64,000 nucleotides of DNA from a virus. A model generated the notes under the pieces. That model saw nothing but the letters and a program-made list of their open reading frames with translations, had not been told where the DNA came from and did no database searches. This document shows positions 1-64,000 of this stretch, piece after piece. Location of the stretch: positions 93,734 through 157,733 of IMG/VR virus record IMGVR_UViG_3300025141_000029. The stretch is one strand, 5' to 3'. Position 1 is the first letter of the stretch, and each line of letters opens with the position of its first letter. The translations under genes were made by a program, and so were the position numbers.

Positions 1-545
1 ATTTTTATTTTATATTGTATATCACATTGTAGACGTGGTATTTTTAAATTATGACTTCCAGTTAATATTGTAATTGAGCCGGTTAAAGGAGCTGAAAAAA
101 AATTAATATCCCAAGCTGGTGTATAATTGGTTGTATATGCCATGGTTCCCAAAGGACCAAATTTTTCTAATTCATATTGCTTTTTTTCAAGTACTTCTGG
201 CCCGTATTCTTCTGTTAATTTTTGAGATCCTTCCAAGCTTACATCTTGGAAAAGATTCTCATTAAGTGTAGCAAAATCAACACCATATGTATCTGCTGTA
301 TTTTTATTAATTTTTTCTTCGGCAGAATATAGATAAACTTGTTGTTTCAGGCGTGGTGTCTCTTGTATGCGTGTTTCAATATCATTTTGTGCTTCATTTA
401 AGCCGACATATGCCGAACCATATAATATGTCATGATCATAAAAAGCATAATATATTGGATGAAATTCGCCCATCTGTAACAAACGTTTACCCAAAGGAGT
501 TATTTCAATATCTAATACTTCTTGTTTTCTATCAAAAAATTCCAT
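1..545 (-). CDS. conserved virion structural protein, C-terminus beyond window
   Basis: Leftward reading frame open from ATG at 545 to the window edge (about 181 residues visible), so the C-terminus is missing. The start is well supported: AAAGGAGGTT lies at 552-561, six bases upstream. The N-terminus (MEFFDRKQEVLDIEITPLGK) is followed by a Tyr-rich stretch mentioning YYAFYDHDILYG. From memory, proteins of this type sit beside giant LamG tail proteins in marine T4-like viruses, but no function is established. It follows the 2883-aa gene by 29 bases and probably belongs to the same late tail operon. Confidence 0.8.
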   Translation of the reverse strand, partial: MEFFDRKQEVLDIEITPLGKRLLQMGEFHPIYYAFYDHDILYGSAYVGLNEAQNDIETRIQETPRLKQQVYLYSAEEKINKNTADTYGVDFATLNENLFQDVSLEGSQKLTEEYGPEVLEKKQYELEKFGPLGTMAYTTNYTPAWDINFFSAPLTGSITILTGSHNLKIPRLQCDIQYKIK

Positions 546-574
546 TTATTTAACCTCCTTTGAATAGTAGTTCA

Positions 575-3500
575 TCATTCGGCAAGTCCTGTTTCTTCGG
601 GTGTAGATTCCGAGGATGGTAAATCCGGAATGTCTATCAACAGATCTGTTTCTATTTTCGCTAATTCTACCAATGAACAATAATCATAAGGCCAGTTATA
701 ACTATAAATATGATCTTTGTTTACTTTTTTAATCTTTGAATCATCGGATATATCTTCAGTAATATTCGCATAAATATTTTTTGCTCTTTGTTTAACTTTG
801 AAGACCATCCACCTTAGTTGATTTAAAGAATCTTTTATGAATTTTCGTTCGACATTTGCATCTGAAATCTTAGACCAAAACTCATTCATTAATTCACCTT
901 CAGCAACTGGTACACTCAATGTAGAGGTTTCTGGTACAACCTTCATTGATATATCCGGCATCACACCCTGCCAAATATCTGCTAATTCCTGGCGCGTAAA
1001 GTGATGTTTAAATTCAAAAGCAAACATCACAAATTGAGGCAAAGCAGTATCTTTACTATTTTCAAAGTCGTATCTAGGCGGAAAAACAAATTTTTTCATT
1101 TTTTTTCTTAAGTTTATAATAGACTCTTTATCATGAACTGGATCTTGACCGGTGCCTTCGACGGCGCCTGGTGGTATAAATTCTCCCCCAAGAGCAAAAA
1201 AGTATTTATCATCATCCGCAGAATAAACACAATCAAAATTATCAGTGATAGAATTGTTGCCTGAGTTGCCGGCAAAAAATGGTATTGCCACGATACATTC
1301 AGAAATCGATTTTTCATAATCAATTGGTAGTTGGCCAATTGGTTTTGAAAAATCAACTGCCTGGCCAGCAAAGAACATTTTTTCTACTAATGATCCTTCC
1401 GTTACTCCCCCAGCTGCACTAAATAGCGCCGATGGATCCGTGTCTCTTAGTGTAATTCGAACTCCTTCAGAGGAATAATTTGGTATATTTCCGTAACCAT
1501 TCCACATCCCACGAGCCTTTGTATCGTCTGTGTAGTGATTAAAGTTCAGAACAGGAGATTCAAATTTTGTTGAAATTACCCAACGCTCATAATTCGAAAC
1601 ATCTTCTGACTCAAACTCAGTTACCACCCCTAGGGTTTCGGATATAAGTGGATTAATTACCTTGCCAAACAGCTTCAATGAAGAAGAAAGATGCATCATA
1701 GTGCTAAGTCCGGCAGATGCGGTCTGTACATAATGACGCAAAGGCAAGTCCGAAGAGCCGGTATCATATGAAGCAGTTGGAATATTATTGAAATTATTTG
1801 AATAAGAGGCCGTCATATTATTAAAAATTGTAGCCAAAGATGGTTTCGGCGTATCATCTACTGTATTGGTATACGCCAAATCGACGGTTGCCTTGCCATA
1901 AAAATATGGTGGCGTGTATGGAGCAAATGCCGGATCTTGTCTCTCTAAACCGCCGGCAGTTGAGCCTGTAAAAAATGCAACTGCTGGTCCGTAAATCGCA
2001 CCTCTCTTATTTCTCCATCTTCTTTGGAAATTCTTACTAGTAAGATTATCCATATTTGATCCGTTGATCATTCCCTCTGTCATAACAGAGCCAGTAATCA
2101 TTTCAAGATCAATAGACATTCTATATGTAACGCCTTCTTTAAATTCAATATCTTTCATCGGCTTAGAAACAAAAGATGTCAACCTTGAATCTTTGATAAA
2201 TAAATTAACAGATTCAGCTAAAAAGTTATTCATTGCGCGTTCATATAAATCATCATTTCGATTACCGTTCCATGTAAAAAAAGTATCCGTTTCAAAATTT
2301 GAAGCTGCATAAATTTTATTTGCTATGGCTGATTTATTGACATCAAAAATCGGTAAATTTGAAAAATCATATAATGTTTCAAACGGAAGACGATAATTTG
2401 AGGCACTAACAATCCATTGTTCACCAGTAGTTATTGCGTATGGAGAAGAGCCAGTATAGGCCGGCCAATCAACTGCAATTCCAGATTTAATCGTATTGTA
2501 TAATATACCTGGTGCGAAAAATGGCTGTAAGAAAGCTGCTTGTCTAGCCACCAAAGGATCTGTATAATCTGCAATACTGGCTGTTGGCCTCGGCCTCTGG
2601 GTGCCAGAAATATGATTAGCATAGGATTGTGATAACAGGGTAGCTAGCTGTACGGTTCTCGTAACAGGATAAAAGCCATTATAGGGTAATAATTTTTTCA
2701 GACCGTAGCATGTCATTTGAATTTTCTTTATATCTGCAACATTTTTGTGATCGTCAATAACAATGTCAAAATTCTTAAGAAAATCTGAATGTGAATATTC
2801 ATCATAGAATTGTGTATTGGTGCTTGCCGAATTATTAATACCTTGAATATTAAATTTCTCTGTTGGCAGAGTTGATGTAAAATCATTATTTCGTTGTAAA
2901 ACGTACAATGGCATGTGATCAGATATATTAAACTCAGGAATTATTGAATAATCTTTTCCAATTTTGCTTAAATCAGCTGAATATTCTTCATATGAATCAT
3001 ACCATGGGTTCCTGCCCGAATCTATATTGGTTGTCCAATTTATATTGGATGATGCTGTAATATCAGTTGTATAGGATCCACCAGCCTCGGCCGTAACATA
3101 ATCTTCTGAAGTTCCATAATCAACACCATGATACTTACATGATGCTGTCAGCCACTGTAAGTCAAAATATTTTGTACTACCCGTGGTGGTCTGCTGAATA
3201 ATGACATTGGGTCCGTTAAATAATTCTCCAGCAGCCTTAGATCTCACAACAATATAACTATCAGATGGAACAGCAGCAGCATCCGCAAAAGAGCCAGTCC
3301 AGCGACCTTCAGTTGGCCAGACACTTAAAGCAGAAGCAGAAGATGGATAACTAGTGGTGTTGTTTTTTAAATTATATCCTTGGCTATTTAATGCAGTTGT
3401 ATCAGTTCTTAAACGATCGCTGATAAATTTTCTCCAAAATGATCGATGAGAAATTCTATCATAACCATTTGATCCCAATCCGGAAGTTTCAGTATAATTA

Positions 3501-6500
3501 TTTCTTGTCCTAGTTCTATTCAGAAAAGTATTTTTAGCTCGTGGCCAAACAACTTCTTTCATTTCCAAATAATTGAAACCTTTAATTGGATTAAGTGCCA
3601 TTAATTTATCAGCAAGATAAAGGTTCGCTATTGATTTATAAATTTTTGGAGCAGTAGTACGAGCAGCATATAAGTCATTATAATTATTTGAAGTAATGCT
3701 CTTAAAAATATCTTCATTAGCAAAATATGCCATACTATTGCCGTATGTAAATTTAAGATTCTTTTGACTTTCTTGAGAATCCGGATCTAATACGGTATCT
3801 TTGGCTATGAGAGACAAATGAATTGGTTTATACTTATTTGTAACAACAGTTTCGGTAAGATTTGTAATTATTCCACCGCCGAGTATGTCGGTATCTTTAA
3901 ACATTAGGGCACCGCCATTTGCTGATGACCAAGGTACTGGTACAGATGTATAATTTCTATTGGCTGTACTAAAAGTATTTGTTAATCTATGATTTCTAAC
4001 GACTGGATGACTACCACCTCGAATTTGTTTCCAAGTCGGCCAACCATATGGGCCGCGGCGGTGATTTATTAAACTATTTAAAACTTCTGTTATGGCTAAA
4101 GTTCCCAAAGATGTATTTCTATATTCTCCAGTAGAAGAGCTTAAGAAATTTGTTGCAGCATCCAGCGGGTCATAAATTAAAGTATTTAAATTATCAAAAT
4201 CAACATTAAAATTTCCGCCTTTCTTCCCGACTGCAGATATATCACTAGCAGTCACAAAAATTATATCTGCTGAAGATGTAGAATATCCAAGTGGCGTCTT
4301 GGTGGCAGATTCTGTAATCCAAGAATATTGACGCGCACTTTGTGGAATTGGATGCTGAATGAAGAAGTTATCATAATTTGAGCCAGTTATTATACTAGAA
4401 CCACTAGATTCCATACGATAAACTCTATTACGATTAACTTTATGGATAGAAGCCGTTGTTGTTAAAAAGGCATCATAACCACCGCTCGTCATATAATCAC
4501 GATGTAATGTATTTAACGGAGCATCGGTTCTTAATGTTCCGAATAACATATCTTGATAGCCAGCGGAATCCGTATGTTGAATTCCAGTCTTTGCTAAGCG
4601 AACGGTCATATTGCGGTAGTTTATACCGTTATAGACGGAGAAGGTATGTGAAGCAGGGTCGAGATAGCCTGGTGATATAGTCTCCGGAGAACCGGGCGCA
4701 GAGAAGCGGTCAGCGACAGTGACACTTTGAAGAGAAGAGCCAGTTCTAGCAAATGTATTGAAATTCAAATTTCCACTAAGATTCAAAACTTCTGGCGTTA
4801 ATTGTGTTACAGATCCAAAATTATCTTTAAGCCAACCTCTTTGTGTATCCGCTCCAACTGTTTGAACTATTTGATATTCTTTGGAATAATTTCCAAGATA
4901 TAGAGAACTCGTACTGGTTTTAATATTTTTTATAACAACTGGGCGCTTTGCTATTTCATCTAGAAAATATTTTGATTTTGGGCTGATGGCTGTGCGCTGA
5001 GATAGAGTTATGTTCGAAGGATTGATAGCTAAATTATATTCTTCAGCACGATCATTTGTTGTAAGTGGAGTAACCTTTCTTGATTTTTTACCTCCAACAT
5101 GTATCTTACTAAAGGGGCCCTGAAGCGGCTCTTGTGTTTCGGTGCCGTATACATCGCGATGATTATCATTAATTTCAAGACGAAATAAAAACAGTGGTCC
5201 GATATAACCGCTAGAAATAGAAGAAGAGTATGCTGCGAATGGAGCAACCGATCTTCCTTTCAAAAGTCTGCCGTTAACATTTGCTTGAAAATCGACTTTT
5301 CTTTTAACTTTAAGCGCTTTGTCATCATTACAATCTTTAAAAGATTCTAAATTTTGAAGAATAATACTTTCAGTTTTGTTACTTGTATCTAATTCTGTTT
5401 TTGCAAAATTTAATTTGATATTATCAATATTAAAATCTTCAGATCGATCTACAGCAAAACGATATGGTCTAGTAAGTTTTCTTAAGACATATGTTGATCC
5501 GGAAACAACAGAATTTGCGAAACGTTTAACAGTATCTCTTTCAGAATCAACATTAGAATCACCAGAGGTTATAACACTATTTGTTCTTTCAGCTCGGTCT
5601 TTCCAATATAAACAATTGTTAGATTGATCACTAGATACAGGAAAATATCCATGTTCCCAATCATATAATAATTCATTAATTGCCTTTATTTGACCAACTG
5701 GTTCAGGCTGATTTAATTCAAGAACCGGGAATTTAGTTTCAATTTTATTTCGTTCTAGAACATGACTTTCAATTACTGTATATACACGATCTGCAAAATT
5801 AGCAGTTGCCGGAACCAAAGTCGTTAACATATTTGAAATAGAACTATCGATCCACTTATAGTATCGAAGGAACTTATCTAAATCTGGTACATTATTGACC
5901 CTTCTAAAAAAGACTTCTCGAAATTTCTCCATTTGTTTATATTCTTTTCGATATCTGTTGACAGGATCTCCAACTAAATTATGAAAATCTTTGATCGTCG
6001 CAAATAAATTAAGTATTTCATCGGAAATATTTGCGTACATACTTTTCTCAAATGAAAAGAAATGTTCGGACGGCCTTGTTTCTCTGGTGAAAATTTCTCC
6101 TTCAAAATCGACAATACTGACCATCTCTGATGAATTAATTTGATCAAATGGTACCAATTTTGAAGAAGGCATATATCTTCTATCAACAACTCCCGAAGAA
6201 TCTGCTTCAAAGAAATCGCCCCGAGCGGTATGTTGTCTTTGCACAACGTTGGAAAGCTTGTAATCTGATAGACTATTCGATCCACTTGAAAAATCTGCTA
6301 CTGTAAAGCGACCACTGCTGTCACTACCTGTAACTTGTTCAAAATTCCAATCTAAGGCCAGAGAGGACATTTGAGGCATTTCACTATCGGCCGGGCCTCC
6401 AGCGTCTTTTCCTTCAAACAAATATGTATTTCTATAAGGAAAATCAGTTCCATAAGAATCGCCAAATCTAGAATGTGCCTTTATGACATCATTGCTTAAA

Positions 6501-9226
6501 TCTGTATTCCACAATCTCAAGTGGGAGATGTAAGCATCAGAATTTGCTAGTACAGATCCCGTAAAGTTTGTACGATGTGCACCACAATATATTCTTTTCG
6601 GTGTTACCAATAATCTAGTGGCGGCGCTGGCAGAAAAAGTTCCTGTTAAAGTAAATTCATTATTCACCGCATCCATGAGCATTTCAACACCATAAAATTC
6701 TACTGTGGCCAAAGAATTTTCACCCGAACCACTAACAAAATTAACTTGTGGATAATTTTTATGTTTAAGGCGAACAGCAAAATTCCATTTAGAGTTATCA
6801 TATACATCTCTAAAAGCAGATGAAGTTAACTCACCAAACGTACTACCGGTAAGCATGAAATACACTTCAGGATTATCATCAAGTGCTTGAAGTTGTTTTC
6901 GAATAGCATATACTTGGAATGAGCCAGAATCATTATCGGCCCATGTCATATCTGTAGTTGATGTGGCCGACGGCGTAGTAGAATCTGATCTAGCAGAATG
7001 CATTCCGAACAATGAAGAAGTGTAGTTCGTATATTCTTTAAAATAAGGTTCGGCGCGTGATAAATATTTTGGAAATACAACTTCACTTTCAATTGTCAAT
7101 GAAGTGTGTCTATCAATGCCGGTAGTTATATCATTGCTTCCGGAAATATAAGAAGTGGAATTAGAATTTCCAGCATCAAGGTGTCCGTATACATTAGCCT
7201 CGTTATTATTATAAAAATCAGCATATTTGGTTTTCAATGAAACCATTCTTGTATTTGTTTGGGCGCGCCAATCAGTATTAAATCCATACACATTGAGGCG
7301 TACTAATTCTTGATCAAAGCCCATAGCATGCATTAAGTTATTGAATGATTTTTCTGTACCCTTTGTTTTATAGATGTAAATTAAATTATTATATATATTT
7401 TTATAAATTTGATTTTTTACATTATATAATTTTTGTTCGAACAAACGATCATCATCGCGTGTATTCGCGTACGCAAACAAATCCACATCTGTTAAAATTT
7501 CTTCAACATCGAAGCCATATTCAACCAATAGTCTATTATTAAAAAAGTGAGGCTTTGCGCTACTGCTGGCATAATTAATATTTTTGATTGTTGGTAAAGC
7601 TTCTATCTGAAGATATAAAGTATCTAAATAGCTAGATAAAATTTGAATTAATTTATGTAGTTCGCCCGGGCCCTTGGCAAGATCATCTTCAACAATCCAA
7701 GATGGAAGACTATTAATCAAAGAATTTGAGTTACTAAAATCGTATAAATCACCTTTAATTTTTAAATCTGCTAATGTTGATTTAACCGTTGGATGAGACG
7801 AATAAATAATCGGATCTTCAAATTCTCTAGTTGCCTTACTAGATAATACAATTGCGGAGCCTGTGGAGCGGCCGGTACTAGAATCATAACCAGTCCAAAT
7901 ACCATTACTAATCCTTCCGGAATAATCTAACACTGTAGAATCTACAGAAGAAGTTTGGGTTATGCCTTCATTAAACTTATAATAAACCCCCAGTTTGGTA
8001 TTTGAGGAGTCAGTGTTCGTACCGCCATTTACCTGATCAATATAAAAACGACCGATTTCTTTAGCATTTCTAGCAGTTTTCCAAAATCTAAATTCATCAA
8101 TCGAGCCGCTAAGTTTACCCCACCCTAAGCCGCCGGCCGTATCTAAGCCGGCCCTTCTGACTTGTGATCCGATTGTTGCAACATAAGCACCGGTGACGGC
8201 AAGTATTTTTGTGTCTGGTATACTATTTTCACTAGCAATCGCACCATCAACATAAAGCTTAGTATTATTAAATGTACCACTATTTTGTGTTACCAGCGCA
8301 TAATGATGCCAGCTCCCATCAGCAATATCGCCTAATCCAGTATCAAAGCCGCCTTCACAGTTAGCAAAAGCTGTAGGACAATAAGATGCTGATGCTGCTC
8401 CAGACTGGATTAGGGTATAAATTTTGGTTGGTGACGCGCTATTAACATAAATTGAAAGCCTACCATAGTCGCCTCCGGAACCAGAATTATCTACACTTGC
8501 ACTATTCCATAAATCAAAAACATATTCAGTAGTTCCCATGGCACTACCTGTTAATTGAGCATGGTCATTTATCCACTGATCTTTCTTGAGCCAAAATTCT
8601 ACTGTATTTCCATAATAAAGATCTAATTTTAAATTAGATTCTCTAAAGCTTCCAGTATCGTATACGTTGGCCTTCGATAAACCCTTAATCGATTGTCCCG
8701 GGACTATTTCTGATTTAAAGTCTTCACGTTGGTCGGCGTTTGGGCCGCCCTGGAGGTAAATATATTCTTTATCGGTAGAATTATATACCCTGTGATATAC
8801 CGAATGAGTGCCAGTTAGCGGCGTTTGTACGGCACCAATTGTTATATAACCATTAGTTCTCGGATAAATATTCTCAAAAATATATTTGTCTATATAAGTT
8901 GAGGAAAGGTTCCATAATACTTTTTCTTTTTGAGAACCATCGTAAGGATATTGATTATAAGTCCTAATATAAGCATCTTCATAATATTTTGTTGCAGATC
9001 CAAATTTTGCAAAATTAGAAGGAATTGAAAAATCGATTTGTGGTACAAATCGATCTTCCATCTGACCATATGCTTCGAGAAAACGACCTGATTCTATATC
9101 TTTAGCAAATGACGCCGTAGTACTACTGCTTAAAATACTGTTTTTGTACATTCCGACAATAACATCAACGCCAACAGGGCCATCGAGAAATAAATCTTGT
9201 AATCCTTTTGAAAAATCTTTATCCAT
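575..9226 (-). CDS. giant tail/baseplate protein with two LamG-like domains (2883 aa)
   Basis: A very long structural protein. Residues about 200-395 form a LamG/concanavalin-like fold: beta-rich, with the typical motifs 'GSWHHYALV', 'KLYVDG' and 'SIDEFRFWKTARN'. A second, more divergent copy spans about 705-920 and ends in 'ISHLRLWNTDLSND'. The remainder is rich in Ser, Thr, Asn and Tyr, without a recognisable enzyme motif. LamG domains bind glycans or proteins, so a role in adsorption or as a peripheral baseplate/fibre component is inferred. It is the penultimate gene of the tail operon, eight bases after the DNRLRE-like gene. The last 40 residues are acidic. Confidence 0.8.
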   Translation of the reverse strand: MDKDFSKGLQDLFLDGPVGVDVIVGMYKNSILSSSTTASFAKDIESGRFLEAYGQMEDRFVPQIDFSIPSNFAKFGSATKYYEDAYIRTYNQYPYDGSQKEKVLWNLSSTYIDKYIFENIYPRTNGYITIGAVQTPLTGTHSVYHRVYNSTDKEYIYLQGGPNADQREDFKSEIVPGQSIKGLSKANVYDTGSFRESNLKLDLYYGNTVEFWLKKDQWINDHAQLTGSAMGTTEYVFDLWNSASVDNSGSGGDYGRLSIYVNSASPTKIYTLIQSGAASASYCPTAFANCEGGFDTGLGDIADGSWHHYALVTQNSGTFNNTKLYVDGAIASENSIPDTKILAVTGAYVATIGSQVRRAGLDTAGGLGWGKLSGSIDEFRFWKTARNAKEIGRFYIDQVNGGTNTDSSNTKLGVYYKFNEGITQTSSVDSTVLDYSGRISNGIWTGYDSSTGRSTGSAIVLSSKATREFEDPIIYSSHPTVKSTLADLKIKGDLYDFSNSNSLINSLPSWIVEDDLAKGPGELHKLIQILSSYLDTLYLQIEALPTIKNINYASSSAKPHFFNNRLLVEYGFDVEEILTDVDLFAYANTRDDDRLFEQKLYNVKNQIYKNIYNNLIYIYKTKGTEKSFNNLMHAMGFDQELVRLNVYGFNTDWRAQTNTRMVSLKTKYADFYNNNEANVYGHLDAGNSNSTSYISGSNDITTGIDRHTSLTIESEVVFPKYLSRAEPYFKEYTNYTSSLFGMHSARSDSTTPSATSTTDMTWADNDSGSFQVYAIRKQLQALDDNPEVYFMLTGSTFGELTSSAFRDVYDNSKWNFAVRLKHKNYPQVNFVSGSGENSLATVEFYGVEMLMDAVNNEFTLTGTFSASAATRLLVTPKRIYCGAHRTNFTGSVLANSDAYISHLRLWNTDLSNDVIKAHSRFGDSYGTDFPYRNTYLFEGKDAGGPADSEMPQMSSLALDWNFEQVTGSDSSGRFTVADFSSGSNSLSDYKLSNVVQRQHTARGDFFEADSSGVVDRRYMPSSKLVPFDQINSSEMVSIVDFEGEIFTRETRPSEHFFSFEKSMYANISDEILNLFATIKDFHNLVGDPVNRYRKEYKQMEKFREVFFRRVNNVPDLDKFLRYYKWIDSSISNMLTTLVPATANFADRVYTVIESHVLERNKIETKFPVLELNQPEPVGQIKAINELLYDWEHGYFPVSSDQSNNCLYWKDRAERTNSVITSGDSNVDSERDTVKRFANSVVSGSTYVLRKLTRPYRFAVDRSEDFNIDNIKLNFAKTELDTSNKTESIILQNLESFKDCNDDKALKVKRKVDFQANVNGRLLKGRSVAPFAAYSSSISSGYIGPLFLFRLEINDNHRDVYGTETQEPLQGPFSKIHVGGKKSRKVTPLTTNDRAEEYNLAINPSNITLSQRTAISPKSKYFLDEIAKRPVVIKNIKTSTSSLYLGNYSKEYQIVQTVGADTQRGWLKDNFGSVTQLTPEVLNLSGNLNFNTFARTGSSLQSVTVADRFSAPGSPETISPGYLDPASHTFSVYNGINYRNMTVRLAKTGIQHTDSAGYQDMLFGTLRTDAPLNTLHRDYMTSGGYDAFLTTTASIHKVNRNRVYRMESSGSSIITGSNYDNFFIQHPIPQSARQYSWITESATKTPLGYSTSSADIIFVTASDISAVGKKGGNFNVDFDNLNTLIYDPLDAATNFLSSSTGEYRNTSLGTLAITEVLNSLINHRRGPYGWPTWKQIRGGSHPVVRNHRLTNTFSTANRNYTSVPVPWSSANGGALMFKDTDILGGGIITNLTETVVTNKYKPIHLSLIAKDTVLDPDSQESQKNLKFTYGNSMAYFANEDIFKSITSNNYNDLYAARTTAPKIYKSIANLYLADKLMALNPIKGFNYLEMKEVVWPRAKNTFLNRTRTRNNYTETSGLGSNGYDRISHRSFWRKFISDRLRTDTTALNSQGYNLKNNTTSYPSSASALSVWPTEGRWTGSFADAAAVPSDSYIVVRSKAAGELFNGPNVIIQQTTTGSTKYFDLQWLTASCKYHGVDYGTSEDYVTAEAGGSYTTDITASSNINWTTNIDSGRNPWYDSYEEYSADLSKIGKDYSIIPEFNISDHMPLYVLQRNNDFTSTLPTEKFNIQGINNSASTNTQFYDEYSHSDFLKNFDIVIDDHKNVADIKKIQMTCYGLKKLLPYNGFYPVTRTVQLATLLSQSYANHISGTQRPRPTASIADYTDPLVARQAAFLQPFFAPGILYNTIKSGIAVDWPAYTGSSPYAITTGEQWIVSASNYRLPFETLYDFSNLPIFDVNKSAIANKIYAASNFETDTFFTWNGNRNDDLYERAMNNFLAESVNLFIKDSRLTSFVSKPMKDIEFKEGVTYRMSIDLEMITGSVMTEGMINGSNMDNLTSKNFQRRWRNKRGAIYGPAVAFFTGSTAGGLERQDPAFAPYTPPYFYGKATVDLAYTNTVDDTPKPSLATIFNNMTASYSNNFNNIPTASYDTGSSDLPLRHYVQTASAGLSTMMHLSSSLKLFGKVINPLISETLGVVTEFESEDVSNYERWVISTKFESPVLNFNHYTDDTKARGMWNGYGNIPNYSSEGVRITLRDTDPSALFSAAGGVTEGSLVEKMFFAGQAVDFSKPIGQLPIDYEKSISECIVAIPFFAGNSGNNSITDNFDCVYSADDDKYFFALGGEFIPPGAVEGTGQDPVHDKESIINLRKKMKKFVFPPRYDFENSKDTALPQFVMFAFEFKHHFTRQELADIWQGVMPDISMKVVPETSTLSVPVAEGELMNEFWSKISDANVERKFIKDSLNQLRWMVFKVKQRAKNIYANITEDISDDSKIKKVNKDHIYSYNWPYDYCSLVELAKIETDLLIDIPDLPSSESTPEETGLAE

Positions 9227-9233
9227 TTAAAAA

Positions 9234-10883
9234 TTAGCTATCCTGATTTTTATCTACTCTAAAATTAAAAACTCGATTAAATTCTTTATATCCCGGCTCA
9301 TGATAATAGGCCAACTTTAAGCCGTACATATATCCTGGCTCCAATAAAGACATATCTAAATCAAAGTAGGATCCAGAAACATCATAAGATAAACGCGTAT
9401 ATGAGCCGGCCGTTCCAACAGCTTGAGGAGTTGTACTTCCGGTACCATATGGTATTATGTCAGAATCATCAAAAATACGTATAATTTTGTAATACATATC
9501 ATTAATAATAGTATTCTCAACTTTAGCAGTTGCCCTGGAATATATGGTTGGTTTCCAATCTTTAAGGCGTGTAACAACCCTAAGTCTAGTTTCTTCTGAC
9601 GTATCATAAGAGGGCTTTAGGTTTAAGATGTTAGCAACATAACTACTGGGTACATTTTGATTCGAAGCTTTCAGCGTATTTGGATTTATTGATCCTGTGT
9701 TAATTTGGGCGCCGAGTTGATTGGTGCCATCCAAATACCATACATCAAATATTTTTGTTAACGGCGTAGCGTCGGCCGTTAAAGCAAATGACGCTGAATA
9801 TATGCCCGTTGAAACATAGCCTCCGGTAACAACAGTTGGTACAGCTGTGTCGACAAAATCTGTTGTAGTTACTAAACGCATTGCCAGCCCAGAAGGTACT
9901 GTATTATTTGAAGATCCCGAAAATATTTGAACATATATTTTAGACGACGCATCTGTTAGACCTGGAATATTTTGTAAACGTCCATTAATATAGTTATAAA
10001 GATAGATTGTATTTAAATTATTTGCGGCCGAGGCCAATGAACTACTATAAAAAAGATTTCCACGATCGTCTTGTTTTGTTGAATCCCAGCGCGCCTCGAT
10101 TAGTGGCCTTTTGAAGAAAAATTCACTTGTTCGAGCAAAAAACTTTTTTGTGTAATATGAACGAGTGGCGCCAGAAACATTCTGAATTATAGAGCCATTG
10201 GCAAAGCCACCGACAGAACTTGAATAATATGCCTCTTGACTAGCCGAAAGATGTATTCCGAGTCCATAATTTGGAAAACCTCCTGCGGCAACGGTACCCT
10301 TTATCCAGCGCTCAACCGTATCGGTTATATCTAATTCTAAATTTTCTGTTCCTTTTTCAAAACTTGCTGTTACTCTTAAATCTCCATAATCATTATTAGT
10401 TGATGCCGTTAAGTACGTACCGCCAACTGTTGCCCAGGCAGTTGAAGCGCTGCGCATCATCCAGTTCGAGCCCTCATTACCCTTTGTCAAATCTTGATAA
10501 TTTTCCATATCTAATCCAAAGCCTTCTTGCCAGGATGAAGAAACTGGTACAACTGTCAAAGTCATGCTCTTAGGAACGGTTGAGGCATGCTTAGCATTAT
10601 ATAATTTCAAATAAAAACTAACATTTCCAGATATTGGAATTTCGCTATTTGTTCTATCTGTCGATATATCAGTAATTGGAAATTGTACTAATATTCTAGA
10701 TAATTCTTGAGTTTGATTAAGTCCGTCGGCCGATGAAGAATTAAATGCTTGTCCATAAATTGAAAATATCTCTAAAACATCAGAGGCGCCCATATTTGAT
10801 GCTGTGCCGCGTGTAGATAAATTTTGTTCAAACGCATTTGTTATTGTATTATCTTTGTCGGCTATATATCTTTTGATACCCAT
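9234..10883 (-). CDS. beta-rich structural protein, DNRLRE-like (549 aa)
   Basis: Probable virion structural protein. The first 250 residues show the layout of DNRLRE-type beta-sandwich domains: an N-terminal 'IADKDNTITNAF', a 'RILVQFPI' strand, a 'SSSWQEGFG' segment and a 'DITDTVERWIKG' segment. The C-terminal 300 residues are Ser/Thr/Tyr-rich. The ATG overlaps the stop of the gp6-like gene (TAATG), so translation is probably coupled. Position between the wedge protein and the LamG giant suggests a baseplate or fibre-attachment role. That is inference from order only. Confidence 0.65.
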   Translation of the reverse strand: MGIKRYIADKDNTITNAFEQNLSTRGTASNMGASDVLEIFSIYGQAFNSSSADGLNQTQELSRILVQFPITDISTDRTNSEIPISGNVSFYLKLYNAKHASTVPKSMTLTVVPVSSSWQEGFGLDMENYQDLTKGNEGSNWMMRSASTAWATVGGTYLTASTNNDYGDLRVTASFEKGTENLELDITDTVERWIKGTVAAGGFPNYGLGIHLSASQEAYYSSSVGGFANGSIIQNVSGATRSYYTKKFFARTSEFFFKRPLIEARWDSTKQDDRGNLFYSSSLASAANNLNTIYLYNYINGRLQNIPGLTDASSKIYVQIFSGSSNNTVPSGLAMRLVTTTDFVDTAVPTVVTGGYVSTGIYSASFALTADATPLTKIFDVWYLDGTNQLGAQINTGSINPNTLKASNQNVPSSYVANILNLKPSYDTSEETRLRVVTRLKDWKPTIYSRATAKVENTIINDMYYKIIRIFDDSDIIPYGTGSTTPQAVGTAGSYTRLSYDVSGSYFDLDMSLLEPGYMYGLKLAYYHEPGYKEFNRVFNFRVDKNQDS

Positions 10884-12688
10884 TATCTTATAATACCTGT
10901 AAAATCTGTTCCAAACTTAAATTCATAAGCCATATTAAACGGCAAAGAAATATATCTTCTATCTGCCGAATAGCCGGATTCTATAAAGAACATCGTATCC
11001 GCATATAGGGCGCCCGTTTTTTGAGTAACCTCAATATTAACAGTATCTGCGACGCCTTCAACTGAATTTAATAATTTATAAATTTGAGCTATATCTAAAT
11101 GTTCGCCTAGATCCGGAGGACTATTAAAATTATTAATCAATGCTTGAAAGCATCTATTCAAAGTCGCTGCTTTATTTGTTCTCGACTCTGATAATATTTC
11201 AAAATCTATTCCAAAATTAACAATTTGTCCATCTAAAATATCAATCGTATCATTGATCATCCTATATCTATTCAGCCAAGTCTTTAAATTATATTTTAAA
11301 GAAGGATTAGCAGTAGTTAAAAATCCAGATGAATTTTGACATAAAACAAATAAATTAAGATTTCTTTTAAATGAATCTTGATCTTTCACCAATGTACATC
11401 GAGCGATAGAGCCATAACTAGGGGGCATTGAATAAATTAAAGTTTTATAATCTTGTAATGTAACGGCGCGATTTTGAGAATGAAATGATCCATATGCTCT
11501 TTGCTTTATATCATCTGTAGATATATTAACTTGATCTCCTAAAATCGGACTTTCATTAATTACTTCTAAAGATCTTCTTACTGCCCTCATTTTAGTGCTG
11601 CTTAAATCGTTAGGATTGTCAAAAACAAATTTTCTTTTTTGAATAGTTGCTATTGTTCCGACCGGTGCGTTAATCGCATCGCCCGTAGATGTTCGATAAA
11701 TAACAGTCAAAATCGTATTTGATGGGCCTACTCCTAACTTATCAGAACTAATCAAATTTCCTGGATCAAAACTTTTATCTGTAACATAGTCGCGGCCATG
11801 TAAATCTAAAATAGTCTTATTTGGTTCTGAAATACTATCTGAAGATAAATCAGAATCAGAGCCGTGTCCAAATATTATCATAGTTTGAGTTGCAGTTTTT
11901 TCTACCACATATCTGCGTGGTACTACAATTGGTTTAATTAAAGCTGGAGTGATCGCTCTTTGTTCTTTAGAGGGATTTACAAATTCTCTATAGACCACAT
12001 CTTGAGTTAAATAATCTACTTGATAATATGAGTTCCCATTTTGATCAAAAACAGAAATAACTTCTGCGATGTTGGGCCCATCAGGTAATTCTAATTTTCG
12101 AAATTTTGTAAATTCTCCAATATCAAATTGTACTGATTTATGCACTCCTGAAATAACATATCCTTTTGCTTTCACGGCATATTCAAGAGGCACTCCATTT
12201 GTACTATTAACCCGACCAACAACAATTTCATTTCCAGCGTCGGCAAAATTCACATCCTGTGTTAACATAAATGTATTGCCGCCGGATGAAGCTAATTCAG
12301 TACCTCGACGTAAAACAGGCATATATAAAGAATCGGGGGCGCCGCCAACAGTAGTAGCCGGCACCAATACAAAGAAGCTCACCTCACCATATGAAGTACC
12401 AGAAGCATCAAATTTATATCCTAACTGGCGACTTAGTTTAACAATACTATTATATTCTATGGCGGTATGTAAGAAACTTTCATTTGCTTGATAATCTAGA
12501 TAAAAAGATAAAACGTCCCCAACATAAGAGACCATATCTAACATCAGGGCTCCAAATGAAGCTTCACTAAAATCTTTAAATGTACTCGGGTAGTATCTTT
12601 TTGTATAATTTATTAATTCTTCCTTAATAGAAGAGAAATTACGAGCAGTATAATTAATAGCTAATTCTTTAATTTTTGTATTGGCCAT
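10883..12688 (-). CDS. baseplate wedge protein, gp6/Baseplate_J-like
   Basis: Baseplate wedge component that would join neighbouring wedges around the tail hub. The N-terminus ('YTARNFSSIKEELINYTKRYYP', then a segment on lacking 'SYVGDVLSFYLDYQANES') is the signature start of T4 gp6-like Baseplate_J proteins of marine myoviruses. The C-terminal third ('LNSVEGVADTVNIEV', 'GTDFTGIIR') also fits. At 601 aa it is close to T4 gp6 length. It lies 34 bases downstream of the gp25-like gene, the usual neighbour in contractile tail modules. SD-like AAGGATAT precedes the ATG. Confidence 0.85.
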   Translation of the reverse strand: MANTKIKELAINYTARNFSSIKEELINYTKRYYPSTFKDFSEASFGALMLDMVSYVGDVLSFYLDYQANESFLHTAIEYNSIVKLSRQLGYKFDASGTSYGEVSFFVLVPATTVGGAPDSLYMPVLRRGTELASSGGNTFMLTQDVNFADAGNEIVVGRVNSTNGVPLEYAVKAKGYVISGVHKSVQFDIGEFTKFRKLELPDGPNIAEVISVFDQNGNSYYQVDYLTQDVVYREFVNPSKEQRAITPALIKPIVVPRRYVVEKTATQTMIIFGHGSDSDLSSDSISEPNKTILDLHGRDYVTDKSFDPGNLISSDKLGVGPSNTILTVIYRTSTGDAINAPVGTIATIQKRKFVFDNPNDLSSTKMRAVRRSLEVINESPILGDQVNISTDDIKQRAYGSFHSQNRAVTLQDYKTLIYSMPPSYGSIARCTLVKDQDSFKRNLNLFVLCQNSSGFLTTANPSLKYNLKTWLNRYRMINDTIDILDGQIVNFGIDFEILSESRTNKAATLNRCFQALINNFNSPPDLGEHLDIAQIYKLLNSVEGVADTVNIEVTQKTGALYADTMFFIESGYSADRRYISLPFNMAYEFKFGTDFTGIIR

Positions 12689-12722
12689 ATGATATCCTTA
12701 ACAATATTAATTAGTTTTATGT

Positions 12723-13106
12723 TTAATTTGTATTTGATATGGTGAGAAGTAAATTATCTGACTCACCTAAATTTCCTATAGAATAAGCTATAAAAATATT
12801 CACCCTGTGTGAGCTTGTAGCGCTTTGAGTTATTTCAATTGTTTTTAAATTAAGAAAAGACATATATGTCTTTACTTGAGACATTATTCTACTTTTTACG
12901 CGACCTTCCAATCCATTGTCAAAATTTTCAAATAAATATCTTCTTAAGCCAACTCCAAAATTAATATCCATGACGCGTTCACCAGGAATGGTAAACATTA
13001 AATTTCTAAAATTTTGTTTTATGGCTTCTTTCACAGTTTTGGTTAAACTATAGTGTCCATCTAAATCATCAATAGTCAGCGGTATCTTAGGAGAAATTCC
13101 ATACAT
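12723..13106 (-). CDS. baseplate wedge protein, gp25/GPW-like
   Basis: Small lysozyme-related baseplate wedge subunit, 127 aa, normal for the GPW_gp25 family. The diagnostic segment 'GERVMDINFGVGLRRYLFEN' sits at about residues 42-61 and is nearly the family consensus. It connects sheath and wedge in all contractile injection systems. An AAGAGGATTG Shine-Dalgarno lies 5 bases before the start. The 59-base gap upstream is very AT-rich but I could not identify a clear promoter. Confidence 0.9.
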   Translation of the reverse strand: MYGISPKIPLTIDDLDGHYSLTKTVKEAIKQNFRNLMFTIPGERVMDINFGVGLRRYLFENFDNGLEGRVKSRIMSQVKTYMSFLNLKTIEITQSATSSHRVNIFIAYSIGNLGESDNLLLTISNTN

Positions 13107-13165
13107 ATTTTTTCAATCCTCTTATCATATCATAATTATGGTGTATATATCTGTAAATATATATT

Positions 13166-16100
13166 TTATTCATTTTCATTAGCCTCTTCTATGTCAGCAG
13201 CAGTTTGAGCATCAACCTCGTATGATCCCCCTGTTGAAGGATCACATGGATTTTCTGGACCTGTATTAACAGCGGTACCTCCAGTTCCCGGAACTGTAGT
13301 AGTACCGTCCGGCGTTGTGGTACCCGTCGACTCTTGTTGGTGCGCGCCTTCAACACCGGTCAAGAGATTCATAGTCATATAGGCCATGCCAGCGATTGTA
13401 ATTGGCGTGCTAAGATCACCAAAAAAGGGCATGCCGGGCGGAAATATTGGAGTTGGTCTAATTCCAGCGACGATCAATGGTAACTTATCATCGTTTAATT
13501 TATGTTCTTCTTGAATTTCAAATGCCTTTTTCATACATGGATCAACTTGAGGAAGGGCATGCCGAAATATCCATTTAGGAATAAGTTCTTTAATAAATTC
13601 ATACCAGAGTTCCCCATCTAATCCCATGGACAGTGATTGATCTAGGCGATCATTATAATTTTCATCGCCCGGGCCGCTCGACGGGTCAGCATACTCATCT
13701 CTAGGTATGGATGCAGCACCATGAGTTTTCGCAACAATTTTTTTACAACTTTTAAATAACTTATCAAAATTAAAACCTGCTCTATACGGAAAATACATTA
13801 CATGTAATAACGCAAAATTTAAAAAATCTTTATTTGGCATAGCAAACCTATTCATTAGCAAGCTCAAAGGCATATTCATTGTTTCGTGAACAAGATTTTC
13901 CGAAGTTATGCCCAAGCGAACAAGATAGGGATCGGCATCAGCCAAATTCAACAAATCAATATGATCTTTGAGGAAATCATCGTCAAAATTAATCATGCTC
14001 AAGCCAGGTAATTCTCGCTCAGCATGTGCGTCTGGTATTGGAATTACATATATCGATTTTAAATATTTCGCATGAGATTCAATATCCTCAGCAACTTCAG
14101 TAGATAAGTGTCCTTCTCCTCCATGAGCCGTTGAAAAAGTACCGTGCGCAACGGGTAACATTTCTCTAATTTCATAAGCTCGATTAGTAAAAATTCTTTC
14201 TTTATTAGAAATATCCTTTTCCATCGAAGTTGTAATTAAATTATGAATGGATCCCTCAATATCCGACGATCGTGATGTTGCTCTAAAATTTTTAGAACCT
14301 GGAGAAGTATAAGGATGGCCGTTGTCCATGGAGGGAAAAGAATCAGGATCATCGGTATTTTTTATAAAATCATTTACTGGGGCATGCGGAAGAACATAAA
14401 CTAATCTAGTACCGTATTTGATAGAAGAAAATATATCGCTCAATGATACATCTGAGCGAGAGCCTCCTGAATTTTCAAATTGAGCGAACGACGAGCTTAT
14501 GTCTCTTAATCCAAAATCAAAAGCTTTATAAGATATATATAAATCTCCTGTTTTGTTTGCATCGGACAAATCATCAGCATTAATAGATTCTAAAAATTTA
14601 TTTACCCAAGCTTGCTGTTGGCCACCGGTGCCGCCGGATATATTATCAATTTTTTCAATTGCTTCAGCTGAATTATTCATTCTTACTTTTATAAATCTTT
14701 GAAGAATTAATCCACCATTTTTTGTGGCCATACCGAGATCAGTTAATACTTCGACATCGTAGAGGTACGGGTACTGAACACCTAATTTATGAAAGCAACT
14801 TTGTTCAATCGCATTGCTGGCTTGGTTTTCTGCAAAGAAATAAGGATCAAAATTAATATTCTTAGAATCAAAGCCATGTTGGTTCGCCAGCTCTTCTTCT
14901 TGGGCTACATCAAGCCACATATTTCCTATATTCTGAAATGTAAAATTAAAGACTCCAGACGGTGGGTCCCCGCCTGGATCACCGAGCTGAAAGTCGTAGA
15001 AGCCTTCTACTTCTTTAACGTCGGTCAGGCCCGCTACACCTTTTTTGTCATGATTTCTGATGTCTTCCAAAGAAAATAATTTGGTCGGCAAATCATGAAG
15101 CCTGTTCGATGCTAAAGTTGTTAATTGGTTAGAATTCTCATCAAGAACCTTCTGACTTATAGAAGGTGCCATGGATATAATATTCTCATTTATTAAATAT
15201 TTAAGTGAAATGTTCTTTAATTTACTTTCAAGCCTGGTATATACCTCTAAAGCTGAAAATGCATCAGCATCGCCATCGACATCAAATCCGACACCTTCTG
15301 CTATTTTTACCAAAGCAACTGGATTAATAGGAGAAGCAGTGAGGAGAATTAGATCTGCTAAATTAAAACGCTTTTGTTTGAAATTTGTAAATCTTCTTTC
15401 ATCTACATTATTTGAAAAATCATAATAAAATTCATTAGATAAAAATTCAACTGTTACCTTCTCATTAATTCGTCTTTTCAAAAAATTATAAGATGTATCA
15501 TAAGCGTCTGTCATAAAACCAGGTGCGAATATATCACTACCTTCATCCATTCTGTTTACTACCATGGAGAGAAACAAATCAGAATCTAGAATTGTTGACT
15601 CTGCTGAATGGCGGGAAAAAAACATGATTCCTCGAACTATAAATTCAGAAATACATAAACGCATATAAAGTAAAACCATCGCAAACTTTATGGCCTCATT
15701 TACCGGGTCGGCGACGGCTACGGGGCCTGTTTTATAAGCGTCGCAAGCAATCTTTTTATAATATTCATCCACTAGAGCCTTGATATCATCCGGATTAAGC
15801 AAGCTTTTTCTCAAAGCACTAAAATCAAGTTCTGAATTATCACACAACATAGAATCTTGAGCCCATTGAGATTTGGGAGCAAAAAGTATTTTAGAAAAAT
15901 TATTAACATCAAAAAGACTGGAATCACTTACATTATTAAAAACTCTTTGTTGTCTCTCAAGCAACAAGTATTGATGCATACTAGCAATATTACTTTCTAA
16001 TTTGCCTCTAGTGCCGTGAACACCCACAAAATCAACCAAAGAATAAGATAATAATTTTGTAAAAGCATATTGTGGAATAGTTATTGTACCATCTCCTATA

Positions 16101-19100
16101 TATAAGCCATCCCCTTCCGCGGGTTGATTAATATTTCGAAAAGCCGGCGTCGTCAATGTTTTCATAAACTGGTGGGCCTCATTGCTTTCTAGTGTGTCAT
16201 TTACATCAAAATTTAATTCAGATACTTCTGAAATTCCTTGATCATTAATTGAGCCTTTAGTCCAGACAGTAAACTTATTATAATCCAATGTAATAGGATT
16301 GGCATGCTGTTCTGCTTCTTTTTCTAATATAAAGCTATATTTAGGAAAATGCATTTCAACTAATGTATTAGTTGTATTTTCCTGACCGGAAAAAATATTA
16401 CTATTTTGTATCTTATCTAGCTCATTGTTGTGGTTTGTCATATCCACATATTCACCTAATAAAATAGGAAGTTGATTTTCTATTTTCCAAAGGGATTCAT
16501 TGTATACAGTTACCTCCATCTCAGTCTGGGCAATTGCGTCGACGATATCGTTATAATAATATGTGTTAGCGGTCGGGGAGTTAGGATCGTATAGTTCGTG
16601 TTCTGGTGCAATAACTAGCTTCGGATTGGTCGACTCGATCCAGATCCCGCCAGTCTCGTCCGTGTCCATCCCGGCGAGTTCGGGATGCTCGTGGAAGACA
16701 TTTCTAATAAGATAAAGTGGCTCAAGCTCAGCATATTTTACTTGAACGCGCCAATGCGCAATAGAGTACTCACCGTTCTTGCCGGAGAAGGCGTCGACGA
16801 ATATATCGGAGAAGATCTGGGCGCCGACCCACTGATACTCTTCGGCTAGCTCATGTTTTTCAATGTCAACAACGTCACCTTCAAGCTGTTGCGGTGTTCC
16901 AAAAAGTTTTTCAATTTGATTTAATACACTAGCTGGATCATAATACAAAGAAGAAACATTTCTTCCTATTTTATCCATTGCTATATTCGTTGTAGAATAT
17001 AGAGTTTTAACAAATTTATCACCCTCTGAGCTTGGCTTCAGGCTAACAATACCTTTTTTTAAAGTTTCAGAAGTATTATCAGTAGTAACATTGCTGTATA
17101 ATTCTGGTACCACTTCTTTTATTATTTTATCTTGTCTTGGAAAATTTTCTGGCTGTGGCACTCCATCGCTGTCGAAAAATACAGCACTTTCATTGCCGCG
17201 GCCGTCGTCACCTACGAGTTCGCCTTGTCCATTCCACATATCCTGATAATCTCTTCCCACTTCTGGATATCGCGGGTATTCGCCACCATATGGAATAATA
17301 TTATCTTTTATAAAAATTGTTTTAATTCCCATCATTTCCGTATCAAATTGTTGAGAAACAAGATTGATAGCCAAATCAATACAATTTTCTAATGCCGCAT
17401 TAATATACGGATCATTTATTAAAGCAGATATTGGACTGCCGGGGGCGCATGGATCAGTTGGTACGAGTGATTGAAAATAATCTGAAATTGTTGGATATGA
17501 TAATATTAATTCTAATTTTTCAAGCTGGCCCTTTAAAGCCTCTTTTTCTTGAGCTAAAAGTGACTCACATTGTTCTTCAGAAAAACCTTTTTGCTTTAAA
17601 ACTTTACAATAAAAATCTTGTGAAATTGCTTTCTCACAAAGCATTGTAACTAAACTTAAGTCCTTAAGAGCGGTTTCACAAAAAGTATTATTAACATACT
17701 GTCCCAAAAGAGCAAAATATTTTGCTACATTATCAGTTGTTTGTATAAATAATCGTATAATACTAAACTGTGTTTTAGCATTGATTATTTTAAGAACAAT
17801 TTTCAATGTTTGATCCGTTGCCGCATATGATAAAAGAGAACAAATCTCAGTAGGCTTTAAAACTTGTGATAAATAATCTAACAAGAGCTTTAATTGTTCT
17901 ATTACATCCCAGGTAATGGGTACATTGGGATTTAAATTTTCTACTATGCCACCTAAATCTTGTTCAAAATTACTAGTATCAGGAAATATATCAGATAAAT
18001 CTATGGTACCAGGAAGATTGCTTCGTATACCGCTATCAGCGCTGTCTTCACCAAAAGCAAGTATCTCTTTATCTGTTAACAAAGTTATTGGACCCAGAAC
18101 TTGTTGACTTTGTCCTGGAATGAATTCAGCAGTTTGATCCAAGGCACTTGCCAGATCAAGGCCCTCACACTCAGCAAGTAATGTTTCTAATAGCGATTTA
18201 ACGACCGATATCAAAAGTTCAGTTACAAGTTCTTTTAACATTTGTTCTATTGCTTCGTCGGTGGGGGCAAGAGGATCATCAGAATATTCTTGACCGACGA
18301 GGCCAAATGCTGGAGCGTCCATTATTTGAGATGTTACAGCATCTTGTAACTCTTCTCCTGAAGCTACCCTATTGACAAGCTCTAAAACCATATCTAGCTC
18401 AGGTAGAATTGGCAATAAGACAATATAAATTGCTTGTAATTCTTCCGGCCATTGTTCCGGATCAGTATTCTCTACCAGCCACTCTTTGATATCGTTGCTT
18501 ACTTTTTCCAAAAGATTCGGAAAAAAGTCAATAATGCCATATTCATCATATTTTTTGAGGACCTCAAGAGAAATTGATTTCCAATTTTCGGGCGTTAAAT
18601 TTGCCGCACACTGAAGGTCACCGGCGGCGCTCGCCATATGTGGTTCACGATAAAGAGTTTCATGTATACCCTCTAACATAGAGGTGGAAGTTTCAGACAT
18701 CCCAGCGGGAGGAGTAACAGCAAAGGGTTCGCTGGTGCCAGTGGGCGTCTGATCATCAACTTCAACACCATCAGGTGTTGGATTAATCATGAGATCTGAA
18801 GGCGGTGCTAAATTAGCACTCAATATAGATTTACTATCATTTTCTAATGCTACTTTTTCACACTCCTTTGCTATAGCCTCGCTAAATGCCTCATCAAGAG
18901 CATCAGCAACGTCTTGGCCAAGTTGTTCCACAATTGCGGCATGAGTATAGACGCCTGTTAAAAAGGTTACCAAATCTTCAGGAGCCATACTCTTAAGAAA
19001 GCCCATTACTGCTGCGCCAATAGCATCGATAGACGGTAATTCATTTGCTAAACATGCGGCGGCGCGCATAAGATAATCAGTCAAGTTAAGACGAAACAAA

Positions 19101-21460
19101 ACTTTTGTATATACGGCTTCCGCTGTTTCAACGTCTTTTTTAAAATCTCCTAGGCCTTTGAAAAAACTATCAGTACCAGAATCATTTTTGGCCTCAACCG
19201 CCGCTTTACTTTTTGTTTCTTCTACCGCGGGTGGCTTTTCTCGGTCTTTCTTCTCTTTCTTGGCTGTCGTGGCAGTTTTTACTGCTGGCTTAGGCTCCGG
19301 TACTTCTTCTGCCACTGTCGAGGGATCGGCGCTCGCCGTATCTTTTTCCTCTTTTTTACTCGCGTGAAGCGTCGGGCGCCCATATAAAGTATAAGCAACA
19401 ACCCAATTAATACCATGAAGGTTTGAGTTTGCCGGGGCATCTTTTGTTTGATTAATTTTATCGGCTGTAATATAATAAGAGGTTGTTCTTCTATCAGCAA
19501 ATACATCAACCACCTCCTTCAAACATCTAACTCCTCTTAATAGGGGCTCAACTTTTCGGTCTCCGCCGGCCTCGGGCTCTTGTTCAATGGTGGCATATAA
19601 ATAATGTTTATAGTCACGCGTGCACGCAATGATTATTTTATCATCTTTACCTTTTCTAAATTCTCTATCATTTAATGTTAAAAATTTTGTTATTTGAGTG
19701 ACAAATGTATCTAATCGCTTGGTTACTTGAGAAATAGCAGAGGCGTCGATACCCTTGACATCGCCATCATATTCATTTATACGTCTTTTAAAAACTTGTA
19801 AATCTTGTTTTAATGTTTGAATTCGTTTCTCTACTTTATTAGTTTCTATTACGATAGAACCCAAGCCGTCGCTGTCGACGACTATATCTTCATATGCGTC
19901 GCGAGCAATTTCTTCCCACTGAGCATGAGTTAATATTTCTGTTGGCTTTAAATAGTCGGCATCTAAGTTGGTTTGAGGTACGCGCACCAAAGCCTTTACA
20001 AGTTCATCTTCACGGGCTGGATCCGAATAGAAGGTTCCACCATTCCAAGCGCCCAATTCGGGATCTTTCACGTACTCATCCAGTTCAGCAGCAAGCATAT
20101 TTCTGTAATTAGGTAAATTAACCAAGCCGTAATAATCGCACAATGCCTCTATACCATCATCACCGCACAAATCACCCCATTCTTCATCCGTGTTGTATTC
20201 TAGCGTCACCCAATATTCATTTTTTTGTCTATTAAGAAAAGGTTCACATTTTGTTTTTTTTCGCCAATCAGGAACAGTTACAGATGGTTCTGGTTCGGGT
20301 ACTGTTACGCGAGGGGCGCCCTTAAATCGATTACAATATTCCTCAAGAGAATAAGGATTAAATTCTATTAAAACACGAGTATCAATATAGCCTTCATTGA
20401 TTTTCTCTGCGTCATCGTTTAAAACATGGACATATGCCCAATGAGCCCCTTGACCAGTATAGCGAAGAATAACTACTTGTGTATAAGATTCTAATTCTGT
20501 TTTTGGTGCTCCGGAGAAAAGAGTTTGAGCTGCGTTAAACGTTGAGTCGGTTTTGGTATCGTCGGTAATTTCATCAGTCGCATCAGACTTAATATAGTCC
20601 TCGCGCAAAAGTGCCACTGTATCTGAATTAGTAAATTTCTTTACAAAATGGGATCCCACTTGATTTGGCGGGCCGGGATCTGGAGCCGCCGGTTGAGCTA
20701 AATTAACGCGCTCAATAACAGCATTGACGATCGGACTAGTCTCGGCAGTTGGTACTATAATAGTAGTTTCACCGCCCTCTAGATCACTAATTACTTTAGT
20801 TCGAGTCTGATCAATTGCAAAAACATGAGGGTATCTATTTGTAAAGGCCCAAAAATCCAAATAAGAAACAACAGCCTCTACAGCCCCTGTATACAGAGTG
20901 GTTTCAAGAGCAAGATAGGACTGAGACTGGTCTTGGCCTTTTATATATCTATCAAAATCAACTTGGATAAATTGATTATAAATTGAGGAACCGATAACAT
21001 CTCTTAATACATTTTCACTGGCGCTTCCATTTTTAATAGCCTCCGCAACATTATAAAAAATCGCAAACATGCCCAAGCCACTTACTTGCGACGGAACTGC
21101 CCCGCCAGATATACTTTCAAGTTTTTTCCACAAGATAAAATCAAAATTACTAGTATTTTTAATTTCTCCTGAATCACACTCAACCTTCATAGGAGGAGCA
21201 ATCCAAACATCATGAAATGCTGAACCATGGAAAGTGGGGCTTCCATATTCTTCGGTGCTTACAGTTGAAAGATCGAGTTCGGTCCAAAGCGCATTAAGTG
21301 AAAAATCTCCGTCGCCGGCTGTATTATATATTTGTTTCTTCTGCGTCCAAGCAGAAACTGTGGTCGCGTGCGGATCTCCATTGTGTGTGATATAAGAATT
21401 TAAATTTTGTATCTTTTTTTTATCAAATAAAATCAGATCTTTTAATTTTAATAATGCCAT
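13166..21460 (-). CDS. giant baseplate-region protein of unknown function (2764 aa)
   Basis: I do not recognise the family. The protein is long and soluble-looking, without signal peptide or obvious transmembrane segment. Residues about 695-770 form a Lys/Glu/Ala/Pro-rich low-complexity linker. The central part is Leu- and acid-rich with likely helices, and the last 60 residues are Gly/Thr/Pro-rich and acidic. It sits between a spike-like gene and gp25, where T4 would place other wedge proteins (gp7, gp8, gp10). A wedge, tape-like or peripheral baseplate role is therefore plausible but not shown. Start ATG at 21460 is nine bases after the upstream stop. Confidence 0.7.
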   Translation of the reverse strand: MALLKLKDLILFDKKKIQNLNSYITHNGDPHATTVSAWTQKKQIYNTAGDGDFSLNALWTELDLSTVSTEEYGSPTFHGSAFHDVWIAPPMKVECDSGEIKNTSNFDFILWKKLESISGGAVPSQVSGLGMFAIFYNVAEAIKNGSASENVLRDVIGSSIYNQFIQVDFDRYIKGQDQSQSYLALETTLYTGAVEAVVSYLDFWAFTNRYPHVFAIDQTRTKVISDLEGGETTIIVPTAETSPIVNAVIERVNLAQPAAPDPGPPNQVGSHFVKKFTNSDTVALLREDYIKSDATDEITDDTKTDSTFNAAQTLFSGAPKTELESYTQVVILRYTGQGAHWAYVHVLNDDAEKINEGYIDTRVLIEFNPYSLEEYCNRFKGAPRVTVPEPEPSVTVPDWRKKTKCEPFLNRQKNEYWVTLEYNTDEEWGDLCGDDGIEALCDYYGLVNLPNYRNMLAAELDEYVKDPELGAWNGGTFYSDPAREDELVKALVRVPQTNLDADYLKPTEILTHAQWEEIARDAYEDIVVDSDGLGSIVIETNKVEKRIQTLKQDLQVFKRRINEYDGDVKGIDASAISQVTKRLDTFVTQITKFLTLNDREFRKGKDDKIIIACTRDYKHYLYATIEQEPEAGGDRKVEPLLRGVRCLKEVVDVFADRRTTSYYITADKINQTKDAPANSNLHGINWVVAYTLYGRPTLHASKKEEKDTASADPSTVAEEVPEPKPAVKTATTAKKEKKDREKPPAVEETKSKAAVEAKNDSGTDSFFKGLGDFKKDVETAEAVYTKVLFRLNLTDYLMRAAACLANELPSIDAIGAAVMGFLKSMAPEDLVTFLTGVYTHAAIVEQLGQDVADALDEAFSEAIAKECEKVALENDSKSILSANLAPPSDLMINPTPDGVEVDDQTPTGTSEPFAVTPPAGMSETSTSMLEGIHETLYREPHMASAAGDLQCAANLTPENWKSISLEVLKKYDEYGIIDFFPNLLEKVSNDIKEWLVENTDPEQWPEELQAIYIVLLPILPELDMVLELVNRVASGEELQDAVTSQIMDAPAFGLVGQEYSDDPLAPTDEAIEQMLKELVTELLISVVKSLLETLLAECEGLDLASALDQTAEFIPGQSQQVLGPITLLTDKEILAFGEDSADSGIRSNLPGTIDLSDIFPDTSNFEQDLGGIVENLNPNVPITWDVIEQLKLLLDYLSQVLKPTEICSLLSYAATDQTLKIVLKIINAKTQFSIIRLFIQTTDNVAKYFALLGQYVNNTFCETALKDLSLVTMLCEKAISQDFYCKVLKQKGFSEEQCESLLAQEKEALKGQLEKLELILSYPTISDYFQSLVPTDPCAPGSPISALINDPYINAALENCIDLAINLVSQQFDTEMMGIKTIFIKDNIIPYGGEYPRYPEVGRDYQDMWNGQGELVGDDGRGNESAVFFDSDGVPQPENFPRQDKIIKEVVPELYSNVTTDNTSETLKKGIVSLKPSSEGDKFVKTLYSTTNIAMDKIGRNVSSLYYDPASVLNQIEKLFGTPQQLEGDVVDIEKHELAEEYQWVGAQIFSDIFVDAFSGKNGEYSIAHWRVQVKYAELEPLYLIRNVFHEHPELAGMDTDETGGIWIESTNPKLVIAPEHELYDPNSPTANTYYYNDIVDAIAQTEMEVTVYNESLWKIENQLPILLGEYVDMTNHNNELDKIQNSNIFSGQENTTNTLVEMHFPKYSFILEKEAEQHANPITLDYNKFTVWTKGSINDQGISEVSELNFDVNDTLESNEAHQFMKTLTTPAFRNINQPAEGDGLYIGDGTITIPQYAFTKLLSYSLVDFVGVHGTRGKLESNIASMHQYLLLERQQRVFNNVSDSSLFDVNNFSKILFAPKSQWAQDSMLCDNSELDFSALRKSLLNPDDIKALVDEYYKKIACDAYKTGPVAVADPVNEAIKFAMVLLYMRLCISEFIVRGIMFFSRHSAESTILDSDLFLSMVVNRMDEGSDIFAPGFMTDAYDTSYNFLKRRINEKVTVEFLSNEFYYDFSNNVDERRFTNFKQKRFNLADLILLTASPINPVALVKIAEGVGFDVDGDADAFSALEVYTRLESKLKNISLKYLINENIISMAPSISQKVLDENSNQLTTLASNRLHDLPTKLFSLEDIRNHDKKGVAGLTDVKEVEGFYDFQLGDPGGDPPSGVFNFTFQNIGNMWLDVAQEEELANQHGFDSKNINFDPYFFAENQASNAIEQSCFHKLGVQYPYLYDVEVLTDLGMATKNGGLILQRFIKVRMNNSAEAIEKIDNISGGTGGQQQAWVNKFLESINADDLSDANKTGDLYISYKAFDFGLRDISSSFAQFENSGGSRSDVSLSDIFSSIKYGTRLVYVLPHAPVNDFIKNTDDPDSFPSMDNGHPYTSPGSKNFRATSRSSDIEGSIHNLITTSMEKDISNKERIFTNRAYEIREMLPVAHGTFSTAHGGEGHLSTEVAEDIESHAKYLKSIYVIPIPDAHAERELPGLSMINFDDDFLKDHIDLLNLADADPYLVRLGITSENLVHETMNMPLSLLMNRFAMPNKDFLNFALLHVMYFPYRAGFNFDKLFKSCKKIVAKTHGAASIPRDEYADPSSGPGDENYNDRLDQSLSMGLDGELWYEFIKELIPKWIFRHALPQVDPCMKKAFEIQEEHKLNDDKLPLIVAGIRPTPIFPPGMPFFGDLSTPITIAGMAYMTMNLLTGVEGAHQQESTGTTTPDGTTTVPGTGGTAVNTGPENPCDPSTGGSYEVDAQTAADIEEANENE

Positions 21461-21469
21461 TTTTATATC

Positions 21470-22387
21470 CTAGTTTAGGTAATGCCATGGAGAGTTAATA
21501 TAGGTTCTATTCGCTTCACCCATTTTTCTTCCAGATGGCTCAAGATAATTTGTATTCCAAACGTTTAGATTGTATTTTTGTGTTGCCAATGATCTAAGAG
21601 ATCTTGATTGCATATTGGTATATTCTTGCATCCATGAACTCCATGAATCAAATGGCATCATAGTGGGCATGCCGGGGAAGATTGTCATATGAAAATGAAA
21701 CATTGTCGAAATATTAAATTGTGATTGATATTGAATAAAGCCGGCCATTATACCATTTAATTTTCTAATTTCTTTATTAAGCTCTCTTAGGGCTTTTACT
21801 AAATTATCGCCCTTGACCATTCGTTGCATATCGCTGGCATCATTGCCACCAATTAAATCAACTCCATAATGAGTATTTGCAGATTTACCTGTTGATAATT
21901 TTTTGTCTGTGCCTGTTACTATCTTAATTCCTTGTCTGGAAATAAAACGAAGATTGTCTGCTTTTAAAGCGATCGCAGATTTTGATTTGGGTTTTCCGGC
22001 CGGGCTGTTGGCGATTTTGAAATTATCATCCACCTGAGTGGCCTGAGATATATATATCGTCGCAGCATCTTTAAGAAGATCTGGATCCGCCCATAATTTG
22101 TTGCCGGTCTTATCTATATCGCCTGTCTGCGGTGAGGGGCCGGCGACAAGACGTATTGTTGCGCAACTTTCTCTACCTTTGCCGCCTAGGCCGCTTTCCA
22201 TATCAGCTGGGCGGTCGCGACCGAGAACGATCCAACTATTATTTTCCCCAGCAATAACTTTTTCACACGGTGCAGCGAGATATTGTGGAAAACCTTCATA
22301 CTTATGGCCACTATAAATGCCAGTTGGTGCGCCGCGGTCGTTAGCAGCATCCTTCTTTGGGCCGGTCTGGTTCTTGGGTTCAGCCAC
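21470..22387 (-). CDS. probable tail spike/baseplate protein (305 aa)
   Basis: Structural protein of the hub region. Residues about 130-175 contain a short beta-strand rhythm ('AIALKADNLRFISRQGIKIV') like the beta-helical tip of tail spikes. A following segment ('LVKGDNLVKALRELNKEIRKL') is helical. The C-terminal part is Met/Trp/Tyr-rich. It lies six bases after the amidase gene and nine bases before the 2764-aa giant. A spike-tip or hub-associated role is inferred from context and the strand pattern. I cannot name a T4 counterpart. Confidence 0.6.
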   Translation of the reverse strand: MAEPKNQTGPKKDAANDRGAPTGIYSGHKYEGFPQYLAAPCEKVIAGENNSWIVLGRDRPADMESGLGGKGRESCATIRLVAGPSPQTGDIDKTGNKLWADPDLLKDAATIYISQATQVDDNFKIANSPAGKPKSKSAIALKADNLRFISRQGIKIVTGTDKKLSTGKSANTHYGVDLIGGNDASDMQRMVKGDNLVKALRELNKEIRKLNGIMAGFIQYQSQFNISTMFHFHMTIFPGMPTMMPFDSWSSWMQEYTNMQSRSLRSLATQKYNLNVWNTNYLEPSGRKMGEANRTYINSPWHYLN

Positions 22388-22393
22388 TAAAGT

Positions 22394-23743
22394 CTAAATC
22401 CCCCCGGCCGGCGTGTGATACTGATGGAGAAAAGTTACGAGATTAGAAAGTACTGGCCTCTTGGTATGGAGCCCACTCTTATTCCTTACGCACACACTTT
22501 CGGCCGCTCGTATTGTTGTATCGAATGCTTCTCTATGGCTCACGCTATACATAATTCTCATATATAAATAATGTTCATAAAATAATCCATCAGTATGGGT
22601 ACTCGTACCAGAGTGCGCATGAGATGTTAAGCCGCCGCCATTTGATGTAGTAAAATCACCCGGGATCGTCCCGGGATCGGCCATGCCAACAGAAGTATCA
22701 TAAACACCTAAATATTTCTTGGCGGTCGCGACCTTGAAAGATCCCCAGTAGAACCCGGGTTTTCTACCATAATCGGATTTATCTCCAGTAATTTGTTCTG
22801 ATAATAAAACTCCTGGAAATCTTGGTGGTATCGAATAGTGTTCCATTAAAGCTATCACAAAATTATAAAGTTGTATCATTTGGTTCTCGGGTGGTAAAAT
22901 CCAATTTTTTTTGCCTCCGGTCCATTTTTTAGGGGTTCGAAGGTCATTGGTTTCCCATTCTGTAGTGCCGGTTGACGGTATTGTTTTAAGGCCGGCGTAG
23001 TCCTTCTTCTCTTCTTCAGAAGCCAAAACATATCCGGCACCATAAGCAGGATCGTGAATATTTTCCCATTTGTCAGGAGGAATCCATTTGTTACCTTGGT
23101 TATAAGTAGAAAATCTATTCTGTACCTCAACTGCGATTGAGGATTCATTTCGACCGGGACAATGATCGAGCAGATCATCATCATAGGCATGATATTCAAT
23201 AGTACCATCTCTATCAACAGTATAGTGTACACCCAGACATGCTGCAGTTAAACTTTCCATAGTTTTTTTAACTGTCCACGTCATTGGCTCATGTAATAAT
23301 ATCAAGTTCACTGAAGATGGCCCCCCCAATCCAATTCCGGCGCGCTTCTTTTGATATGAAACACAAGGGGTGCCTTTTTTAAGAGCTATTTTTGGCGATG
23401 TCACGGCTGTAAATAAATTCTTCGTCGTGTTGGGATAATTCGAATCTTTTAGACTAAATTCTTGTTTTCGTCTTTCTCCCTGGCGTTCAACACACTTCGC
23501 GATGTAATAATCTATACCAGAAACCGATCCTGCTAAATCTGATAGTCCTTGCGGGGGTACTCGACACCCTTGTCTTGTAAAAATTTCCGCGCCGTGCTCG
23601 CCGACAGCATCTTTTTTGTTCACGCCTTGCCTCTGTGCCGAGCCCACGCCTTCGAGCGCGCCGCCTGGCTTTTTGAGATTGGCCAAGCTGTCTTTCGCCT
23701 GGCCGGGTCCGGCGCCAGATGATTTATTACCATTTTCGGCCAT
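22394..23743 (-). CDS. N-acetylmuramoyl-L-alanine amidase (Amidase_2-like) tail lysin
   Basis: Predicted to cut the amide bond between muramic acid and the peptide stem, opening the host wall during infection. The Amidase_2/PGRP core lies at about residues 155-320: first metal-ligand region 'NLILLHEP', then 'GVHYTVDRDGTIEYH', then 'SSIAVEVQNRF'. The usual C-terminal ligand motif (GHxD...K.DPG) is not evident; the corresponding region reads 'SDYGRKPGFYWGSF'. Catalytic competence is therefore uncertain. A Gly/Ala-rich N-terminal 100 residues and a 100-residue C-terminal tail flank the domain. The ATG overlaps the hub gene stop (TAATG), consistent with a hub-associated tail lysin rather than a late endolysin. 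Confidence 0.8.
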   Translation of the reverse strand: MAENGNKSSGAGPGQAKDSLANLKKPGGALEGVGSAQRQGVNKKDAVGEHGAEIFTRQGCRVPPQGLSDLAGSVSGIDYYIAKCVERQGERRKQEFSLKDSNYPNTTKNLFTAVTSPKIALKKGTPCVSYQKKRAGIGLGGPSSVNLILLHEPMTWTVKKTMESLTAACLGVHYTVDRDGTIEYHAYDDDLLDHCPGRNESSIAVEVQNRFSTYNQGNKWIPPDKWENIHDPAYGAGYVLASEEEKKDYAGLKTIPSTGTTEWETNDLRTPKKWTGGKKNWILPPENQMIQLYNFVIALMEHYSIPPRFPGVLLSEQITGDKSDYGRKPGFYWGSFKVATAKKYLGVYDTSVGMADPGTIPGDFTTSNGGGLTSHAHSGTSTHTDGLFYEHYLYMRIMYSVSHREAFDTTIRAAESVCVRNKSGLHTKRPVLSNLVTFLHQYHTPAGGI

Positions 23744-26469
23744 TAAGCTCCCCCCTCGGCTGCAGCTGCATATTGTTTACAAAGTTCTAAAATACGATCC
23801 TTGTTCTCTTGTACAATTTGTTCTTGAGCAGTTTTGATTTGTTCTTGGACAACCTCAGTGGTAACTGGAGTTTCGGACGGTGGAACAGTAACATGTTCTG
23901 GTGGTGGATGAGCTTCCCAAAACTCTACTTCAGCGGCCCGGGCTTCGTCGGTCGCGCCGGCGGCAGTTAAAAATCCATTAGTAGCATTTTTTAATTCTCT
24001 TGCTGTCCAATATCCAGTTCCATCACTCTTCGGTGTGAACGGCATTGGGATATCCCATTCTCCAGTCTTATTATAAATTTTGGGCTTGAGTCCAAGAATG
24101 CGCCAGAAATCTGGTCCTGTTCTTCCCCATCCTTCGTTTGCGCCTGGGGGTAAAAATATATTTGTCTTAGTTACGCCTCGAAAGTAATTCGCATGATCGG
24201 CCTCAACTCTAAGAAATCTTTTATATTCTGTAACAATACCTGTTAAATATTGCTCTACACCAAACATTTTTATAATATTTTTATCATATTCACTGGCACG
24301 GGCCATTCGGCCGGTTGTCGAATCGACGTTATTTAAATGCTCATATCTTACCGCCAAATCGCCAAGCTCTTTTAAAACACTCCATCTTTTTTCTGCCCAT
24401 GGAATCCTCTCATACTTATCTTTTTCATCAGAATATACACGTGAGGAGGTCGGACCGCCCACTATACTACTATCATTTTCGTCTGATTTTGGCCAGGGGC
24501 CCCAAAGAGTTGCCATGGCCCCTCCCTCTGATGACGCTCCGTCTCCATACGCATCATTAGAAAAAATAGCACCAGCCATTTGACGCATACCGGCCGGCCT
24601 TACATCACCTATTTCAGGCTTAATAGGCTGTGGAGAAAACCTGGTTCCCGGCGCAAAACCCGTACTTAGTCCAGGTATTATATATTTAAAACCTAATGTT
24701 TTAAGTATATTAGCTTGATGTACGGGGGCTGGAAAAAGAGCGACCTGATCCTGCCATGCCTCAGATGCCGCAGTATAAGATTCGCAAGCTTCTGGATCAA
24801 TAGTCTCACCGGTTTCATCTTCAGCACAAGCCGCTTGTTCTGACTCCCAATCCGATCCAACCCAAAATCCAGTTTCTGGATTCCAAGTTGCTGCGTTTTC
24901 GAGTTCTCCATAAAGTTCAGGATGTCCACTAAATTTATGAATTACAAAGTCAGCTGCCAACGGACCGGTCGCTAACATGGCCCATGGTATTTTTTCGATT
25001 CCTGATATTCCCTGTAGAAGTGGCTTAGGTTGATTTGGCCCCGATGGTATGGCTTTATCAGGAAATCCAAATTCTGCAACCGAAATGCCAATTGATAAGC
25101 CGGCCGCTTTGGCTGCTCCATGAATCTTTTGCCAAAAATCTGTTAAAGTAACGGCATCAGAATCGGTCATTGCCCACACATCTCCTATGCCATCTTGAAG
25201 TTCGCCTTTCATGAACCATTTTGGGGGGCCCCCAATAGCATGAGCTGGAAATTCAGCATTAGTGGCGCGCTCTATACATCCCGCGCCGGTCGCCTGATTA
25301 CAACCATATACAGAATCATTCTCAACCCATCCCTCGACATATTTTGTTGTGGGCGAGTGTGTAGTCATTTCAACTACTATACCAATTACACCAGTCTTAG
25401 TGTCACCAGCTTTAGCTTTGGTATCGTATGCCTTTGCGCGGGCTATTATTGTTGATGCATACTCATCAATCAGCGCGTTCCACTCTTTGATGGACATCTT
25501 TTGGGTGAGGATGAGGTTGGGAGAGCGAACCATCATATAAGTTCGAACACCATTTTGATGATATTTTTTAATCCATTTTCCAACATTGGTAGCTGTCACG
25601 GCCTTTTGAGCTGCTCTATCAACGGGTGCCATGACAGACACACTTCTATTATTGTCCTTATGATAATCTGGTATATCAACCCCCCTAAAGCATATCCAAC
25701 TTAATTTAGCGTCTTGCATGGCGCTAAGAGGGTGGGTTTTTAGAGTTGGTGTATCGATACCAGTAAAAATCCCTTTGCCGGCCGGTAGGGCGCCCTTGGA
25801 GCCGCTAATATCTAATACCACTGGTACTAAATTGGCCTGTTCAGCGTGGTGTTGTATTGTCTCAACACCCAGAGCTTCGCCCCAGGGACCCTGGGCACAA
25901 AAAGAACATTCTAATTTTTTAAATTCTCGTAGACCTCCCCGCTTAACTCCTGGTTCGACGGCGCCGGCGAGAAAAGGACTCAAATATATGCCTCCTGTAA
26001 AATCCTTTCTGTTTCGATAATCAACCCAAACAATATCACCAGGCTTTGGGGGCGGATCTTTCCAAGATTCGGCTGCTTCAAAATCTGGAAATACACTTAT
26101 TGCTGTTAGGTCGCCGCCTCGCCCGTGCTCATCAGGTATGCTCTTGGGTATTGGTCTGGGATCTACTTCTGGAACAAGAACTTTGATTATTTGATGATGT
26201 ACCTTGGCACTTTGTCCATGAACTAGGTCTTTTGAGTCACGAGTCGGCGAACGAACAGGATCATTACCTCCTTCCACAACCATATCTTTCACCCATAAAA
26301 CAATCCCCTTAAAACGACCGACATTTTTTAATAATTCTTTTTTGTATCTTTCATCAATTATTGCGCGCATGGCGCCTATTCCAGTTGTCGTTGGAGTGCG
26401 TACGGGGCCGGCATTCGATCCAATATTGTCTCTGTTCAAGGCTCCGTTGACAGCATCTGTTAGTTTCAT
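23743..26469 (-). CDS. gp5-like baseplate hub protein with OB-fold and possible TIM-barrel glycosidase domain (908 aa)
   Basis: Residues about 50-175 look like the N-terminal OB-fold of phage hub proteins ('GRFKGIVLWVKDMV', later 'PKPGDIVWVDYRNRKDFTGG'). Residues about 255-540 have the alternating strand/helix rhythm of a TIM barrel ('SWICFRGVDIPDYH', 'GVRTYMMVRSP', 'VIGIVVEMT', 'GISVAEFGFPD'). This suggests a glycoside-hydrolase-like domain in place of the T4 gp5 lysozyme, but I cannot assign a family or catalytic pair. The C-terminus has 'GPDFWRILGLKP' and a long acidic helix. It is the first large gene after the sigma-factor group. Local GC is higher than in neighbours. Confidence 0.6.
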   Translation of the reverse strand: MKLTDAVNGALNRDNIGSNAGPVRTPTTTGIGAMRAIIDERYKKELLKNVGRFKGIVLWVKDMVVEGGNDPVRSPTRDSKDLVHGQSAKVHHQIIKVLVPEVDPRPIPKSIPDEHGRGGDLTAISVFPDFEAAESWKDPPPKPGDIVWVDYRNRKDFTGGIYLSPFLAGAVEPGVKRGGLREFKKLECSFCAQGPWGEALGVETIQHHAEQANLVPVVLDISGSKGALPAGKGIFTGIDTPTLKTHPLSAMQDAKLSWICFRGVDIPDYHKDNNRSVSVMAPVDRAAQKAVTATNVGKWIKKYHQNGVRTYMMVRSPNLILTQKMSIKEWNALIDEYASTIIARAKAYDTKAKAGDTKTGVIGIVVEMTTHSPTTKYVEGWVENDSVYGCNQATGAGCIERATNAEFPAHAIGGPPKWFMKGELQDGIGDVWAMTDSDAVTLTDFWQKIHGAAKAAGLSIGISVAEFGFPDKAIPSGPNQPKPLLQGISGIEKIPWAMLATGPLAADFVIHKFSGHPELYGELENAATWNPETGFWVGSDWESEQAACAEDETGETIDPEACESYTAASEAWQDQVALFPAPVHQANILKTLGFKYIIPGLSTGFAPGTRFSPQPIKPEIGDVRPAGMRQMAGAIFSNDAYGDGASSEGGAMATLWGPWPKSDENDSSIVGGPTSSRVYSDEKDKYERIPWAEKRWSVLKELGDLAVRYEHLNNVDSTTGRMARASEYDKNIIKMFGVEQYLTGIVTEYKRFLRVEADHANYFRGVTKTNIFLPPGANEGWGRTGPDFWRILGLKPKIYNKTGEWDIPMPFTPKSDGTGYWTARELKNATNGFLTAAGATDEARAAEVEFWEAHPPPEHVTVPPSETPVTTEVVQEQIKTAQEQIVQENKDRILELCKQYAAAAEGGA

Positions 26470-26491
26470 ATTACTATTCTGCTCCCTTCAT

Positions 26492-26803
26492 CTAAGATTC
26501 ATCCTCGGCACTATTAATTAAATCATATAGTTCTTCTTTATCTATAGCAGTTAATTCCTGGGATATGGAACTCTTTTTAAATAAGAGAGCGTTAAGCTTC
26601 ACTAATTGTTCGTTAGATCTCTGTAGTGTTTCTAGATATTTAGCGGCCACTGGCCCTGTTTCTTTATGTTCATGTTTGTTTGTTTTAATATGATTTACCA
26701 AATCAATCAAAAGAGTGGAAGCAACGGCGCGGTCTTGCCGAATATTGTCCAAAGATTCTTCAATTAAAGAATCGAGACTATTGTTGGGTTTTTGCTTGCT
26801 CAC
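26492..26803 (-). CDS. small helical protein next to the late sigma factor
   Basis: 103 residues, predicted almost entirely helical and acidic at the C-terminus ('ELYDLINSAEDES'). The core 'AAKYLETLQRSNEQLVKLNALL' (shortened here to its helical character) resembles small phage DNA-packaging or transcription accessory proteins. It starts directly after the gp55-like gene. It could be a gp33-like late co-activator or a small terminase-like protein; I cannot decide. Function unknown. Confidence 0.6.
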   Translation of the reverse strand: MSKQKPNNSLDSLIEESLDNIRQDRAVASTLLIDLVNHIKTNKHEHKETGPVAAKYLETLQRSNEQLVKLNALLFKKSSISQELTAIDKEELYDLINSAEDES

Positions 26804-27520
26804 TCAAATTTCACCTTCATCCCATTTTGTTTTAAAGTCTCGATACCGGCTTCGCATTTTATTAAGATTATTAACAACTTGCTTGGTATTAAGACCTGTT
26901 ATTTCTCGAATATATAGATAAATAGCTTTTTTATTAAAAATTTCAATATCATCAACACTTTCAAAAAGAATTTTAATGGCCTCTAAAACACGACGTTCGT
27001 TATCTTTGAGATTTAAATTATCCCAATTGTTAATTTCATTTTTTAACAAAGACATAAATTCTCTTTTTTGACGTTCTTTTTCATATTGATTTTCGACAAT
27101 CAAAACTTCATGAGCCTCAATTCTGCCGGCGGCGGCCAAATCTTCATAACATATTTCTCTTCTTAGGCTTTTAGAGTTCTTCTTGACTTTATGAATGAAC
27201 CAATTTTTGGTTATAACGCTAAAATATGAAAAGGCTTTGGATTTTCGGCCGGGGTCATATTTGTCTAAAATTGTAGTGAGCCAGATTTTACAATCATCTT
27301 TTAAATAATCAATATTTGGAAGATTTGTAAATTTATATGTGTATACAATCTTGTCAACTAATTCATTAAAAGCAGGCCCTATTAAATTTATATAAAGATC
27401 AGTTCGTATTTTATTACACTCTGTTGATGCGTATTTCACAATTGCGTCTTCATGTACCTTTGTAAAATATAAATTTTTCTTTCTTTTTTTAGTTTTCTTT
27501 GGCGGGGGCACGGGTATCAT
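26804..27520 (-). CDS. late-transcription sigma factor, T4 gp55-like
   Basis: Predicted sigma-like subunit that directs host RNA polymerase to late promoters. The region 'NIDYLKDDCKIWLTTILDKY' through 'KAFSYFSVITKNWFIHKVKK' (residues about 75-120) matches sigma region 2 as kept in gp55-like proteins of marine T4-type phages. The N-terminus is Lys/Pro-rich. The length, 238 aa, is slightly above T4 gp55 (185 aa). A TATAAATA late box upstream of phoH in this window supports a gp55-type late programme. The start overlaps the preceding gene by 32 bases. Confidence 0.8.
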   Translation of the reverse strand: MIPVPPPKKTKKRKKNLYFTKVHEDAIVKYASTECNKIRTDLYINLIGPAFNELVDKIVYTYKFTNLPNIDYLKDDCKIWLTTILDKYDPGRKSKAFSYFSVITKNWFIHKVKKNSKSLRREICYEDLAAAGRIEAHEVLIVENQYEKERQKREFMSLLKNEINNWDNLNLKDNERRVLEAIKILFESVDDIEIFNKKAIYLYIREITGLNTKQVVNNLNKMRSRYRDFKTKWDEGEI

Positions 27521-27896
27521 CTATTTCTTGTTCCTTTTCGTCTTCATATTCATATTCTTCATCCATTTCTGAAAAATATTCTTCCTCAAATTCATAAAAA
27601 CCTTGGATCAATTCTTTTGAATGGTTAATCAAGCTTTCTAACGTCTCATCCCCATAAAACATTTCAAGCTCATATATTTGTGATAAGTGAGTTGAAAATA
27701 TTTCTATTTTTGGTAGCAGACTATTAAAATGATTTTGGATTCTTGTTCCTTCGTCCAACAAAAATCTTATATATCCAAGCGCTAATATATTAAATAGCAC
27801 CAGCATAAACAACAGAAAAGGCATCAAGCCAAATAAATATATCAGAAGGAAAGAATTAAGTATTAAAGAGCTAATCAGAAATATTTTCATCATCAT
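27489..27896 (-). CDS. small membrane protein with acidic tail (135 aa)
   Basis: Residues 4-45 are strongly hydrophobic and likely form one hairpin or two transmembrane helices ('LILNSFLLIYLFGLMPFLLF'). They are followed by a helical cytoplasmic segment containing 'YELEMFYGDETLESLI' and a Glu-rich tail (about residues 105-128). The middle segment is conserved in marine T4-like phages as I recall, always without assigned function. It overlaps the FmdB-like gene upstream by 26 bases and the sigma gene downstream by 32 bases, so translation is coupled. Confidence 0.65.
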   Translation of the reverse strand: MMMKIFLISSLILNSFLLIYLFGLMPFLLFMLVLFNILALGYIRFLLDEGTRIQNHFNSLLPKIEIFSTHLSQIYELEMFYGDETLESLINHSKELIQGFYEFEEEYFSEMDEEYEYEDEKEQEIDDTRAPAKEN

Positions 27897-28152
27897 TATG
27901 ATTTTTCCTTTGTAAATCTTCTTTATAATCTTTCAAAACATCGCGATTGGCTTCTATAAATTGTTTAGTCAATTCTCCAACTTTTTTATTTGAATTTGAT
28001 ACTTCTTGTTTTTTAATAAAAATTTTATTAATTTCACGTACCAATGTATTTTCTGCTTTGCAGAGAGGACAATCATTTAATTTTTCTTTTATCCTATGAA
28101 AAGCTTTGAATGAGTGTGTACATTCATCACATCGATAACTATATTTAGGCAC
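27871..28152 (-). CDS. FmdB-type zinc-ribbon protein
   Basis: 93 residues. The N-terminus has the classic zinc-ribbon layout: 'YSYRCDECTHSF' (CxxC at residues 8-11) and 'DCPLCKAE' (CxxC at about 32-35). This is the FmdB regulatory-protein family pattern ('MPxYxYxCxxC'). The Lys-rich C-terminal 50 residues are helical. Small FmdB-like proteins are common in marine myoviruses; a regulatory or nucleic-acid-binding role is likely but untested. It is adjacent (no gap) to the 66-aa gene upstream. Confidence 0.75.
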   Translation of the reverse strand: MPKYSYRCDECTHSFKAFHRIKEKLNDCPLCKAENTLVREINKIFIKKQEVSNSNKKVGELTKQFIEANRDVLKDYKEDLQRKNHNDDENISD

Positions 28153-28353
28153 TTATTCTGAGCCGTTGTCTATAGGATATTCCTCATCATCACTAAATTT
28201 GACCAAGGGAGGATTCATAACAAATAATTCCCCCTCATCTCCAACTTTAAAATCAAAACCTTTTAAAACTGGAACAATATCGCTCTGCTCCATTAGTGAT
28301 TTTTGTAGTGCCATCATAACTGCGCCGAGCGCTTCATCTGAAAATTTTAACAT
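28153..28353 (-). CDS. small conserved acidic phage protein (66 aa)
   Basis: Unknown function. A helical N-terminal half ('SDEALGAVMMALQKSLMEQ') precedes a short beta segment ('GELFVMNPPLVKF') and an acidic tail. It abuts the FmdB-like gene and starts one base after the dehydrogenase-like gene ends, so it marks the border between the virion/late genes and the glycan island. The reading frame is clean and the composition matches its neighbours. Confidence 0.6.
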   Translation of the reverse strand: MLKFSDEALGAVMMALQKSLMEQSDIVPVLKGFDFKVGDEGELFVMNPPLVKFSDDEEYPIDNGSE

Positions 28354-28354
28354 C

Positions 28355-29179
28355 TTATTCTCCTTTGCTTCTTTGAAAATTGTTAAATTCTATGCTTTTT
28401 TCTAGCATTTCAAATATTATATCATTTTCTTTGAGAAAGTTTAATAATTCTATAGAATCTTTAGGCAAGCATTTACCTCCATATCCAAATTTTCCATCAG
28501 GACCTGGAACCATTGTATGTTGTTCTCCGACCCATTCTGCTCTTGCAAAATGTTCGCGAAAAGAATCATAATCTATATTTTCTTTTTCACAAAGATTATA
28601 TAAATAATTACAATAACTTACTTTTAACCCATAAAAAGTATTTCTTGCTAATTTTAGTAGTTCGACCTCCGACCAATTCTGTGTTTCAAAGATTTTCACA
28701 TCATGATTTCCCCTATAATCAAAAAAGGTCTCATAAAGATTTCTTACTTTCAAGGTATTTTCTTTTTTACCAGCCAGATAAAGCTCTTGTTGATTAACAA
28801 AATCTTCCATTGCGGTTCTTTGAGATAAAAACTCTGGATTAAAAACAATATTGTTTAGACGATAAAGTTGTGATAAAGTTTCACAGGTTCCAGCTGGAAT
28901 TGTGGACTTAATAACAATTACAGAATTACTATTTTGATTTTCCTTTATAAAATCCTGGATACACGATTCTACAATTGATATATCCAGGCGCCCATCTTTT
29001 AAATCCGTGGGAACATTAATAAAAATAACATCCGCATTATAGGCATTTCTTATGTGTTTAAGGGATTTATAGTCCGAGTTGAATGGGTCATATATGTTTG
29101 TCGGGAAAACGTCTTTAAGCTGTGCTGTAGCCTTTCCTACGAACCCGTAGCCTATTATTCCAATTGTTGTTTTGTCCAC
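28355..29179 (-). CDS. UDP-glucose/GDP-mannose 6-dehydrogenase family protein, short form (274 aa)
   Basis: NAD-dependent nucleotide-sugar dehydrogenase family, which oxidises the C6 alcohol of an NDP-hexose to a uronic acid. Visible motifs: Rossmann loop 'GIIGYGFVGKAT' at residues 7-18, 'STIPAGT' at 92-98, 'NPEFLSQRTA' near 114-123 and the catalytic-Cys motif 'GGKCLPKD' with C237. It stops at 274 residues, whereas full enzymes are about 390-450 aa. The C-terminal NDP-sugar-binding domain is therefore missing and the substrate is uncertain. It overlaps the upstream glycosyltransferase by 25 bases and is the last gene of the glycan island. Confidence 0.8.
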   Translation of the reverse strand: MDKTTIGIIGYGFVGKATAQLKDVFPTNIYDPFNSDYKSLKHIRNAYNADVIFINVPTDLKDGRLDISIVESCIQDFIKENQNSNSVIVIKSTIPAGTCETLSQLYRLNNIVFNPEFLSQRTAMEDFVNQQELYLAGKKENTLKVRNLYETFFDYRGNHDVKIFETQNWSEVELLKLARNTFYGLKVSYCNYLYNLCEKENIDYDSFREHFARAEWVGEQHTMVPGPDGKFGYGGKCLPKDSIELLNFLKENDIIFEMLEKSIEFNNFQRSKGE

Positions 29180-30006
29180 TCTTTGTACCTCTCAAAAATA
29201 TATTCTGGTATATCAACTTTTCCATTCGCGCATAAATATAAGACATGTGTTTTTAAAGGGTTCCAGTTTTTAGTATATCTAATTTCATCTTTTTCTGTTA
29301 CTGATGGTGTAGAAAATACGACATGGGGGGCGCCACATAAACTAGCTAGATGCATGGGGCCGGATGATGGTCCAAAAACAGCTTCACAATTTCTCAATAT
29401 ATCAAATAATTCATTAAGTGGTATATTTCTTAAATCATCTGTTCCCTCAATATATCCAGATTCTTTGATGGTGCCGATACATGCTATTTTTTTATCATCT
29501 TGTGATAACAGCTTAAGCAGTTTTTTCCAATTATCGAAAGACCAGTTATCTTGTTTTCTTAATTCTCTATTTCTTATATGAAAAATATAATCATATTTTT
29601 TCTCTCCAACATTGCCATATTTTTTGTATTTTGGCTTAATGTTTAGGTGTTTAAAGCTTACTTCTTCTGAATAATGTGTATATGGCGGAAAGCCAATTCT
29701 TCTAGGGGCGAATATGGTTGTATTGCTATCTACTATATCCTTGTTTTCATAAAGAATTTTTTTAGTATAAGAAGGCATATCTAATCCGTGCATAAAAAAA
29801 GAATCAGATAATCCTCCAGGTGGACTTATATCAATAAATTTTGTTGCGAAATCTTGATATAAAGACCGCGAGGATGGTCGACATAAAACTATTATTTCAT
29901 CAAAATGATCAGCCAACGAACGAATATATGCTTGCCAAGCAAATAATTCCCATCCAAATTCGCCAACCCATGGGCCGGCTATTAATCTTTTATTTGATTT
30001 CGTCAT
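29155..30006 (-). CDS. GT9-like glycosyltransferase (heptosyltransferase fold)
   Basis: 283 residues. The C-terminal half carries the GT9 acceptor/nucleotide motif 'FGPSSGPMHLASLCGAPHV' (about residues 205-223), equivalent to the D/S-x-G-x-x-H segment of ADP-heptose:LPS heptosyltransferases. An N-terminal 'PWVGEFGWELFAWQAY' motif is typical of phage-borne relatives. The protein is shorter than WaaC/WaaF (about 330-350 aa). It is expected to transfer an activated sugar, possibly the heptose-like product inferred for the 42-46 kb genes. It overlaps genes on both sides. Confidence 0.7.
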   Translation of the reverse strand: MTKSNKRLIAGPWVGEFGWELFAWQAYIRSLADHFDEIIVLCRPSSRSLYQDFATKFIDISPPGGLSDSFFMHGLDMPSYTKKILYENKDIVDSNTTIFAPRRIGFPPYTHYSEEVSFKHLNIKPKYKKYGNVGEKKYDYIFHIRNRELRKQDNWSFDNWKKLLKLLSQDDKKIACIGTIKESGYIEGTDDLRNIPLNELFDILRNCEAVFGPSSGPMHLASLCGAPHVVFSTPSVTEKDEIRYTKNWNPLKTHVLYLCANGKVDIPEYIFERYKEWTKQQLE

Positions 30007-30859
30007 ATAGATTTATTATTTGTTTAGCCCAATTCAGACGTGTAAACTGTTGTACTGTTTTACATCCATATTCTGCAATTTTTTGTGTTTCTTGAGGATT
30101 TTGTAGATAATATTCTATTTTTTGATTTAAATCATTAATATTTTTAAAAATAATTAAATCTTTTCCATCTATAAAATATTTCTCTCTATTATACCAATCA
30201 TCTGAAATTAAAAATCCTTTTGTAGCTAATACCTTATAAACTCTATCGGATGCGCCGGATGCGGTACAAAGATTTAAATTGATTTTACTTTTTGAAACCT
30301 CAAGTGCGTGCTTTCTACTATATGCATCAGAAATTATGTTAACCGGCTTATTGATTTGATTAATTATTTGTGCGCGGTCGCCATATATATTGCCAATAAA
30401 ACTGATATCATATTGTTTTTTGATATTGTGAGGCTTATCTATGTCAGAATCGTATCCTTCAAAAACATGAAATGAGTTCTTGTTTATTTTCAAAGCTTCT
30501 TTGAGTACATTTTCTTTATCACAACAAAAATAATCTACTGCAGTAGTTTTTTCTCTAATCTCTTGATTATAAGTAATTAAAGGATCCATAAACCACATGC
30601 ATGTTTTGGTAAGTTTATTTATTTCTCTGAACGTTTGTAACGCTATAACATTACATTTACTATAAATTACTAAATCAAAATTTCTATTTCTAATAGTAGA
30701 AACCAAATCTTTGTCTCTGCCCTCATTTCCCATCAAAGCAGCTTTTTGTCTGTAGTTGTAGCCAGAAACTTCATGGCCTAATTTTTTAAGAGATAGAATT
30801 TGTGATACGTTAGTTGATTTACCTTCGCGGTCGAAGACGCCAATAAATAAAATTTTCAT
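29990..30859 (-). CDS. glycosyltransferase, CgeB/GT4-like
   Basis: 289 residues with the CgeB-type arrangement. There is an N-terminal Rossmann-like half ('MKILFIGVFDREGKSTN') and a C-terminal half with 'SDRVYKVLATKGFLISDDW' and a terminal helix 'LNWAKQIINLYDEI'. This is the glycosyl-transferase-group-1 'Glyco_trans_1_2' pattern. The donor is unknown. Being first downstream of the ColD-like gene, it is a candidate for the transferase that uses the dideoxysugar. That is inference from operon order. Confidence 0.65.
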   Translation of the reverse strand: MKILFIGVFDREGKSTNVSQILSLKKLGHEVSGYNYRQKAALMGNEGRDKDLVSTIRNRNFDLVIYSKCNVIALQTFREINKLTKTCMWFMDPLITYNQEIREKTTAVDYFCCDKENVLKEALKINKNSFHVFEGYDSDIDKPHNIKKQYDISFIGNIYGDRAQIINQINKPVNIISDAYSRKHALEVSKSKINLNLCTASGASDRVYKVLATKGFLISDDWYNREKYFIDGKDLIIFKNINDLNQKIEYYLQNPQETQKIAEYGCKTVQQFTRLNWAKQIINLYDEIK

Positions 30860-30864
30860 TTATT

Positions 30865-32064
30865 TTACTCTTCTTTTCTGTATGAAAGCATAAATTTAGT
30901 CATCAAATTTTCTAATTTAACCCAATCTTCTTCTGTTATTAAATGATTATTACCAATATAAAATCCCTTAAAATGTAAATCATCTACTTTTGGATAATTT
31001 TCCAAATCAAGATTCAAGTATCGTAAGAATGGCTGTCTCAATAAATTTCCGCTACATAGTGGTCTAGTTTCTATTCCATTGGTTGCAAGATATTGTTCTA
31101 GTTTATTTTTTAACTCCACTGATTCACAAAGAAACGGAAGTATAAAACTTGAATTACCCTCTATTTTAAAGCTAGTATCAAATTCTGTATAATTCAGCAA
31201 CTTTATAAATCGATCAAGATTCTTTTTACGTTCTATTATACTACTGTCTAGATTCTTTAGTTGTGACAGTCCTAGCACAGCATTTATTTCCATATTTCTA
31301 AAGTTATAGCCATCTGTTATAAAAAGGAATTGTGGGTGTACATCAGGATATTTTTCTATAATAGGTTGCTGAGCTTCTTTGCTCATTTCTCTTGCTAGCC
31401 CATGTGAACGTTTGGCTCTCATTAATTCATATAGTTCAGTATTGTTGGTTGATACAAATCCACCTTCTACTGTTGTCATATGATGACCAAAATAAAAACT
31501 AAACGTACCGCCTTCGCCAAATACACCTGCTTTTTTTTCATTTATCTCAACGCCATGTGATTCACATACATCTTCTGCTATAAGTGCATCAGGAAACAAT
31601 TCTTTGTAATGATCTACATCGGCAGCGATTCCAAATAAATGTGTAATCCATATTAATTTAATATCCGGATGTTGTTGTTTTATTTGGCTCAAATGTTCTT
31701 TATCAAAACTAAAATCATAAGAATTAATATCACAAAATATAGGTTCTAACCCCAATTGAATTACAGGGCCAATATTGGTAACCCATGTCATGGAAGGTAC
31801 CAGAACTTTATCGCCAGATTTAAGATTATATAGATCTTTTATAGCAGCCAACAATAAATAATTAGCAGTGCTGCCAGATGAAACAAATAAGGAATGTTTG
31901 CTGCCCAGCCAATTACTCCATTTGGCTTCAAATTCTCGAACTTTTACGCCATTAGTAAATCTATTAGTCGACTTTATAAAGTCTATCATGGCATCTTTAT
32001 CAACATCTGTTATTATATTTTTCATTAAAGGCCAAAAGTGTTTCATTAATACCGCTTTTTTCAT
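30865..32064 (-). CDS. colD-like: ColD-like PLP-dependent sugar 3-dehydratase (His in place of catalytic Lys)
   Basis: DegT/DnrJ/EryC1 fold, 399 aa. The segment at residues 189-202 reads [14 protein letters not shown]. The residue that forms the PLP Schiff base in aminotransferases (Lys of SFxxxK) is His194. His at this place defines GDP-4-keto-6-deoxy-mannose 3-dehydratase (ColD) and the related E1 enzyme, which remove the 3-hydroxyl rather than transfer an amino group. I see no E1-type Fe-S Cys cluster, and the length is close to ColD (388 aa). 'AEDVCESHG' (163-171) gives the pyridine-N-binding acid. The ATG overlaps the gmd stop (ATGA), tying it to GDP-4-keto-6-deoxymannose. Product would be GDP-4-keto-3,6-dideoxymannose. 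Confidence 0.8.
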
Positions 32065-33053
32065 CGTAACTCTTCCTTTTCACCAAATCTTTTTATATAT
32101 TCGTAGTCCTCTTTATACATCATTTCTGCTAATTGTTTGAATTTAATTTTTGGCTCCCACCCCAACACACTTTTCGCTTTTGAATTATCGCCTAACAAGA
32201 CTGGGACCTCATGTGGTCTGAAAAGACGAGGATCTATTTCAACGTGCTTGTCTATATGAAGTCCCGCATAATCAAAAACCGTCTCCAAAAATTCTCTGAC
32301 CGTATGTGTTTCCCCTGTGGCTATAACATAATCGTCTGGTTTTTTATTCTGTAGCATCAACCACATTGCCTCGACATAATCTCCCGCATATCCCCAGTCT
32401 CTTTTGGCGTCTAGATTTCCCAAACTTAATTTATCTTGCACTCCCAATTTAATCCTAGCAGCTGCCGTCGTAATCTTTCGAGTAACAAACGTCTCTCCTC
32501 TCCTAGGAGATTCGTGGTTAAATAAAATTCCCGACGATAAATGCATCCCATAACTTTCGCGATAATTTCTAACTATATTGTGACCAAATACCTTTGCGCA
32601 TGCATACGGAGAGGCTGGCATAAAACGAGTGCTTTCATTCTGAGGAATTTGTGGATTATCTCCGAACATTTCAGAGGAAGATGCTTGATAAAATTTAATA
32701 GTTGGATCTATAGATCGAATTGCTTCTAAAATTCGCAACGTTCCCATAGCTATTATCTCCACCGTCTCTTCTGGAGCTTCAAATGAAACGCGCACATGTG
32801 ACTGGGCTGCAAGATTATAAACTTCGTGGGGACCAAAGGTGGCTATAGCTCTATAGAGGGATCCTCCGTCAATTAGACTACCGTAAACTATTTTAAGATT
32901 AGGGTTGTCCAACAAATGATCAATCCTATCTGTACAAATGAGAGATGTCCTTCTTTTAACACCCATCACCTCGTATCCCTTTTCCAAAAGCAATTCAGCC
33001 AAATAAGAACCATCTTGTCCGGTGATTCCGGTAATTAATGCCTTTTTTTTCAT
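32061..33053 (-). CDS. gmd: GDP-mannose 4,6-dehydratase
   Basis: Converts GDP-mannose to GDP-4-keto-6-deoxymannose, first step to fucose, colitose and perosamine. All family motifs are present: '[15 protein letters not shown]' NAD loop at residues 8-22, 'SSSEMFG' with catalytic Ser/Glu near 125-131, 'PYACAK' (YxxxK), '[16 protein letters not shown]' and '[20 protein letters not shown]'. At 330 aa it is slightly short of bacterial enzymes (about 345-370). It is coupled to the downstream ColD-like gene by a 4-base overlap and follows the radical SAM gene by three bases. gmd is a known auxiliary gene of marine myoviruses. Confidence 0.95.
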
Positions 33054-33056
33054 ATA

Positions 33057-34997
33057 TTAAACCTTTTCAATGGGGTGAAAAAACTTACCCCCCTTCCTTC
33101 CATACCACACAACTTCCCTAGAGAATATTTTTCTATCTTCAAATGTCTTGGTGGGTAATATCTTAAGCTTATTTTGTTTCTCCTCTAATTGAGAAACCAT
33201 CCCTGTCCGTGATTCCTCAAAAAATTCATGGACATCATAAAACAAAGTAAGATATTTAATTTCTTGATTATTAAAACTCACTAGGCGCGCCTTTTGGTAT
33301 GTCATGATATCATCTATCGCCTTATCCCCAGATAGCTGACAATACGATTTGTCAAGATATTCCCTCACTTCCAAATAAAACGTATCCAATTCTTCTGAAA
33401 TTCTTAAGAACGTCGCTTCTTCTGCTGGCCACAAAACATCCTCAAAATCTGGAACATGTTGGCCAAAACTTTTTCCCTCAAATACTCCTTCAAGAAGACA
33501 GTCGATTTTTTGCAGCTCTGCCCCAATAAGTGTCTGAGGATTTTTTTCTCCATATTTAATAAAGCCCTCATAAAAATCTGAATATTTTATTCCGAAATGG
33601 TGGCGTAATGTTATGGCAATGGCTTGAAGCGGCCCTAATAAGTGCATGCTTTGTACTACCCAAGCGAACTTAAAAGTCCTTTTGTATTCATTTCGTGACA
33701 TAGAGTTAGTTCCGACTACGATCGTTTCACTTTCAACTACTTCGTCATTTTTTGCCCCATCCGAATGCGCTTGAAATATTGGGATATCTACCATATCAAG
33801 ACCCAATTTAGTTTGATATTCTTTGCTACCCATTTCCGCGTTGGGCATTATAGAGCAATTATAAATAACAATTCCAGAATGCTGGGAGCTATCTAAAAGG
33901 TTATCTATGCCGTCAACAAAAGATTGATATGTCTCCCCGGGAAGTGGAAGAATTAATTCTGTATAAGTAACTAAGCCGTTTTCTACATACTTTTTTTGCA
34001 AATCTCTAAAGAATGTCATTTTTATATTCTTCCGCTGGATATTAGCCAGGGTTGATTCATCAAGAGACTGCATGCTAATACTCACGCCTTTGTTCATTCC
34101 TGCATTAGAAAAAATTTGTGCCAGTTTAAACACTCTGTCAGTTGAGTTCTTCGTAAAACACACTCTAAACTGATTGGGGAACCCCGTCTCAGATTTCTTT
34201 TCTGCTAACTTAAGGGCAAAATTAGTATCTCTCTCAAAGATACCAAAGTTAGCATCCGCCCCGAAAACTAAATCTACTTTCTTTTCTGAGAAAAAATCTA
34301 TTTCCTCTAACAATCTTTCGTCACTGAATTTTCTTATTTTAGCGGCTATAGCGGATCCCCAATCACAAAAAGAACACTTAAAGGGACAACCACGATTTGT
34401 TTCCCAAGTTATCATCCAAGAGAAGTCTTCACTTTCAAAAAGATCGTCAAAAACGCCCGTCAAGTATGGGGAGGGAATGGTTTCCAAATCTGTGATTCTT
34501 GGACGAGGAGGTGCTACTTTAATTTCTCCCTCTTGCTTATCATAAAATGTAGTTCCCAAAATGTTTTTAAGGTTGGCTCGGGTACCCCGCGTATATTTCT
34601 TCAAAATTTCTTGAAACGTAATCTCGCCCTCGCCATGAACCACCATGTCAATGAAGGGGTATTTTTCAAAAAAATCACCAACTCTATTTGGTATCTGTGG
34701 TCCTCCAAAGATTATCAAACAATTAGGATTTTTCTCTTTTACTCGTTCTGCCAATTTTAAGCTTATAGACCAATTCCATATATAACACGAAACGCCTAGA
34801 ACGTCCACGTCCCCTATACTTTTAACAAGACTCGACACCTTATCTCTCACAAAAAGAAATTTATTGAAAGAAAAGTTGTCACGGATATCTTCATCGTCAG
34901 CAGCATACGATTGAAGAATCCCAACACTATAGGGTAGATAAACTTGCGATCCATATTTATTGTTTAGTTGGACCAATTGGACTTTCTTTTGGTTCAT
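33057..34997 (-). CDS. B12-binding-type radical SAM protein (646 aa)
   Basis: Residues about 1-145 resemble a cobalamin-binding domain: Rossmann-like, with 'IIFGGPQIPNRV' and 'VVHGEGEITFQEI' typical of this class. The radical SAM cluster-binding Cys are C204, C208 and C211 ('GCPFKCSFCDWG', CxxxCxxC). A C-terminal 250-residue extension is helical. Such enzymes perform C-methylations, ring changes or deoxygenations; the substrate here is unknown. It lies within the four-gene set gmd/colD/colC, overlapping the ColC-like gene by ATGA. A role in modifying the dideoxy- or deoxysugar is therefore likely but inferred. Confidence 0.85.
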   Translation of the reverse strand: MNQKKVQLVQLNNKYGSQVYLPYSVGILQSYAADDEDIRDNFSFNKFLFVRDKVSSLVKSIGDVDVLGVSCYIWNWSISLKLAERVKEKNPNCLIIFGGPQIPNRVGDFFEKYPFIDMVVHGEGEITFQEILKKYTRGTRANLKNILGTTFYDKQEGEIKVAPPRPRITDLETIPSPYLTGVFDDLFESEDFSWMITWETNRGCPFKCSFCDWGSAIAAKIRKFSDERLLEEIDFFSEKKVDLVFGADANFGIFERDTNFALKLAEKKSETGFPNQFRVCFTKNSTDRVFKLAQIFSNAGMNKGVSISMQSLDESTLANIQRKNIKMTFFRDLQKKYVENGLVTYTELILPLPGETYQSFVDGIDNLLDSSQHSGIVIYNCSIMPNAEMGSKEYQTKLGLDMVDIPIFQAHSDGAKNDEVVESETIVVGTNSMSRNEYKRTFKFAWVVQSMHLLGPLQAIAITLRHHFGIKYSDFYEGFIKYGEKNPQTLIGAELQKIDCLLEGVFEGKSFGQHVPDFEDVLWPAEEATFLRISEELDTFYLEVREYLDKSYCQLSGDKAIDDIMTYQKARLVSFNNQEIKYLTLFYDVHEFFEESRTGMVSQLEEKQNKLKILPTKTFEDRKIFSREVVWYGRKGGKFFHPIEKV

Positions 34998-35902
34998 AGT
35001 ATTTTATATGCTTCTCGTAATCCATCTACTAATTTTATAAATTTGTAATCTTTAATTATAGATTTCATTTTCTTAGTCGAAATATCTTTTCGATGTTGAC
35101 CGTTGGGTTGGGATTTATCATACTTAATTTTTAGATGTGTACACCCAGTCGCCATGAGTCCTAGTCTTGCTATCTCGTCAATCTTTAAGTTTTCTTCTGC
35201 AGCTACGTTGAAGCTCTCATATATTTCGCGGTCAATCATAATTTTTAAAATTTGAGCCAAGTCCCGGGAATGCATAAGCTGTCTTATTGGGGTGCCGTCG
35301 CCAAATAAAACTATATGGTCCGCATCGGTTTCTACGGCCCTTTTAATCTTAGCAAGCAAAGCCAAAGGAAAATGACTCTTATTAGAATATTCTCTATTAC
35401 TTTCTCCATAAAGGTTGCAAGGGATTACATAATTATATTTTGTTCCATATTGTTTATTATAGGCATCAATTTGAACAGCCATCGATCTCTTCGCATAAGC
35501 ATAGAAAAAGTTATCCTGTGATGGCGGTCCATTATGTATTTCTGATTCATTTAGAGGATATTTGTCCATATCGGCTCTATCGGGGAACACACAACTACTA
35601 AGAATTGCAATGAATCTGTCAACTCTGTTTATTTGAGCGTGTTTGAGCAAGAGCGTGTTCATTAACACATTGTCATCGAAATAAAGTGCGGGATTTTTTA
35701 TATTGTCTTTAATGCCTCCAACATGAGCTGCGGCATGAATAATAATCTTAGGACTATTATTCAAAAACATTTGTTTTATATCATCCTCAACTCTCAAATC
35801 AAAATCATTGCGCGTAATATGCACAGCACGAGGAAACAGAGTTTTTAATTCTGTTCCAACCTGTCCTGCTGCACCTGTTATTAAAATTTCTTCTTGTTTC
35901 AT
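34994..35902 (-). CDS. GDP-L-fucose synthase / GDP-colitose synthase (ColC)-like epimerase-reductase
   Basis: Extended short-chain dehydrogenase, 302 aa. Motifs: 'ITGAAGQVGTEL' (NADP loop, 7-18), 'AAAHVGGI', 'SSCVFP' (catalytic Ser and Cys), 'YAYAKRS' (YxxxK), 'CNLYGESN' followed by 'SHFPLALL' (catalytic-His region), 'GDGTPIRQLMHSRDLA' and 'PNGQHRKD'. It would epimerise C5 and reduce C4 of a GDP-4-keto-6-deoxysugar. With gmd alone the product would be GDP-L-fucose; with the ColD-like dehydratase in the same operon, GDP-L-colitose is equally or more likely. Fcl and ColC are too similar to separate by eye. Confidence 0.85.
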   Translation of the reverse strand: MKQEEILITGAAGQVGTELKTLFPRAVHITRNDFDLRVEDDIKQMFLNNSPKIIIHAAAHVGGIKDNIKNPALYFDDNVLMNTLLLKHAQINRVDRFIAILSSCVFPDRADMDKYPLNESEIHNGPPSQDNFFYAYAKRSMAVQIDAYNKQYGTKYNYVIPCNLYGESNREYSNKSHFPLALLAKIKRAVETDADHIVLFGDGTPIRQLMHSRDLAQILKIMIDREIYESFNVAAEENLKIDEIARLGLMATGCTHLKIKYDKSQPNGQHRKDISTKKMKSIIKDYKFIKLVDGLREAYKIL

Positions 35903-35911
35903 ATTATTGCC

Positions 35912-36709
35912 TTATTTATATATTTTACCATCTTCTAAAATAGATTCAATTTTTGGACGTTTTGTTGGATCTATATAATCATAAATTAGAAGAATATCTT
36001 CTTTTTTGATTCCGGTTGGGCAGCCCCATGGATGTTGTTGGTTCCAGCGAGGAAATGGCACTCCCTTATCATAAACATTACTAGTTTTGATTAAATTATT
36101 TGGGGCGGCGAGGTCGGACAAGGTAGCTGGGTCTACAGAAGGAAGGCCTGCGGGGCTTACACAAGAAATTATAGTTGCGCCGTCATTTTGTGATTCAGGT
36201 ATATTTTTAATTTCGAAATCCCATGCTGTAAGATTTGGTTTTAAATATTTCTTAAAATATTCTTTTCTCCATATAGCGGGGTGTAAAGTAGTTCGATATG
36301 GCGCGTCGGGGGACAGCTGTACTATTCCTGCTTTATATTCAATCGAATAGGCATTCAAATGCGTGTCTAATATCGCTTTTTCTGCATTACTACAGCTTAT
36401 CTCCTTCTCTAATAATTGCATTCTTTCGACATCTACGTAATCAGTTATAAGCATGTCGCCCGCCATGGCGACAAAGTATTCTTCTTTAATATTATTTATA
36501 TAAGGTATTAGAGGATTAGTCCAATACTTTCCAAAATCACTCTGTTTTCCCAAAGAGACATAATCAAAATTATCCGGTAACGTGGGAAGATTTGAGTCAT
36601 CAAAACCCAATATGGTTACATCTTGATTTGGCCAATATTTATTGAACAAAATAGCATAAGGCGTAAGCAAATGTAAATACTGATCGCATGTGGTAACTAA
36701 AATTCGCAT
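35912..36709 (-). CDS. probable GT-A type glycosyltransferase
   Basis: 265 residues with a GT-A-like start ('MRILVTTCDQYLHLLTPY') and the central 'YFVAMAGDMLITDYVD' segment. That segment is the likely metal/nucleotide site (D-x-x-x-x-D rather than a strict DxD). 'TTLHPAIWRKEYFKKYL' and 'AWDFEI' near residues 135-165 resemble catalytic segments of sugar transferases in phage glycan islands. I know no characterised homologue. It ends nine bases before the ColC-like gene start. Confidence 0.55.
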   Translation of the reverse strand: MRILVTTCDQYLHLLTPYAILFNKYWPNQDVTILGFDDSNLPTLPDNFDYVSLGKQSDFGKYWTNPLIPYINNIKEEYFVAMAGDMLITDYVDVERMQLLEKEISCSNAEKAILDTHLNAYSIEYKAGIVQLSPDAPYRTTLHPAIWRKEYFKKYLKPNLTAWDFEIKNIPESQNDGATIISCVSPAGLPSVDPATLSDLAAPNNLIKTSNVYDKGVPFPRWNQQHPWGCPTGIKKEDILLIYDYIDPTKRPKIESILEDGKIYK

Positions 36710-36724
36710 TTTTTTATTCTTTGT

Positions 36725-37084
36725 TTAATTCTTGTTTTTGAAGCCTTTATATTGCTTCACATTTCCGTCATCAAATTTTTTGATATATTCTTTGTTTATA
36801 TGCGCATCTAAATATTGATTTATTGCTTTTGTTAATTTAGGTCGTCTATCTTTAAAACAAAAATCTAATTTTCTTTTTAAATCAAAAACTTCTTGAGGAT
36901 CATTAGATTCTGCGCATGCGTCTTCAATCTTCCACATACGAATGTGAAGAATGATATACTTTTCAAGCATCTCTGCGAAATTATCAGACCACTCTACGCC
37001 TTTAAAATGAGGCGGCTCTTTGTCAAATCTAGACTCAATTTCTTCTAATAAAAGTTCGCTAATTTTTTCTAATCTACTGCTCAT
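36725..37084 (-). CDS. small helical protein beside GT9 (DUF4254-like)
   Basis: 119 residues, mostly helical and charged. The region 'LHIRMWKIEDACAESNDPQEV' and 'RRPKLTKAINQYLD' recalls DUF4254-type proteins that sit in LPS core clusters next to GT9 heptosyltransferases. The assignment is by general pattern and weak. ATG overlaps the GT9-like gene stop (ATGA), so the two are translated together and may form a complex. No catalytic motif is visible. Confidence 0.5.
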   Translation of the reverse strand: MSSRLEKISELLLEEIESRFDKEPPHFKGVEWSDNFAEMLEKYIILHIRMWKIEDACAESNDPQEVFDLKRKLDFCFKDRRPKLTKAINQYLDAHINKEYIKKFDDGNVKQYKGFKNKN

Positions 37085-37974
37085 AAAGATACTCTCTCTA
37101 ATATATTATTTAATACTTCTTTTGCTGAAATGTTATCACATCCGCCAGGGGCATAAAATGTTTGGCCGTTATCATTGACCGGTTCTAAAGCCAGCAAATT
37201 TGTATTATGGTTTGGCAGCCAATTAGTCATTAAATTAATAGCTGGATGTGAATATGCCCCCATAACCCATTGTGCCCCACTATCAGTTCCTATAACTAAA
37301 CGCGATGCTAAAGCAGCTTTTACTTGATCAAAGTATGATAAGTGAGGATATGTTTTATAGCCATCTAAATTACTTAAAACCGGATCCCAGGGCATGCCAT
37401 AGTGATTCACCGTATATCCATTTAAAATTAAATTATCAATTAATCTATTCCACCATCGGGTCGACGGGGATCTGCCAGGGGATCCTGCAAATGGCCAAAT
37501 TGCTATGTTATTGTGATATTCTTCATCGTTTGTATTTTTAGACTTGGCATATGTAGAAGTTATCGCTGGTATGCCAGCGTCAAACCACCTATAAAGATGT
37601 GGCTTCATTTCATCTTCGGATAACACATCTTTTAGATCTGGTATTCCTGCCATATACGCAGTTTCTCTTACACACGATACAGTATTATACCAATCTGATG
37701 ACGAATGTTCCCATCCCTTTATTGAGGGTTCTAAGTTGATGTTACATTGTGATATCAATTGTTTATCATATTCTCCAAATTCATCCCATTCATCAGTAAT
37801 TTTGATTCTATCAATAAGAGGATGATTGAAATATAGGGGAGCACATTGAGAGCACTTTTTTTCTATTACCCAAAATTTATAACTACCGGGATATTTCTTT
37901 TCATAGTAATTGAGTATAGGTAGCCCCATTATTAGATCACCTATTATACCATAAACGGGGCCCCAGATTTTCAT
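37081..37974 (-). CDS. GT9-like glycosyltransferase (heptosyltransferase-type)
   Basis: 297 residues. N-terminus 'MKIWGPVYGIIGDLIMGLPIL' matches the 'GDxxxxxP' start of GT9 enzymes, with the conserved Gly-Asp near residues 11-12. C-terminal 'LVIGTDSGAQWVMGAYSHPA' contains the GT9 'GxDSGxxHxA'-like loop, with Trp in place of the usual His. The family transfers heptose from ADP-heptose to LPS core. Here it is flanked by a coupled DUF4254-like gene and an epimerase, fitting a heptose-type donor made elsewhere in the island. Confidence 0.7.
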   Translation of the reverse strand: MKIWGPVYGIIGDLIMGLPILNYYEKKYPGSYKFWVIEKKCSQCAPLYFNHPLIDRIKITDEWDEFGEYDKQLISQCNINLEPSIKGWEHSSSDWYNTVSCVRETAYMAGIPDLKDVLSEDEMKPHLYRWFDAGIPAITSTYAKSKNTNDEEYHNNIAIWPFAGSPGRSPSTRWWNRLIDNLILNGYTVNHYGMPWDPVLSNLDGYKTYPHLSYFDQVKAALASRLVIGTDSGAQWVMGAYSHPAINLMTNWLPNHNTNLLALEPVNDNGQTFYAPGGCDNISAKEVLNNILERVSL

Positions 37975-39050
37975 GTTAAATCGCCCTTTAAGTGAATATT
38001 ACAAAAATAATTATAACATGACAAAAGGCCATCTTTAAATCTATATTTGGGTGTATAGCCAGAAATAGATTTTACTTTAGATATATCTGGTTTTCGCCGA
38101 GTGGGCTCATTATCCGGATAGCCATCCGGATGTGGCTGTATTGAATAAGTAGAATCTTCTGGATTTATTATTGTATATGCTCTTTCGGTTATTTCTAAAG
38201 CAGATAATTCTTCATCTTCTGAGCCTACATTATAAATTTGGCCAAACTTATTAGATAATAAAACCTTGAACATATAAACTACAGCATCAGCAACATAACA
38301 ATATGTTCTCGTTTGTTTTCCATCTCCGTATACTGAAAACTCTCTTTTTTCTATCATAGCTTTACAAATATTTGGAATGATTCTACCATCATCAAAATTC
38401 ATAAGAGGGCCGTATAAATTAAATGGCCTTAAAACGTTAACTGGTATTTTATATTTATCATGATAAACATAACATAATGTTTCTAAAATATTTTTTCCAA
38501 TATCATAACAACTTCTGTTTCCGAATGTAGTAACAGAGCCGATATAATCTTCTTTAGTTGGAATATTTTCTGGATCCGGTGTACCATAAACTTCACTCGA
38601 AGAGAACATTAAAACTGATTTTGTATTTCTGATCTTAGCAAATTCAAGTATATTTTTTGTTCCAGTATAGGATACGTCCATTGTTTTAATCGGTACTTTA
38701 AGATATTTTTTTGGAGATGCGATGCCGGCACAATTAATAATATAATCAACTGTTTCTGCCTCTTCGTGGAGGCCCCTCGCTATAAAATCATCTAAAGGAT
38801 TACAAATATCATGATCTTCATAATCTATTGCTATAATTTTAATTAAATCTTCTTTCTCAAATTTAAATTCATTTAAAAAATTTAGAAAATTAGTAATTGT
38901 TTTACCTAAAAATCCTTTTGAGCCGGCTATTAAAACTGTCGATCCCTTGAGAATATTTAAATCGTTTTCCAAATGTTTATATATGTGTATATTATCTTTT
39001 TCTAAAATTCTAATTGTTTTCGTAGATTTCATGGTTATACAATCATCCAT
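37971..39050 (-). CDS. NAD-dependent nucleotide-sugar epimerase/dehydratase
   Basis: 359 aa extended SDR enzyme. 'VLIAGSKGFLGKTI' (about 39-52) is the NAD loop, 'SSSEVYG' holds the catalytic Ser, 'YDIGKNILE' the YxxxK pair and 'NVLRPFNLYGP' the substrate loop. The closest general match is the UDP-glucuronate decarboxylase / dTDP-glucose dehydratase group. HldD-like epimerase activity on a nucleotide heptose is possible but lacks specific support. About 35 N-terminal residues precede the core. It is coupled by overlaps to genes on both sides. Confidence 0.75.
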   Translation of the reverse strand: MDDCITMKSTKTIRILEKDNIHIYKHLENDLNILKGSTVLIAGSKGFLGKTITNFLNFLNEFKFEKEDLIKIIAIDYEDHDICNPLDDFIARGLHEEAETVDYIINCAGIASPKKYLKVPIKTMDVSYTGTKNILEFAKIRNTKSVLMFSSSEVYGTPDPENIPTKEDYIGSVTTFGNRSCYDIGKNILETLCYVYHDKYKIPVNVLRPFNLYGPLMNFDDGRIIPNICKAMIEKREFSVYGDGKQTRTYCYVADAVVYMFKVLLSNKFGQIYNVGSEDEELSALEITERAYTIINPEDSTYSIQPHPDGYPDNEPTRRKPDISKVKSISGYTPKYRFKDGLLSCYNYFCNIHLKGDLT

Positions 39051-39795
39051 ATATTCTTTTATAATCCAAATTTGCTTGTTCTAGTTTACATTCTTGATAA
39101 TCAATATTCATCCGGTGTTTATCTAGGGCCTCTTGGCTTATATTTTGTTCATCAAACACTCCGCGGCCTGCGTAGTGAATAATATGACTATTAAACCTGT
39201 TTGGGTTGCCATTCCATGGTTCACTAAACATTGTCATATGATTGAAGTGATAGGATAATGGAAATACCTTATAATTATTTTTTTTAATCTGATATCCAAT
39301 ATGTACATCATCCGTCCCGTGATCTGTATAAAAATTTCCATTAATTGGTTGAAATATGTCGCGATGACATTTTGATGTAACAAAAACACCAGTATTGATA
39401 TATCCCGAAGTCCACCCAATTTGTCCAAATAGTTGCTGAGCCTTCACCATCCAGTGTCGGCGGATGGCTGCCCGATTTCCTACATCTTCATAAACTGTCC
39501 CAATGTGGTCGTAAGGAACGTGTTCAAATAAATTTGGACAAGATGGTGTAATAAGTGTATCACCATCAAATTGAATTATTCTGTCATACTCTTCGTGAAG
39601 ATTGTAGTGTTCCATAATCCTAAAATGCCACAAGCCGTCGCCGCAGCCCGAGCGCGCTGCTTCGCAATTTAATGTCTCGTCTAGCAGCATAAAATCTGCA
39701 CCAACTTTTTTTGCATAATCTTTAAATATCGGATGAGTTAAAGCTGCCCAGCCTTTAACTTTGCTGTCTGCTCTGGTTGTTATTAGAAGTTTCAT
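39043..39795 (-). CDS. GT8-like glycosyltransferase
   Basis: 250 residues. 'YDRIIQFDGDTLITPSCPNLFE' contains a DxD-type metal site ('FDGDTL', residues about 74-79). 'GYINTGVFVTSKC' and 'HIIHYAGRG' follow, matching the GT8 order DxD, then NTGV, then HxxG. The donor is unknown. An AAGGAATAA Shine-Dalgarno region is not needed here because the upstream gene is 42 bases away. The gap 39796-39837 is AT-rich and may hold a weak promoter. Confidence 0.65.
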   Translation of the reverse strand: MKLLITTRADSKVKGWAALTHPIFKDYAKKVGADFMLLDETLNCEAARSGCGDGLWHFRIMEHYNLHEEYDRIIQFDGDTLITPSCPNLFEHVPYDHIGTVYEDVGNRAAIRRHWMVKAQQLFGQIGWTSGYINTGVFVTSKCHRDIFQPINGNFYTDHGTDDVHIGYQIKKNNYKVFPLSYHFNHMTMFSEPWNGNPNRFNSHIIHYAGRGVFDEQNISQEALDKHRMNIDYQECKLEQANLDYKRIYG

Positions 39796-39837
39796 TTATT
39801 ATTCCTTATTTTGTTTATTATTATAAATATTTTTTTA

Positions 39838-40476
39838 TTATTTAATGTTTTCAAATAGTGGCACTGTTTTTGGACCAAAGGGTCGCGGCTTCTCAATAAC
39901 CGTTACTCTGTGTACCTTGTTTTGTTGAATGAATTCATCAACAATTTTAACATTCTGTTCTCTGCAGAGTTCATCTAAGTTATAAAATCCGGCTGCGAGA
40001 TTCTCACTTATATTATGTCGTAGATCTCTTACTTTATCATCAATGGTAATGATTACTCCACCATCTTTTAGACTAGAAACCATCTTTTTAAAAGTTAGTC
40101 TGGTACCCCAGCTTTCTTGAAGATAGAAAACTCCAAACATAAAGATCACATCAAAATCTTTCTCTTTAAAATTCTGGAACTCTGTCCTAGAGAAGAGGAC
40201 ATTTTTTCGATGGTGATTTTCATTTATATCCCTAAATGCGTCGACGGCATGAATAGATTTTGCCCTTTCACTTAAAAATGATGTATATCTTCCATTTCCA
40301 CATCCTATATCAAGTACTTTACTTTCAGGTGTAAAATATCCTTCTATATGTGGCCATATCTCAGATTGAAATATTTCCATTGTGTTTAATGGATTTAGGG
40401 CTTCAAGGTCATTTTCCTGATATCTTTGTAGGCCCGTGCCTAGGATCGGTATTAAATTAACATTACTCTTATTCAT
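39838..40476 (-). CDS. SAM-dependent methyltransferase
   Basis: 212 residues, class I methyltransferase. 'SKVLDIGCGNGRYTSFL' (about residues 53-69) is motif I with the GxGxG loop. 'SIHAVDAF' supplies the acidic ribose-binding residue and 'KDFDVIFMFGVFYLQ' is motif IV. The substrate is unknown; position between a minimal aminotransferase and a GT suggests O- or N-methylation of a sugar. Overlaps the upstream gene by 8 bases. Confidence 0.75.
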   Translation of the reverse strand: MNKSNVNLIPILGTGLQRYQENDLEALNPLNTMEIFQSEIWPHIEGYFTPESKVLDIGCGNGRYTSFLSERAKSIHAVDAFRDINENHHRKNVLFSRTEFQNFKEKDFDVIFMFGVFYLQESWGTRLTFKKMVSSLKDGGVIITIDDKVRDLRHNISENLAAGFYNLDELCREQNVKIVDEFIQQNKVHRVTVIEKPRPFGPKTVPLFENIK

Positions 40477-41086
40477 TCTCGATTACCTCACATTTTTTAT
40501 AAAGTGGCATTGTTCTTAAATCGCGATATGGAGGATTTTCTCCTTGATCTTCATGATAATCCGGAAATACTTGTAACAACGTCAAACCTCTAGCAGCCTG
40601 TTCTGGAGTCATGTACATATTCCATCCGCATATTTCAATATCATCATCAATATGATCCCTGCCTTCATATCTAGCTAGCTTAAACCACTTGGCTGCGTTT
40701 AAATCATCGGTTAAAATCATGCCGCCTTTCCCTATCTTAAGATTTTTTTTAGTTTGGAATGAGATACACATATAAGACCCGGGGATATACATATTGGATG
40801 TAAATCTTTTGGCAGCATCATAAATTGGATAGGGCTCCAGTTGGTATATGCCCTTCCACTCATAATCTCTTAATTTAACAGTGCCGCCGGCGTGGATTAT
40901 AGTTTGAGGCACAGAAAGGTATGTTTTACAGGGGATTGTCACATCTTTGACCTTTAAATATTTGCAGCACATCATTAGTCCATCTGTACAATTATCCACA
41001 GCTATTGCATATTTTGACCCACAGTATTGAGCAATATTCTCTTCAAACATTTCTACGACGTGCCAAGGATTATTCTTTAATTTCAT
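40469..41086 (-). CDS. compact DegT/DnrJ-type sugar aminotransferase (205 aa)
   Basis: PLP-dependent aminotransferase fold reduced to 205 residues, about half the usual 370-400. The key residues are kept: 'IYDAAKRF' (Asp to the pyridine N), 'SFQTKKNLKIGKGG' with the Schiff-base Lys in register, and 'NMYMTPEQAARGL'. Start chosen at 41086 because its ATG overlaps the preceding stop as ATGA; an upstream ATG at 41152 would overlap by 70 bases. It ends right after the 'MTPEQAARGL' helix, so the C-terminal small domain is missing. It could be a true minimal enzyme or a decayed one. Confidence 0.65.
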   Translation of the reverse strand: MKLKNNPWHVVEMFEENIAQYCGSKYAIAVDNCTDGLMMCCKYLKVKDVTIPCKTYLSVPQTIIHAGGTVKLRDYEWKGIYQLEPYPIYDAAKRFTSNMYIPGSYMCISFQTKKNLKIGKGGMILTDDLNAAKWFKLARYEGRDHIDDDIEICGWNMYMTPEQAARGLTLLQVFPDYHEDQGENPPYRDLRTMPLYKKCEVIENE

Positions 41087-41787
41087 GTTCTTTCCGCAAA
41101 AAGTATAATTTGTTCTGGATGATGGAATGGTAGCCTTCCCAACACCTGGCAATTTCCGTAATACTCTGTTAAAACTTCTTCATAAACAGATATCTGGGAT
41201 TTCATATCTCCAATTATTGCATATTTGCATCGGGGAAGGAATTCTTCAAAAATCTTTTCCTGATATTCAACTGGCATTTCCGATATCGACATCCATGCCA
41301 AAAATAAATCATAGTCTTTAATCGCCTTATCCGCTTGCGGAAAGGAGGGGGCCCATCGTACATATGATGGATCCGAAACCTCCGCGGTCTCGCTAGAATA
41401 TAAATCAACTTTCTTATTGTTTTCCTCTAAAAAAACCTTTGTAAATTTTAACATCTCTTCAAATTCAACAATTGAATATTCTGTATCTGGTTCTAATTCT
41501 AAATATTCATTACATAGATTTCCATATGCTGCCCCGAACTCAATTATGCTTTGAGGTGGGGTGGGCAAAAGGTCTGTAATATTTTTGGCGCGCTCATACA
41601 TCTGCTTTGTATTTTCTCTAAGTGGAGATGGCACAAGCATTCTCATAACATTAGAATGTGCAAAATTAAATTCTTCATCTGCCGGAGTTTCGTTTAGGAC
41701 CTTTTTGATAGAAGCCCAAAAACTCTCGTCACAATCAACTCTATAATTTCTTAACAAACTTAAATTTCTTGATTTTCTATTACTCAT
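41083..41787 (-). CDS. putative sugar O-methyltransferase
   Basis: 234 residues. The region 'SIIEFGAAYGNLCNEYL' (about 79-95) is a class I methyltransferase motif I (ExGxxxG), with 'EYSIVEFEEML' following. Later 'DLFLAWMSISEMP' is the catalytic loop region. The overall pattern resembles the 'putative sugar O-methyltransferase' proteins of O-antigen and phage glycan clusters. Start ATG overlaps the stop of the 50-aa cupin gene (ATGA), and its own stop overlaps the next ATG, so it sits in a tight coupled chain. Confidence 0.65.
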   Translation of the reverse strand: MSNRKSRNLSLLRNYRVDCDESFWASIKKVLNETPADEEFNFAHSNVMRMLVPSPLRENTKQMYERAKNITDLLPTPPQSIIEFGAAYGNLCNEYLELEPDTEYSIVEFEEMLKFTKVFLEENNKKVDLYSSETAEVSDPSYVRWAPSFPQADKAIKDYDLFLAWMSISEMPVEYQEKIFEEFLPRCKYAIIGDMKSQISVYEEVLTEYYGNCQVLGRLPFHHPEQIILFAERT

Positions 41788-41936
41788 TTCCCCACTCTAT
41801 AAATTAAATCACCATCTTTGGAATATATTACCATACTTTTTCTAGATTGTATATAGAATACTTCATCTTTTATTTTATGATAGTGCCACGAACATCTCTT
41901 ATTTTTGACAAATTTAATTTCCAAAGAAGTCTTCAT
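41784..41936 (-). CDS. 50-aa mini-cupin
   Basis: A short gene between the HAD and methyltransferase genes. ATG at 41936 lies inside the HAD gene end and the TGA overlaps the next ATG (ATGA at 41784-41787). The protein contains 'RCSWHYHKIKDEVFYIQ' (residues 14-30), a clear cupin motif 1 (HxH, four residues, then E). The rest of the cupin barrel (motif 2) is absent, so it is half a normal cupin. Such cupins act as sugar isomerases or epimerases; at this size it might be a remnant or pair with the 139-aa cupin nearby. Coupled overlaps on both sides favour expression. Confidence 0.6.
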   Translation of the reverse strand: MKTSLEIKFVKNKRCSWHYHKIKDEVFYIQSRKSMVIYSKDGDLIYRVGK

Positions 41937-42234
41937 CTTTCATTCCTTTATCGTCGATATAAATGTCGCCGGCCGGCTTTCCTAATTTAACGCCATGAAA
42001 TTTGACACCCCAGCTTTTTAACTGTCTATCGGTAAAAGTATAAAATTCTGGCCATGCTTTGCTTCCGTCGTTATCATTTCGACCCATACCCCGGGCTGTA
42101 TAAAAAAATATTGTGTGTCCTTCGTCATAAAGTTCATTCACTTTTTTGATTCTTTCTTTAAAAGGGAGGGCCTCTTCATAATTTCCATCTGTTTGAGTAC
42201 AAATTGTGCCATCTATATCAAATACATAAGTCAT
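41914..42234 (-). CDS. small HAD-superfamily phosphatase
   Basis: 106 residues. HAD motif I is 'VFDIDGTIC' (D6 nucleophile, D8 acid), motif II-like 'FYTARGMG', and the C-terminal 'KPAGDIYIDDKG' supplies the Lys and acidic Mg ligands. It is a capless HAD of the kind found in capsule and LPS clusters. In a heptose-type pathway a GmhB phosphatase would remove the 7-phosphate after kinase action. This enzyme could take that place, although it is shorter than GmhB (about 190 aa). Start overlaps the transaldolase stop (TAATG). Confidence 0.75.
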   Translation of the reverse strand: MTYVFDIDGTICTQTDGNYEEALPFKERIKKVNELYDEGHTIFFYTARGMGRNDNDGSKAWPEFYTFTDRQLKSWGVKFHGVKLGKPAGDIYIDDKGMKDEDFFGN

Positions 42235-42902
42235 TATTTAATCCATTCTTCAAAATCTTTTAAAAAGCCACTTACAGATTCGTCTGTTTTTGGATGTTTC
42301 ATCGATTTTTGAATTATATTATAGCCGGCAGTCACAATATGGGAGCCGGCGCTCCATGCATTCTCTAGATCGTAGCTATTTCTAATGCTTCCTGCTATAA
42401 TTTCACAATTCAAATTATTAGAATCAATAAAATTTCGTACTTTTCTTAAAACTTTAAGTGGGTCTCCATCAGCATCAAAAAGCCTATTATAAAACAAAGA
42501 AACATATCTGGCGCCAGAAAGGGCCGCTAATTCCATTTGGGGAGCTGTAAAACAACAAGTACAATTAACTGGAATTCCTAAATTGGTTAATTCATTAATA
42601 ACTTGTAATTCTTCATAACCAACTGGTATCTTAATATTTAAGCCGCTGTAATTTAATTTTTGTATAATCTCCCTTGCTTGAGAAACCATCTCTTTCGGAT
42701 CTGATGCAAAAACTTCGACGCTTAATGGAGCAACGTTTTTATAATTTTTACAAAGACTTACAATTTTTTTAATATGTTCATAAAAATTTGCTTTTGGCTC
42801 TTTAGCTAGCAAAGAAGGGTTTGTAGTAACACCTTGAATTACTCCTTTGGTCATAGCATCACTAATCTGTTCTAAATTAGCTGTGTCTAAAAATAATTTC
42901 AT
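42234..42902 (-). CDS. talC: transaldolase, TalC/fructose-6-phosphate aldolase type
   Basis: 222 aa, the length of the short transaldolase/FSA family. 'MKLFLDTANLEQI' and 'GVTTNPSLLAK' open the barrel. 'NIKIPV' carries the Schiff-base Lys (K91). 'CCFTAPQMELAALSGARYVSLFYNRL' (shortened to its beginning: CCFTAPQ) and 'EIIAGSIRNSYDL' complete the signature. It transfers dihydroxyacetone units between sugar phosphates and can form sedoheptulose-7-phosphate. Cyanophage TalC is usually linked to pentose-phosphate flux. Here it sits between a cupin and a HAD phosphatase in a sugar-nucleotide operon, suggesting precursor supply. Confidence 0.85.
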   Translation of the reverse strand: MKLFLDTANLEQISDAMTKGVIQGVTTNPSLLAKEPKANFYEHIKKIVSLCKNYKNVAPLSVEVFASDPKEMVSQAREIIQKLNYSGLNIKIPVGYEELQVINELTNLGIPVNCTCCFTAPQMELAALSGARYVSLFYNRLFDADGDPLKVLRKVRNFIDSNNLNCEIIAGSIRNSYDLENAWSAGSHIVTAGYNIIQKSMKHPKTDESVSGFLKDFEEWIK

Positions 42903-43322
42903 TTAAAAATCCTCTATGTGTTTGTATGTCTTCCCATCTTCAACTATATGTGAATCACCATCATCATCTAAAGTAGAGAATTCGATAATTACTGTGTCTT
43001 CTATGGCAATTCTCATATGCATGAGCCCGGGGGGAATGTGAAATATGTCTCCGGAATTCATTAGGAATGACGTATTCTTTGCCCTTCCTATTCTTGTGCC
43101 TACTTTGAGTATTCCAGATTCAATATAATAAGATTCTTCTTTTTTAACATGATATTCCATACTGCTTTGAGTACCTTTTTTCATAAAAATTCTTTTTACA
43201 GTATATTGATCATTTTCGAAAAGAGTCTTCATGTTTCCCCAATATTTTTTCACCTCTTTAATAGGTCGTGATTTTGGAGGTAACTGTTGACGACCATATC
43301 TTATTTCATCACTTTTGTCCAT
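42903..43322 (-). CDS. cupin, mannose-6-phosphate isomerase type II-like
   Basis: 139 residues forming a single cupin barrel. Motif 1 is 'SSMEYHVKKEESYYIESGIL' (E-x-H with a downstream E; the usual first His is replaced by Glu). Motif 2 is 'IFHIPPGLMHMRIA' with P-x-x-x-H. This resembles the C-terminal domain of mannose-1-phosphate guanylyltransferase/phosphomannose isomerase proteins. The reaction is unassigned; a sugar-phosphate isomerase or metal-binding regulator is possible. It overlaps the AraD gene by 14 bases and abuts the transaldolase. Confidence 0.75.
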   Translation of the reverse strand: MDKSDEIRYGRQQLPPKSRPIKEVKKYWGNMKTLFENDQYTVKRIFMKKGTQSSMEYHVKKEESYYIESGILKVGTRIGRAKNTSFLMNSGDIFHIPPGLMHMRIAIEDTVIIEFSTLDDDGDSHIVEDGKTYKHIEDF

Positions 43323-43998
43323 AATATTTCTGGCTTCCGTGTTTTCTTAAAAAATGCTTATTTAACAAATTTTCATCGAATTCAACAAGCTTATTATAGC
43401 ATAAGTTTATTGTTTTGTACGCCATTTCAGCAATATTTTCTAACACGACCGCGGTCTTCAACGCATTGTCTAAGCTATCGCCCCATACAAATACGCCATG
43501 AGAAGGCGAAAGCGCTGCAGGCATTTCCCGAGGAGATATATTTTTTTCTTTAAAATATTCTACAATTTTCAAACCAGTGTTTCTTTCATATTCATGCTCT
43601 ATTTCTTGCGGACTTAAATCTCTAACAACAGGTACCTCGCCATAAAAATAATCAGCATGCGTTGTGCCCATACAAGGAATACTTATCTTTGCTTGAGCAA
43701 AAATGGTACAATACTTAGAATGAGTATGGATTATCGCTTTAACTTCTGGAAATGCTTTATACAAAATAAGATGTGTTGGAGTATCAACCGAAGGTTTTAG
43801 GCCGCTTAGATGGATTTCTGTCTTTAAATCGATCTTGGATAACTTTTCCTCTGTTAAGTCGCTAAAAGGTACCCCAGAGGGTTTGATATATATATTATTA
43901 TCGTCGAAGCGACAGCTAGCATTTCCCCATGTAGAGATAACCAATTTTTCTTCTTTTAATCTTTTATTAACTTGAACTAATTTATGTAAATCATTCAT
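43309..43998 (-). CDS. araD: L-ribulose-5-phosphate 4-epimerase (AraD), class II aldolase fold
   Basis: 229 aa. The AraD/FucA fold is shown by 'STWGNAS' (22-28), 'KPSGV' (39-43) and 'HTHSKYCTIFAQA' with zinc ligands H91 and H93. 'GTTHADYFYG' (111-120) is the hallmark of AraD rather than fuculose aldolase, and 'SHGVFVWG' gives the third ligand H167. It interconverts L-ribulose-5-phosphate and D-xylulose-5-phosphate. In this operon it may tune pentose-phosphate precursors for an activated sugar, or act on a related keto-sugar phosphate. Coupled to the kinase gene by an ATGA overlap. Confidence 0.85.
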   Translation of the reverse strand: MNDLHKLVQVNKRLKEEKLVISTWGNASCRFDDNNIYIKPSGVPFSDLTEEKLSKIDLKTEIHLSGLKPSVDTPTHLILYKAFPEVKAIIHTHSKYCTIFAQAKISIPCMGTTHADYFYGEVPVVRDLSPQEIEHEYERNTGLKIVEYFKEKNISPREMPAALSPSHGVFVWGDSLDNALKTAVVLENIAEMAYKTINLCYNKLVEFDENLLNKHFLRKHGSQKYYGQK

Positions 43999-44756
43999 AT
44001 TTTTCCATTAATATAGTCAGCTGCATATTTATTGGCTTTTTCTGGATTTTCAAAAGATAGAAATGCTGCGTAAAAACAATCGCCGGCACCAATTAGGTTC
44101 TTTGGATTATCAATTGCGTTCGTCGGATATATAATTCCATTAAGTTCGCATCCCTTTTCCCCTTTTGTGATTAATATATTTTCTCTTCGCTTGAACGAAT
44201 CAGCCTCGGCCTCGTTACATATTAGATAATCCATATTCATATATTTCGTAAAATTGGATTGATGGCTTGATATTTGAGAAGCTCCAAAAGTTATCGCTTT
44301 GCTTTCCAAGCTTCTATTAATCATTTTTTGTGAAATTAAACCACAGCGATAATCTGAAAATGCTATTACATCAAAATTATTAAAATCTAAATCAATATCT
44401 AAATTCAAATTTTCTTTATTTGTATCATTAACTTGTAAATATTTATATCTCTCATTTCCGTGTTTCACAAAAAACCTAGATTTAATATTTTCTATATCGC
44501 TACTTAGATTTAAAAACGTCAACTTATTCTTTTTAAGAAATTTATATTCAGAATCTTTAGACATGCTGCTGGCGAATGTTACATCTAAGCCAAAAGAAGC
44601 AGCATATTTGGCTACATTTGAGGCGCCTCCAAAATTTATTTCTTTATCAATATATGAGGTTTTCATTGTTGGAGATTCTAAAGATAACCCAACAGCCTCA
44701 AGATTGAAATTTTTATCGATAATTGTATCGCCGATAATTAAGATTCTTTTTTCCAT
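43995..44756 (-). CDS. PfkB-family sugar kinase, HldE N-domain type
   Basis: 253 aa PfkB (ribokinase) fold with the features of the heptose-7-phosphate kinase half of HldE: 'RILIIGDTIIDKN' start, 'SLESPT' in the place of 'SPEAPV', 'NFGGASNVAKYAASFG' (41-56) and the catalytic 'IGAGDCFYAAF' with D226. It is shorter than the HldE kinase domain (about 310-320 aa). It would phosphorylate C1 of an aldose phosphate. Its ATG overlaps the RpiB-HldE-C gene by 19 bases, so the two halves of HldE are split but co-translated. Confidence 0.8.
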   Translation of the reverse strand: MEKRILIIGDTIIDKNFNLEAVGLSLESPTMKTSYIDKEINFGGASNVAKYAASFGLDVTFASSMSKDSEYKFLKKNKLTFLNLSSDIENIKSRFFVKHGNERYKYLQVNDTNKENLNLDIDLDFNNFDVIAFSDYRCGLISQKMINRSLESKAITFGASQISSHQSNFTKYMNMDYLICNEAEADSFKRRENILITKGEKGCELNGIIYPTNAIDNPKNLIGAGDCFYAAFLSFENPEKANKYAADYINGKI

Positions 44757-45607
44757 GAACTCAAACCATAAATTTTCTTAATAGTATTTGTTGTTGAATA
44801 ATTTTCAACAAGAGAATAGATTTTTATTTCGATATCTTCAGATACACTATCTCTTTCGCGAACCTGTTCTTTTGTCCATTCCCCACCTTTAACCAAAATA
44901 TCAGGCATTAAACTTTCTCTTAAATCATGAGGATCAATATCATCAAAAATAATTACCTGATCAACTACATTTAAAGATTCTAAGATTTTTTTCCTATCAT
45001 TTTGATTATTAATTGGACGATTATCGCCTTTTAATTTTTTGACTGACATGTCTGAATTGATACCAATGATCAATTTATTACCCAGGCTTTTAGCAAAATT
45101 TAAAAGTTCAATATGGCCGGTATGAAGAATATCGAAAACACCATTTGTAAAAACAATTTCTTTTTCTTTGTTAGACAATTTTTCAATTCTTTTGACATGT
45201 CGGCCTTGTCCAAATTCTGTTTCAAGCCAAAAATTTAATATTTCTTTTGCTTGAGGATATGGAGTAATCCAACTACCCAAACATAAAATATTCGAATCAT
45301 TATGCTCGCGACATTTTGGCGCCGTAAATTGATTGTGTACCAACGCAGCTCTTATTTTTTCATTTCGATTAGCTGCGATGCTCATGCCGACGCCGGTGCC
45401 ACATATCAAAATACCTTTATGTACATCACCCGAAGCAACAATATGAGATAACTGATTAGCATAATCTACATAATCTACTTTAGTTTTACTTTCGAAGGGC
45501 CCTATATCAATGGTATCAAATCCTTTTTCTTTTAAAAATATATGCAGTTCTTTTTTTAATTCCACGCCATTATGATCTGACGCCAATAGAATTGTTTTAT
45601 TTTTCAT
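44738..45607 (-). CDS. RpiB-type sugar-phosphate isomerase fused to HldE-type nucleotidyltransferase
   Basis: Two-domain fusion, 289 aa. Residues 1-140 are RpiB: 'LLASDHNGVELKK', 'VDYVDYA', 'GILICGTGVGMSIAANR' with catalytic C69, and 'CREHNDSN' with H102. Residues 148-289 match the adenylyltransferase half of HldE: 'VFTNGVFDILHTGHIELL' (HTGH at 162-165), 'IGINSD', 'LKGDNRPIN' and 'DILVKGGEW'. The fusion implies that the isomerised aldose phosphate becomes a nucleotide sugar, with RpiB in the place of GmhA. Start set at 45607 (eleven-base overlap with the upstream gene); an in-frame ATG at 45625 is also possible. Confidence 0.85.
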   Translation of the reverse strand: MKNKTILLASDHNGVELKKELHIFLKEKGFDTIDIGPFESKTKVDYVDYANQLSHIVASGDVHKGILICGTGVGMSIAANRNEKIRAALVHNQFTAPKCREHNDSNILCLGSWITPYPQAKEILNFWLETEFGQGRHVKRIEKLSNKEKEIVFTNGVFDILHTGHIELLNFAKSLGNKLIIGINSDMSVKKLKGDNRPINNQNDRKKILESLNVVDQVIIFDDIDPHDLRESLMPDILVKGGEWTKEQVRERDSVSEDIEIKIYSLVENYSTTNTIKKIYGLSSWKKES

Positions 45608-46436
45608 TTCTACACCATTCGTCAAACATGTTCAAAGCTTTGTTTTTTTGATCTCGAATTTTTTCTATTAATTCGTTACCCTTTAAATATGAATAATCTT
45701 CGCTAGCAAAACCTAACATATTTGGAGTAGTCACCAAATTACAATTCAGCATTTTAGCTTCTGCGGCGAGACGTGAAAATGTTTCCAGCACTTGTGGAAA
45801 AAATATTAAATTTTCACATTCTGCCAATTGAGCTAAGAAATCATAATAATTATTAGATTTAATTAAGTGAGGCTTAATTTCTCTATGTTGGCAATATTTT
45901 AATGCCCTGTCTAGACCTTTGACTGGATTTTTATTATCTACAACGCCAAATTTATACTTTTTTTCTACACGAGATAAAACAGCTAAATGATCAAGTGTTT
46001 TATCACGCCACAAGCTACATCCAATATTAGATACATTATTAGAAATACTATTCTTTTCTAAAATATCTTTACATATTCTACTAAGAACAATAACCTTCTG
46101 TGCTTTTTTGTAAAATTCTTGATGAATTAGTTGATCAGGAGGGATTTCAAAATCTTTGAATTTAGAAGCATCCCGTGTTCTTACGTATTTGTGATCATGC
46201 TCATATATAAGATATTTTTTATCTGTAAGCCAATCGCGGATCGGGATAGGAAGAGTAACGAAATTTGATACAATATATAAATCTTCTTGTTGTAAAGAAT
46301 CAAGATTAATTTGGGAACATCGATATTTTGTCAAATGATGTTTCTGCAATAAAAAGTCAATTAATACTGCATCATTTAGTTCACCGCCTCCTTGTAGATT
46401 TTCTACAAAAAGATCTCCTAAAAATCCTATCTTCAT
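45597..46436 (-). CDS. glycosyltransferase, GT4-like
   Basis: 279 residues, shorter than typical GT4 (about 370). The start 'MKIGFLGDLFVENLQGGGELND' has the Gly-rich GT-B N-terminal loop. 'KVIVLSRICKDILEKN' and 'NLIFFPQVLETFSRLAAEAKML' are GT-B C-domain features, with the E-x7-E-like acidic pattern. Donor unknown; it precedes the RpiB-HldE fusion with an overlap, so a nucleotide-heptose or nucleotide-pentose donor is an attractive guess only. Confidence 0.65.
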   Translation of the reverse strand: MKIGFLGDLFVENLQGGGELNDAVLIDFLLQKHHLTKYRCSQINLDSLQQEDLYIVSNFVTLPIPIRDWLTDKKYLIYEHDHKYVRTRDASKFKDFEIPPDQLIHQEFYKKAQKVIVLSRICKDILEKNSISNNVSNIGCSLWRDKTLDHLAVLSRVEKKYKFGVVDNKNPVKGLDRALKYCQHREIKPHLIKSNNYYDFLAQLAECENLIFFPQVLETFSRLAAEAKMLNCNLVTTPNMLGFASEDYSYLKGNELIEKIRDQKNKALNMFDEWCRNEK

Positions 46437-46438
46437 TT

Positions 46439-47713
46439 TTATAGTATTTCAATTTCGTCTAATTTACTTATCCATTCTCGTTCTTCTCTCGAAGGTAAAA
46501 ATTTCTCAATTAAAGAATTTATTTTTTCATATTGATTCTCTTTCGAAAGATTTTTTAAGAGATGTTTCTGAAGTTGTTTTGCTTGTTTTTTAAACCTTCC
46601 ATGATCTCTATAGATCTCTCTCATTCGAATCTTGAATGAGCCTTGCTCTGGAAAACACCACATTGAATCTTGTTGAATTACGCCATCCCATACTGCTTCT
46701 TTTTGAATTGGCGCCAATGAATATTCAACTTTGGCAAACATAGCTTTATTTTTAATTTTATCTTTTTTATCTTTTGTTGGCATATGAAGAAAATCTACAT
46801 AACCGCTCCAATCAGCAGCAACTATTGGTAAGCCCTCATACGCAGCTTCAAACATAGGTAATCCAAAGCCCTCTCCATGGGTTGTTGTTAGAAGAGCTTT
46901 TATTTTTGAATTACGATAAAGCTGATGTATTTCTTGATCTGTCATATCACCATGAAGAAGATATACTTTACATTTTCTATTTTTATAATCTTCTTTAGAT
47001 AAGATATTTTTTAACATTTCCAAAGTATGATTTCTATCCATTAAAGAATTTTTAGCAAAATTCGTTTTTAAAATTAAACCAACTTCTTGATCAATAAATT
47101 CTTCAACAAACCATTGTATACAATTTACAATATTTTTTCTAGGACTCCATTGTGCGACGGCCAAAAAATTAAAATCAGTTTCTAGATTTAAACTTAAATC
47201 AACATCTTCAAAAGATTTGACAGGATAAGATACAACTTCAATTGGAGTCATACAACGATAATCGGGTATAATTTGTCCTGTTTCTTTTACAGTTGCCTCA
47301 TATTGTGTATTCTCATACACCTGTTTTGAATGATTTGATGGAACAATAATTAAATCCATTATATTTCCATTTTCAATCCAAATAGGTGCGACTTTAGTTG
47401 TTTCAATTCCTGCTGTAACTCCAATATTGATTGGTGCTAATTTTTCCCATTCATTGGGGATAGATACTTGTATAGATATATCAAAAACCGCAGTCTTGTT
47501 GTTGACTACCAATGTTGTTTTTTGTATTATGGAATCCAACCATTCTCTTTCGTCATCATTATCGACAACCCAGCCAGTATGACCCCATCCTAGAGGAATT
47601 ATATATAGATCTAGCTTATCTTCCATAGTTCTTAAAGCCCGTAATAAAAATCGAACATGTTCTCCATATCCAGATCTTGTTAAAACTGGTCCTCTTACTA
47701 ATACTTTTGTCAC
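46439..47713 (-). CDS. glycosyltransferase, GT4 family
   Basis: 424 residues, GT-B fold. 'GPVLTRSGYGEHVRFLLRAL' is the Gly-rich N-terminal motif and 'NFLAVAQWSPRKNIVNCIQWF' is the start of the C-domain. 'ALLTTTHGEGFGLPMFEAAYEGLPIVA' carries the E-x7-E nucleotide-binding motif (EGFGLPMFE). A retaining transferase on a polysaccharide is expected. It is two bases from its neighbours on either side. Confidence 0.85.
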   Translation of the reverse strand: MTKVLVRGPVLTRSGYGEHVRFLLRALRTMEDKLDLYIIPLGWGHTGWVVDNDDEREWLDSIIQKTTLVVNNKTAVFDISIQVSIPNEWEKLAPINIGVTAGIETTKVAPIWIENGNIMDLIIVPSNHSKQVYENTQYEATVKETGQIIPDYRCMTPIEVVSYPVKSFEDVDLSLNLETDFNFLAVAQWSPRKNIVNCIQWFVEEFIDQEVGLILKTNFAKNSLMDRNHTLEMLKNILSKEDYKNRKCKVYLLHGDMTDQEIHQLYRNSKIKALLTTTHGEGFGLPMFEAAYEGLPIVAADWSGYVDFLHMPTKDKKDKIKNKAMFAKVEYSLAPIQKEAVWDGVIQQDSMWCFPEQGSFKIRMREIYRDHGRFKKQAKQLQKHLLKNLSKENQYEKINSLIEKFLPSREEREWISKLDEIEIL

Positions 47714-47714
47714 T

Positions 47715-48983
47715 TTATTGCCTCACTTCAATTAATTGCCATGACTTATAATTTTTTCTTGTTTTCCAAGAGCCATAATTTTCATGAATTTGTTCTAATA
47801 ATTCAGGCCAACGGGCAGAATAATTTTCAAAATTATAATTTTCTTCGACATGTTTCCGTCCCAAAAGTCCAATTTCTTTACGTTGTTCTCTTGTTAGTTC
47901 ATAAATTTTTAGAAGTGCATTAATGAAATCATTTTTAGTAATTCGGTCTTCATATATATATGGTACTTCTTGCGATCCAATGATGGCTTTTGAACTAGGC
48001 TCAATGCCTACTCCAAACCAATTTTTACCATCTGTAACTTGCTCTTGAAGGCCGCCAGTCATATTAACAATAATCGGCGTTCCACATGAAAGAGACTCTA
48101 AAGTAGCTAAGCCAAATCCTTCAGCATCAGATATATTGATAGTACAGTCGGCAAAATTATAAATCTTAGCTAAAATCTGTGGATCGACAGGGTGTGTTGA
48201 AAAAGTTACCTCTCCATTAACCAATCCAAGCTCATTTATTATTGCTGCCAAATCTTGACCAGCACCATCTTTTGGATTAGTATGCATAATCAAAGATGCT
48301 TTATCGTGGCCAATTTTATCCAAAAATTCTTTAAACCAATAAATCAAAGTTCCACTTTGTTTTCTCCTAGCATTTCTATTATTCCAAAAGAATACAGTCT
48401 TGTTTTCCAATTGAGGCATCGCCTCCAACATGAACTCTTTAGTTTCTTGTTCATCCAAAGGTTTAAAAATTTCGCTAGGTACTCCATGTGGAATATAGTG
48501 GCTTTCGACATCTGGTGATACAGTTTTCACAATATCATCAGTCACTTTCGAAATAGCGGCTATCACATCTGTAGAATCATAAAAGACTTTATTAAACTTA
48601 GGATATGGATAGTTATCCCATACATGATAATAGACCATTGGCATTAAACTGCGAATTTCATTTTCAATTTCCCAAAGCCATCCAAAAAATCTAGGATCTG
48701 TCATAAACCAAAGAATGTCTGGTTTATGACTTCGTATCGCAGATCTGATCATATCATGATCACCATATCCATCAACTGGAAATATTAACCAGTCTTCACC
48801 ATATGGATCAACTTTTCGCGGAGTATAATCTGCATGTTTTATTGCTCCCCCAAAACACACAAATTGAAATTTCTTAGTTTTTAAACAAGAATCAATCATA
48901 TATTTTGTTTGTGTACCGACGCCGGAAGGAGATAAAGGATGATCAGATAATACAAGAACTTTAATTTTTTTATTTTCTTTCAT
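47715..48983 (-). CDS. glycosyltransferase, GT4 family
   Basis: 422 residues, GT-B fold. 'VLVLSDHPLSPSGVGTQTKYM' is the N-terminal loop. 'VFFWNNRNARRKQSG' and 'NISDAEGFGLATLESLSCGTPIIV' hold the C-domain E-x7-E motif (EGFGLATLE). It is the first gene of the glycan island in the direction of transcription, six bases after the nuclease gene, and pairs with the adjacent 424-aa transferase of similar design. The donor sugar is not known. Confidence 0.85.
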   Translation of the reverse strand: MKENKKIKVLVLSDHPLSPSGVGTQTKYMIDSCLKTKKFQFVCFGGAIKHADYTPRKVDPYGEDWLIFPVDGYGDHDMIRSAIRSHKPDILWFMTDPRFFGWLWEIENEIRSLMPMVYYHVWDNYPYPKFNKVFYDSTDVIAAISKVTDDIVKTVSPDVESHYIPHGVPSEIFKPLDEQETKEFMLEAMPQLENKTVFFWNNRNARRKQSGTLIYWFKEFLDKIGHDKASLIMHTNPKDGAGQDLAAIINELGLVNGEVTFSTHPVDPQILAKIYNFADCTINISDAEGFGLATLESLSCGTPIIVNMTGGLQEQVTDGKNWFGVGIEPSSKAIIGSQEVPYIYEDRITKNDFINALLKIYELTREQRKEIGLLGRKHVEENYNFENYSARWPELLEQIHENYGSWKTRKNYKSWQLIEVRQ

Positions 48984-48989
48984 AAATAC

Positions 48990-49769
48990 CTATTTTTTAC
49001 ATATTGTGGGCTTGTCTTTAAATGGACAATACATACAAGACAATTTATTTTTTACATATTGTCTATTTTTAATATTGTACATTGCTGTTGACAATAAGTT
49101 AAGCGCATTTTGAGTTTTTTTGGGGCCAGCACTTACCTGGAATATTTCTATTTGATCTTGTTTTGCCGTACGTTTTAAAAGTGCAAAATAAGTTTTAATA
49201 TTTTTTGGATCAATATCGTGTTTTTTGGCAAAAAAATGTTTATATAAAGTTAACTGATAGGTTACTAACCTATCTTGTTTCTTTTGCTGTTTCCAGCCCC
49301 AAGAACAAGTCTTCCAATCAATAATATGATATTCATCATCCTTTTTCAGCACTAAGTCTATAAAACCTTTAAAATTATTTTCTTCTTCTTCGATGGGCTC
49401 ATATAATCTTTCTTCTACAGAAAAAACATCAAATTCTTCAAAATATTCTTTAAGGCCCGGTATCATTTGAGGAGCAAGAAGGGCGCCCTGTTGTCTCATC
49501 TTTTGTACCAAAGAACTATCTAATTTCAGATCTTTGTCTTCTTGAGTCAATGATTTTAATTCATTTAAAAATTGTAGTTCAAAATACTCTTCTGGTGCTG
49601 TATTCGAATCCTCAACAAGAAATTTCTCTCCTACGGCATGAATAGCTTTGCCAAAAGAAGTAAATTCATTACCCTTAAAGATTCTTAATCCATCAAGATA
49701 TTCTAATTTATGCCGATATGGACACTCTGCCCATGTTTTAAGCTCAGAATATGAAATATGTTTTTTCAT
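48990..49769 (-). CDS. PD-(D/E)XK nuclease, Cas4/RecB-like, with C-terminal Cys cluster
   Basis: 259 residues. 'ISYSELKTWAECPYRHKLEYL' is the family start with C16. 'GKAIHAVGEKF' holds the motif-I His. 'GFIDLVLKKDDEYHIIDWKT' gives the D138...D151-x-K153 catalytic core. Three Cys near the end ('LSCMYCPF' and 'TICKK') with C16 could bind an Fe-S cluster as in Cas4 and AddB-type nucleases. It is a likely 5'-3' or ssDNA exonuclease used in phage recombination or replication. There is no CRISPR array in the window. Confidence 0.8.
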   Translation of the reverse strand: MKKHISYSELKTWAECPYRHKLEYLDGLRIFKGNEFTSFGKAIHAVGEKFLVEDSNTAPEEYFELQFLNELKSLTQEDKDLKLDSSLVQKMRQQGALLAPQMIPGLKEYFEEFDVFSVEERLYEPIEEEENNFKGFIDLVLKKDDEYHIIDWKTCSWGWKQQKKQDRLVTYQLTLYKHFFAKKHDIDPKNIKTYFALLKRTAKQDQIEIFQVSAGPKKTQNALNLLSTAMYNIKNRQYVKNKLSCMYCPFKDKPTICKK

Positions 49770-49788
49770 TTTTATAATTCCTATTAAC

Positions 49789-50457
49789 TTAATTTAATAA
49801 TTTTTTTATTTTTTTGATCAAGCTTGGACTTATTGTCTGTAAGTCTCGATGATCACCTAAAATATATTCTTCAAATCCTGTCGCAAAATATTCTCTCAGA
49901 GAAGTAGCAGCATATGGGGTGATAAAGAGTCCATAATTTGTTAATTTATCAAATTTCTCATAGCCTACCACATTTAATAAAAACATGTCAAATGCTCCAT
50001 TATATTTTACATCGTAAAAATCATATTTAGATATATCAAATCCTTGATGTTTAAGGGTGCTTTCTAATTTATGACGCTTTAAAAGAAATTCATCTTCAAT
50101 TTCTTTATCAGAATATATCTGATCTCCATATATTTGTTCTAACGCATGCGAATATTCATGAATAATATCATCTAATAAATCCAACATATCATCTTGATCA
50201 TTAGAAATATACAAATTATTTTGATGATAAAGTGCGTTAATCTTTCTATCATTAAAGATAGCATAATCTCCCACATAAATATTTTTGATCATATCTTTTG
50301 GAGGGAGCGGCAATAATGTTTCAACCGCAGCAATAAGCTCACGCATATCAATATTGTTTGTTAATTTATCTTGTATAATTATAGGAACAGAACCAAATAA
50401 AGTATATTCAAAATTTTGTTTTTGTTGCTCTTTAATCCGATTGATTATTTTTTTCAT
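49789..50457 (-). CDS. HExxH metallopeptidase-like protein
   Basis: 222 residues from the chosen start. 'IIHEYSHALEQIYGDQ' contains the zinc motif HExxH (H100, E101, H104). 'YAATSLREYFATGFEEYI' further on offers the likely third ligand Glu in an 'EYFATGFEEY' segment, as in anthrax-lethal-factor-like and minigluzincin peptidases. No signal peptide. ATG at 50457 overlaps the upstream gene by 26 bases; the longer option (50493) overlaps by 62. The substrate is unknown. Confidence 0.65.
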   Translation of the reverse strand: MKKIINRIKEQQKQNFEYTLFGSVPIIIQDKLTNNIDMRELIAAVETLLPLPPKDMIKNIYVGDYAIFNDRKINALYHQNNLYISNDQDDMLDLLDDIIHEYSHALEQIYGDQIYSDKEIEDEFLLKRHKLESTLKHQGFDISKYDFYDVKYNGAFDMFLLNVVGYEKFDKLTNYGLFITPYAATSLREYFATGFEEYILGDHRDLQTISPSLIKKIKKLLN

Positions 50458-50731
50458 TTTCAGTTCTTTTATTATCAGCCTCTTGAAAATCATTTAAAGC
50501 CTGTTCATAACCTCGAAAGAAATTTTCTTCAGCGACTGCTAGCAAAAACTCTGGAAATTCTTGTGCTATTGTTCCAACAATCATCTCTACTGTTACTTCT
50601 CCGCTTTCCGGTCCATGTCGATTACCTACATATTCTATAAGCCATTTTTTTAATTCCGTATCCGGAAATGATTGTTCTAATAAAACAGGATTACGCTCGT
50701 ATATCTTTGAATCTGAATCGTTGATTTCCAT
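50432..50731 (-). CDS. small acidic phage protein (99 aa)
   Basis: Unknown function. The central region 'SFPDTELKKWLIEYVGN', 'VEMIVGTIAQEFPEFLLAVAEEN' and 'RGYEQALNDF' is helical and resembles small proteins placed near phoH in marine T4-like phages, as I recall. The tail is very polar. A good Shine-Dalgarno (AAAAGGAGC) precedes the ATG by five bases. The 55-base gap upstream has no clear hairpin. Confidence 0.6.
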   Translation of the reverse strand: MEINDSDSKIYERNPVLLEQSFPDTELKKWLIEYVGNRHGPESGEVTVEMIVGTIAQEFPEFLLAVAEENFFRGYEQALNDFQEADNKRTENEKNNQSD

Positions 50732-50786
50732 AAAATGCTCCTTTTCACATTGTATACTTAAGACTATATCATAAAATTTTAATAAT

Positions 50787-52097
50787 TTAAAGTATTTTCG
50801 ATGCCAGCGTAGCCACTTTTGATCTTTCGCCTTTTTTGAGAGTTATATGCCCTGAAACTTCATGTTCTTTAAATTTTTCAATGGCATATGAAAGACCATT
50901 AGAAGTAGCATCTAAATAAGTATTATCAATTTGTTCAATGTCTCCAGTTAAAATAATTTTTGAATTTTCACCAATTCTAGTGACAATTGTTTTTAATTCA
51001 TGAACTGTTAAGTTTTGTGCTTCATCAATAATAACATAAGCATTGGAGATAGAACGACCTCTAATATATGTAAGCGCTTCGATTTCAATAACTCCTTGAT
51101 CCATTAACAAGGACATTGTATCTTTTTTATCACCCATCAAAAATTCTAAATTATCTTGTACGGGCATTAACCATGGGCCCATTTTCTCTTCTAAGGTACC
51201 AGGTAAAAATCCTATATCACGGCCGACTGGCTGAACCGGCCTAGAAACGACCAATTTTTTATACTTATTCTGATCCAAAACTTGATCCAGGCCAGCAGCA
51301 AGAGCTAATAAAGTTTTTCCACAGCCGGCTGGCCCAATCATTGAAATAATGGGAATATCTTCATTCATCAACATATCTAGAGCAAAAGCCTGTTCTTTGT
51401 TTCTAGCTTTTAAACCCCATATTCCTTTATTTTTATATTCATTGATTTTTTGTAATGGTGTATTATTATTAATAAATTTGGCCAATGTTGTATGTTTTGG
51501 ATCTGAGCTAGATATCAGCATGATATATTGGTTTGGATTAAATTTTCCTTCTATGACCTCAGCAGTGATATTTTCGCCGGTATAAAATCTATCAATAATC
51601 TGATCATCGACTAAATGGGTCTTAAAGCCATCGTAAAGCTCTTGGATATCCGAGACTACCTGATTCTCTATATAATCCTCTGAAGGCAAGTCTAAGGCGT
51701 CGCATTTGATACGCATATTGATATCTCTAGATATCACAATTACCTTGCGTTTTGGATTATCTCTTTTTTCTGTTAAGGCTGTGGTAACAATTTGATTATC
51801 AGCATTAGTTTCATCTAACCCAATGGGCATTAAATCTAAATCATACATTTTAACAGATAAAATACCTTTACCTTTTCCCAGACGTATTCCTTTATGAAGA
51901 TTTCCCTTTTCTCTTAAACTATCAAGAATGCGGATTGAAGATCTCGCATTTAAGCCAACTCCATCTTGTCTTTTCTTGTGTTTATCAATCTCTTCTAGAA
52001 CTTTTAATGGAATTATAATATCATTATTCTTAAATGAAAATATAGATTTAGCATTGGTTAAAAAAACATTCGTATCAAGCACATAAGTTTTTTTCAT
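50787..52097 (-). CDS. phoH: PIN-PhoH fusion protein (PhoH2 type)
   Basis: 436 residues. An N-terminal PIN nuclease domain (about 1-150: 'YVLDTNVFL' with D8, a Glu near 36, 'DETNADNQI', 'VISRDINMR') is joined to a PhoH ATPase domain with Walker A 'GPAGCGKT' (255-262) and Walker B 'AYVIIDEAQN' (about 355). PhoH2 proteins are RNA helicase/RNase units; phoH is a marker gene of marine phages. It is preceded by AGGA at a proper distance and a TATAAATA late box at 52118-52125, so late expression is predicted. Confidence 0.9.
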   Translation of the reverse strand: MKKTYVLDTNVFLTNAKSIFSFKNNDIIIPLKVLEEIDKHKKRQDGVGLNARSSIRILDSLREKGNLHKGIRLGKGKGILSVKMYDLDLMPIGLDETNADNQIVTTALTEKRDNPKRKVIVISRDINMRIKCDALDLPSEDYIENQVVSDIQELYDGFKTHLVDDQIIDRFYTGENITAEVIEGKFNPNQYIMLISSSDPKHTTLAKFINNNTPLQKINEYKNKGIWGLKARNKEQAFALDMLMNEDIPIISMIGPAGCGKTLLALAAGLDQVLDQNKYKKLVVSRPVQPVGRDIGFLPGTLEEKMGPWLMPVQDNLEFLMGDKKDTMSLLMDQGVIEIEALTYIRGRSISNAYVIIDEAQNLTVHELKTIVTRIGENSKIILTGDIEQIDNTYLDATSNGLSYAIEKFKEHEVSGHITLKKGERSKVATLASKIL

Positions 52098-52117
52098 ATT
52101 TTTCCTAACGTTACAAG

Positions 52118-52125
52118 TATTTATA
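52118..52125 (-). promoter_or_regulatory. T4-type late promoter box upstream of phoH
   Basis: Leftward TATAAATA, an 8/8 match to the T4 late promoter -10 box. It lies in the 30-base gap between phoH and the divergent protease gene. Transcription starting about 6 bases downstream (near 52112) would leave a 15-base leader containing the Shine-Dalgarno AGGA before the phoH ATG. The gp55-like sigma factor in the same window provides the recognising factor. Confidence 0.6.
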
Positions 52126-52127
52126 GT

Positions 52128-52868
52128 ATGGTGAACTTACTAAAGAAAGCATTTTTATTCTTTTTTATTCTAACTTTAACTAGTTGCGCGCACTCAAATT
52201 TTCAATCATTTGATACTACAGAGATGCTACTCAAGCAAGCAAAAAAATCATTTGTAAAAATTGAAGTTGAAGTGTGGAGCGTCGAATGTATAACGTTAGA
52301 AGATAAGCAAAAAGAATGTATAAAAGAGAAAATAGGAGGAGCATGGGGATCTGGCTCTATTATCAATTACAAGGGCAAGAAACACATATTAACTGTTGCT
52401 CACGTATGTGAAAGTGAAAGAATAAATATGATGGCTTCAATGACCGGTCAAGAAGTTCATTATGATTTTCTAGCAACTGTTGAGGCCAATGATTGGCAAT
52501 CATATGGTGCCAAGCCAATTAAGATCGATCATCAAAATGATATATGTGTGATGTCAGTCGTCGATATTGATGCGCCATATTTAAAAATCTCCAACAAAAG
52601 ACCTTCCTACGGAGAAAAAATCTACACTGTCGCGTCGCCAGGGGGTTTAGCTAAAAATGGAATGGTACCGAACTTCGAAGGCAGATTTCTAGGTATTCAT
52701 GATGGAAGGGCTTTTTATAGTGTACCAGCGATGGGCGGATCAAGCGGTTCTCCATTGATTAACGGAAGAGGTGAAGTTGTAGGTATCACCCATTCGGTAT
52801 ACGCATATTTTCATCACGTAACGGTTTCTACTACTTTTGAAGAATTATGGAAATTTATCGCTAATTAA
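52128..52868 (+). CDS. trypsin-like serine protease, predicted lipoprotein
   Basis: 246 residues. A positively charged start, a hydrophobic stretch and the lipobox LTSC (C20) predict export and lipid anchoring. The catalytic triad is visible: 'LTVAHVC' (H92), 'QNDICVM' (D138) and 'GGSSGSPL' (S206). It is the only rightward gene in the 1-60058 region, divergent from phoH by 30 bases and ending ten bases from a convergent small gene. A role in host envelope modification, superinfection exclusion or lysis is inferred. Confidence 0.8.
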   Translation: MVNLLKKAFLFFFILTLTSCAHSNFQSFDTTEMLLKQAKKSFVKIEVEVWSVECITLEDKQKECIKEKIGGAWGSGSIINYKGKKHILTVAHVCESERINMMASMTGQEVHYDFLATVEANDWQSYGAKPIKIDHQNDICVMSVVDIDAPYLKISNKRPSYGEKIYTVASPGGLAKNGMVPNFEGRFLGIHDGRAFYSVPAMGGSSGSPLINGRGEVVGITHSVYAYFHHVTVSTTFEELWKFIAN

Positions 52869-52878
52869 TTGTTATTCT

Positions 52879-53064
52879 TTAAAAAACTTTACTTTTTACT
52901 GATGTGATATCCCAATCACTTTTATTGTGTCTTTTATTGAGACTAGCTTTATATACATAAGCGCCAGGGCATGCCTCCGCAAATGTTTTTGCTTTTATTT
53001 CTAAATTTTCAATTCTTTGTGTAAGTTGATCAAAAAATGTAAAATTATATAATCTATCTTTCAT
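52879..53064 (-). CDS. small phage protein (61 aa)
   Basis: Unknown function. It is basic with a helical middle ('QLTQRIENLEIKAKTFAEAC') and a conserved-looking end 'SLNKRHNKSDWDITSVKSKV'. It starts one base after the stop of the 40-aa gene upstream, suggesting a coupled small-gene operon. It converges with the protease gene over a ten-base gap with no convincing terminator hairpin. Confidence 0.5.
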   Translation of the reverse strand: MKDRLYNFTFFDQLTQRIENLEIKAKTFAEACPGAYVYKASLNKRHNKSDWDITSVKSKVF

Positions 53065-53065
53065 A

Positions 53066-53188
53066 TCAATCCAATAATAATTTTTTATTTTTTTCTTTTA
53101 TCTCAGAAACTTCTTCATCAATAACAAATTCTTCCAAGTGCATTTCTGCTAAATGAGGATATTTTTTAATCAATTCTTTGAGGGTCAT
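53066..53188 (-). CDS. small protein, re-started (40 aa)
   Basis: The frame is open further upstream, but the ATG at 53188 has by far the best ribosome site, AGGGAGG at 53194-53200 with proper spacing. I set the start there ('MTLKELIKKYPHLAEMH'). The short protein is helical and acidic at the end. It overlaps the stop of the 100-aa gene by 23 bases. Function unknown. Confidence 0.5.
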   Translation of the reverse strand: MTLKELIKKYPHLAEMHLEEFVIDEEVSEIKEKNKKLLLD

Positions 53189-53468
53189 ATTTTCCTCCCT
53201 CATTATTTCTTTTATTTTTTTTGTTACGTTTGACATTTTTCTTTTTTTCCTTCTTGGTTTCAAAATCTGGATGTAAACGCGTTTTTACAACAAATTGATT
53301 TTTTGACGATAAGAAATGAATTTTAACTTGCATTCCTTTATGCTTCTCATCATTTTTCCAAATACGTAAAAGCTTATTGCGAAGACTATCGGCCGACTCA
53401 TACGTTTGATGAAATGAATCATCTTTCCATGGTTTGCCCGGGCCGGCCACTTCTTGTTTTTCCAACAT
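53166..53468 (-). CDS. small basic phage protein (100 aa)
   Basis: Unknown function. N-terminal half is globular ('YESADSLRNKLLRIWKNDEKH', 'MQVKIHFLSSKNQFVVKTRL'). The C-terminal 30 residues are a Lys/Asn/Arg-rich tail of the kind that binds nucleic acid. ATG at 53468 is three bases after the stop of the 59-aa coiled-coil gene. Confidence 0.6.
   Translation of the reverse strand: MLEKQEVAGPGKPWKDDSFHQTYESADSLRNKLLRIWKNDEKHKGMQVKIHFLSSKNQFVVKTRLHPDFETKKEKKKNVKRNKKNKRNNEGGKYDPQRID
53194..53200 (-). promoter_or_regulatory. ribosome-binding site deciding the 53188 start
   Basis: AGGGAGG on the leftward strand, five bases before the ATG at 53188. The three longer in-frame ATG choices upstream have only weak purine runs, so this site selects the short form. 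Confidence 0.5.
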
Positions 53469-53471
53469 AAA

Positions 53472-53651
53472 CTACCTTTTCTGTAAAGTTGTTACGACTT
53501 TTTTCATATCACTGGCAACTTGACTCTTAAACGTACCAATTTCTGCTTTGAGCAGAGCTAAATCATCAGCAATTAGACCAATTCTATTTGTTAAACGATT
53601 GATTGTTTCTTTTTGTGTATCTACTACTTTAATAAGTTCTACATTGGTCAT
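53472..53651 (-). CDS. 59-aa coiled-coil protein
   Basis: Read directly from the gap between the 100-aa gene and 53707. ATG at 53651, TAG at 53472-53474. AAAGGAGG at 53658-53665 gives an excellent ribosome site. The product (start 'MTNVELIKVVDTQKETINRL') is one amphipathic helix with a heptad rhythm and no Cys, probably a coiled coil. Codon use matches its neighbours. Function unknown. Confidence 0.65.
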   Translation of the reverse strand: MTNVELIKVVDTQKETINRLTNRIGLIADDLALLKAEIGTFKSQVASDMKKVVTTLQKR

Positions 53652-53657
53652 GGTGGA

Positions 53658-53665
53658 CCTCCTTT
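53658..53665 (-). promoter_or_regulatory. strong ribosome-binding site for the 59-aa gene
   Basis: AAAGGAGG, six bases before the ATG at 53651. The AT-rich stretch just upstream (53666-53706) contains TATAAT-like runs on the leftward strand, but no matching -35 was found. Confidence 0.55.
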
Positions 53666-53706
53666 AATAAATTATAATTATAATATAACACATCTATAAT
53701 AACATG

Positions 53707-54066
53707 TTAATCTTTAATAAACCAATTTTCTATTTTAAATTTTTTCAAAAGTTTACGAAATTCATTTTTGTTTATACCCAGCATAGCAGCAGCTTCATTT
53801 TTTGTTCTACAGGCACTATTGGCATATTTTAAAACTGCATCTTTCGCAATATTTGGAATTTCTTTCCAAATATTAAAACCATATAATTTACCATTGACTG
53901 AATTGGCAGCCAATTCTAAACGAAGAGCGATAATTTCTTCGAGAGTCAAAGCAGAAAGCAAAATTTCAAAATCAGTTGTAATTTTGGCTTCAGACTTTAA
54001 CTTGTTTGAGATAGAATAATACTCTTGGCCAGGCCTGGAATATTTTTTTCTTTTAAACTTCCACAC
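53707..54066 (-). CDS. helix-turn-helix protein (119 aa)
   Basis: Predicted DNA-binding protein. The C-terminal segment 'CRTKNEAAAMLGINKNEFRKLL' splits into a helix-turn-helix (residues about 85-107; Fis-like 'AAAMLGI' turn). The middle 'LTLEEIIALRLELAANSVNGKLYG' recurs in marine T4-like phages as I recall. The N-terminus is basic. It directly follows the 999-aa gene with no gap. It may be a regulator or a structural nucleoid-type protein. Confidence 0.65.
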   Translation of the reverse strand: MWKFKRKKYSRPGQEYYSISNKLKSEAKITTDFEILLSALTLEEIIALRLELAANSVNGKLYGFNIWKEIPNIAKDAVLKYANSACRTKNEAAAMLGINKNEFRKLLKKFKIENWFIKD

Positions 54067-57066
54067 TTATAGGCCCATAGAGGCTTCTTGTTCGACAGTT
54101 TCATCAGAAATATTTGTACTTTCACTTTCTTGATCCATTTGGCTGGGATCGTAATCTGGACTAGTCGGTTCTTCAACTGGTGTCATATCGTTTTCAAATT
54201 TATCAAAATATAGTTTGATATTTGTTAGAAGATAATTATAAAATAAATTTTGATCTTCTGGACTTCCAGTTAGTTCATCATATTTTGAGACAATTTGTTT
54301 TGAAATTTTCTTGAATGTATCAAACGCAGCATTTCTTCCAACTTCATTTTCGCCCTCAATACCGAATTGTTCTCTTTCGTCTTCAGTAGAGGTTGGTTCG
54401 CCACTTAGCTCTGCTTCTTCGTCTTCTATTTCTTTATCAGATCGGATATCAATAAAGCTTGGATCATCTTCTACTCGAATTTCTAAACCTTCTTCCTCTT
54501 CTTCTACTAATTCTGTCAAAGAAACTTCTGCCTCATCACCAGCTTGTGTGGTTACTTTTAAGGGTTCAATAGTATCTTGAATCGCTTTAAGGATATGATT
54601 TCTGAAAGACTCTCTTTGTTCTTTTGAACTGGTAAGTGTTTTATAATCATCTTCTAGTGTAGGTACTATATTCTTTAATAATTTTTCTAAATAATTAATA
54701 CCTGTTGTTTCATGTGCGGCTGGCTGTGTATCTCCGGTCGTAGTTTTTTCCATAAGAATAAATTTACGAACAATATTTCTTAAACGTTGTTCTTCAATAA
54801 TTTCTTGCTGTTTTTCATTCTTAAATTTGGCATTAATTTTCTTAATTCCCTCACGAATAATGTTACGTAAGCGAATTTCTTCATAAATTTCATATCTATC
54901 CATTTGTTCCATCCCTTCTCTAATTAGTCCTTCAGGTTCTCTTTTTCCTCCGGAAGAACCTTGAACAGCACTTACGCCAGATGCCTCTTCTAGTTCTTCT
55001 TCCTCTTCTTCTTCTTCGTCTTTTTTATGGGTGCCCCAAGTTGTATCTTCACCTGGATCATTAAGGAAAGGGACACCTATACGTTCTTCTAATTCTTCTT
55101 CTCCTAACATTCCAAGAGCTTTTCCAACGGCTTGTTTTTGTGTTAAGCCTTCTTTATCTTTTAAAAATCTAATTTTTCTAGATATCTTTTTTTGTTTTTT
55201 TGTTTCTTCATTCATCACTTCTTCAATTACCCCAAGAAAGATACCGAGTGATATACCCTGTACCTCCTCGTTAAGTGTATCTGATTTAAACTTTTCTTTA
55301 AAGAGATTAAATAAATCTTCATCAAAAAATCCCATAATACTTTCAAATTTTTCCTTATCGCCCATACCCAGAGCTGTGCGACAAGTTGTACCGCACATTT
55401 CGCCAAAACCAGGAATGTCTATTGAAACATGGGGAGCAACAGCTAATCTCCAATCATAGCCTTCTTTTGTTACACCACCTCTTTTTGAAAATCTAGGATT
55501 TTCTTTCATATCTTTGGCGCCTACAAAATATAAAACTTCTATTTCGCTGGGATCCCATCGCGATATTATTTCTTTAGCATTATACGGATTTTTAACTTGA
55601 ATAATTTGATTTTCTGGTATCCCATAGGTCATTATTACTTGTTTCTTCTCTTCAAAATTTAATGGAGATTTCGGAAGCTTGACACTGTCGGAAGTCGCGA
55701 CAAATGTATTGTCTATACCATATTCTCTAGCTATTTCATCGTAAGCTGCATAATGATGTTGTCCCATCGGCTGAAATCTACCAGGATATATAGCAATTAT
55801 TCTTTTTCCTTCGGTTTCGCCTTCTTCAACAATCTGTAGTGCCGGAATATTACCTCGACCATATTTAAATAATCCTAAAAGCTGGTTCATTGGAGCAAAA
55901 TTACCAGTAAATTTATAAGTAACACCATCATAATCAAAAACAAATCCTTCTGCCGCAGTTGTAATATTTTCAATCTTTTTTATTTTTTTCATTTGTTTCT
56001 GAAGGATTTTCATTGCTTCTTCATTTTCGGAAGTTTCAATTCCTTCCTTGGCGCGCTGAAGTTCAGCTTGTAATCTTCTAACTTCTGATTCTTGATCTAA
56101 AACAAAGGCACTTTGAAGATTTCGAATCATTTCAACTGAAAAATCATGTACTATGTCTTCTAATGGCTGAATTGCGACTTGAAGTAATTCTTTTACATTA
56201 CCAACAAGTATATTTACAGCTTCGATTTGTGCAGGATCTAAATCTTTTCTAATAACACGAATATTAATTCCTTTAGCACCCAGCATTTTTTTAATAAGTA
56301 TGCCTTCTTTCTCTTCTGAAAGTCTCACCTCTCTTCGAATTAATGGTAAAAGGCGTGCGATCATATATTCGCCAACTGTTTGACTATCGGAAACTCCTGC
56401 TTGATTTAAAATATTATTTAATCGATTGATAGTATGATTTAAATATTTATCATCTGATAAGCTATCAAGCCGACGAATCGCATTAACTTGTACACCAAAT
56501 TGCTGGGCGGCTATTTTATCTTGTATCTGACTTAAGGTATTTTCTAGTATAGTTGCTTGACCACTGAGATCCATTTCTTCAGATGTAAGAATTTTACCAG
56601 CTTTTAAATCAACAGCAAAGTGTCCAACTCTATGAATGTTGAGAAGCTTTGTGTCATAATTGATTACATTCGCATTTCTTGGATCTTGAACCTCGGCATT
56701 ATAAAAAATTATATAATCAATTCCATCTCCAAATAATTCTTCCTGGACTTCAACTGGAAAAGATTGTGCTGTTAACTCAAAAGCTTCGAATGCTTCATTA
56801 AATGCTTGCTCGACAGTTCCGCGGCCTCCGAACATTTGTGCTAATCCAGCAGCATCTAGGCCACCTTGTAAAACATTTGATTTATTACGCGCAGCTTTTG
56901 CTTTGCCTTCAGTTGTATTATAACCAACAAACAGATTTTGTCCGTCAGTTTTTTCTGTGCCTTCTAATTCTCCACTAGACGCAGCTTTAAATATATCCAT
57001 CATCTGAGAAAACTTCAGATCTGGATTATCATAAAGATGGTTCATATGTCCAGCAACGCCGCCCAT
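54067..57066 (-). CDS. double nucleotidyltransferase: ligase-like and cytidylyltransferase-like domains (999 aa)
   Basis: Residues about 30-400 look like the RNA-ligase/capping-type nucleotidyltransferase core: motif I 'GTEKTDGQNLFVGY' (KxDG) near 36-49, motif IV-like 'AEGFVFDYDG' and motif V 'YKFTGNFAP' near 380-395. A Rossmann cytidylyltransferase-like domain follows from about 430: 'AIYPGRFQPMGQHHYAAYDE'. Its HxGH motif reads GQHH. The C-terminal 350 residues are Glu-rich with twice-repeated 'RLRNI(I/V)R' helices. Such proteins sit near virion genes of marine myoviruses. The activity and the reason for two transferase folds are unknown. Confidence 0.7.
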   Translation of the reverse strand: MGGVAGHMNHLYDNPDLKFSQMMDIFKAASSGELEGTEKTDGQNLFVGYNTTEGKAKAARNKSNVLQGGLDAAGLAQMFGGRGTVEQAFNEAFEAFELTAQSFPVEVQEELFGDGIDYIIFYNAEVQDPRNANVINYDTKLLNIHRVGHFAVDLKAGKILTSEEMDLSGQATILENTLSQIQDKIAAQQFGVQVNAIRRLDSLSDDKYLNHTINRLNNILNQAGVSDSQTVGEYMIARLLPLIRREVRLSEEKEGILIKKMLGAKGINIRVIRKDLDPAQIEAVNILVGNVKELLQVAIQPLEDIVHDFSVEMIRNLQSAFVLDQESEVRRLQAELQRAKEGIETSENEEAMKILQKQMKKIKKIENITTAAEGFVFDYDGVTYKFTGNFAPMNQLLGLFKYGRGNIPALQIVEEGETEGKRIIAIYPGRFQPMGQHHYAAYDEIAREYGIDNTFVATSDSVKLPKSPLNFEEKKQVIMTYGIPENQIIQVKNPYNAKEIISRWDPSEIEVLYFVGAKDMKENPRFSKRGGVTKEGYDWRLAVAPHVSIDIPGFGEMCGTTCRTALGMGDKEKFESIMGFFDEDLFNLFKEKFKSDTLNEEVQGISLGIFLGVIEEVMNEETKKQKKISRKIRFLKDKEGLTQKQAVGKALGMLGEEELEERIGVPFLNDPGEDTTWGTHKKDEEEEEEEELEEASGVSAVQGSSGGKREPEGLIREGMEQMDRYEIYEEIRLRNIIREGIKKINAKFKNEKQQEIIEEQRLRNIVRKFILMEKTTTGDTQPAAHETTGINYLEKLLKNIVPTLEDDYKTLTSSKEQRESFRNHILKAIQDTIEPLKVTTQAGDEAEVSLTELVEEEEEGLEIRVEDDPSFIDIRSDKEIEDEEAELSGEPTSTEDEREQFGIEGENEVGRNAAFDTFKKISKQIVSKYDELTGSPEDQNLFYNYLLTNIKLYFDKFENDMTPVEEPTSPDYDPSQMDQESESTNISDETVEQEASMGL

Positions 57067-57077
57067 AATTAATCCTC

Positions 57078-58580
57078 TTATTTAGTCCATTTTTTAGTAA
57101 GCATCTCAAAAAGCACTTGATCTTTCTTCGAAGTGAAAGTTTCTTCTAATTCTATGACTCGTTTTTCATACATTTCACCGCTAGGAGGAGTTCCTTCTCC
57201 AAAGCCGGCTTCTTCAAGTGCCTTCTTCTTTATCTTTCTCTTTTTGTCGCGTTTGGCAGTAAACGCGCCTGGCGATGTCGATGCTGCGGAGGAAGGAGCG
57301 TTGCTCTTCGGCGTGACCGATTGATCTGTGCGTATAGCTGCGTCTGTACTTCCCGGCGTTCCGTACGGGTCGAATGAAGAGTCAGTACGCATCGATGGGG
57401 TATCCGACACTCGTTTGAAGTCCACCTCTGTCCCTTTTGGCGCTGGGGTAAGTCCGACTTCTTCAAGCTCTTTCTTCTTTATCTTTCTCTTTATCTTGTC
57501 ACGCTTTCCGCCGGGATGAGGGCCCGGGCCAGCCGGCCCAGATGGGGGGTTTTCACGGGGCGCGGGACGGCCCGGGGCGTGCGTGATGGCGCCCGGCCCG
57601 GGAGCGCCGACCTCAGCAAGCGTACCAGCATCATCTTCTTCATCTTCACGAAGCTTCTTGTTGCGTTTGCCTGGTATCCAAGGTTTATCAGTATCACCAC
57701 CCCTGGTGTCTGCAGGTTTGTTCTCTTCTATCACTCTTTTAATAGTGCTAGATAAAACTGTTTTAATTTGTTCGCTGGTTAATTTTTTCATTTTTTTACT
57801 CTCCGTTAAATTTTGATAATTTTGTTTTAATGAATCTTCGAAGTCTCTAACTAAAAAACCATTTCCTAATAAATAGGCTTCTCCTTCCATTCGTCTCAAA
57901 TGTGGATCTTTTTGTGCATATCCAGGTTTTAATGCTCCCATATGCTGAAAATCTCCTCGACAATTTTGAGAATGATGAACAAGCTCATGAGATAATGATC
58001 TTAACATATCTTTAGGGTGTCTGTTATCTACAAATATAGTAATTTCCATTACTTCTGGATTATAATAAGCAGTTCTGCCCCAAGGATCTTTAGCATTTTT
58101 AGGATCTGAGATTAAAATAACTTTTGCATCTTCTTTAAAACCTAATTTTTCTTTGACATATGGATAGAAACGTGATACAATATTTTCTAATTGACTTAAG
58201 TCTTTAGTAGAATTATTAGTAATATCGCATTGTTCTTCTATGGCATATTTAGTTCTACCAGTACCAACAGGTATATCTGCTCCTCTTGCCGGCTGGCGCC
58301 GGTATTGAGATAATTCATCTGCAACTCTTTTTTTATTACGTCTTAAATTATCTTTACGAAGTTCAGCAGTTCTTAGGGCACGTTCAAGTTTTGTTTTTTC
58401 ACTTCGAGTTATGGTTCGGTCTCTTAATTTAGCTTTTAAATTATTGATTATTTTATCTACTTTAGTTAATTTAATAACATATGGTTCAGTGCCTCCTTCT
58501 AATTCATCTTCCGCACTAACACTTTCCCATCTTTCATCTAAAAGTTTTTCTATTAATTTATATTTTTCTTTTATATTCAT
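57078..58580 (-). CDS. zinc-metallopeptidase-like protein with Pro/Gly-rich tail (500 aa)
   Basis: A helical N-terminal 110 residues precede a gluzincin-type core: 'SLSHELVHHSQNCRG' with H198, E199 and H202, and 'RRMEGEAYLLGN' (about 229-240) providing the likely third ligand Glu. After about residue 290 the protein becomes low-complexity: Pro/Gly-rich, then Ser/Thr-rich, with two copies of a 'KRDKxKRKIKKKxLEE'-type basic block. The tail region has locally very high GC. Peptidase function fits the motif; the target is unknown. It precedes the 999-aa gene by eleven bases. Confidence 0.65.
   Translation of the reverse strand: MNIKEKYKLIEKLLDERWESVSAEDELEGGTEPYVIKLTKVDKIINNLKAKLRDRTITRSEKTKLERALRTAELRKDNLRRNKKRVADELSQYRRQPARGADIPVGTGRTKYAIEEQCDITNNSTKDLSQLENIVSRFYPYVKEKLGFKEDAKVILISDPKNAKDPWGRTAYYNPEVMEITIFVDNRHPKDMLRSLSHELVHHSQNCRGDFQHMGALKPGYAQKDPHLRRMEGEAYLLGNGFLVRDFEDSLKQNYQNLTESKKMKKLTSEQIKTVLSSTIKRVIEENKPADTRGGDTDKPWIPGKRNKKLREDEEDDAGTLAEVGAPGPGAITHAPGRPAPRENPPSGPAGPGPHPGGKRDKIKRKIKKKELEEVGLTPAPKGTEVDFKRVSDTPSMRTDSSFDPYGTPGSTDAAIRTDQSVTPKSNAPSSAASTSPGAFTAKRDKKRKIKKKALEEAGFGEGTPPSGEMYEKRVIELEETFTSKKDQVLFEMLTKKWTK
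57207..57251 (-). repeat. direct repeat, copy 1, coding a basic KKKxLEE block
   Basis: About 45 bases within the peptidase-like gene, closely matching 57456-57503. Both copies encode a KRDK...KIKKKxLEE element followed by G-rich linker. The repeat suggests in-frame duplication of a linker-helix module. Confidence 0.55.
57456..57503 (-). repeat. direct repeat, copy 2, coding a basic KKKxLEE block
   Basis: Second copy of the element at 57207-57251, about 250 bases away, with a small insertion (an extra Ile/Lys codon). Flanked on one side by a strongly GC-rich patch at about 57511-57610. Confidence 0.55.
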
Positions 58581-59566
58581 TAACTTCCTCCAAAACCGGC
58601 CGGTGCGGATTTAGATCTTTTATAACTAGGTTTCTTACTAAAAGGGGAAACATTTTTTTGCCCCCCAAAACCAATTAAAAATTTCTTTTTAATACTATGT
58701 TTTTGCTTTAATCTTCTTTGGAAGTTGGCCTCCTCGACAATCGGATCAAATCTTTTGCGTACATCGTCTTCTAAATTATCGATCATTATTTTAAGTGAAC
58801 CTCGTACATCTTTATGTAAAGACATAATTCGATCATATGATTCATTAATTAATTTATAAAGTAATTTCAGATAACCAGTTCGTCGCAACATCTTGAATGT
58901 TAAATTTTCTGGTGAATATATGCCATCTTCTTTTAAGCCTAGATTTCTCATATTTTTAATTTTTTCTTTAAGGTTTTTTGCTGCGTCTAAGCTTTTAGGA
59001 TATTCTTTCAATTCAAATAGATCAAAAACTCTTTCGATCCGATCGATTAATTGATTGGTTTTTTTCGAAGTTGTCTCAAGATCAACTTCGAAATCAGCTC
59101 TGATTGGCTTTTTAAGCCATTTATTATTTTTTACAGAATATACACTATCAGATATATGTGGTTCTTTTTCATTTTGTACATAAATCTCTACTTCATGATC
59201 ATTCATTTTAATATTGTGTTTGTTGTTCCAGATAAAAATTTTGCCTCCGAAAAATTCTTTGACTAACTCTTCATTTTCATCCACATCTAAAAAATCTAAC
59301 AATATATGAAGATCAATATCAGAATATTTTGACCAATTATAGCCAGATAATGATCCAGTAATAATAACATCTTTGAGCTTTACTGATTTTAACAAATCTA
59401 ATGATTGAAAAAAATCATCGGCAATTTGAAGTAATTTTTGACGAACCGATTTATTAAGCACCATCTTGTGATTCCAAAATGCTGGTTGCAACTTTTCTTT
59501 TGGCACTAGAGATTCGATATCTAAGTCGGCTTCTTTTTTAAATTCTTCCCAAAGTGTTTTAATCAT
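58580..59566 (-). CDS. Pol-beta-type (MNT) nucleotidyltransferase (328 aa)
   Basis: 'ITGSLSGYNWSKYSDIDLHILLDF' (about 70-93) is the nucleotidyltransferase signature GSxxxxxxxxSDxDL, with two catalytic Asp. 'HEVEIYVQNE' supplies the third acid. The C-terminal half is helical with a Lys/Arg-rich end ('SYKRSKSAPAGFGGS' region). Proteins of this type transfer nucleotides to other molecules, such as in toxin-antitoxin MNT/HEPN pairs or kanamycin transferase. No HEPN partner is visible. TAATG overlap couples it to the peptidase-like gene. Confidence 0.75.
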   Translation of the reverse strand: MIKTLWEEFKKEADLDIESLVPKEKLQPAFWNHKMVLNKSVRQKLLQIADDFFQSLDLLKSVKLKDVIITGSLSGYNWSKYSDIDLHILLDFLDVDENEELVKEFFGGKIFIWNNKHNIKMNDHEVEIYVQNEKEPHISDSVYSVKNNKWLKKPIRADFEVDLETTSKKTNQLIDRIERVFDLFELKEYPKSLDAAKNLKEKIKNMRNLGLKEDGIYSPENLTFKMLRRTGYLKLLYKLINESYDRIMSLHKDVRGSLKIMIDNLEDDVRKRFDPIVEEANFQRRLKQKHSIKKKFLIGFGGQKNVSPFSKKPSYKRSKSAPAGFGGS

Positions 59567-59814
59567 CTTAGGTTATCCAGTTTTCCTTCTAGGCGGCCAA
59601 TAATACGCAATATTTCAGTATTATTATCTTTTATTTTATCGATATCTACTCGAATTAATTCAATTTCATGTTCTACTCGTTCCACTCGATCATCACCTAC
59701 ATTTTGAATCCAGAAAATAATTCCCGCGACTGTAGTAACTATAGCGACTCCCAATAAAATATAATCTCGAACTATACCAATACCCGATGATGTTACTGTG
59801 GTTTCACTGCTCAT
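59563..59814 (-). CDS. small membrane protein with coiled coil (83 aa)
   Basis: One transmembrane helix at about residues 17-36 ('YILLGVAIVTTVAGIIFWI') precedes a heptad coiled coil to the end ('HEIELIRVDIDKIKDNNTEIL'). This layout (short outside, TM, coiled coil) is common to phage inner-membrane spanin- or holin-associated proteins. The role here is unproven. Overlaps the next gene upstream by 11 bases. Confidence 0.55.
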   Translation of the reverse strand: MSSETTVTSSGIGIVRDYILLGVAIVTTVAGIIFWIQNVGDDRVERVEHEIELIRVDIDKIKDNNTEILRIIGRLEGKLDNLR

Positions 59815-60058
59815 TTTTTATTCCTTTTTTTATTCTTTCTTCTAGGCGTTTTAGACGCTTGATAATTCTTCTTTGTTCAACGTTTATACTCGGATGCTTT
59901 TTGTCGATAATTATGATTTTTTCTTTTTTAGAATCTTCTGTTTTTGTTATTGCCAATGCTGTAAATGCTAACACAGAGCTAATAAAGAAAAATATTGACA
60001 AGGCAAAGAGAAAATAACAAACCTTGCCGCGGCGGTTATTACAAATATTTTCTACCAC
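59804..60058 (-). CDS. small membrane protein (84 aa)
   Basis: Residues 14-36 are a strong transmembrane helix ('YFLFALSIFFFISSVLAFTA') after a basic, Cys-containing N-terminus. A Lys/Arg-rich helical tail (about 45-84) follows. It is co-transcribed and overlapping with the 83-aa TM/coiled-coil gene. The pair resembles a two-component membrane unit (holin/spanin-like), but no lysis function is proven. It is the first gene of the leftward 52879-60058 block. Confidence 0.55.
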   Translation of the reverse strand: MVENICNNRRGKVCYFLFALSIFFFISSVLAFTALAITKTEDSKKEKIIIIDKKHPSINVEQRRIIKRLKRLEERIKKGIKNEQ

Positions 60059-60079
60059 AATACAGTAAGTAGTTTTATG

Positions 60080-60108
60080 TTGACTTGAAAAAATTTATTA
60101 CATATAAT
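60080..60108 (+). promoter_or_regulatory. consensus sigma-70-type promoter for the rightward genes
   Basis: TTGACT at 60080-60085, 17 bases, then TATAAT at 60103-60108. This is a nearly ideal host sigma-70 promoter inside the 108-base divergent gap. Transcription would start near 60115 and run into the MopE/VWA gene. Its strength suggests early expression of the rightward genes, in contrast to the late-type box at phoH. Confidence 0.65.
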
Positions 60109-60146
60109 AATATTGAAATACTTCTATAATCTAATTATTTTAGAGG

Positions 60147-60167
60147 ATGGCCTTTAAGTATTATTAA
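60147..60167 (+). other. possible six-residue leader peptide overlapping the VWA gene start
   Basis: ATG at 60147 opens a 6-codon frame (MAFKYY) whose TAA overlaps the ATG at 60167 (TAATG). The only good purine run, AGAGG, lies just before 60147. Reinitiation could deliver ribosomes to the VWA gene, whose own Shine-Dalgarno is poor. This could also be chance. Confidence 0.25.
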
Positions 60168-62110
60168 TGAAATTTGCAAATATTGATGTAAAAATCCGAA
60201 TTCTAGCCTGGTCAATCACGTTAGTTTTAGTATCTCTTTTATCTTTCTGTGCTGAGGCTCAAAACTCTGATACCGGCAATATTAACAATATATCTGATGT
60301 AGATGAAAACGAAGAAAAAGATACTCTAGAGGAACCAGATATTATAATTATTCCATGGGAAGAAGAAGATGTCATCCCAGAGCCGGAATGTTTAGAATGC
60401 AAATGGTACTTTTGTCCTCCGCTCGATGAAATTTGGAAAAAAGAAATATGTATGAATATTTGTGATGATCCTCCAACACTTTACTCTGAGTCTGAATGTA
60501 TACAATATATGGAATGTGATCCAACACAATATCTTCTTGATGAGATCGATTGTATAACTGATGATGGTTATCCCGGTATACAACAAAAAGTTTGCAATAA
60601 AGGAATGATACAATATACAGATTGTGTTACAAACTGCGAAGAAGAATTATGTAATTATGAAGATGACGATTGCGACGGAGAAATTGATGAAGGACAACTC
60701 AACGACTGCGACGAATGTGGAATCATACCATATGAAGAGTGTAATAATTTTGATGACGACTGTGATGGAGACACAGATGAAGATTTGATTCAGCCTTGCG
60801 CTACAGCATGTGGAGCTGGATATGAAATGTGTTATAATGGAAATTGGATATCTTGTACTGCTCCTCTAGAAAATGATGAAATATGCGATGGCCTTGATAA
60901 TGATTGTGATGGCCAGATTGATGAAGGCTTAGATTGTGTTTGTACAATACAAGACGTTGGTGTGTTATTTCCATGTCAAGATGATCCTTTATTATGTGGA
61001 CAAGGCTATAAAACTTGTGAATGTGTAGATCCGGATTGTAAAAATCTCTTAATGACTGATTGTTACGCTCTATGTTATTGGATTCCGTCAGGAAATCCAA
61101 ATGAAATTTGTGATCCACTTACTGGAATGATATTAAGTCAAGAAAAATGTAATAATTTTGACGATGATTGTGATCAGGAAATTGATGAAGATCTCTATGC
61201 ACCTTGTTATACCGGTCCAGAAGGTACGATTATGGTTGGTATATGTATTCCAGGCGAAATGACTTGTGACGCTGGTACTTGGGGAAATTATAATGAAGCT
61301 GAAAGTTTTATTCCATATTATTGTAAAGATGAGATAGTACCTCAAGAAGAAATTTGTAATGGATTGGATGATGATTGTGATGGAATCGCTGATTGGGGCG
61401 ACGAAATGAAAGACACAGATGTTTTATTCATCGTCGATTGGTCTGGATCGATGATTGATGAAATGGGTGCAGTAATGATAGCATTAAATCAATTCGCACA
61501 AAATTTCAGCGATGAAGATGTTATTAAGTGGGCATTTATACGCGGACCGGTCGCCGTACTACCTTCAACTTCTAATGAGCGCTTAGAATTACAGCAAGAT
61601 TTAATTGGATTTTCAGATTTTCTGACTTCTTTGGCCGGAATAGATACGAATCCTCAATCGATGAGCACTGCTTTCGAAATGCTTTTAGATGCGATTTACA
61701 TATCAGTTCATAATATTACAGCAACGCTTTCGCAACCAATTTCCAATTTTCAGTGGATTGGTGAAGCTGGAATGTCCCCACATGTAATAGAATCAGAACC
61801 TCCATTACAAAATTTCAATATAAGTTGGCGTCCCGGGGCAGACCGAATAATCATCGTTTTTAGCGACGAACACCCCCAAAGCTACCTGGTACCTAAACTT
61901 GACATAGAAGACGTTAAAATGGCCGTCTCTGGCGTGCCTCAGCTTAAATTATATACATTTTCTCGACCCGGCTCTGATCAAAACAAGTGGGAACAAATAG
62001 CGAACGCTGGAAATGGAAACTGGTATAAGCTTACAAATAATCCTACTGAAATGTATGCTAGTTTAATGGAGATACTTGATGAGATTTGTAAAGGCGGGTC
62101 AAATGAATGA
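60167..62110 (+). CDS. secreted MopE-repeat and VWA-domain protein (647 aa)
   Basis: Signal peptide: a hydrophobic core at about residues 11-28 and a signal-peptidase I site AEA after residue 31. Residues about 40-160 are Cys-rich. Residues about 160-415 contain five repeats of the MopE-type metal-binding pattern (e.g. 'CNNFDDDCDGDTDEDL', 'CDGLDNDCDGQIDEGL'), each dense in Asp and Cys. A VWA domain from about 415 to 645 has the MIDAS site 'VDWSGSM' (D424, S426, S428). MopE repeats bind copper or calcium and are typical of Myxococcota-like bacteria. A phage-made surface or secreted protein is unusual. Confidence 0.85.
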   Translation: MKFANIDVKIRILAWSITLVLVSLLSFCAEAQNSDTGNINNISDVDENEEKDTLEEPDIIIIPWEEEDVIPEPECLECKWYFCPPLDEIWKKEICMNICDDPPTLYSESECIQYMECDPTQYLLDEIDCITDDGYPGIQQKVCNKGMIQYTDCVTNCEEELCNYEDDDCDGEIDEGQLNDCDECGIIPYEECNNFDDDCDGDTDEDLIQPCATACGAGYEMCYNGNWISCTAPLENDEICDGLDNDCDGQIDEGLDCVCTIQDVGVLFPCQDDPLLCGQGYKTCECVDPDCKNLLMTDCYALCYWIPSGNPNEICDPLTGMILSQEKCNNFDDDCDQEIDEDLYAPCYTGPEGTIMVGICIPGEMTCDAGTWGNYNEAESFIPYYCKDEIVPQEEICNGLDDDCDGIADWGDEMKDTDVLFIVDWSGSMIDEMGAVMIALNQFAQNFSDEDVIKWAFIRGPVAVLPSTSNERLELQQDLIGFSDFLTSLAGIDTNPQSMSTAFEMLLDAIYISVHNITATLSQPISNFQWIGEAGMSPHVIESEPPLQNFNISWRPGADRIIIVFSDEHPQSYLVPKLDIEDVKMAVSGVPQLKLYTFSRPGSDQNKWEQIANAGNGNWYKLTNNPTEMYASLMEILDEICKGGSNE

Positions 62111-62718
62111 TGAAGAAAATAACAATTTTTATCATCATGCTTTTATTTGCTGTTACGTGTAGTAATCACAATTCAACTATTTTTCTCAATAACAAGCACA
62201 AATTTATATATAAAAGACAACAATGTGATCCACAAAAACCTTTCCCACAAATGATATTGATTCCTTATTTTGAAAAAGCTACTCAAATAATACCAAATTG
62301 TAAAACATATCCAGTACATCAAACAACATTTGCTTTATTTATTTTTTATCACCAATGGTTAGAAAACTTTGAAGATAATAATATGGCAGTCAGAGGAATG
62401 CTAGAAAAAGTCATGATTGAGTGGGGAACAGAAAAACGTGTTAGTATTGGCGGCTATGATTTAAAAGGAATTCCGGCTGAAAATCAAAATATCCTAGGTA
62501 TTGTAGAGTCTGAAAATATGATTTGGGTTTGGGAAGGTTATAATCATAATATATCTGAAAGTGCTTTATTTCATGAATTAGTACATCTGGCAATTAGAGC
62601 GAAATATGGCGAGCATGGGGATCCGGATCATGAAGGATCTAAATATAGAGGATGGACGGCGGCACATACTAGAATGATTATTGAAACCAAACAAATGTTA
62701 CAAGCATTTGAATTATAA
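62107..62718 (+). CDS. secreted HExxH protein, possible lipoprotein (203 aa)
   Basis: The N-terminus 'MMKKITIFIIMLLFAVTCSNHN' is reduced here to its features: basic, hydrophobic, then Cys18, a near but not classic lipobox (AVTC). The zinc motif is 'FHELVHLAIRA' (H156, E157, H160), with H175 in 'GDPDHEG' as a probable third ligand. Residues Cys40 and Cys65 could form a disulfide. It is translationally coupled to the VWA gene by ATGA, so the two probably act together outside the cytoplasm. Confidence 0.7.
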   Translation: MMKKITIFIIMLLFAVTCSNHNSTIFLNNKHKFIYKRQQCDPQKPFPQMILIPYFEKATQIIPNCKTYPVHQTTFALFIFYHQWLENFEDNNMAVRGMLEKVMIEWGTEKRVSIGGYDLKGIPAENQNILGIVESENMIWVWEGYNHNISESALFHELVHLAIRAKYGEHGDPDHEGSKYRGWTAAHTRMIIETKQMLQAFEL

Positions 62719-62736
62719 AAAACTATTTATTTTATT

Positions 62737-64000
62737 ATGAAAAACTTTATTAAGTTATTCGAAAATTATCGTCGCTTCTTAAACGAAGAACAGCTTCTTG
62801 TTGAAGCTCGCGAAACGGATGCCCTCAAAAGGGTTGTCAAAGGAGTCAAGAGCGAAGAAGTAAATGAATTTTTAACTTCCTATATGGATCATCTTTTTGG
62901 TTATGATCCTTCTGGCAATCAAAAATATGCACTTTGGATTGCCAAAATGTTGAATAATTCAGCCCATCGAATGATTCACAGCGTTGAAAAGGAACGTTTC
63001 GCGGTGGCAGATTATCTTGACTCCATCAAAGCCGGAGTTGGTTCAGACATTCAAACTATTCAACGAAACTTGGCCAATTATCATAAAATGGCTCAAAAGA
63101 ACTTGATTGAAAAAGATATTAATAAATTTGATGATATATCCGATTGGGCTCATGCTGTCTATAGGGCAATTGCCGAGAACGAAGAGAGACAACAGATGAA
63201 GGCAATGGAAAAAAAGGCCAAATCTGAATCTGATGTTATTTCCAGTGGTGATGATTATATGATTGTTCGTCCTCGATCAAAAGAAGGCTCTTGTTATTAT
63301 GGCCAAGGAACTCGCTGGTGTATCTCTGCCACAAAAAGCCAAAATTACTTTGATAGTTATACTGAAGAAGGCAAAGGCTTCTATTTTGTTTTCTTTCATC
63401 ACTTACAGCAAGATGATATAATGAAAAAGATGGCTTTGGTTTTTGAGCCCGGGTACGACGAACCCTCTGAGGTTTATGATCGTCCGGATGATGAAGTTGG
63501 AATCGACGGCTTAAGAGAAGCTGTCGAAGAGAATCTTTTGCTGAAAGGATTCTGGAATTCGTTGCCAGATAAAAAAGCAGTAAAGAAGATCTTCAATAAA
63601 AAACCAGAAGAATTAAAAAAGTTAGTAGCTAAACTTCAACACGAATTGGAAATATTTAGAGAAGGGGACGAGATAGGCGATAAAACTCTTAAATATAAAG
63701 ATGCGGATCTTGAAGTTCTCGCTACAGCTTTTAAAGCTTTGGGTATTGATATCGAAGATAACAATGATATAGAAGAAGAATTTGATGAGCTGATCAGCGA
63801 AGATCTTTGGGATATTATCGCGGCATCAGCTCGCCATTGGGATGAAAATCCTGCAGGACCAACTGAAGAAGAATATCAAGTAATAGAAGACGCAGTCGAT
63901 CTTAATCATTTTTATATCTCTCGCGAAGAAATGGATGAAGGTAGAATGTATTGGGATGCTGGAACAACATTTCAGTTTGATGATGTTGATGATCTTGTAG
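62737..64000 (+). CDS. possible capsid-cargo protein, C-terminus beyond window
   Basis: Open from ATG at 62737 to the window end (421 codons visible, no stop). The N-terminus 'MKNFIKLFENYRRFLNEE' has the look of T4-type capsid-targeting sequences (MK-aromatic-x-x-F, ending near a Glu cleavage site). Residues about 185-205 contain 'YYGQGTRWCISATKSQN', a Gly-x-Trp-Cys motif seen in diverse phage proteins of unknown role. The C-terminal part is acidic. It starts 18 bases after the secreted HExxH gene and has no signal peptide. Function unknown. Confidence 0.6.
   Translation, partial: MKNFIKLFENYRRFLNEEQLLVEARETDALKRVVKGVKSEEVNEFLTSYMDHLFGYDPSGNQKYALWIAKMLNNSAHRMIHSVEKERFAVADYLDSIKAGVGSDIQTIQRNLANYHKMAQKNLIEKDINKFDDISDWAHAVYRAIAENEERQQMKAMEKKAKSESDVISSGDDYMIVRPRSKEGSCYYGQGTRWCISATKSQNYFDSYTEEGKGFYFVFFHHLQQDDIMKKMALVFEPGYDEPSEVYDRPDDEVGIDGLREAVEENLLLKGFWNSLPDKKAVKKIFNKKPEELKKLVAKLQHELEIFREGDEIGDKTLKYKDADLEVLATAFKALGIDIEDNNDIEEEFDELISEDLWDIIAASARHWDENPAGPTEEEYQVIEDAVDLNHFYISREEMDEGRMYWDAGTTFQFDDVDDLV

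Follow-up and report, generated by a model that had tools for sequence, protein, structure and literature searches.

A six-gene cassette carried by a T4-like phage encodes a protein in which an RpiB-type isomerase is fused to an HldE-C-type nucleotidyltransferase (NT), a nucleotidyltransferase architecture that is absent from the published classification, and, beside it, an HldE-N-like kinase, an AraD-type protein, a cupin, a TalC-type transaldolase and a small HAD phosphatase. The gathering of these six genes is not a matter of chance, the whole order recurring in dozens of contigs. We give an even chance to the reading that they form one module, which would draw on central sugar phosphates to make a nucleotide-activated sugar, most likely a heptose, for a surface glycan during infection.

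The window, that is the whole stretch of 64,000 nucleotides analysed, covers bases 93734-157733 of a 157,733-base IMG/VR virus record, and its gene families were assigned with Pfam and NCBIfam profiles. The six enzymes that the original prediction had named in one overlapping operon were all found on the minus strand, where it had placed them (Table 1), with overlaps between successive genes of 19, 4, 14, 0 and 1 nt from the fusion through the kinase, AraD, cupin and TalC to the HAD. The cupins announced in the plural came down to one full cupin and a mere remnant of a second, mini-cupin, of which intact copies are present in loci L090, L101 and L004. Likewise, two GT9-like genes had been expected in the same island; one passes the PF01075 cut-off and the other (37081-37974) has no Pfam match. 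Among the products encoded in the window are PhoH, a baseplate wedge protein of T4 type and a protein resembling a late sigma factor, and the T4-type major capsid protein gp23 (PF07068) is encoded elsewhere in the record, which identifies the carrier as a T4-like phage. Each of the six carrier virus records tested has a T4-like gp23.

Table 1 Features of the cassette and of its surroundings, in positions of the window
Feature	Position	Strand	Evidence and remarks
RpiB::HldE-C fusion	44738..45607	-	ATG start; alternative upstream TTG start gives 45625
HldE-N-like PfkB kinase, 253 aa	43995..44756	-	TIGR02198 E 1.7e-16; HldA 4e84 top PDB match; GAGD Asp
AraD-type class II aldolase fold, L-ribulose-5-P 4-epimerase-like	43309..43998	-	NF006047 above cut-off; Zn and catalytic residues in 30-33/33
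PMI-like metal cupin, candidate sugar-phosphate isomerase/epimerase	42903..43322	-	PF01050/PF00190; AF2 model; Foldseek
TalC-type transaldolase	42234..42902	-	PF00923/TIGR00875; 3r8r, 1vpx; Phe137, Glu63, Lys91
Capless mini-HAD phosphatase, EcbF/BcbF-like	41914..42234	-	TIGR01689, HAD-SF-IIIA; 9iqw/1xpj; DxD, Thr46, Lys86, Asp95
Second (mini) cupin remnant	41784..41936	-	about 36 of about 117 residues align to intact copies
Upstream gene, labelled GTx	45597..46436	-	no Pfam or NCBIfam match; same upstream neighbour in L001-L004
GT4-family glycosyltransferase, upstream of cassette	46439..47713	-	PF00534
GT4-family glycosyltransferase, upstream of cassette	47715..48983	-	PF00534
GT9 (heptosyltransferase family)-like gene, same glycan island	29155..30006	-	PF01075 27.6 bits, cut-off 22

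Numbered from the start at 45625, the fusion comprises an RpiB domain at residues 12-150 (PF02502, E 1e-47) and an NT domain at about residues 157-285. The former scores 155.9 bits against TIGR01120, above the 138.65 cut-off of this NCBI ribose-5-phosphate (R5P) isomerase family, and the latter, over residues 159-285, 160.4 bits (E 2e-47) against TIGR02199, under the 181.5 cut-off. The AlphaFold2 model has a mean pLDDT of 86, and its Foldseek matches are the RpiB structures 3he8 and 2vvr together with the B. pseudomallei HldC 5xf2. An artefactual fusion was considered and rejected, the same architecture being present in 39 nonredundant full-length homologues.

A search for such fusions in other viral genomes gave eight close full-length sequences in IMG/VR and, with a profile, about 50 contigs carrying the fusion at full length. 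None of 50,697 named phage records covered 80% of it by tblastn, the matches being RpiB-only or NT-only. Among GTDB genomes, the whole fusion is found on nine contigs of cellular assemblies, from an archaeon-labelled MAG, a Prochlorococcus single cell, Armatimonadetes, Longimicrobiales, Doudnabacteria, Acidobacteria, two Taylorbacteria and Kaiserbacteria; these carriers are mostly incomplete MAGs, in which gene absences and binning are uncertain. The Prochlorococcus contig also encodes a P-loop ATPase (Pfam AAA_31) that by eye resembles exopolysaccharide tyrosine kinases. In 60 genomes of the Acidobacteria phylum no additional fusion was found, three candidate frames of about 300 aa not being fusions. 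The fusion order, which had been presented as one not known from bacteria, is thus present in bacteria (Patescibacteria, Prochlorococcus and others), although it is none of the architectures listed by PMC11573728 and PMC11461863. As far as these two papers relay the classification of heptose nucleotidyltransferases (HENases) by Tang et al. 2024, it holds three architectures, mono-domain, kinase/NT and isomerase/kinase/NT, and not the RpiB/NT didomain. In the same relayed account the HENases, like the phage fusion, have an HldE-C-type NT and are reported from viruses too, whereas the phosphatase is reported absent in viruses and the phage cassette has a HAD phosphatase. The open literature searched gave nothing relevant on an RpiB-HldE fusion.

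The order fusion, kinase, AraD, cupin, TalC and HAD is exact in most viral loci, and the gene set stays while the flanks are wholly different between groups (for example L001-L004 versus L005-L008). A search with the cupin only returned 52 viral loci, including five contigs absent from the fusion list; four of these five carry the cassette, and the fifth (L309) has the kinase, cupin and TalC at a cut contig end. In the Doudnabacteria contig the cupin and the HAD are a single protein. In a tree with 35 stand-alone RpiBs, the RpiB domains of the fusions form one clade (SH-aLRT 99), and the Prochlorococcus copy nests among the viral ones, which suggests that the cassette has been exchanged between viruses and hosts.

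The RpiB catalytic set and the C-terminal phosphate-binding Arg pair (Asp17, His18, Cys75, Thr77, His108, Asn109, Arg142 and Arg146) are kept in all 39 fusions. Relative to stand-alone RpiBs, gathered largely through the pattern ICGTGVGM and hence not a random sample, two positions have changed: Trp119, found in 39/39 fusions, is Arg in 69 of 71 stand-alone proteins, and Asn19, invariant in the fusions after the DH motif, is Ala or Gly in 68 of 70. Trp119 aligns with Arg113 of MtRpiB, and this phosphate gate is therefore not kept in the fusions; Arg113 binds phosphate and partly covers the RpiB pocket, a role taken by Arg39 in the hexose (C6) enzyme LacAB (PMC3755991). With these changes, including the loss of a phosphate-binding Arg, an ordinary R5P isomerase activity of the domain is unlikely even though it passes TIGR01120, and the loss of the gating residue fits a non-ribose substrate. 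Trp119 would be too strong as proof of a longer substrate, as the loss of Arg speaks more safely against R5P than for a C7 sugar, and a smaller C4 substrate is possible. The fusion domain has the fold and the catalytic Cys, Thr, His, Asn and Asp in common with the LacAB/RpiB isomerases but differs from them in the Trp in place of Arg113, the Asn after DH and the fused NT.

The relationship of kinase and NT to HldE, as predicted, was borne out by their matches to TIGR02198 and TIGR02199 and by HldA and HldC as structural relatives. In the NT domain the motifs HxGH, KG..RP, Arg211, KGG and STT are kept in 37-39 of the 39 fusions; all 39 have Glu in place of the canonical KGG-Asp (Asp249 to Glu) and an invariant Arg256, unlike canonical enzymes. 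STT is preceded by Tyr in 33/39, without the Arg of the (F/L)XXGRSTT motif, which according to PMC11573728 marks NTP-promiscuous enzymes; such a Tyr would fit a narrower nucleotide choice of the phage enzyme. The kinase scores 60.2 bits (E about 2e-16) against TIGR02198, far under the 345-bit cut-off, and its best PDB relative is a heptose-7-phosphate kinase. The catalytic Asp of GAGD and the K-x-R motif are kept in 41/41 sequences, the short C-terminus is common to its relatives, and the Arg of RISPEAP (Arg23) is Gly in 39/41, in a comparison with only 11 reference rows, some of them redundant. It is probably a sugar-phosphate C1 kinase.

In AraD, for which the E. coli protein gives 296 bits against the family profile, the Zn His triad, Asp120 and Tyr229 are each present in 33/33 and His218 in 30/33 (E. 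coli numbering). Ser75, which we take to be the second phosphate-pocket residue of the E. coli enzyme, is Val in 28/33 and Ser in 28 of 29 references. Several lineages (L098, L103/L111, L129) have lost the gene or have another in its place; AraD was not found elsewhere in the AraD-lacking virus records, so that host supply or dispensability is possible. These cassettes show no marked matching change in the fusion, a point against the module reading, and among the RpiB residues searched for a hint to the AraD product only position 65 tracked AraD loss, unconvincingly. AraD may be either dispensable, host-supplied or product-modifying. TalC keeps Phe137 and the Schiff-base Lys91 in 34/34 and Glu63 in 33/34, the residues of FSA at the sites of Phe137 and Glu63 being Tyr131 and Gln59 (PMC13259622). 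By these residues TalC is of the transaldolase type rather than FSA, and its closest solved relatives are transaldolases; a supply of sedoheptulose-7-phosphate (S7P), the part first assigned to it, would thus be sensible. The mini-HAD keeps its DxD, Thr46, Lys86 and Asp95, which is consistent with the predicted phosphatase role in place of GmhB. Every enzyme of the cassette keeps its catalytic residues, while the substrate-side residues are uniformly unlike those of canonical relatives.

The placing of RpiB in the position of GmhA is plausible, and the cupin suits that role just as well. Its AF2 model (pLDDT 93) retrieved metal cupins with Foldseek, among them D-lyxose isomerase, KdgF and phosphomannose isomerase (PMI). 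Other Patescibacteria encode a related cupin in one protein with an HldE-type kinase, as cupin-kinase in L315 and L317 and as kinase-cupin in L316, with HADs of GmhB type (by eye) near L315, L316 and L318 and HldC-type NT genes near L315, L317 and L318. In the genomes of these kinase-cupin Patescibacteria PF13580/GmhA was absent except for weak matches inside frames of 598-644 aa, which are probably GlmS-like. L315-L317 share with the phage cassette an HldE-type kinase tied to a PMI-like cupin, and an HldC-type NT, but RpiB, AraD and TalC were not found beside them and their kinase is closer to canonical HldE. By analogy with these GmhA-less genomes the cupin may be an S7P isomerase. It is possible, if rather unlikely, that the cupin and not RpiB replaces GmhA in the phages, turning S7P into an aldoheptose-7-phosphate, with RpiB, AraD and TalC upstream to supply or reshape the acceptor or the ketose (for example by making an aldose-phosphate acceptor for the transaldolase) and a heptose or even an octose as product. 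The kinase-cupin fusions in both orders and the modelled likeness to D-lyxose isomerase and PMI would favour this, as does a second HldC-kinase-cupin set, without RpiB, directly after the first in phages L004 and L095; the mini-cupin remnant in the window is all that is left there of this second cupin. Against it, the open literature searched, which had nothing relevant on GmhA in Patescibacteria, gave no link of a cupin to S7P or heptose, and the covalent tie of RpiB to the NT suggests that RpiB acts on the pathway's own intermediates.

The predicted linkage of GT9 genes to the cassette was confirmed in six loci. Five are cellular contigs (G001, G003, G005, G007 and G008) in which GT9 genes are no more than about 4 kb away from the fusion, and whose genomes have only 1-3 GT9 matches; the sixth is virus L001, with GT9 directly upstream of the cassette. 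In viruses the GT9 matches are weak. GmhA (SIS fold) was absent from the six carrier virus records searched (G000 and five others) and from most cellular carriers, where absence is weak evidence as the MAGs are incomplete. The genomes G003 and G004 encode, at another place, an HldE-C that exceeds the curated cut-off, and the cassette there probably makes a product different from that of canonical HldE.

In the module as we propose it, TalC would make a C7 ketose phosphate (S7P), which AraD, where present, would epimerise at C4 in a retro-aldol reaction. Conversion of the ketose phosphate into an aldose phosphate would fall to the RpiB domain, the cupin or both, the kinase would phosphorylate C1, the mini-HAD would remove the terminal phosphate and the HldE-C domain would couple the sugar-1-phosphate to a nucleotide, for use of the NDP-sugar by a GT9-type or other transferase. 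If RpiB acts at C2 as its family does with R5P and Gal6P, a gluco product, or galacto with AraD, would be expected rather than manno. We infer in this scheme the chain length, a stereochemistry unlike D-glycero-D-manno-heptose and the division of work between RpiB and cupin. The product is most likely an NDP-heptose other than ADP-D-glycero-D-manno-heptose. Tentatively, and with less than even confidence, we suggest an undescribed phage-spread route to an NDP-heptose (for example gluco-; galacto- with AraD) or NDP-octose, in which the RpiB-NT fusion and the PMI-like cupin stand in for GmhA.

The original prediction had named both ADP-heptose and an NDP-pentose as possible products. We judge it unlikely that an NDP-pentose is made, by a route from D-Xu5P to L-Ru5P (AraD) and an aldopentose-5-phosphate (RpiB), followed by C1 phosphorylation, 5-dephosphorylation and nucleotidyl transfer, with TalC only feeding pentose pools. 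Pentose phosphates are the substrates of the RpiB and AraD families, and both the RpiB score above the R5P isomerase cut-off and the keeping of nearly all L-Ru5P-epimerase residues in AraD, the catalytic ones included, are pentose-compatible and count against a heptose. However, the Arg113 clamp of RpiB and, in most AraD sequences, Ser75 are lost, a transaldolase is unneeded for pentoses, and the HldE-type kinase and NT with the GT9 linkage point to a heptose.

Less probable still is ADP-DD-manno-heptose itself. The cassette has in common with the canonical ADP-heptose pathway (GmhA, HldE or HldA/HldC, GmhB) the sequence of reaction types, the HldE-related kinase and NT and the GT9 linkage, and with GmhA missing from most carriers this would speak for the same product. 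Yet where the canonical pathway has GmhA and GmhB, the phage cassette has an RpiB-type isomerase fused to the NT, a PMI-like cupin and an EcbF/BcbF-like HAD, and it adds TalC and AraD, the latter without a role in such a route. The coexistence of canonical HldE in G003 and G004 and the uniform changes in active-site regions (Arg23 in the kinase; Asp249 and Arg256 in the NT) argue against it as well. It is very improbable that TalC, RpiB and AraD are metabolic genes merely boosting the pentose phosphate pathway beside unrelated glycan genes: talC is a common metabolic gene of cyanophages, but the fusion ties RpiB to the NT, and viruses and bacteria alike inherit the whole set together.

If the module reading is true, phages would recurrently carry most of the steps that lead from central metabolism to an activated sugar, and this pathway would be a new route to rare NDP-sugars. 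It would also show how Patescibacteria make up for their missing GmhA with non-orthologous enzymes, and sugars of unidentified origin on cell surfaces modified by phages would gain a source that can be tested.

An HldE-type kinase and a PMI-like cupin were found fused in three Patescibacteria loci, with both domain orders represented (L315, L316 and L317), and no recognisable GmhA was present in the genomes carrying these fusions. The kinase-cupin fusion is a candidate non-orthologous replacement of the phosphoheptose isomerase.

In the window, the large glycan island contains a truncated UDP-glucose/GDP-mannose dehydrogenase-like gene, a GDP-mannose 4,6-dehydratase and epimerases, together with GT9, B12-binding radical SAM, methyltransferase and DegT aminotransferase genes, the last probably truncated. 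The G+C content rises to 0.45 across ORFs 22394-23743 and 23743-26469 (segment 22000-26500), compared to ~0.35 elsewhere; the 908 aa ORF of this segment had no PHROG match. Two giant ORFs, 575-9226 (2883 aa, without match in the PHROGs scan) and 13166-21460 (2764 aa), probably encode structural or tail proteins. The ORFs are mostly on the minus strand, with two standing alone on the plus strand.

Features of the window and of related loci
Feature	Location	Strand	Remark
Kinase-cupin fusion	L315:4999-6363		Patescibacteria
Kinase-cupin fusion	L316:5642-7048		Patescibacteria
Kinase-cupin fusion	L317:6688-8034		Patescibacteria
Glycan island	window 28355-41152		
DegT-like ORF	window 40469-41152		just 227 aa, judged by eye
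Mini-cupin remnant	window 41784-41936		~36 residues; intact in L090, L101, L004
Isolated ORF	window 52128-52868	+	lipoprotein-like N-terminus (lipobox-like Cys)
Isolated ORF	window 62107-62718	+	lipoprotein-like N-terminus (lipobox-like Cys)
Second HldC-kinase-mini-cupin set	L004:11682-14031		directly 3' of six-gene cassette
Second HldC-kinase-mini-cupin set	L095 after 12675		directly 3' of six-gene cassette

In the phage locus L004, the second set is followed by a GT9-like gene without Pfam match. The presence of this set beside the cassette, in L004 and L095, suggests two activated sugars per phage.

Follow-up and report, generated by a model that had tools for sequence, protein, structure and literature searches.

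A predicted MopE-VWA lipoprotein and a partner HExxH protein encoded by a T4-like phage

Why would a T4-like phage encode a large exported protein built from MopE repeats and a VWA domain, and directly behind it a second exported protein with an HExxH signature? We analyzed a window of 64,000 nucleotides, the right end (positions 93734-157733) of a 157,733-base linear IMG/VR virus record (G000), in which these two proteins, here called P1 and P2, are encoded. The record belongs to a T4-like phage: its terminase shares 43% identity with the Flavobacterium phage immuto protein, and every one of the 2,683 phage records that it matched lies below 60%.

The locus and its expression

P1 and P2 are genes 1 and 2 of a plus-strand group that is opposed to minus-strand genes. 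The P1 stop and the P2 start share an ATGA, a 4-bp overlap at 62107-62110.

60080-60108 (+): sigma70-type promoter, TTGACT-17-TATAAT, 11/12 match, 59 nt before the P1 ATG
60167-62110 (+): P1, predicted MopE-VWA exported lipoprotein, 647 amino acids, 231 related viral contigs
62107-62718 (+): P2, predicted exported HExxH lipoprotein with a SprT-like layout, 203 amino acids

The relatives come from a P1 profile search that found 231 related IMG/VR viral contigs. The best 80 of these, together with loci from earlier scans, gave 72 clusters at 95% identity; the loci are IMG/VR contigs, many of them fragments.

The earlier note had placed the pair behind this promoter and proposed early expression. 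The promoter is present, and early or middle timing is plausible. Sites with a match of at least 11/12 number 16 in the 157.7-kb record against 5.9 expected. Other strong sites precede genes that we assigned by sequence to replication, recombination or chaperone functions, which suggests early or middle expression of P1 as well. Upstream of P1 in the relatives, no conserved promoter was found. In another branch, P1 has a ThyX-like/lytic-transglycosylase pair on one side and a run of genes that ends at a polymerase on the other, and it shares a 10-bp overlap with the next gene; this contact with nucleotide-metabolism and replication-type genes again fits early or middle timing (ORFs were called mechanically, and we named ThyX, polymerase and ssb by their sequence motifs). 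At 26.5-33.7 kb of our record the same block recurs without P1, and so P1 has moved within genomes.

Close to the P1 start, a six-codon frame (ATG...TAA, 60147-60167, +) ends in a stop that overlaps the P1 start codon (TAATG). The P1 ATG has its closest Shine-Dalgarno-like sequence, AGAGG, at a distance of 20 nt, and initiation coupled to the six-codon frame is possible. Divergent from P1, the minus strand at 59563-60058 encodes two small proteins, each with a single membrane helix, which in one of the two is followed by a coiled-coil-like stretch; these are possible lysis or spanin-type proteins. Further away lie a HELVHHSQ metallopeptidase-like protein (57078-58580, -), with relatives in 32/72 P1 loci, often two to four genes downstream (c2), and another exported lipoprotein-like protein (52128-52868, +) with a trypsin-like peptidase domain (PF13365, 53.9 bits), similar proteins to which occur near P1 in a few relatives (c32). 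A long minus-strand gene run at 28355-48983 resembles, by eye, sugar-nucleotide or surface-glycan metabolism (epimerases, an aminotransferase, glycosyltransferases).

Among 1498 ORFs, we also noticed two N-terminal tags on many unrelated proteins, one FENWRxxLxE-like (56 N-terminal, 2 internal) and one MKITKxxLxxIIxEE-like (37 versus 3). Tagged proteins are found at 62737 in the window, at 79631-80912 and 66219-66680 of the record, and in three further loci (L003 1040-6771, L004 7237-14171, L024 12325-13879). Both tags finish close to an LxE/IxE motif that resembles T4 prohead-protease sites, so that they may target packaged proteins to the capsid, which we offer as a lead only.

Domain architecture, family and partnership

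The two proteins divide into the following parts.

60167-60250 (+): P1 signal peptide (residues 1-27) and lipobox-position Cys28; helix 8-28 in the model, Cys28 invariant in a 19-row alignment
60251-60385 (+): P1 acidic, fast-evolving linker (residues 29-73)
60386-60646 (+): P1 Cys-rich N-terminal domain (residues 74-160; alignment A4)
60650-60688 (+): MopE repeat 1, CNYEDDDCDGEID
60740-60778 (+): MopE repeat 2, CNNFDDDCDGDTD
60884-60922 (+): MopE repeat 3, CDGLDNDCDGQID
61148-61186 (+): MopE repeat 4, CNNFDDDCDQEID
61205-61393 (+): longer module, CYTGPEGT...GIC...TC...WG...EICNGLDDDCDG, ending in MopE repeat 5 (61355-61393)
61412-62095 (+): P1 VWA domain; MIDAS DWSGS at 61436-61450, D567 at 61865-61867
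62158-62160 (+): P2 lipobox-position Cys18, invariant in alignment A6
62572-62631 (+): P2 zinc signature HELVH-x14-H (H156, E157, H160, H175)

At the P1 N-terminus, a hydrophobic leader (residues 1-27) precedes Cys28, a residue kept in all 19 aligned homologues. The strict lipobox pattern fits 44/72 P1 clusters; the copy in the window (LSFC) is atypical and falls outside it. Distant P2 homologues carry clear lipoboxes (LSGC, LSSC and LLSC). Because each of the two proteins has a signal peptide with a Cys where lipidation would take place, P1 and P2 are probably exported and most likely lipid-anchored in the same membrane. The linker that follows the P1 leader is the sole fast-evolving part of the protein, 39% identical to the nearest relative versus 82-86% for the other domains.

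The five MopE loops begin at residues 162, 192, 240, 328 and 397, and PF11617 scores the window P1 above its gathering score (28.5 bits, cutoff 27, E=1.9e-6; relatives 47-109 bits). The repeats are Asp-rich and read D-x-D-x-D-G, the pattern of Ca2+-binding loops, from which we infer that they bind Ca2+. In MopE itself, Ca2+ stabilized the protein during purification, and Cu(I) is bound via His132, His203 and kynurenine 130 (Trp130) (PMC3423442). The window P1 holds three histidines, all of them in the VWA domain, and none in residues 74-412, which excludes the MopE His/kynurenine copper site. We therefore rejected copper or metal uptake by a MopE-type site, and the metal-binding role offered by the earlier note is disfavored.

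The VWA domain carries an intact MIDAS, whose D424, S426 and S428 are invariant, together with the distal D567, in 71/71 P1 homologues. By profile, PF00092 scores the window P1 at 17.1 bits, below its gathering score of 23.8 (relatives 16.9-20.5). In the structural model, residues 417-638 form an alpha/beta domain (ten-residue mean pLDDT 60-92), and a Foldseek search with it against the PDB returned vWF A1/A3, integrin domains and the SpaC pilus adhesin (best E 1.7e-6, probability 1.00).

In P2, the HExxH and the distal His are invariant in 11 homologues, down to 24% identity, and H156, E157, H160, D174, H175 and E176 are kept even at 24-27%. The spacer from HExxH to the distal His is 14 residues in the window P2 and 13-14 in relatives. 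PF10263 falls below its cutoff (14.3 bits versus 25.6; best relative seen 18.5), the model is too poor to assign a fold (pLDDT 56), and a PDB search gave no match at E<=0.001. The conserved signature makes P2 a probable zinc peptidase. The five Asp/Cys-rich repeats, the MIDAS site and the co-translated HExxH protein, all named in the earlier note, are thus borne out; its term 'secreted' holds for export, and 'exported and probably lipid-anchored' describes both families better.

Members of the P1 family range from 608 to 790 amino acids. A tree of 71 has many well-supported deep branches, with SH-aLRT >=95 on 42/68 inner branches. Values of dN/dS (0.03-0.13 for P1, 0.09-0.23 for P2; rough, with several dS values near saturation) indicate strong purifying selection on both, and together with the 231 contigs they put the family well outside what chance would give. 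When diverse P1 members were compared by tblastn with 50,697 isolate phage records, no match was found. Neither P1 nor P2 matches a PADLOC family, and a search of the open-access literature for MopE in phages found nothing. Judged from these sequences, P1 is an old, widespread viral family with Myxococcota-like parts, and apparently an undescribed one. The family, with at least 231 viral contigs under strong purifying selection and no isolate-phage match, marks a large phage lineage for which we found no cultured member. One phage (L108, on the 267,118-base record G291) has two P1 copies about 50 kb apart.

How tightly is P2 tied to P1? P2 was present in the same locus in 14/72 sampled P1 clusters, in 13 of them on the same strand and at most two genes downstream, and in the fourteenth (L101) again no more than two genes away, on the opposite strand. 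P2 is missing from the neighborhood of most P1 loci. On the P1 tree, P2 presence requires seven changes versus 13.0 with shuffled labels. A wider P2 profile reached 28 viral loci, 19 of them on contigs with P1 or a P1-like VWA ORF. The nine loci lacking either are all on contigs shorter than 60 kb, and among P2-bearing contigs of at least 60 kb, 15/15 also carry P1 or a P1-like protein, the P1-like call in G298 and G305 being made from the VWA match alone. This upholds the coupling that the earlier note had proposed from a single locus. In some genomes (G295, G296 and others) P2 lies thousands of bases from P1. In a remote branch, a repeat-plus-VWA lipoprotein is found a few genes upstream of P2 (G299 and G303; L195, L199), and in G225:C1, of the same remote branch, the P1 and P2 genes overlap. 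The linkage is frequent, not absolute, and shared phage ancestry may explain part of the co-occurrence.

Candidate functions and origin

The architecture described above very probably represents a MIDAS-bearing arm anchored by lipid, accompanied in the same compartment by an optional zinc peptidase. We propose that P1 and P2 are envelope proteins that the phage would have made inside the infected cell, early to middle in infection, and that both would face the periplasm or the outside. P1 would form an arm in which a flexible acidic linker leads to a Cys-rich base, a rigid stalk of MopE loops stabilized by disulphides and Ca2+, and a VWA tip, whose MIDAS metal would grip a protein ligand. P2 would then cut the protein held by P1, or P1 itself. 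In this way the surface of the infected cell would be remodeled, and with its surface proteins bound and cleaved, further phages would fail to adsorb.

That superinfection exclusion is the purpose of the pair is our preferred reading, held tentatively and short of an even chance. There are precedents: the phage lipoproteins T5 Llp and Cor act in superinfection exclusion, and early expression of such proteins is seen in many phages (PMC9586334). The conserved leader Cys in both proteins, the invariant MIDAS, the invariant catalytic signature of P2, purifying selection and the P1-P2 pairing are all in line with it, as are the timing suggested by the sigma70-type promoter here and by the ThyX-like/lytic-transglycosylase/polymerase block elsewhere, and the likeness of the modeled VWA to ligand-binding vWF A and integrin domains. 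Against it stand the size of P1 beside the small Llp and Cor, the lack of a PADLOC match, the promoter's absence from relatives, and the sub-cutoff SprT-like score and poor model of P2. Moreover, since P2 is missing near most P1 loci, P1 does not need it for its role. It is also possible, though we hold this more loosely still, that the two proteins represent an undescribed envelope-remodeling class, a large lipoprotein arm gripping through its metal-dependent VWA, with an optional lipid-anchored zinc peptidase, by which an uncultured T4-like lineage seals or alters the infected-cell surface.

An alternative that we consider unlikely is a lysis or envelope-disruption module, in which P2 cleaves the outer-membrane or wall-linked proteins to which P1 has bound, helping endolysin and spanins to breach the envelope. 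In 9 sampled clusters, the first or second gene upstream of P1 encodes an exported SLT-type lytic transglycosylase; in L003 the second gene upstream encodes an Amidase_2 endolysin, and in the window small membrane and coiled-coil proteins flank P1. However, most P1 loci have no lysis neighbor, the promoter is of an early type, and in our record both the SLT-like gene (in the ThyX/polymerase block) and the endolysin-like gene (elsewhere) are far from P1.

Somewhat less likely again is that P1 acts as an adhesin, with which the infected cell or its debris sticks to particles, neighbors or matrix, altering where the cell ends up or the way in which progeny encounter new hosts. A VWA domain on an Asp-rich repeat stalk is indeed adhesin-like, and SpaC is among the PDB matches. 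Yet in a short lytic cycle such stickiness would cost the phage without obvious return, and it leaves P2 unexplained.

The earlier note had favored gene capture from a Myxococcota-like or methanotrophic host, for binding metal or prey. As a recent event, we regard this as very improbable. What stands is the likeness of the parts: the MopE repeats and the longer CYTGP module also occur in Myxococcota proteins, and this module (CYTGPEGT) is the part of P1 most like them, with about positions 394-482 of a viral homologue query 46-59% identical to proteins from Myxococcota-type genomes. Myxococcota also have VWA lipoproteins, one of which (L154) bears a C-terminal MopE repeat. We compared bacteria by profiles on Myxococcota genomes and by a coarse pattern scan that took in other phyla. 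The profile of the P1 N-terminal domain found nothing in 284 Myxococcota genomes (0/284) and matched 6/6 virus records outside the alignment. The VWA profile likewise found nothing in the 284 genomes at E<=1e-6; at E<=0.001 it gave weak matches in 55/189 genomes of a single phylum, mainly over its first 30-100 positions (best 30.7 bits). The pattern scan of genome contigs returned 13 loci, all titled Myxococcota or 'deltaproteobacterial' MAGs, in which mainly the repeat region matched; in nine of those MAG genomes, the best matches again lay over repeats. In the bacterial proteins that we inspected, repeats occur without a VWA, except in L060, where a VWA-like region precedes them. L055-L058, four proteins of Myxococcota type and of a length close to that of P1, were rejected as full P1 homologues for want of a VWA. 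With the N-terminal domain absent from these genomes, the VWA matches weak and partial, the viral family diverse and deep-branched and the copper site unable to form, we dropped a recent bacterial donor. On this evidence P1 is probably not a recent capture, largely the outcome by which the earlier note would count its own proposal refuted, and Myxococcota would have in common with it only the repeat modules and generic VWA lipoproteins.

Least likely of all is that P1 is a virion component that binds the host at adsorption, a reading that draws on VWA domains being ligand binders and on the many uncharacterized structural-type genes of the phage, and that is opposed by a signal peptide and lipobox routing P1 out of the cytoplasm, the site of T4-like virion assembly, and by non-structural P1 neighborhoods.

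The earlier note also suggested that P1 might define the host group, which it does not. GroEL proved uninformative: its identity is 46-48% with the best copies from plasmids and Myxococcota and 44% with those from phages, much the same distance from every source. A 34,863-base phage-like contig with a P1-P2 pair (G225:C1; L211, L212) sits inside a Myxococcota MAG. Because its composition is unlike the rest of that MAG (GC 0.457 versus about 0.67; tetranucleotide correlation 0.10 versus 0.90-0.96), it is probably misbinned, and we rejected it as a host link. The phage encodes a tmRNA (L009 937-1246, minus strand; record 80937-81246; Rfam 116.9 bits, gathering 47) with the tag ANDNVDFEYALAA. Among the Myxococcota tags compared with it, several read ANDNVE[LFY]ALAA; as a pointer to the host, this is suggestive only.

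Relation to known systems

Parts of the pair resemble several known proteins. Like MopE of Methylococcus capsulatus and the other PF11617 'Cu-binding_MopE' proteins, P1 has the Asp/Cys repeat and signs of export; unlike them, it has a VWA domain and a lipid-anchor signal, and no His/kynurenine copper site. Myxococcota lipoproteins (such as L154 and L059) share with P1 a lipoprotein leader, MopE modules and sometimes a VWA with a MopE repeat, but the P1 N-terminal domain was not found in the 284 genomes, and their VWA is differently ordered or absent. With the SprT-like zinc peptidases (PF10263; SPRTN and SprT), P2 shares the HExxH-x14-H spacing and, in several members, an alignable core. P2 stays below the Pfam cutoff and, unlike SPRTN and SprT, which act inside the cell, is a predicted exported lipoprotein.

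The closest functional parallels to the preferred reading, superinfection exclusion, are Llp of T5 and Cor of T1-like phages, which are phage-encoded lipoproteins of the host envelope, as predicted for P1 and P2; Llp is expressed early (PMC9586334). Both are small and have no VWA, repeats or partner peptidase, whereas P1 spans 608-790 amino acids. A large MIDAS-bearing lipoprotein with a partner peptidase would be a form of virus-host contact for which we found no description in phages. Should the pair block or trim receptors, the ligand of its VWA would point to the host, and superinfection exclusion would extend well beyond the small Llp and Cor lipoproteins.
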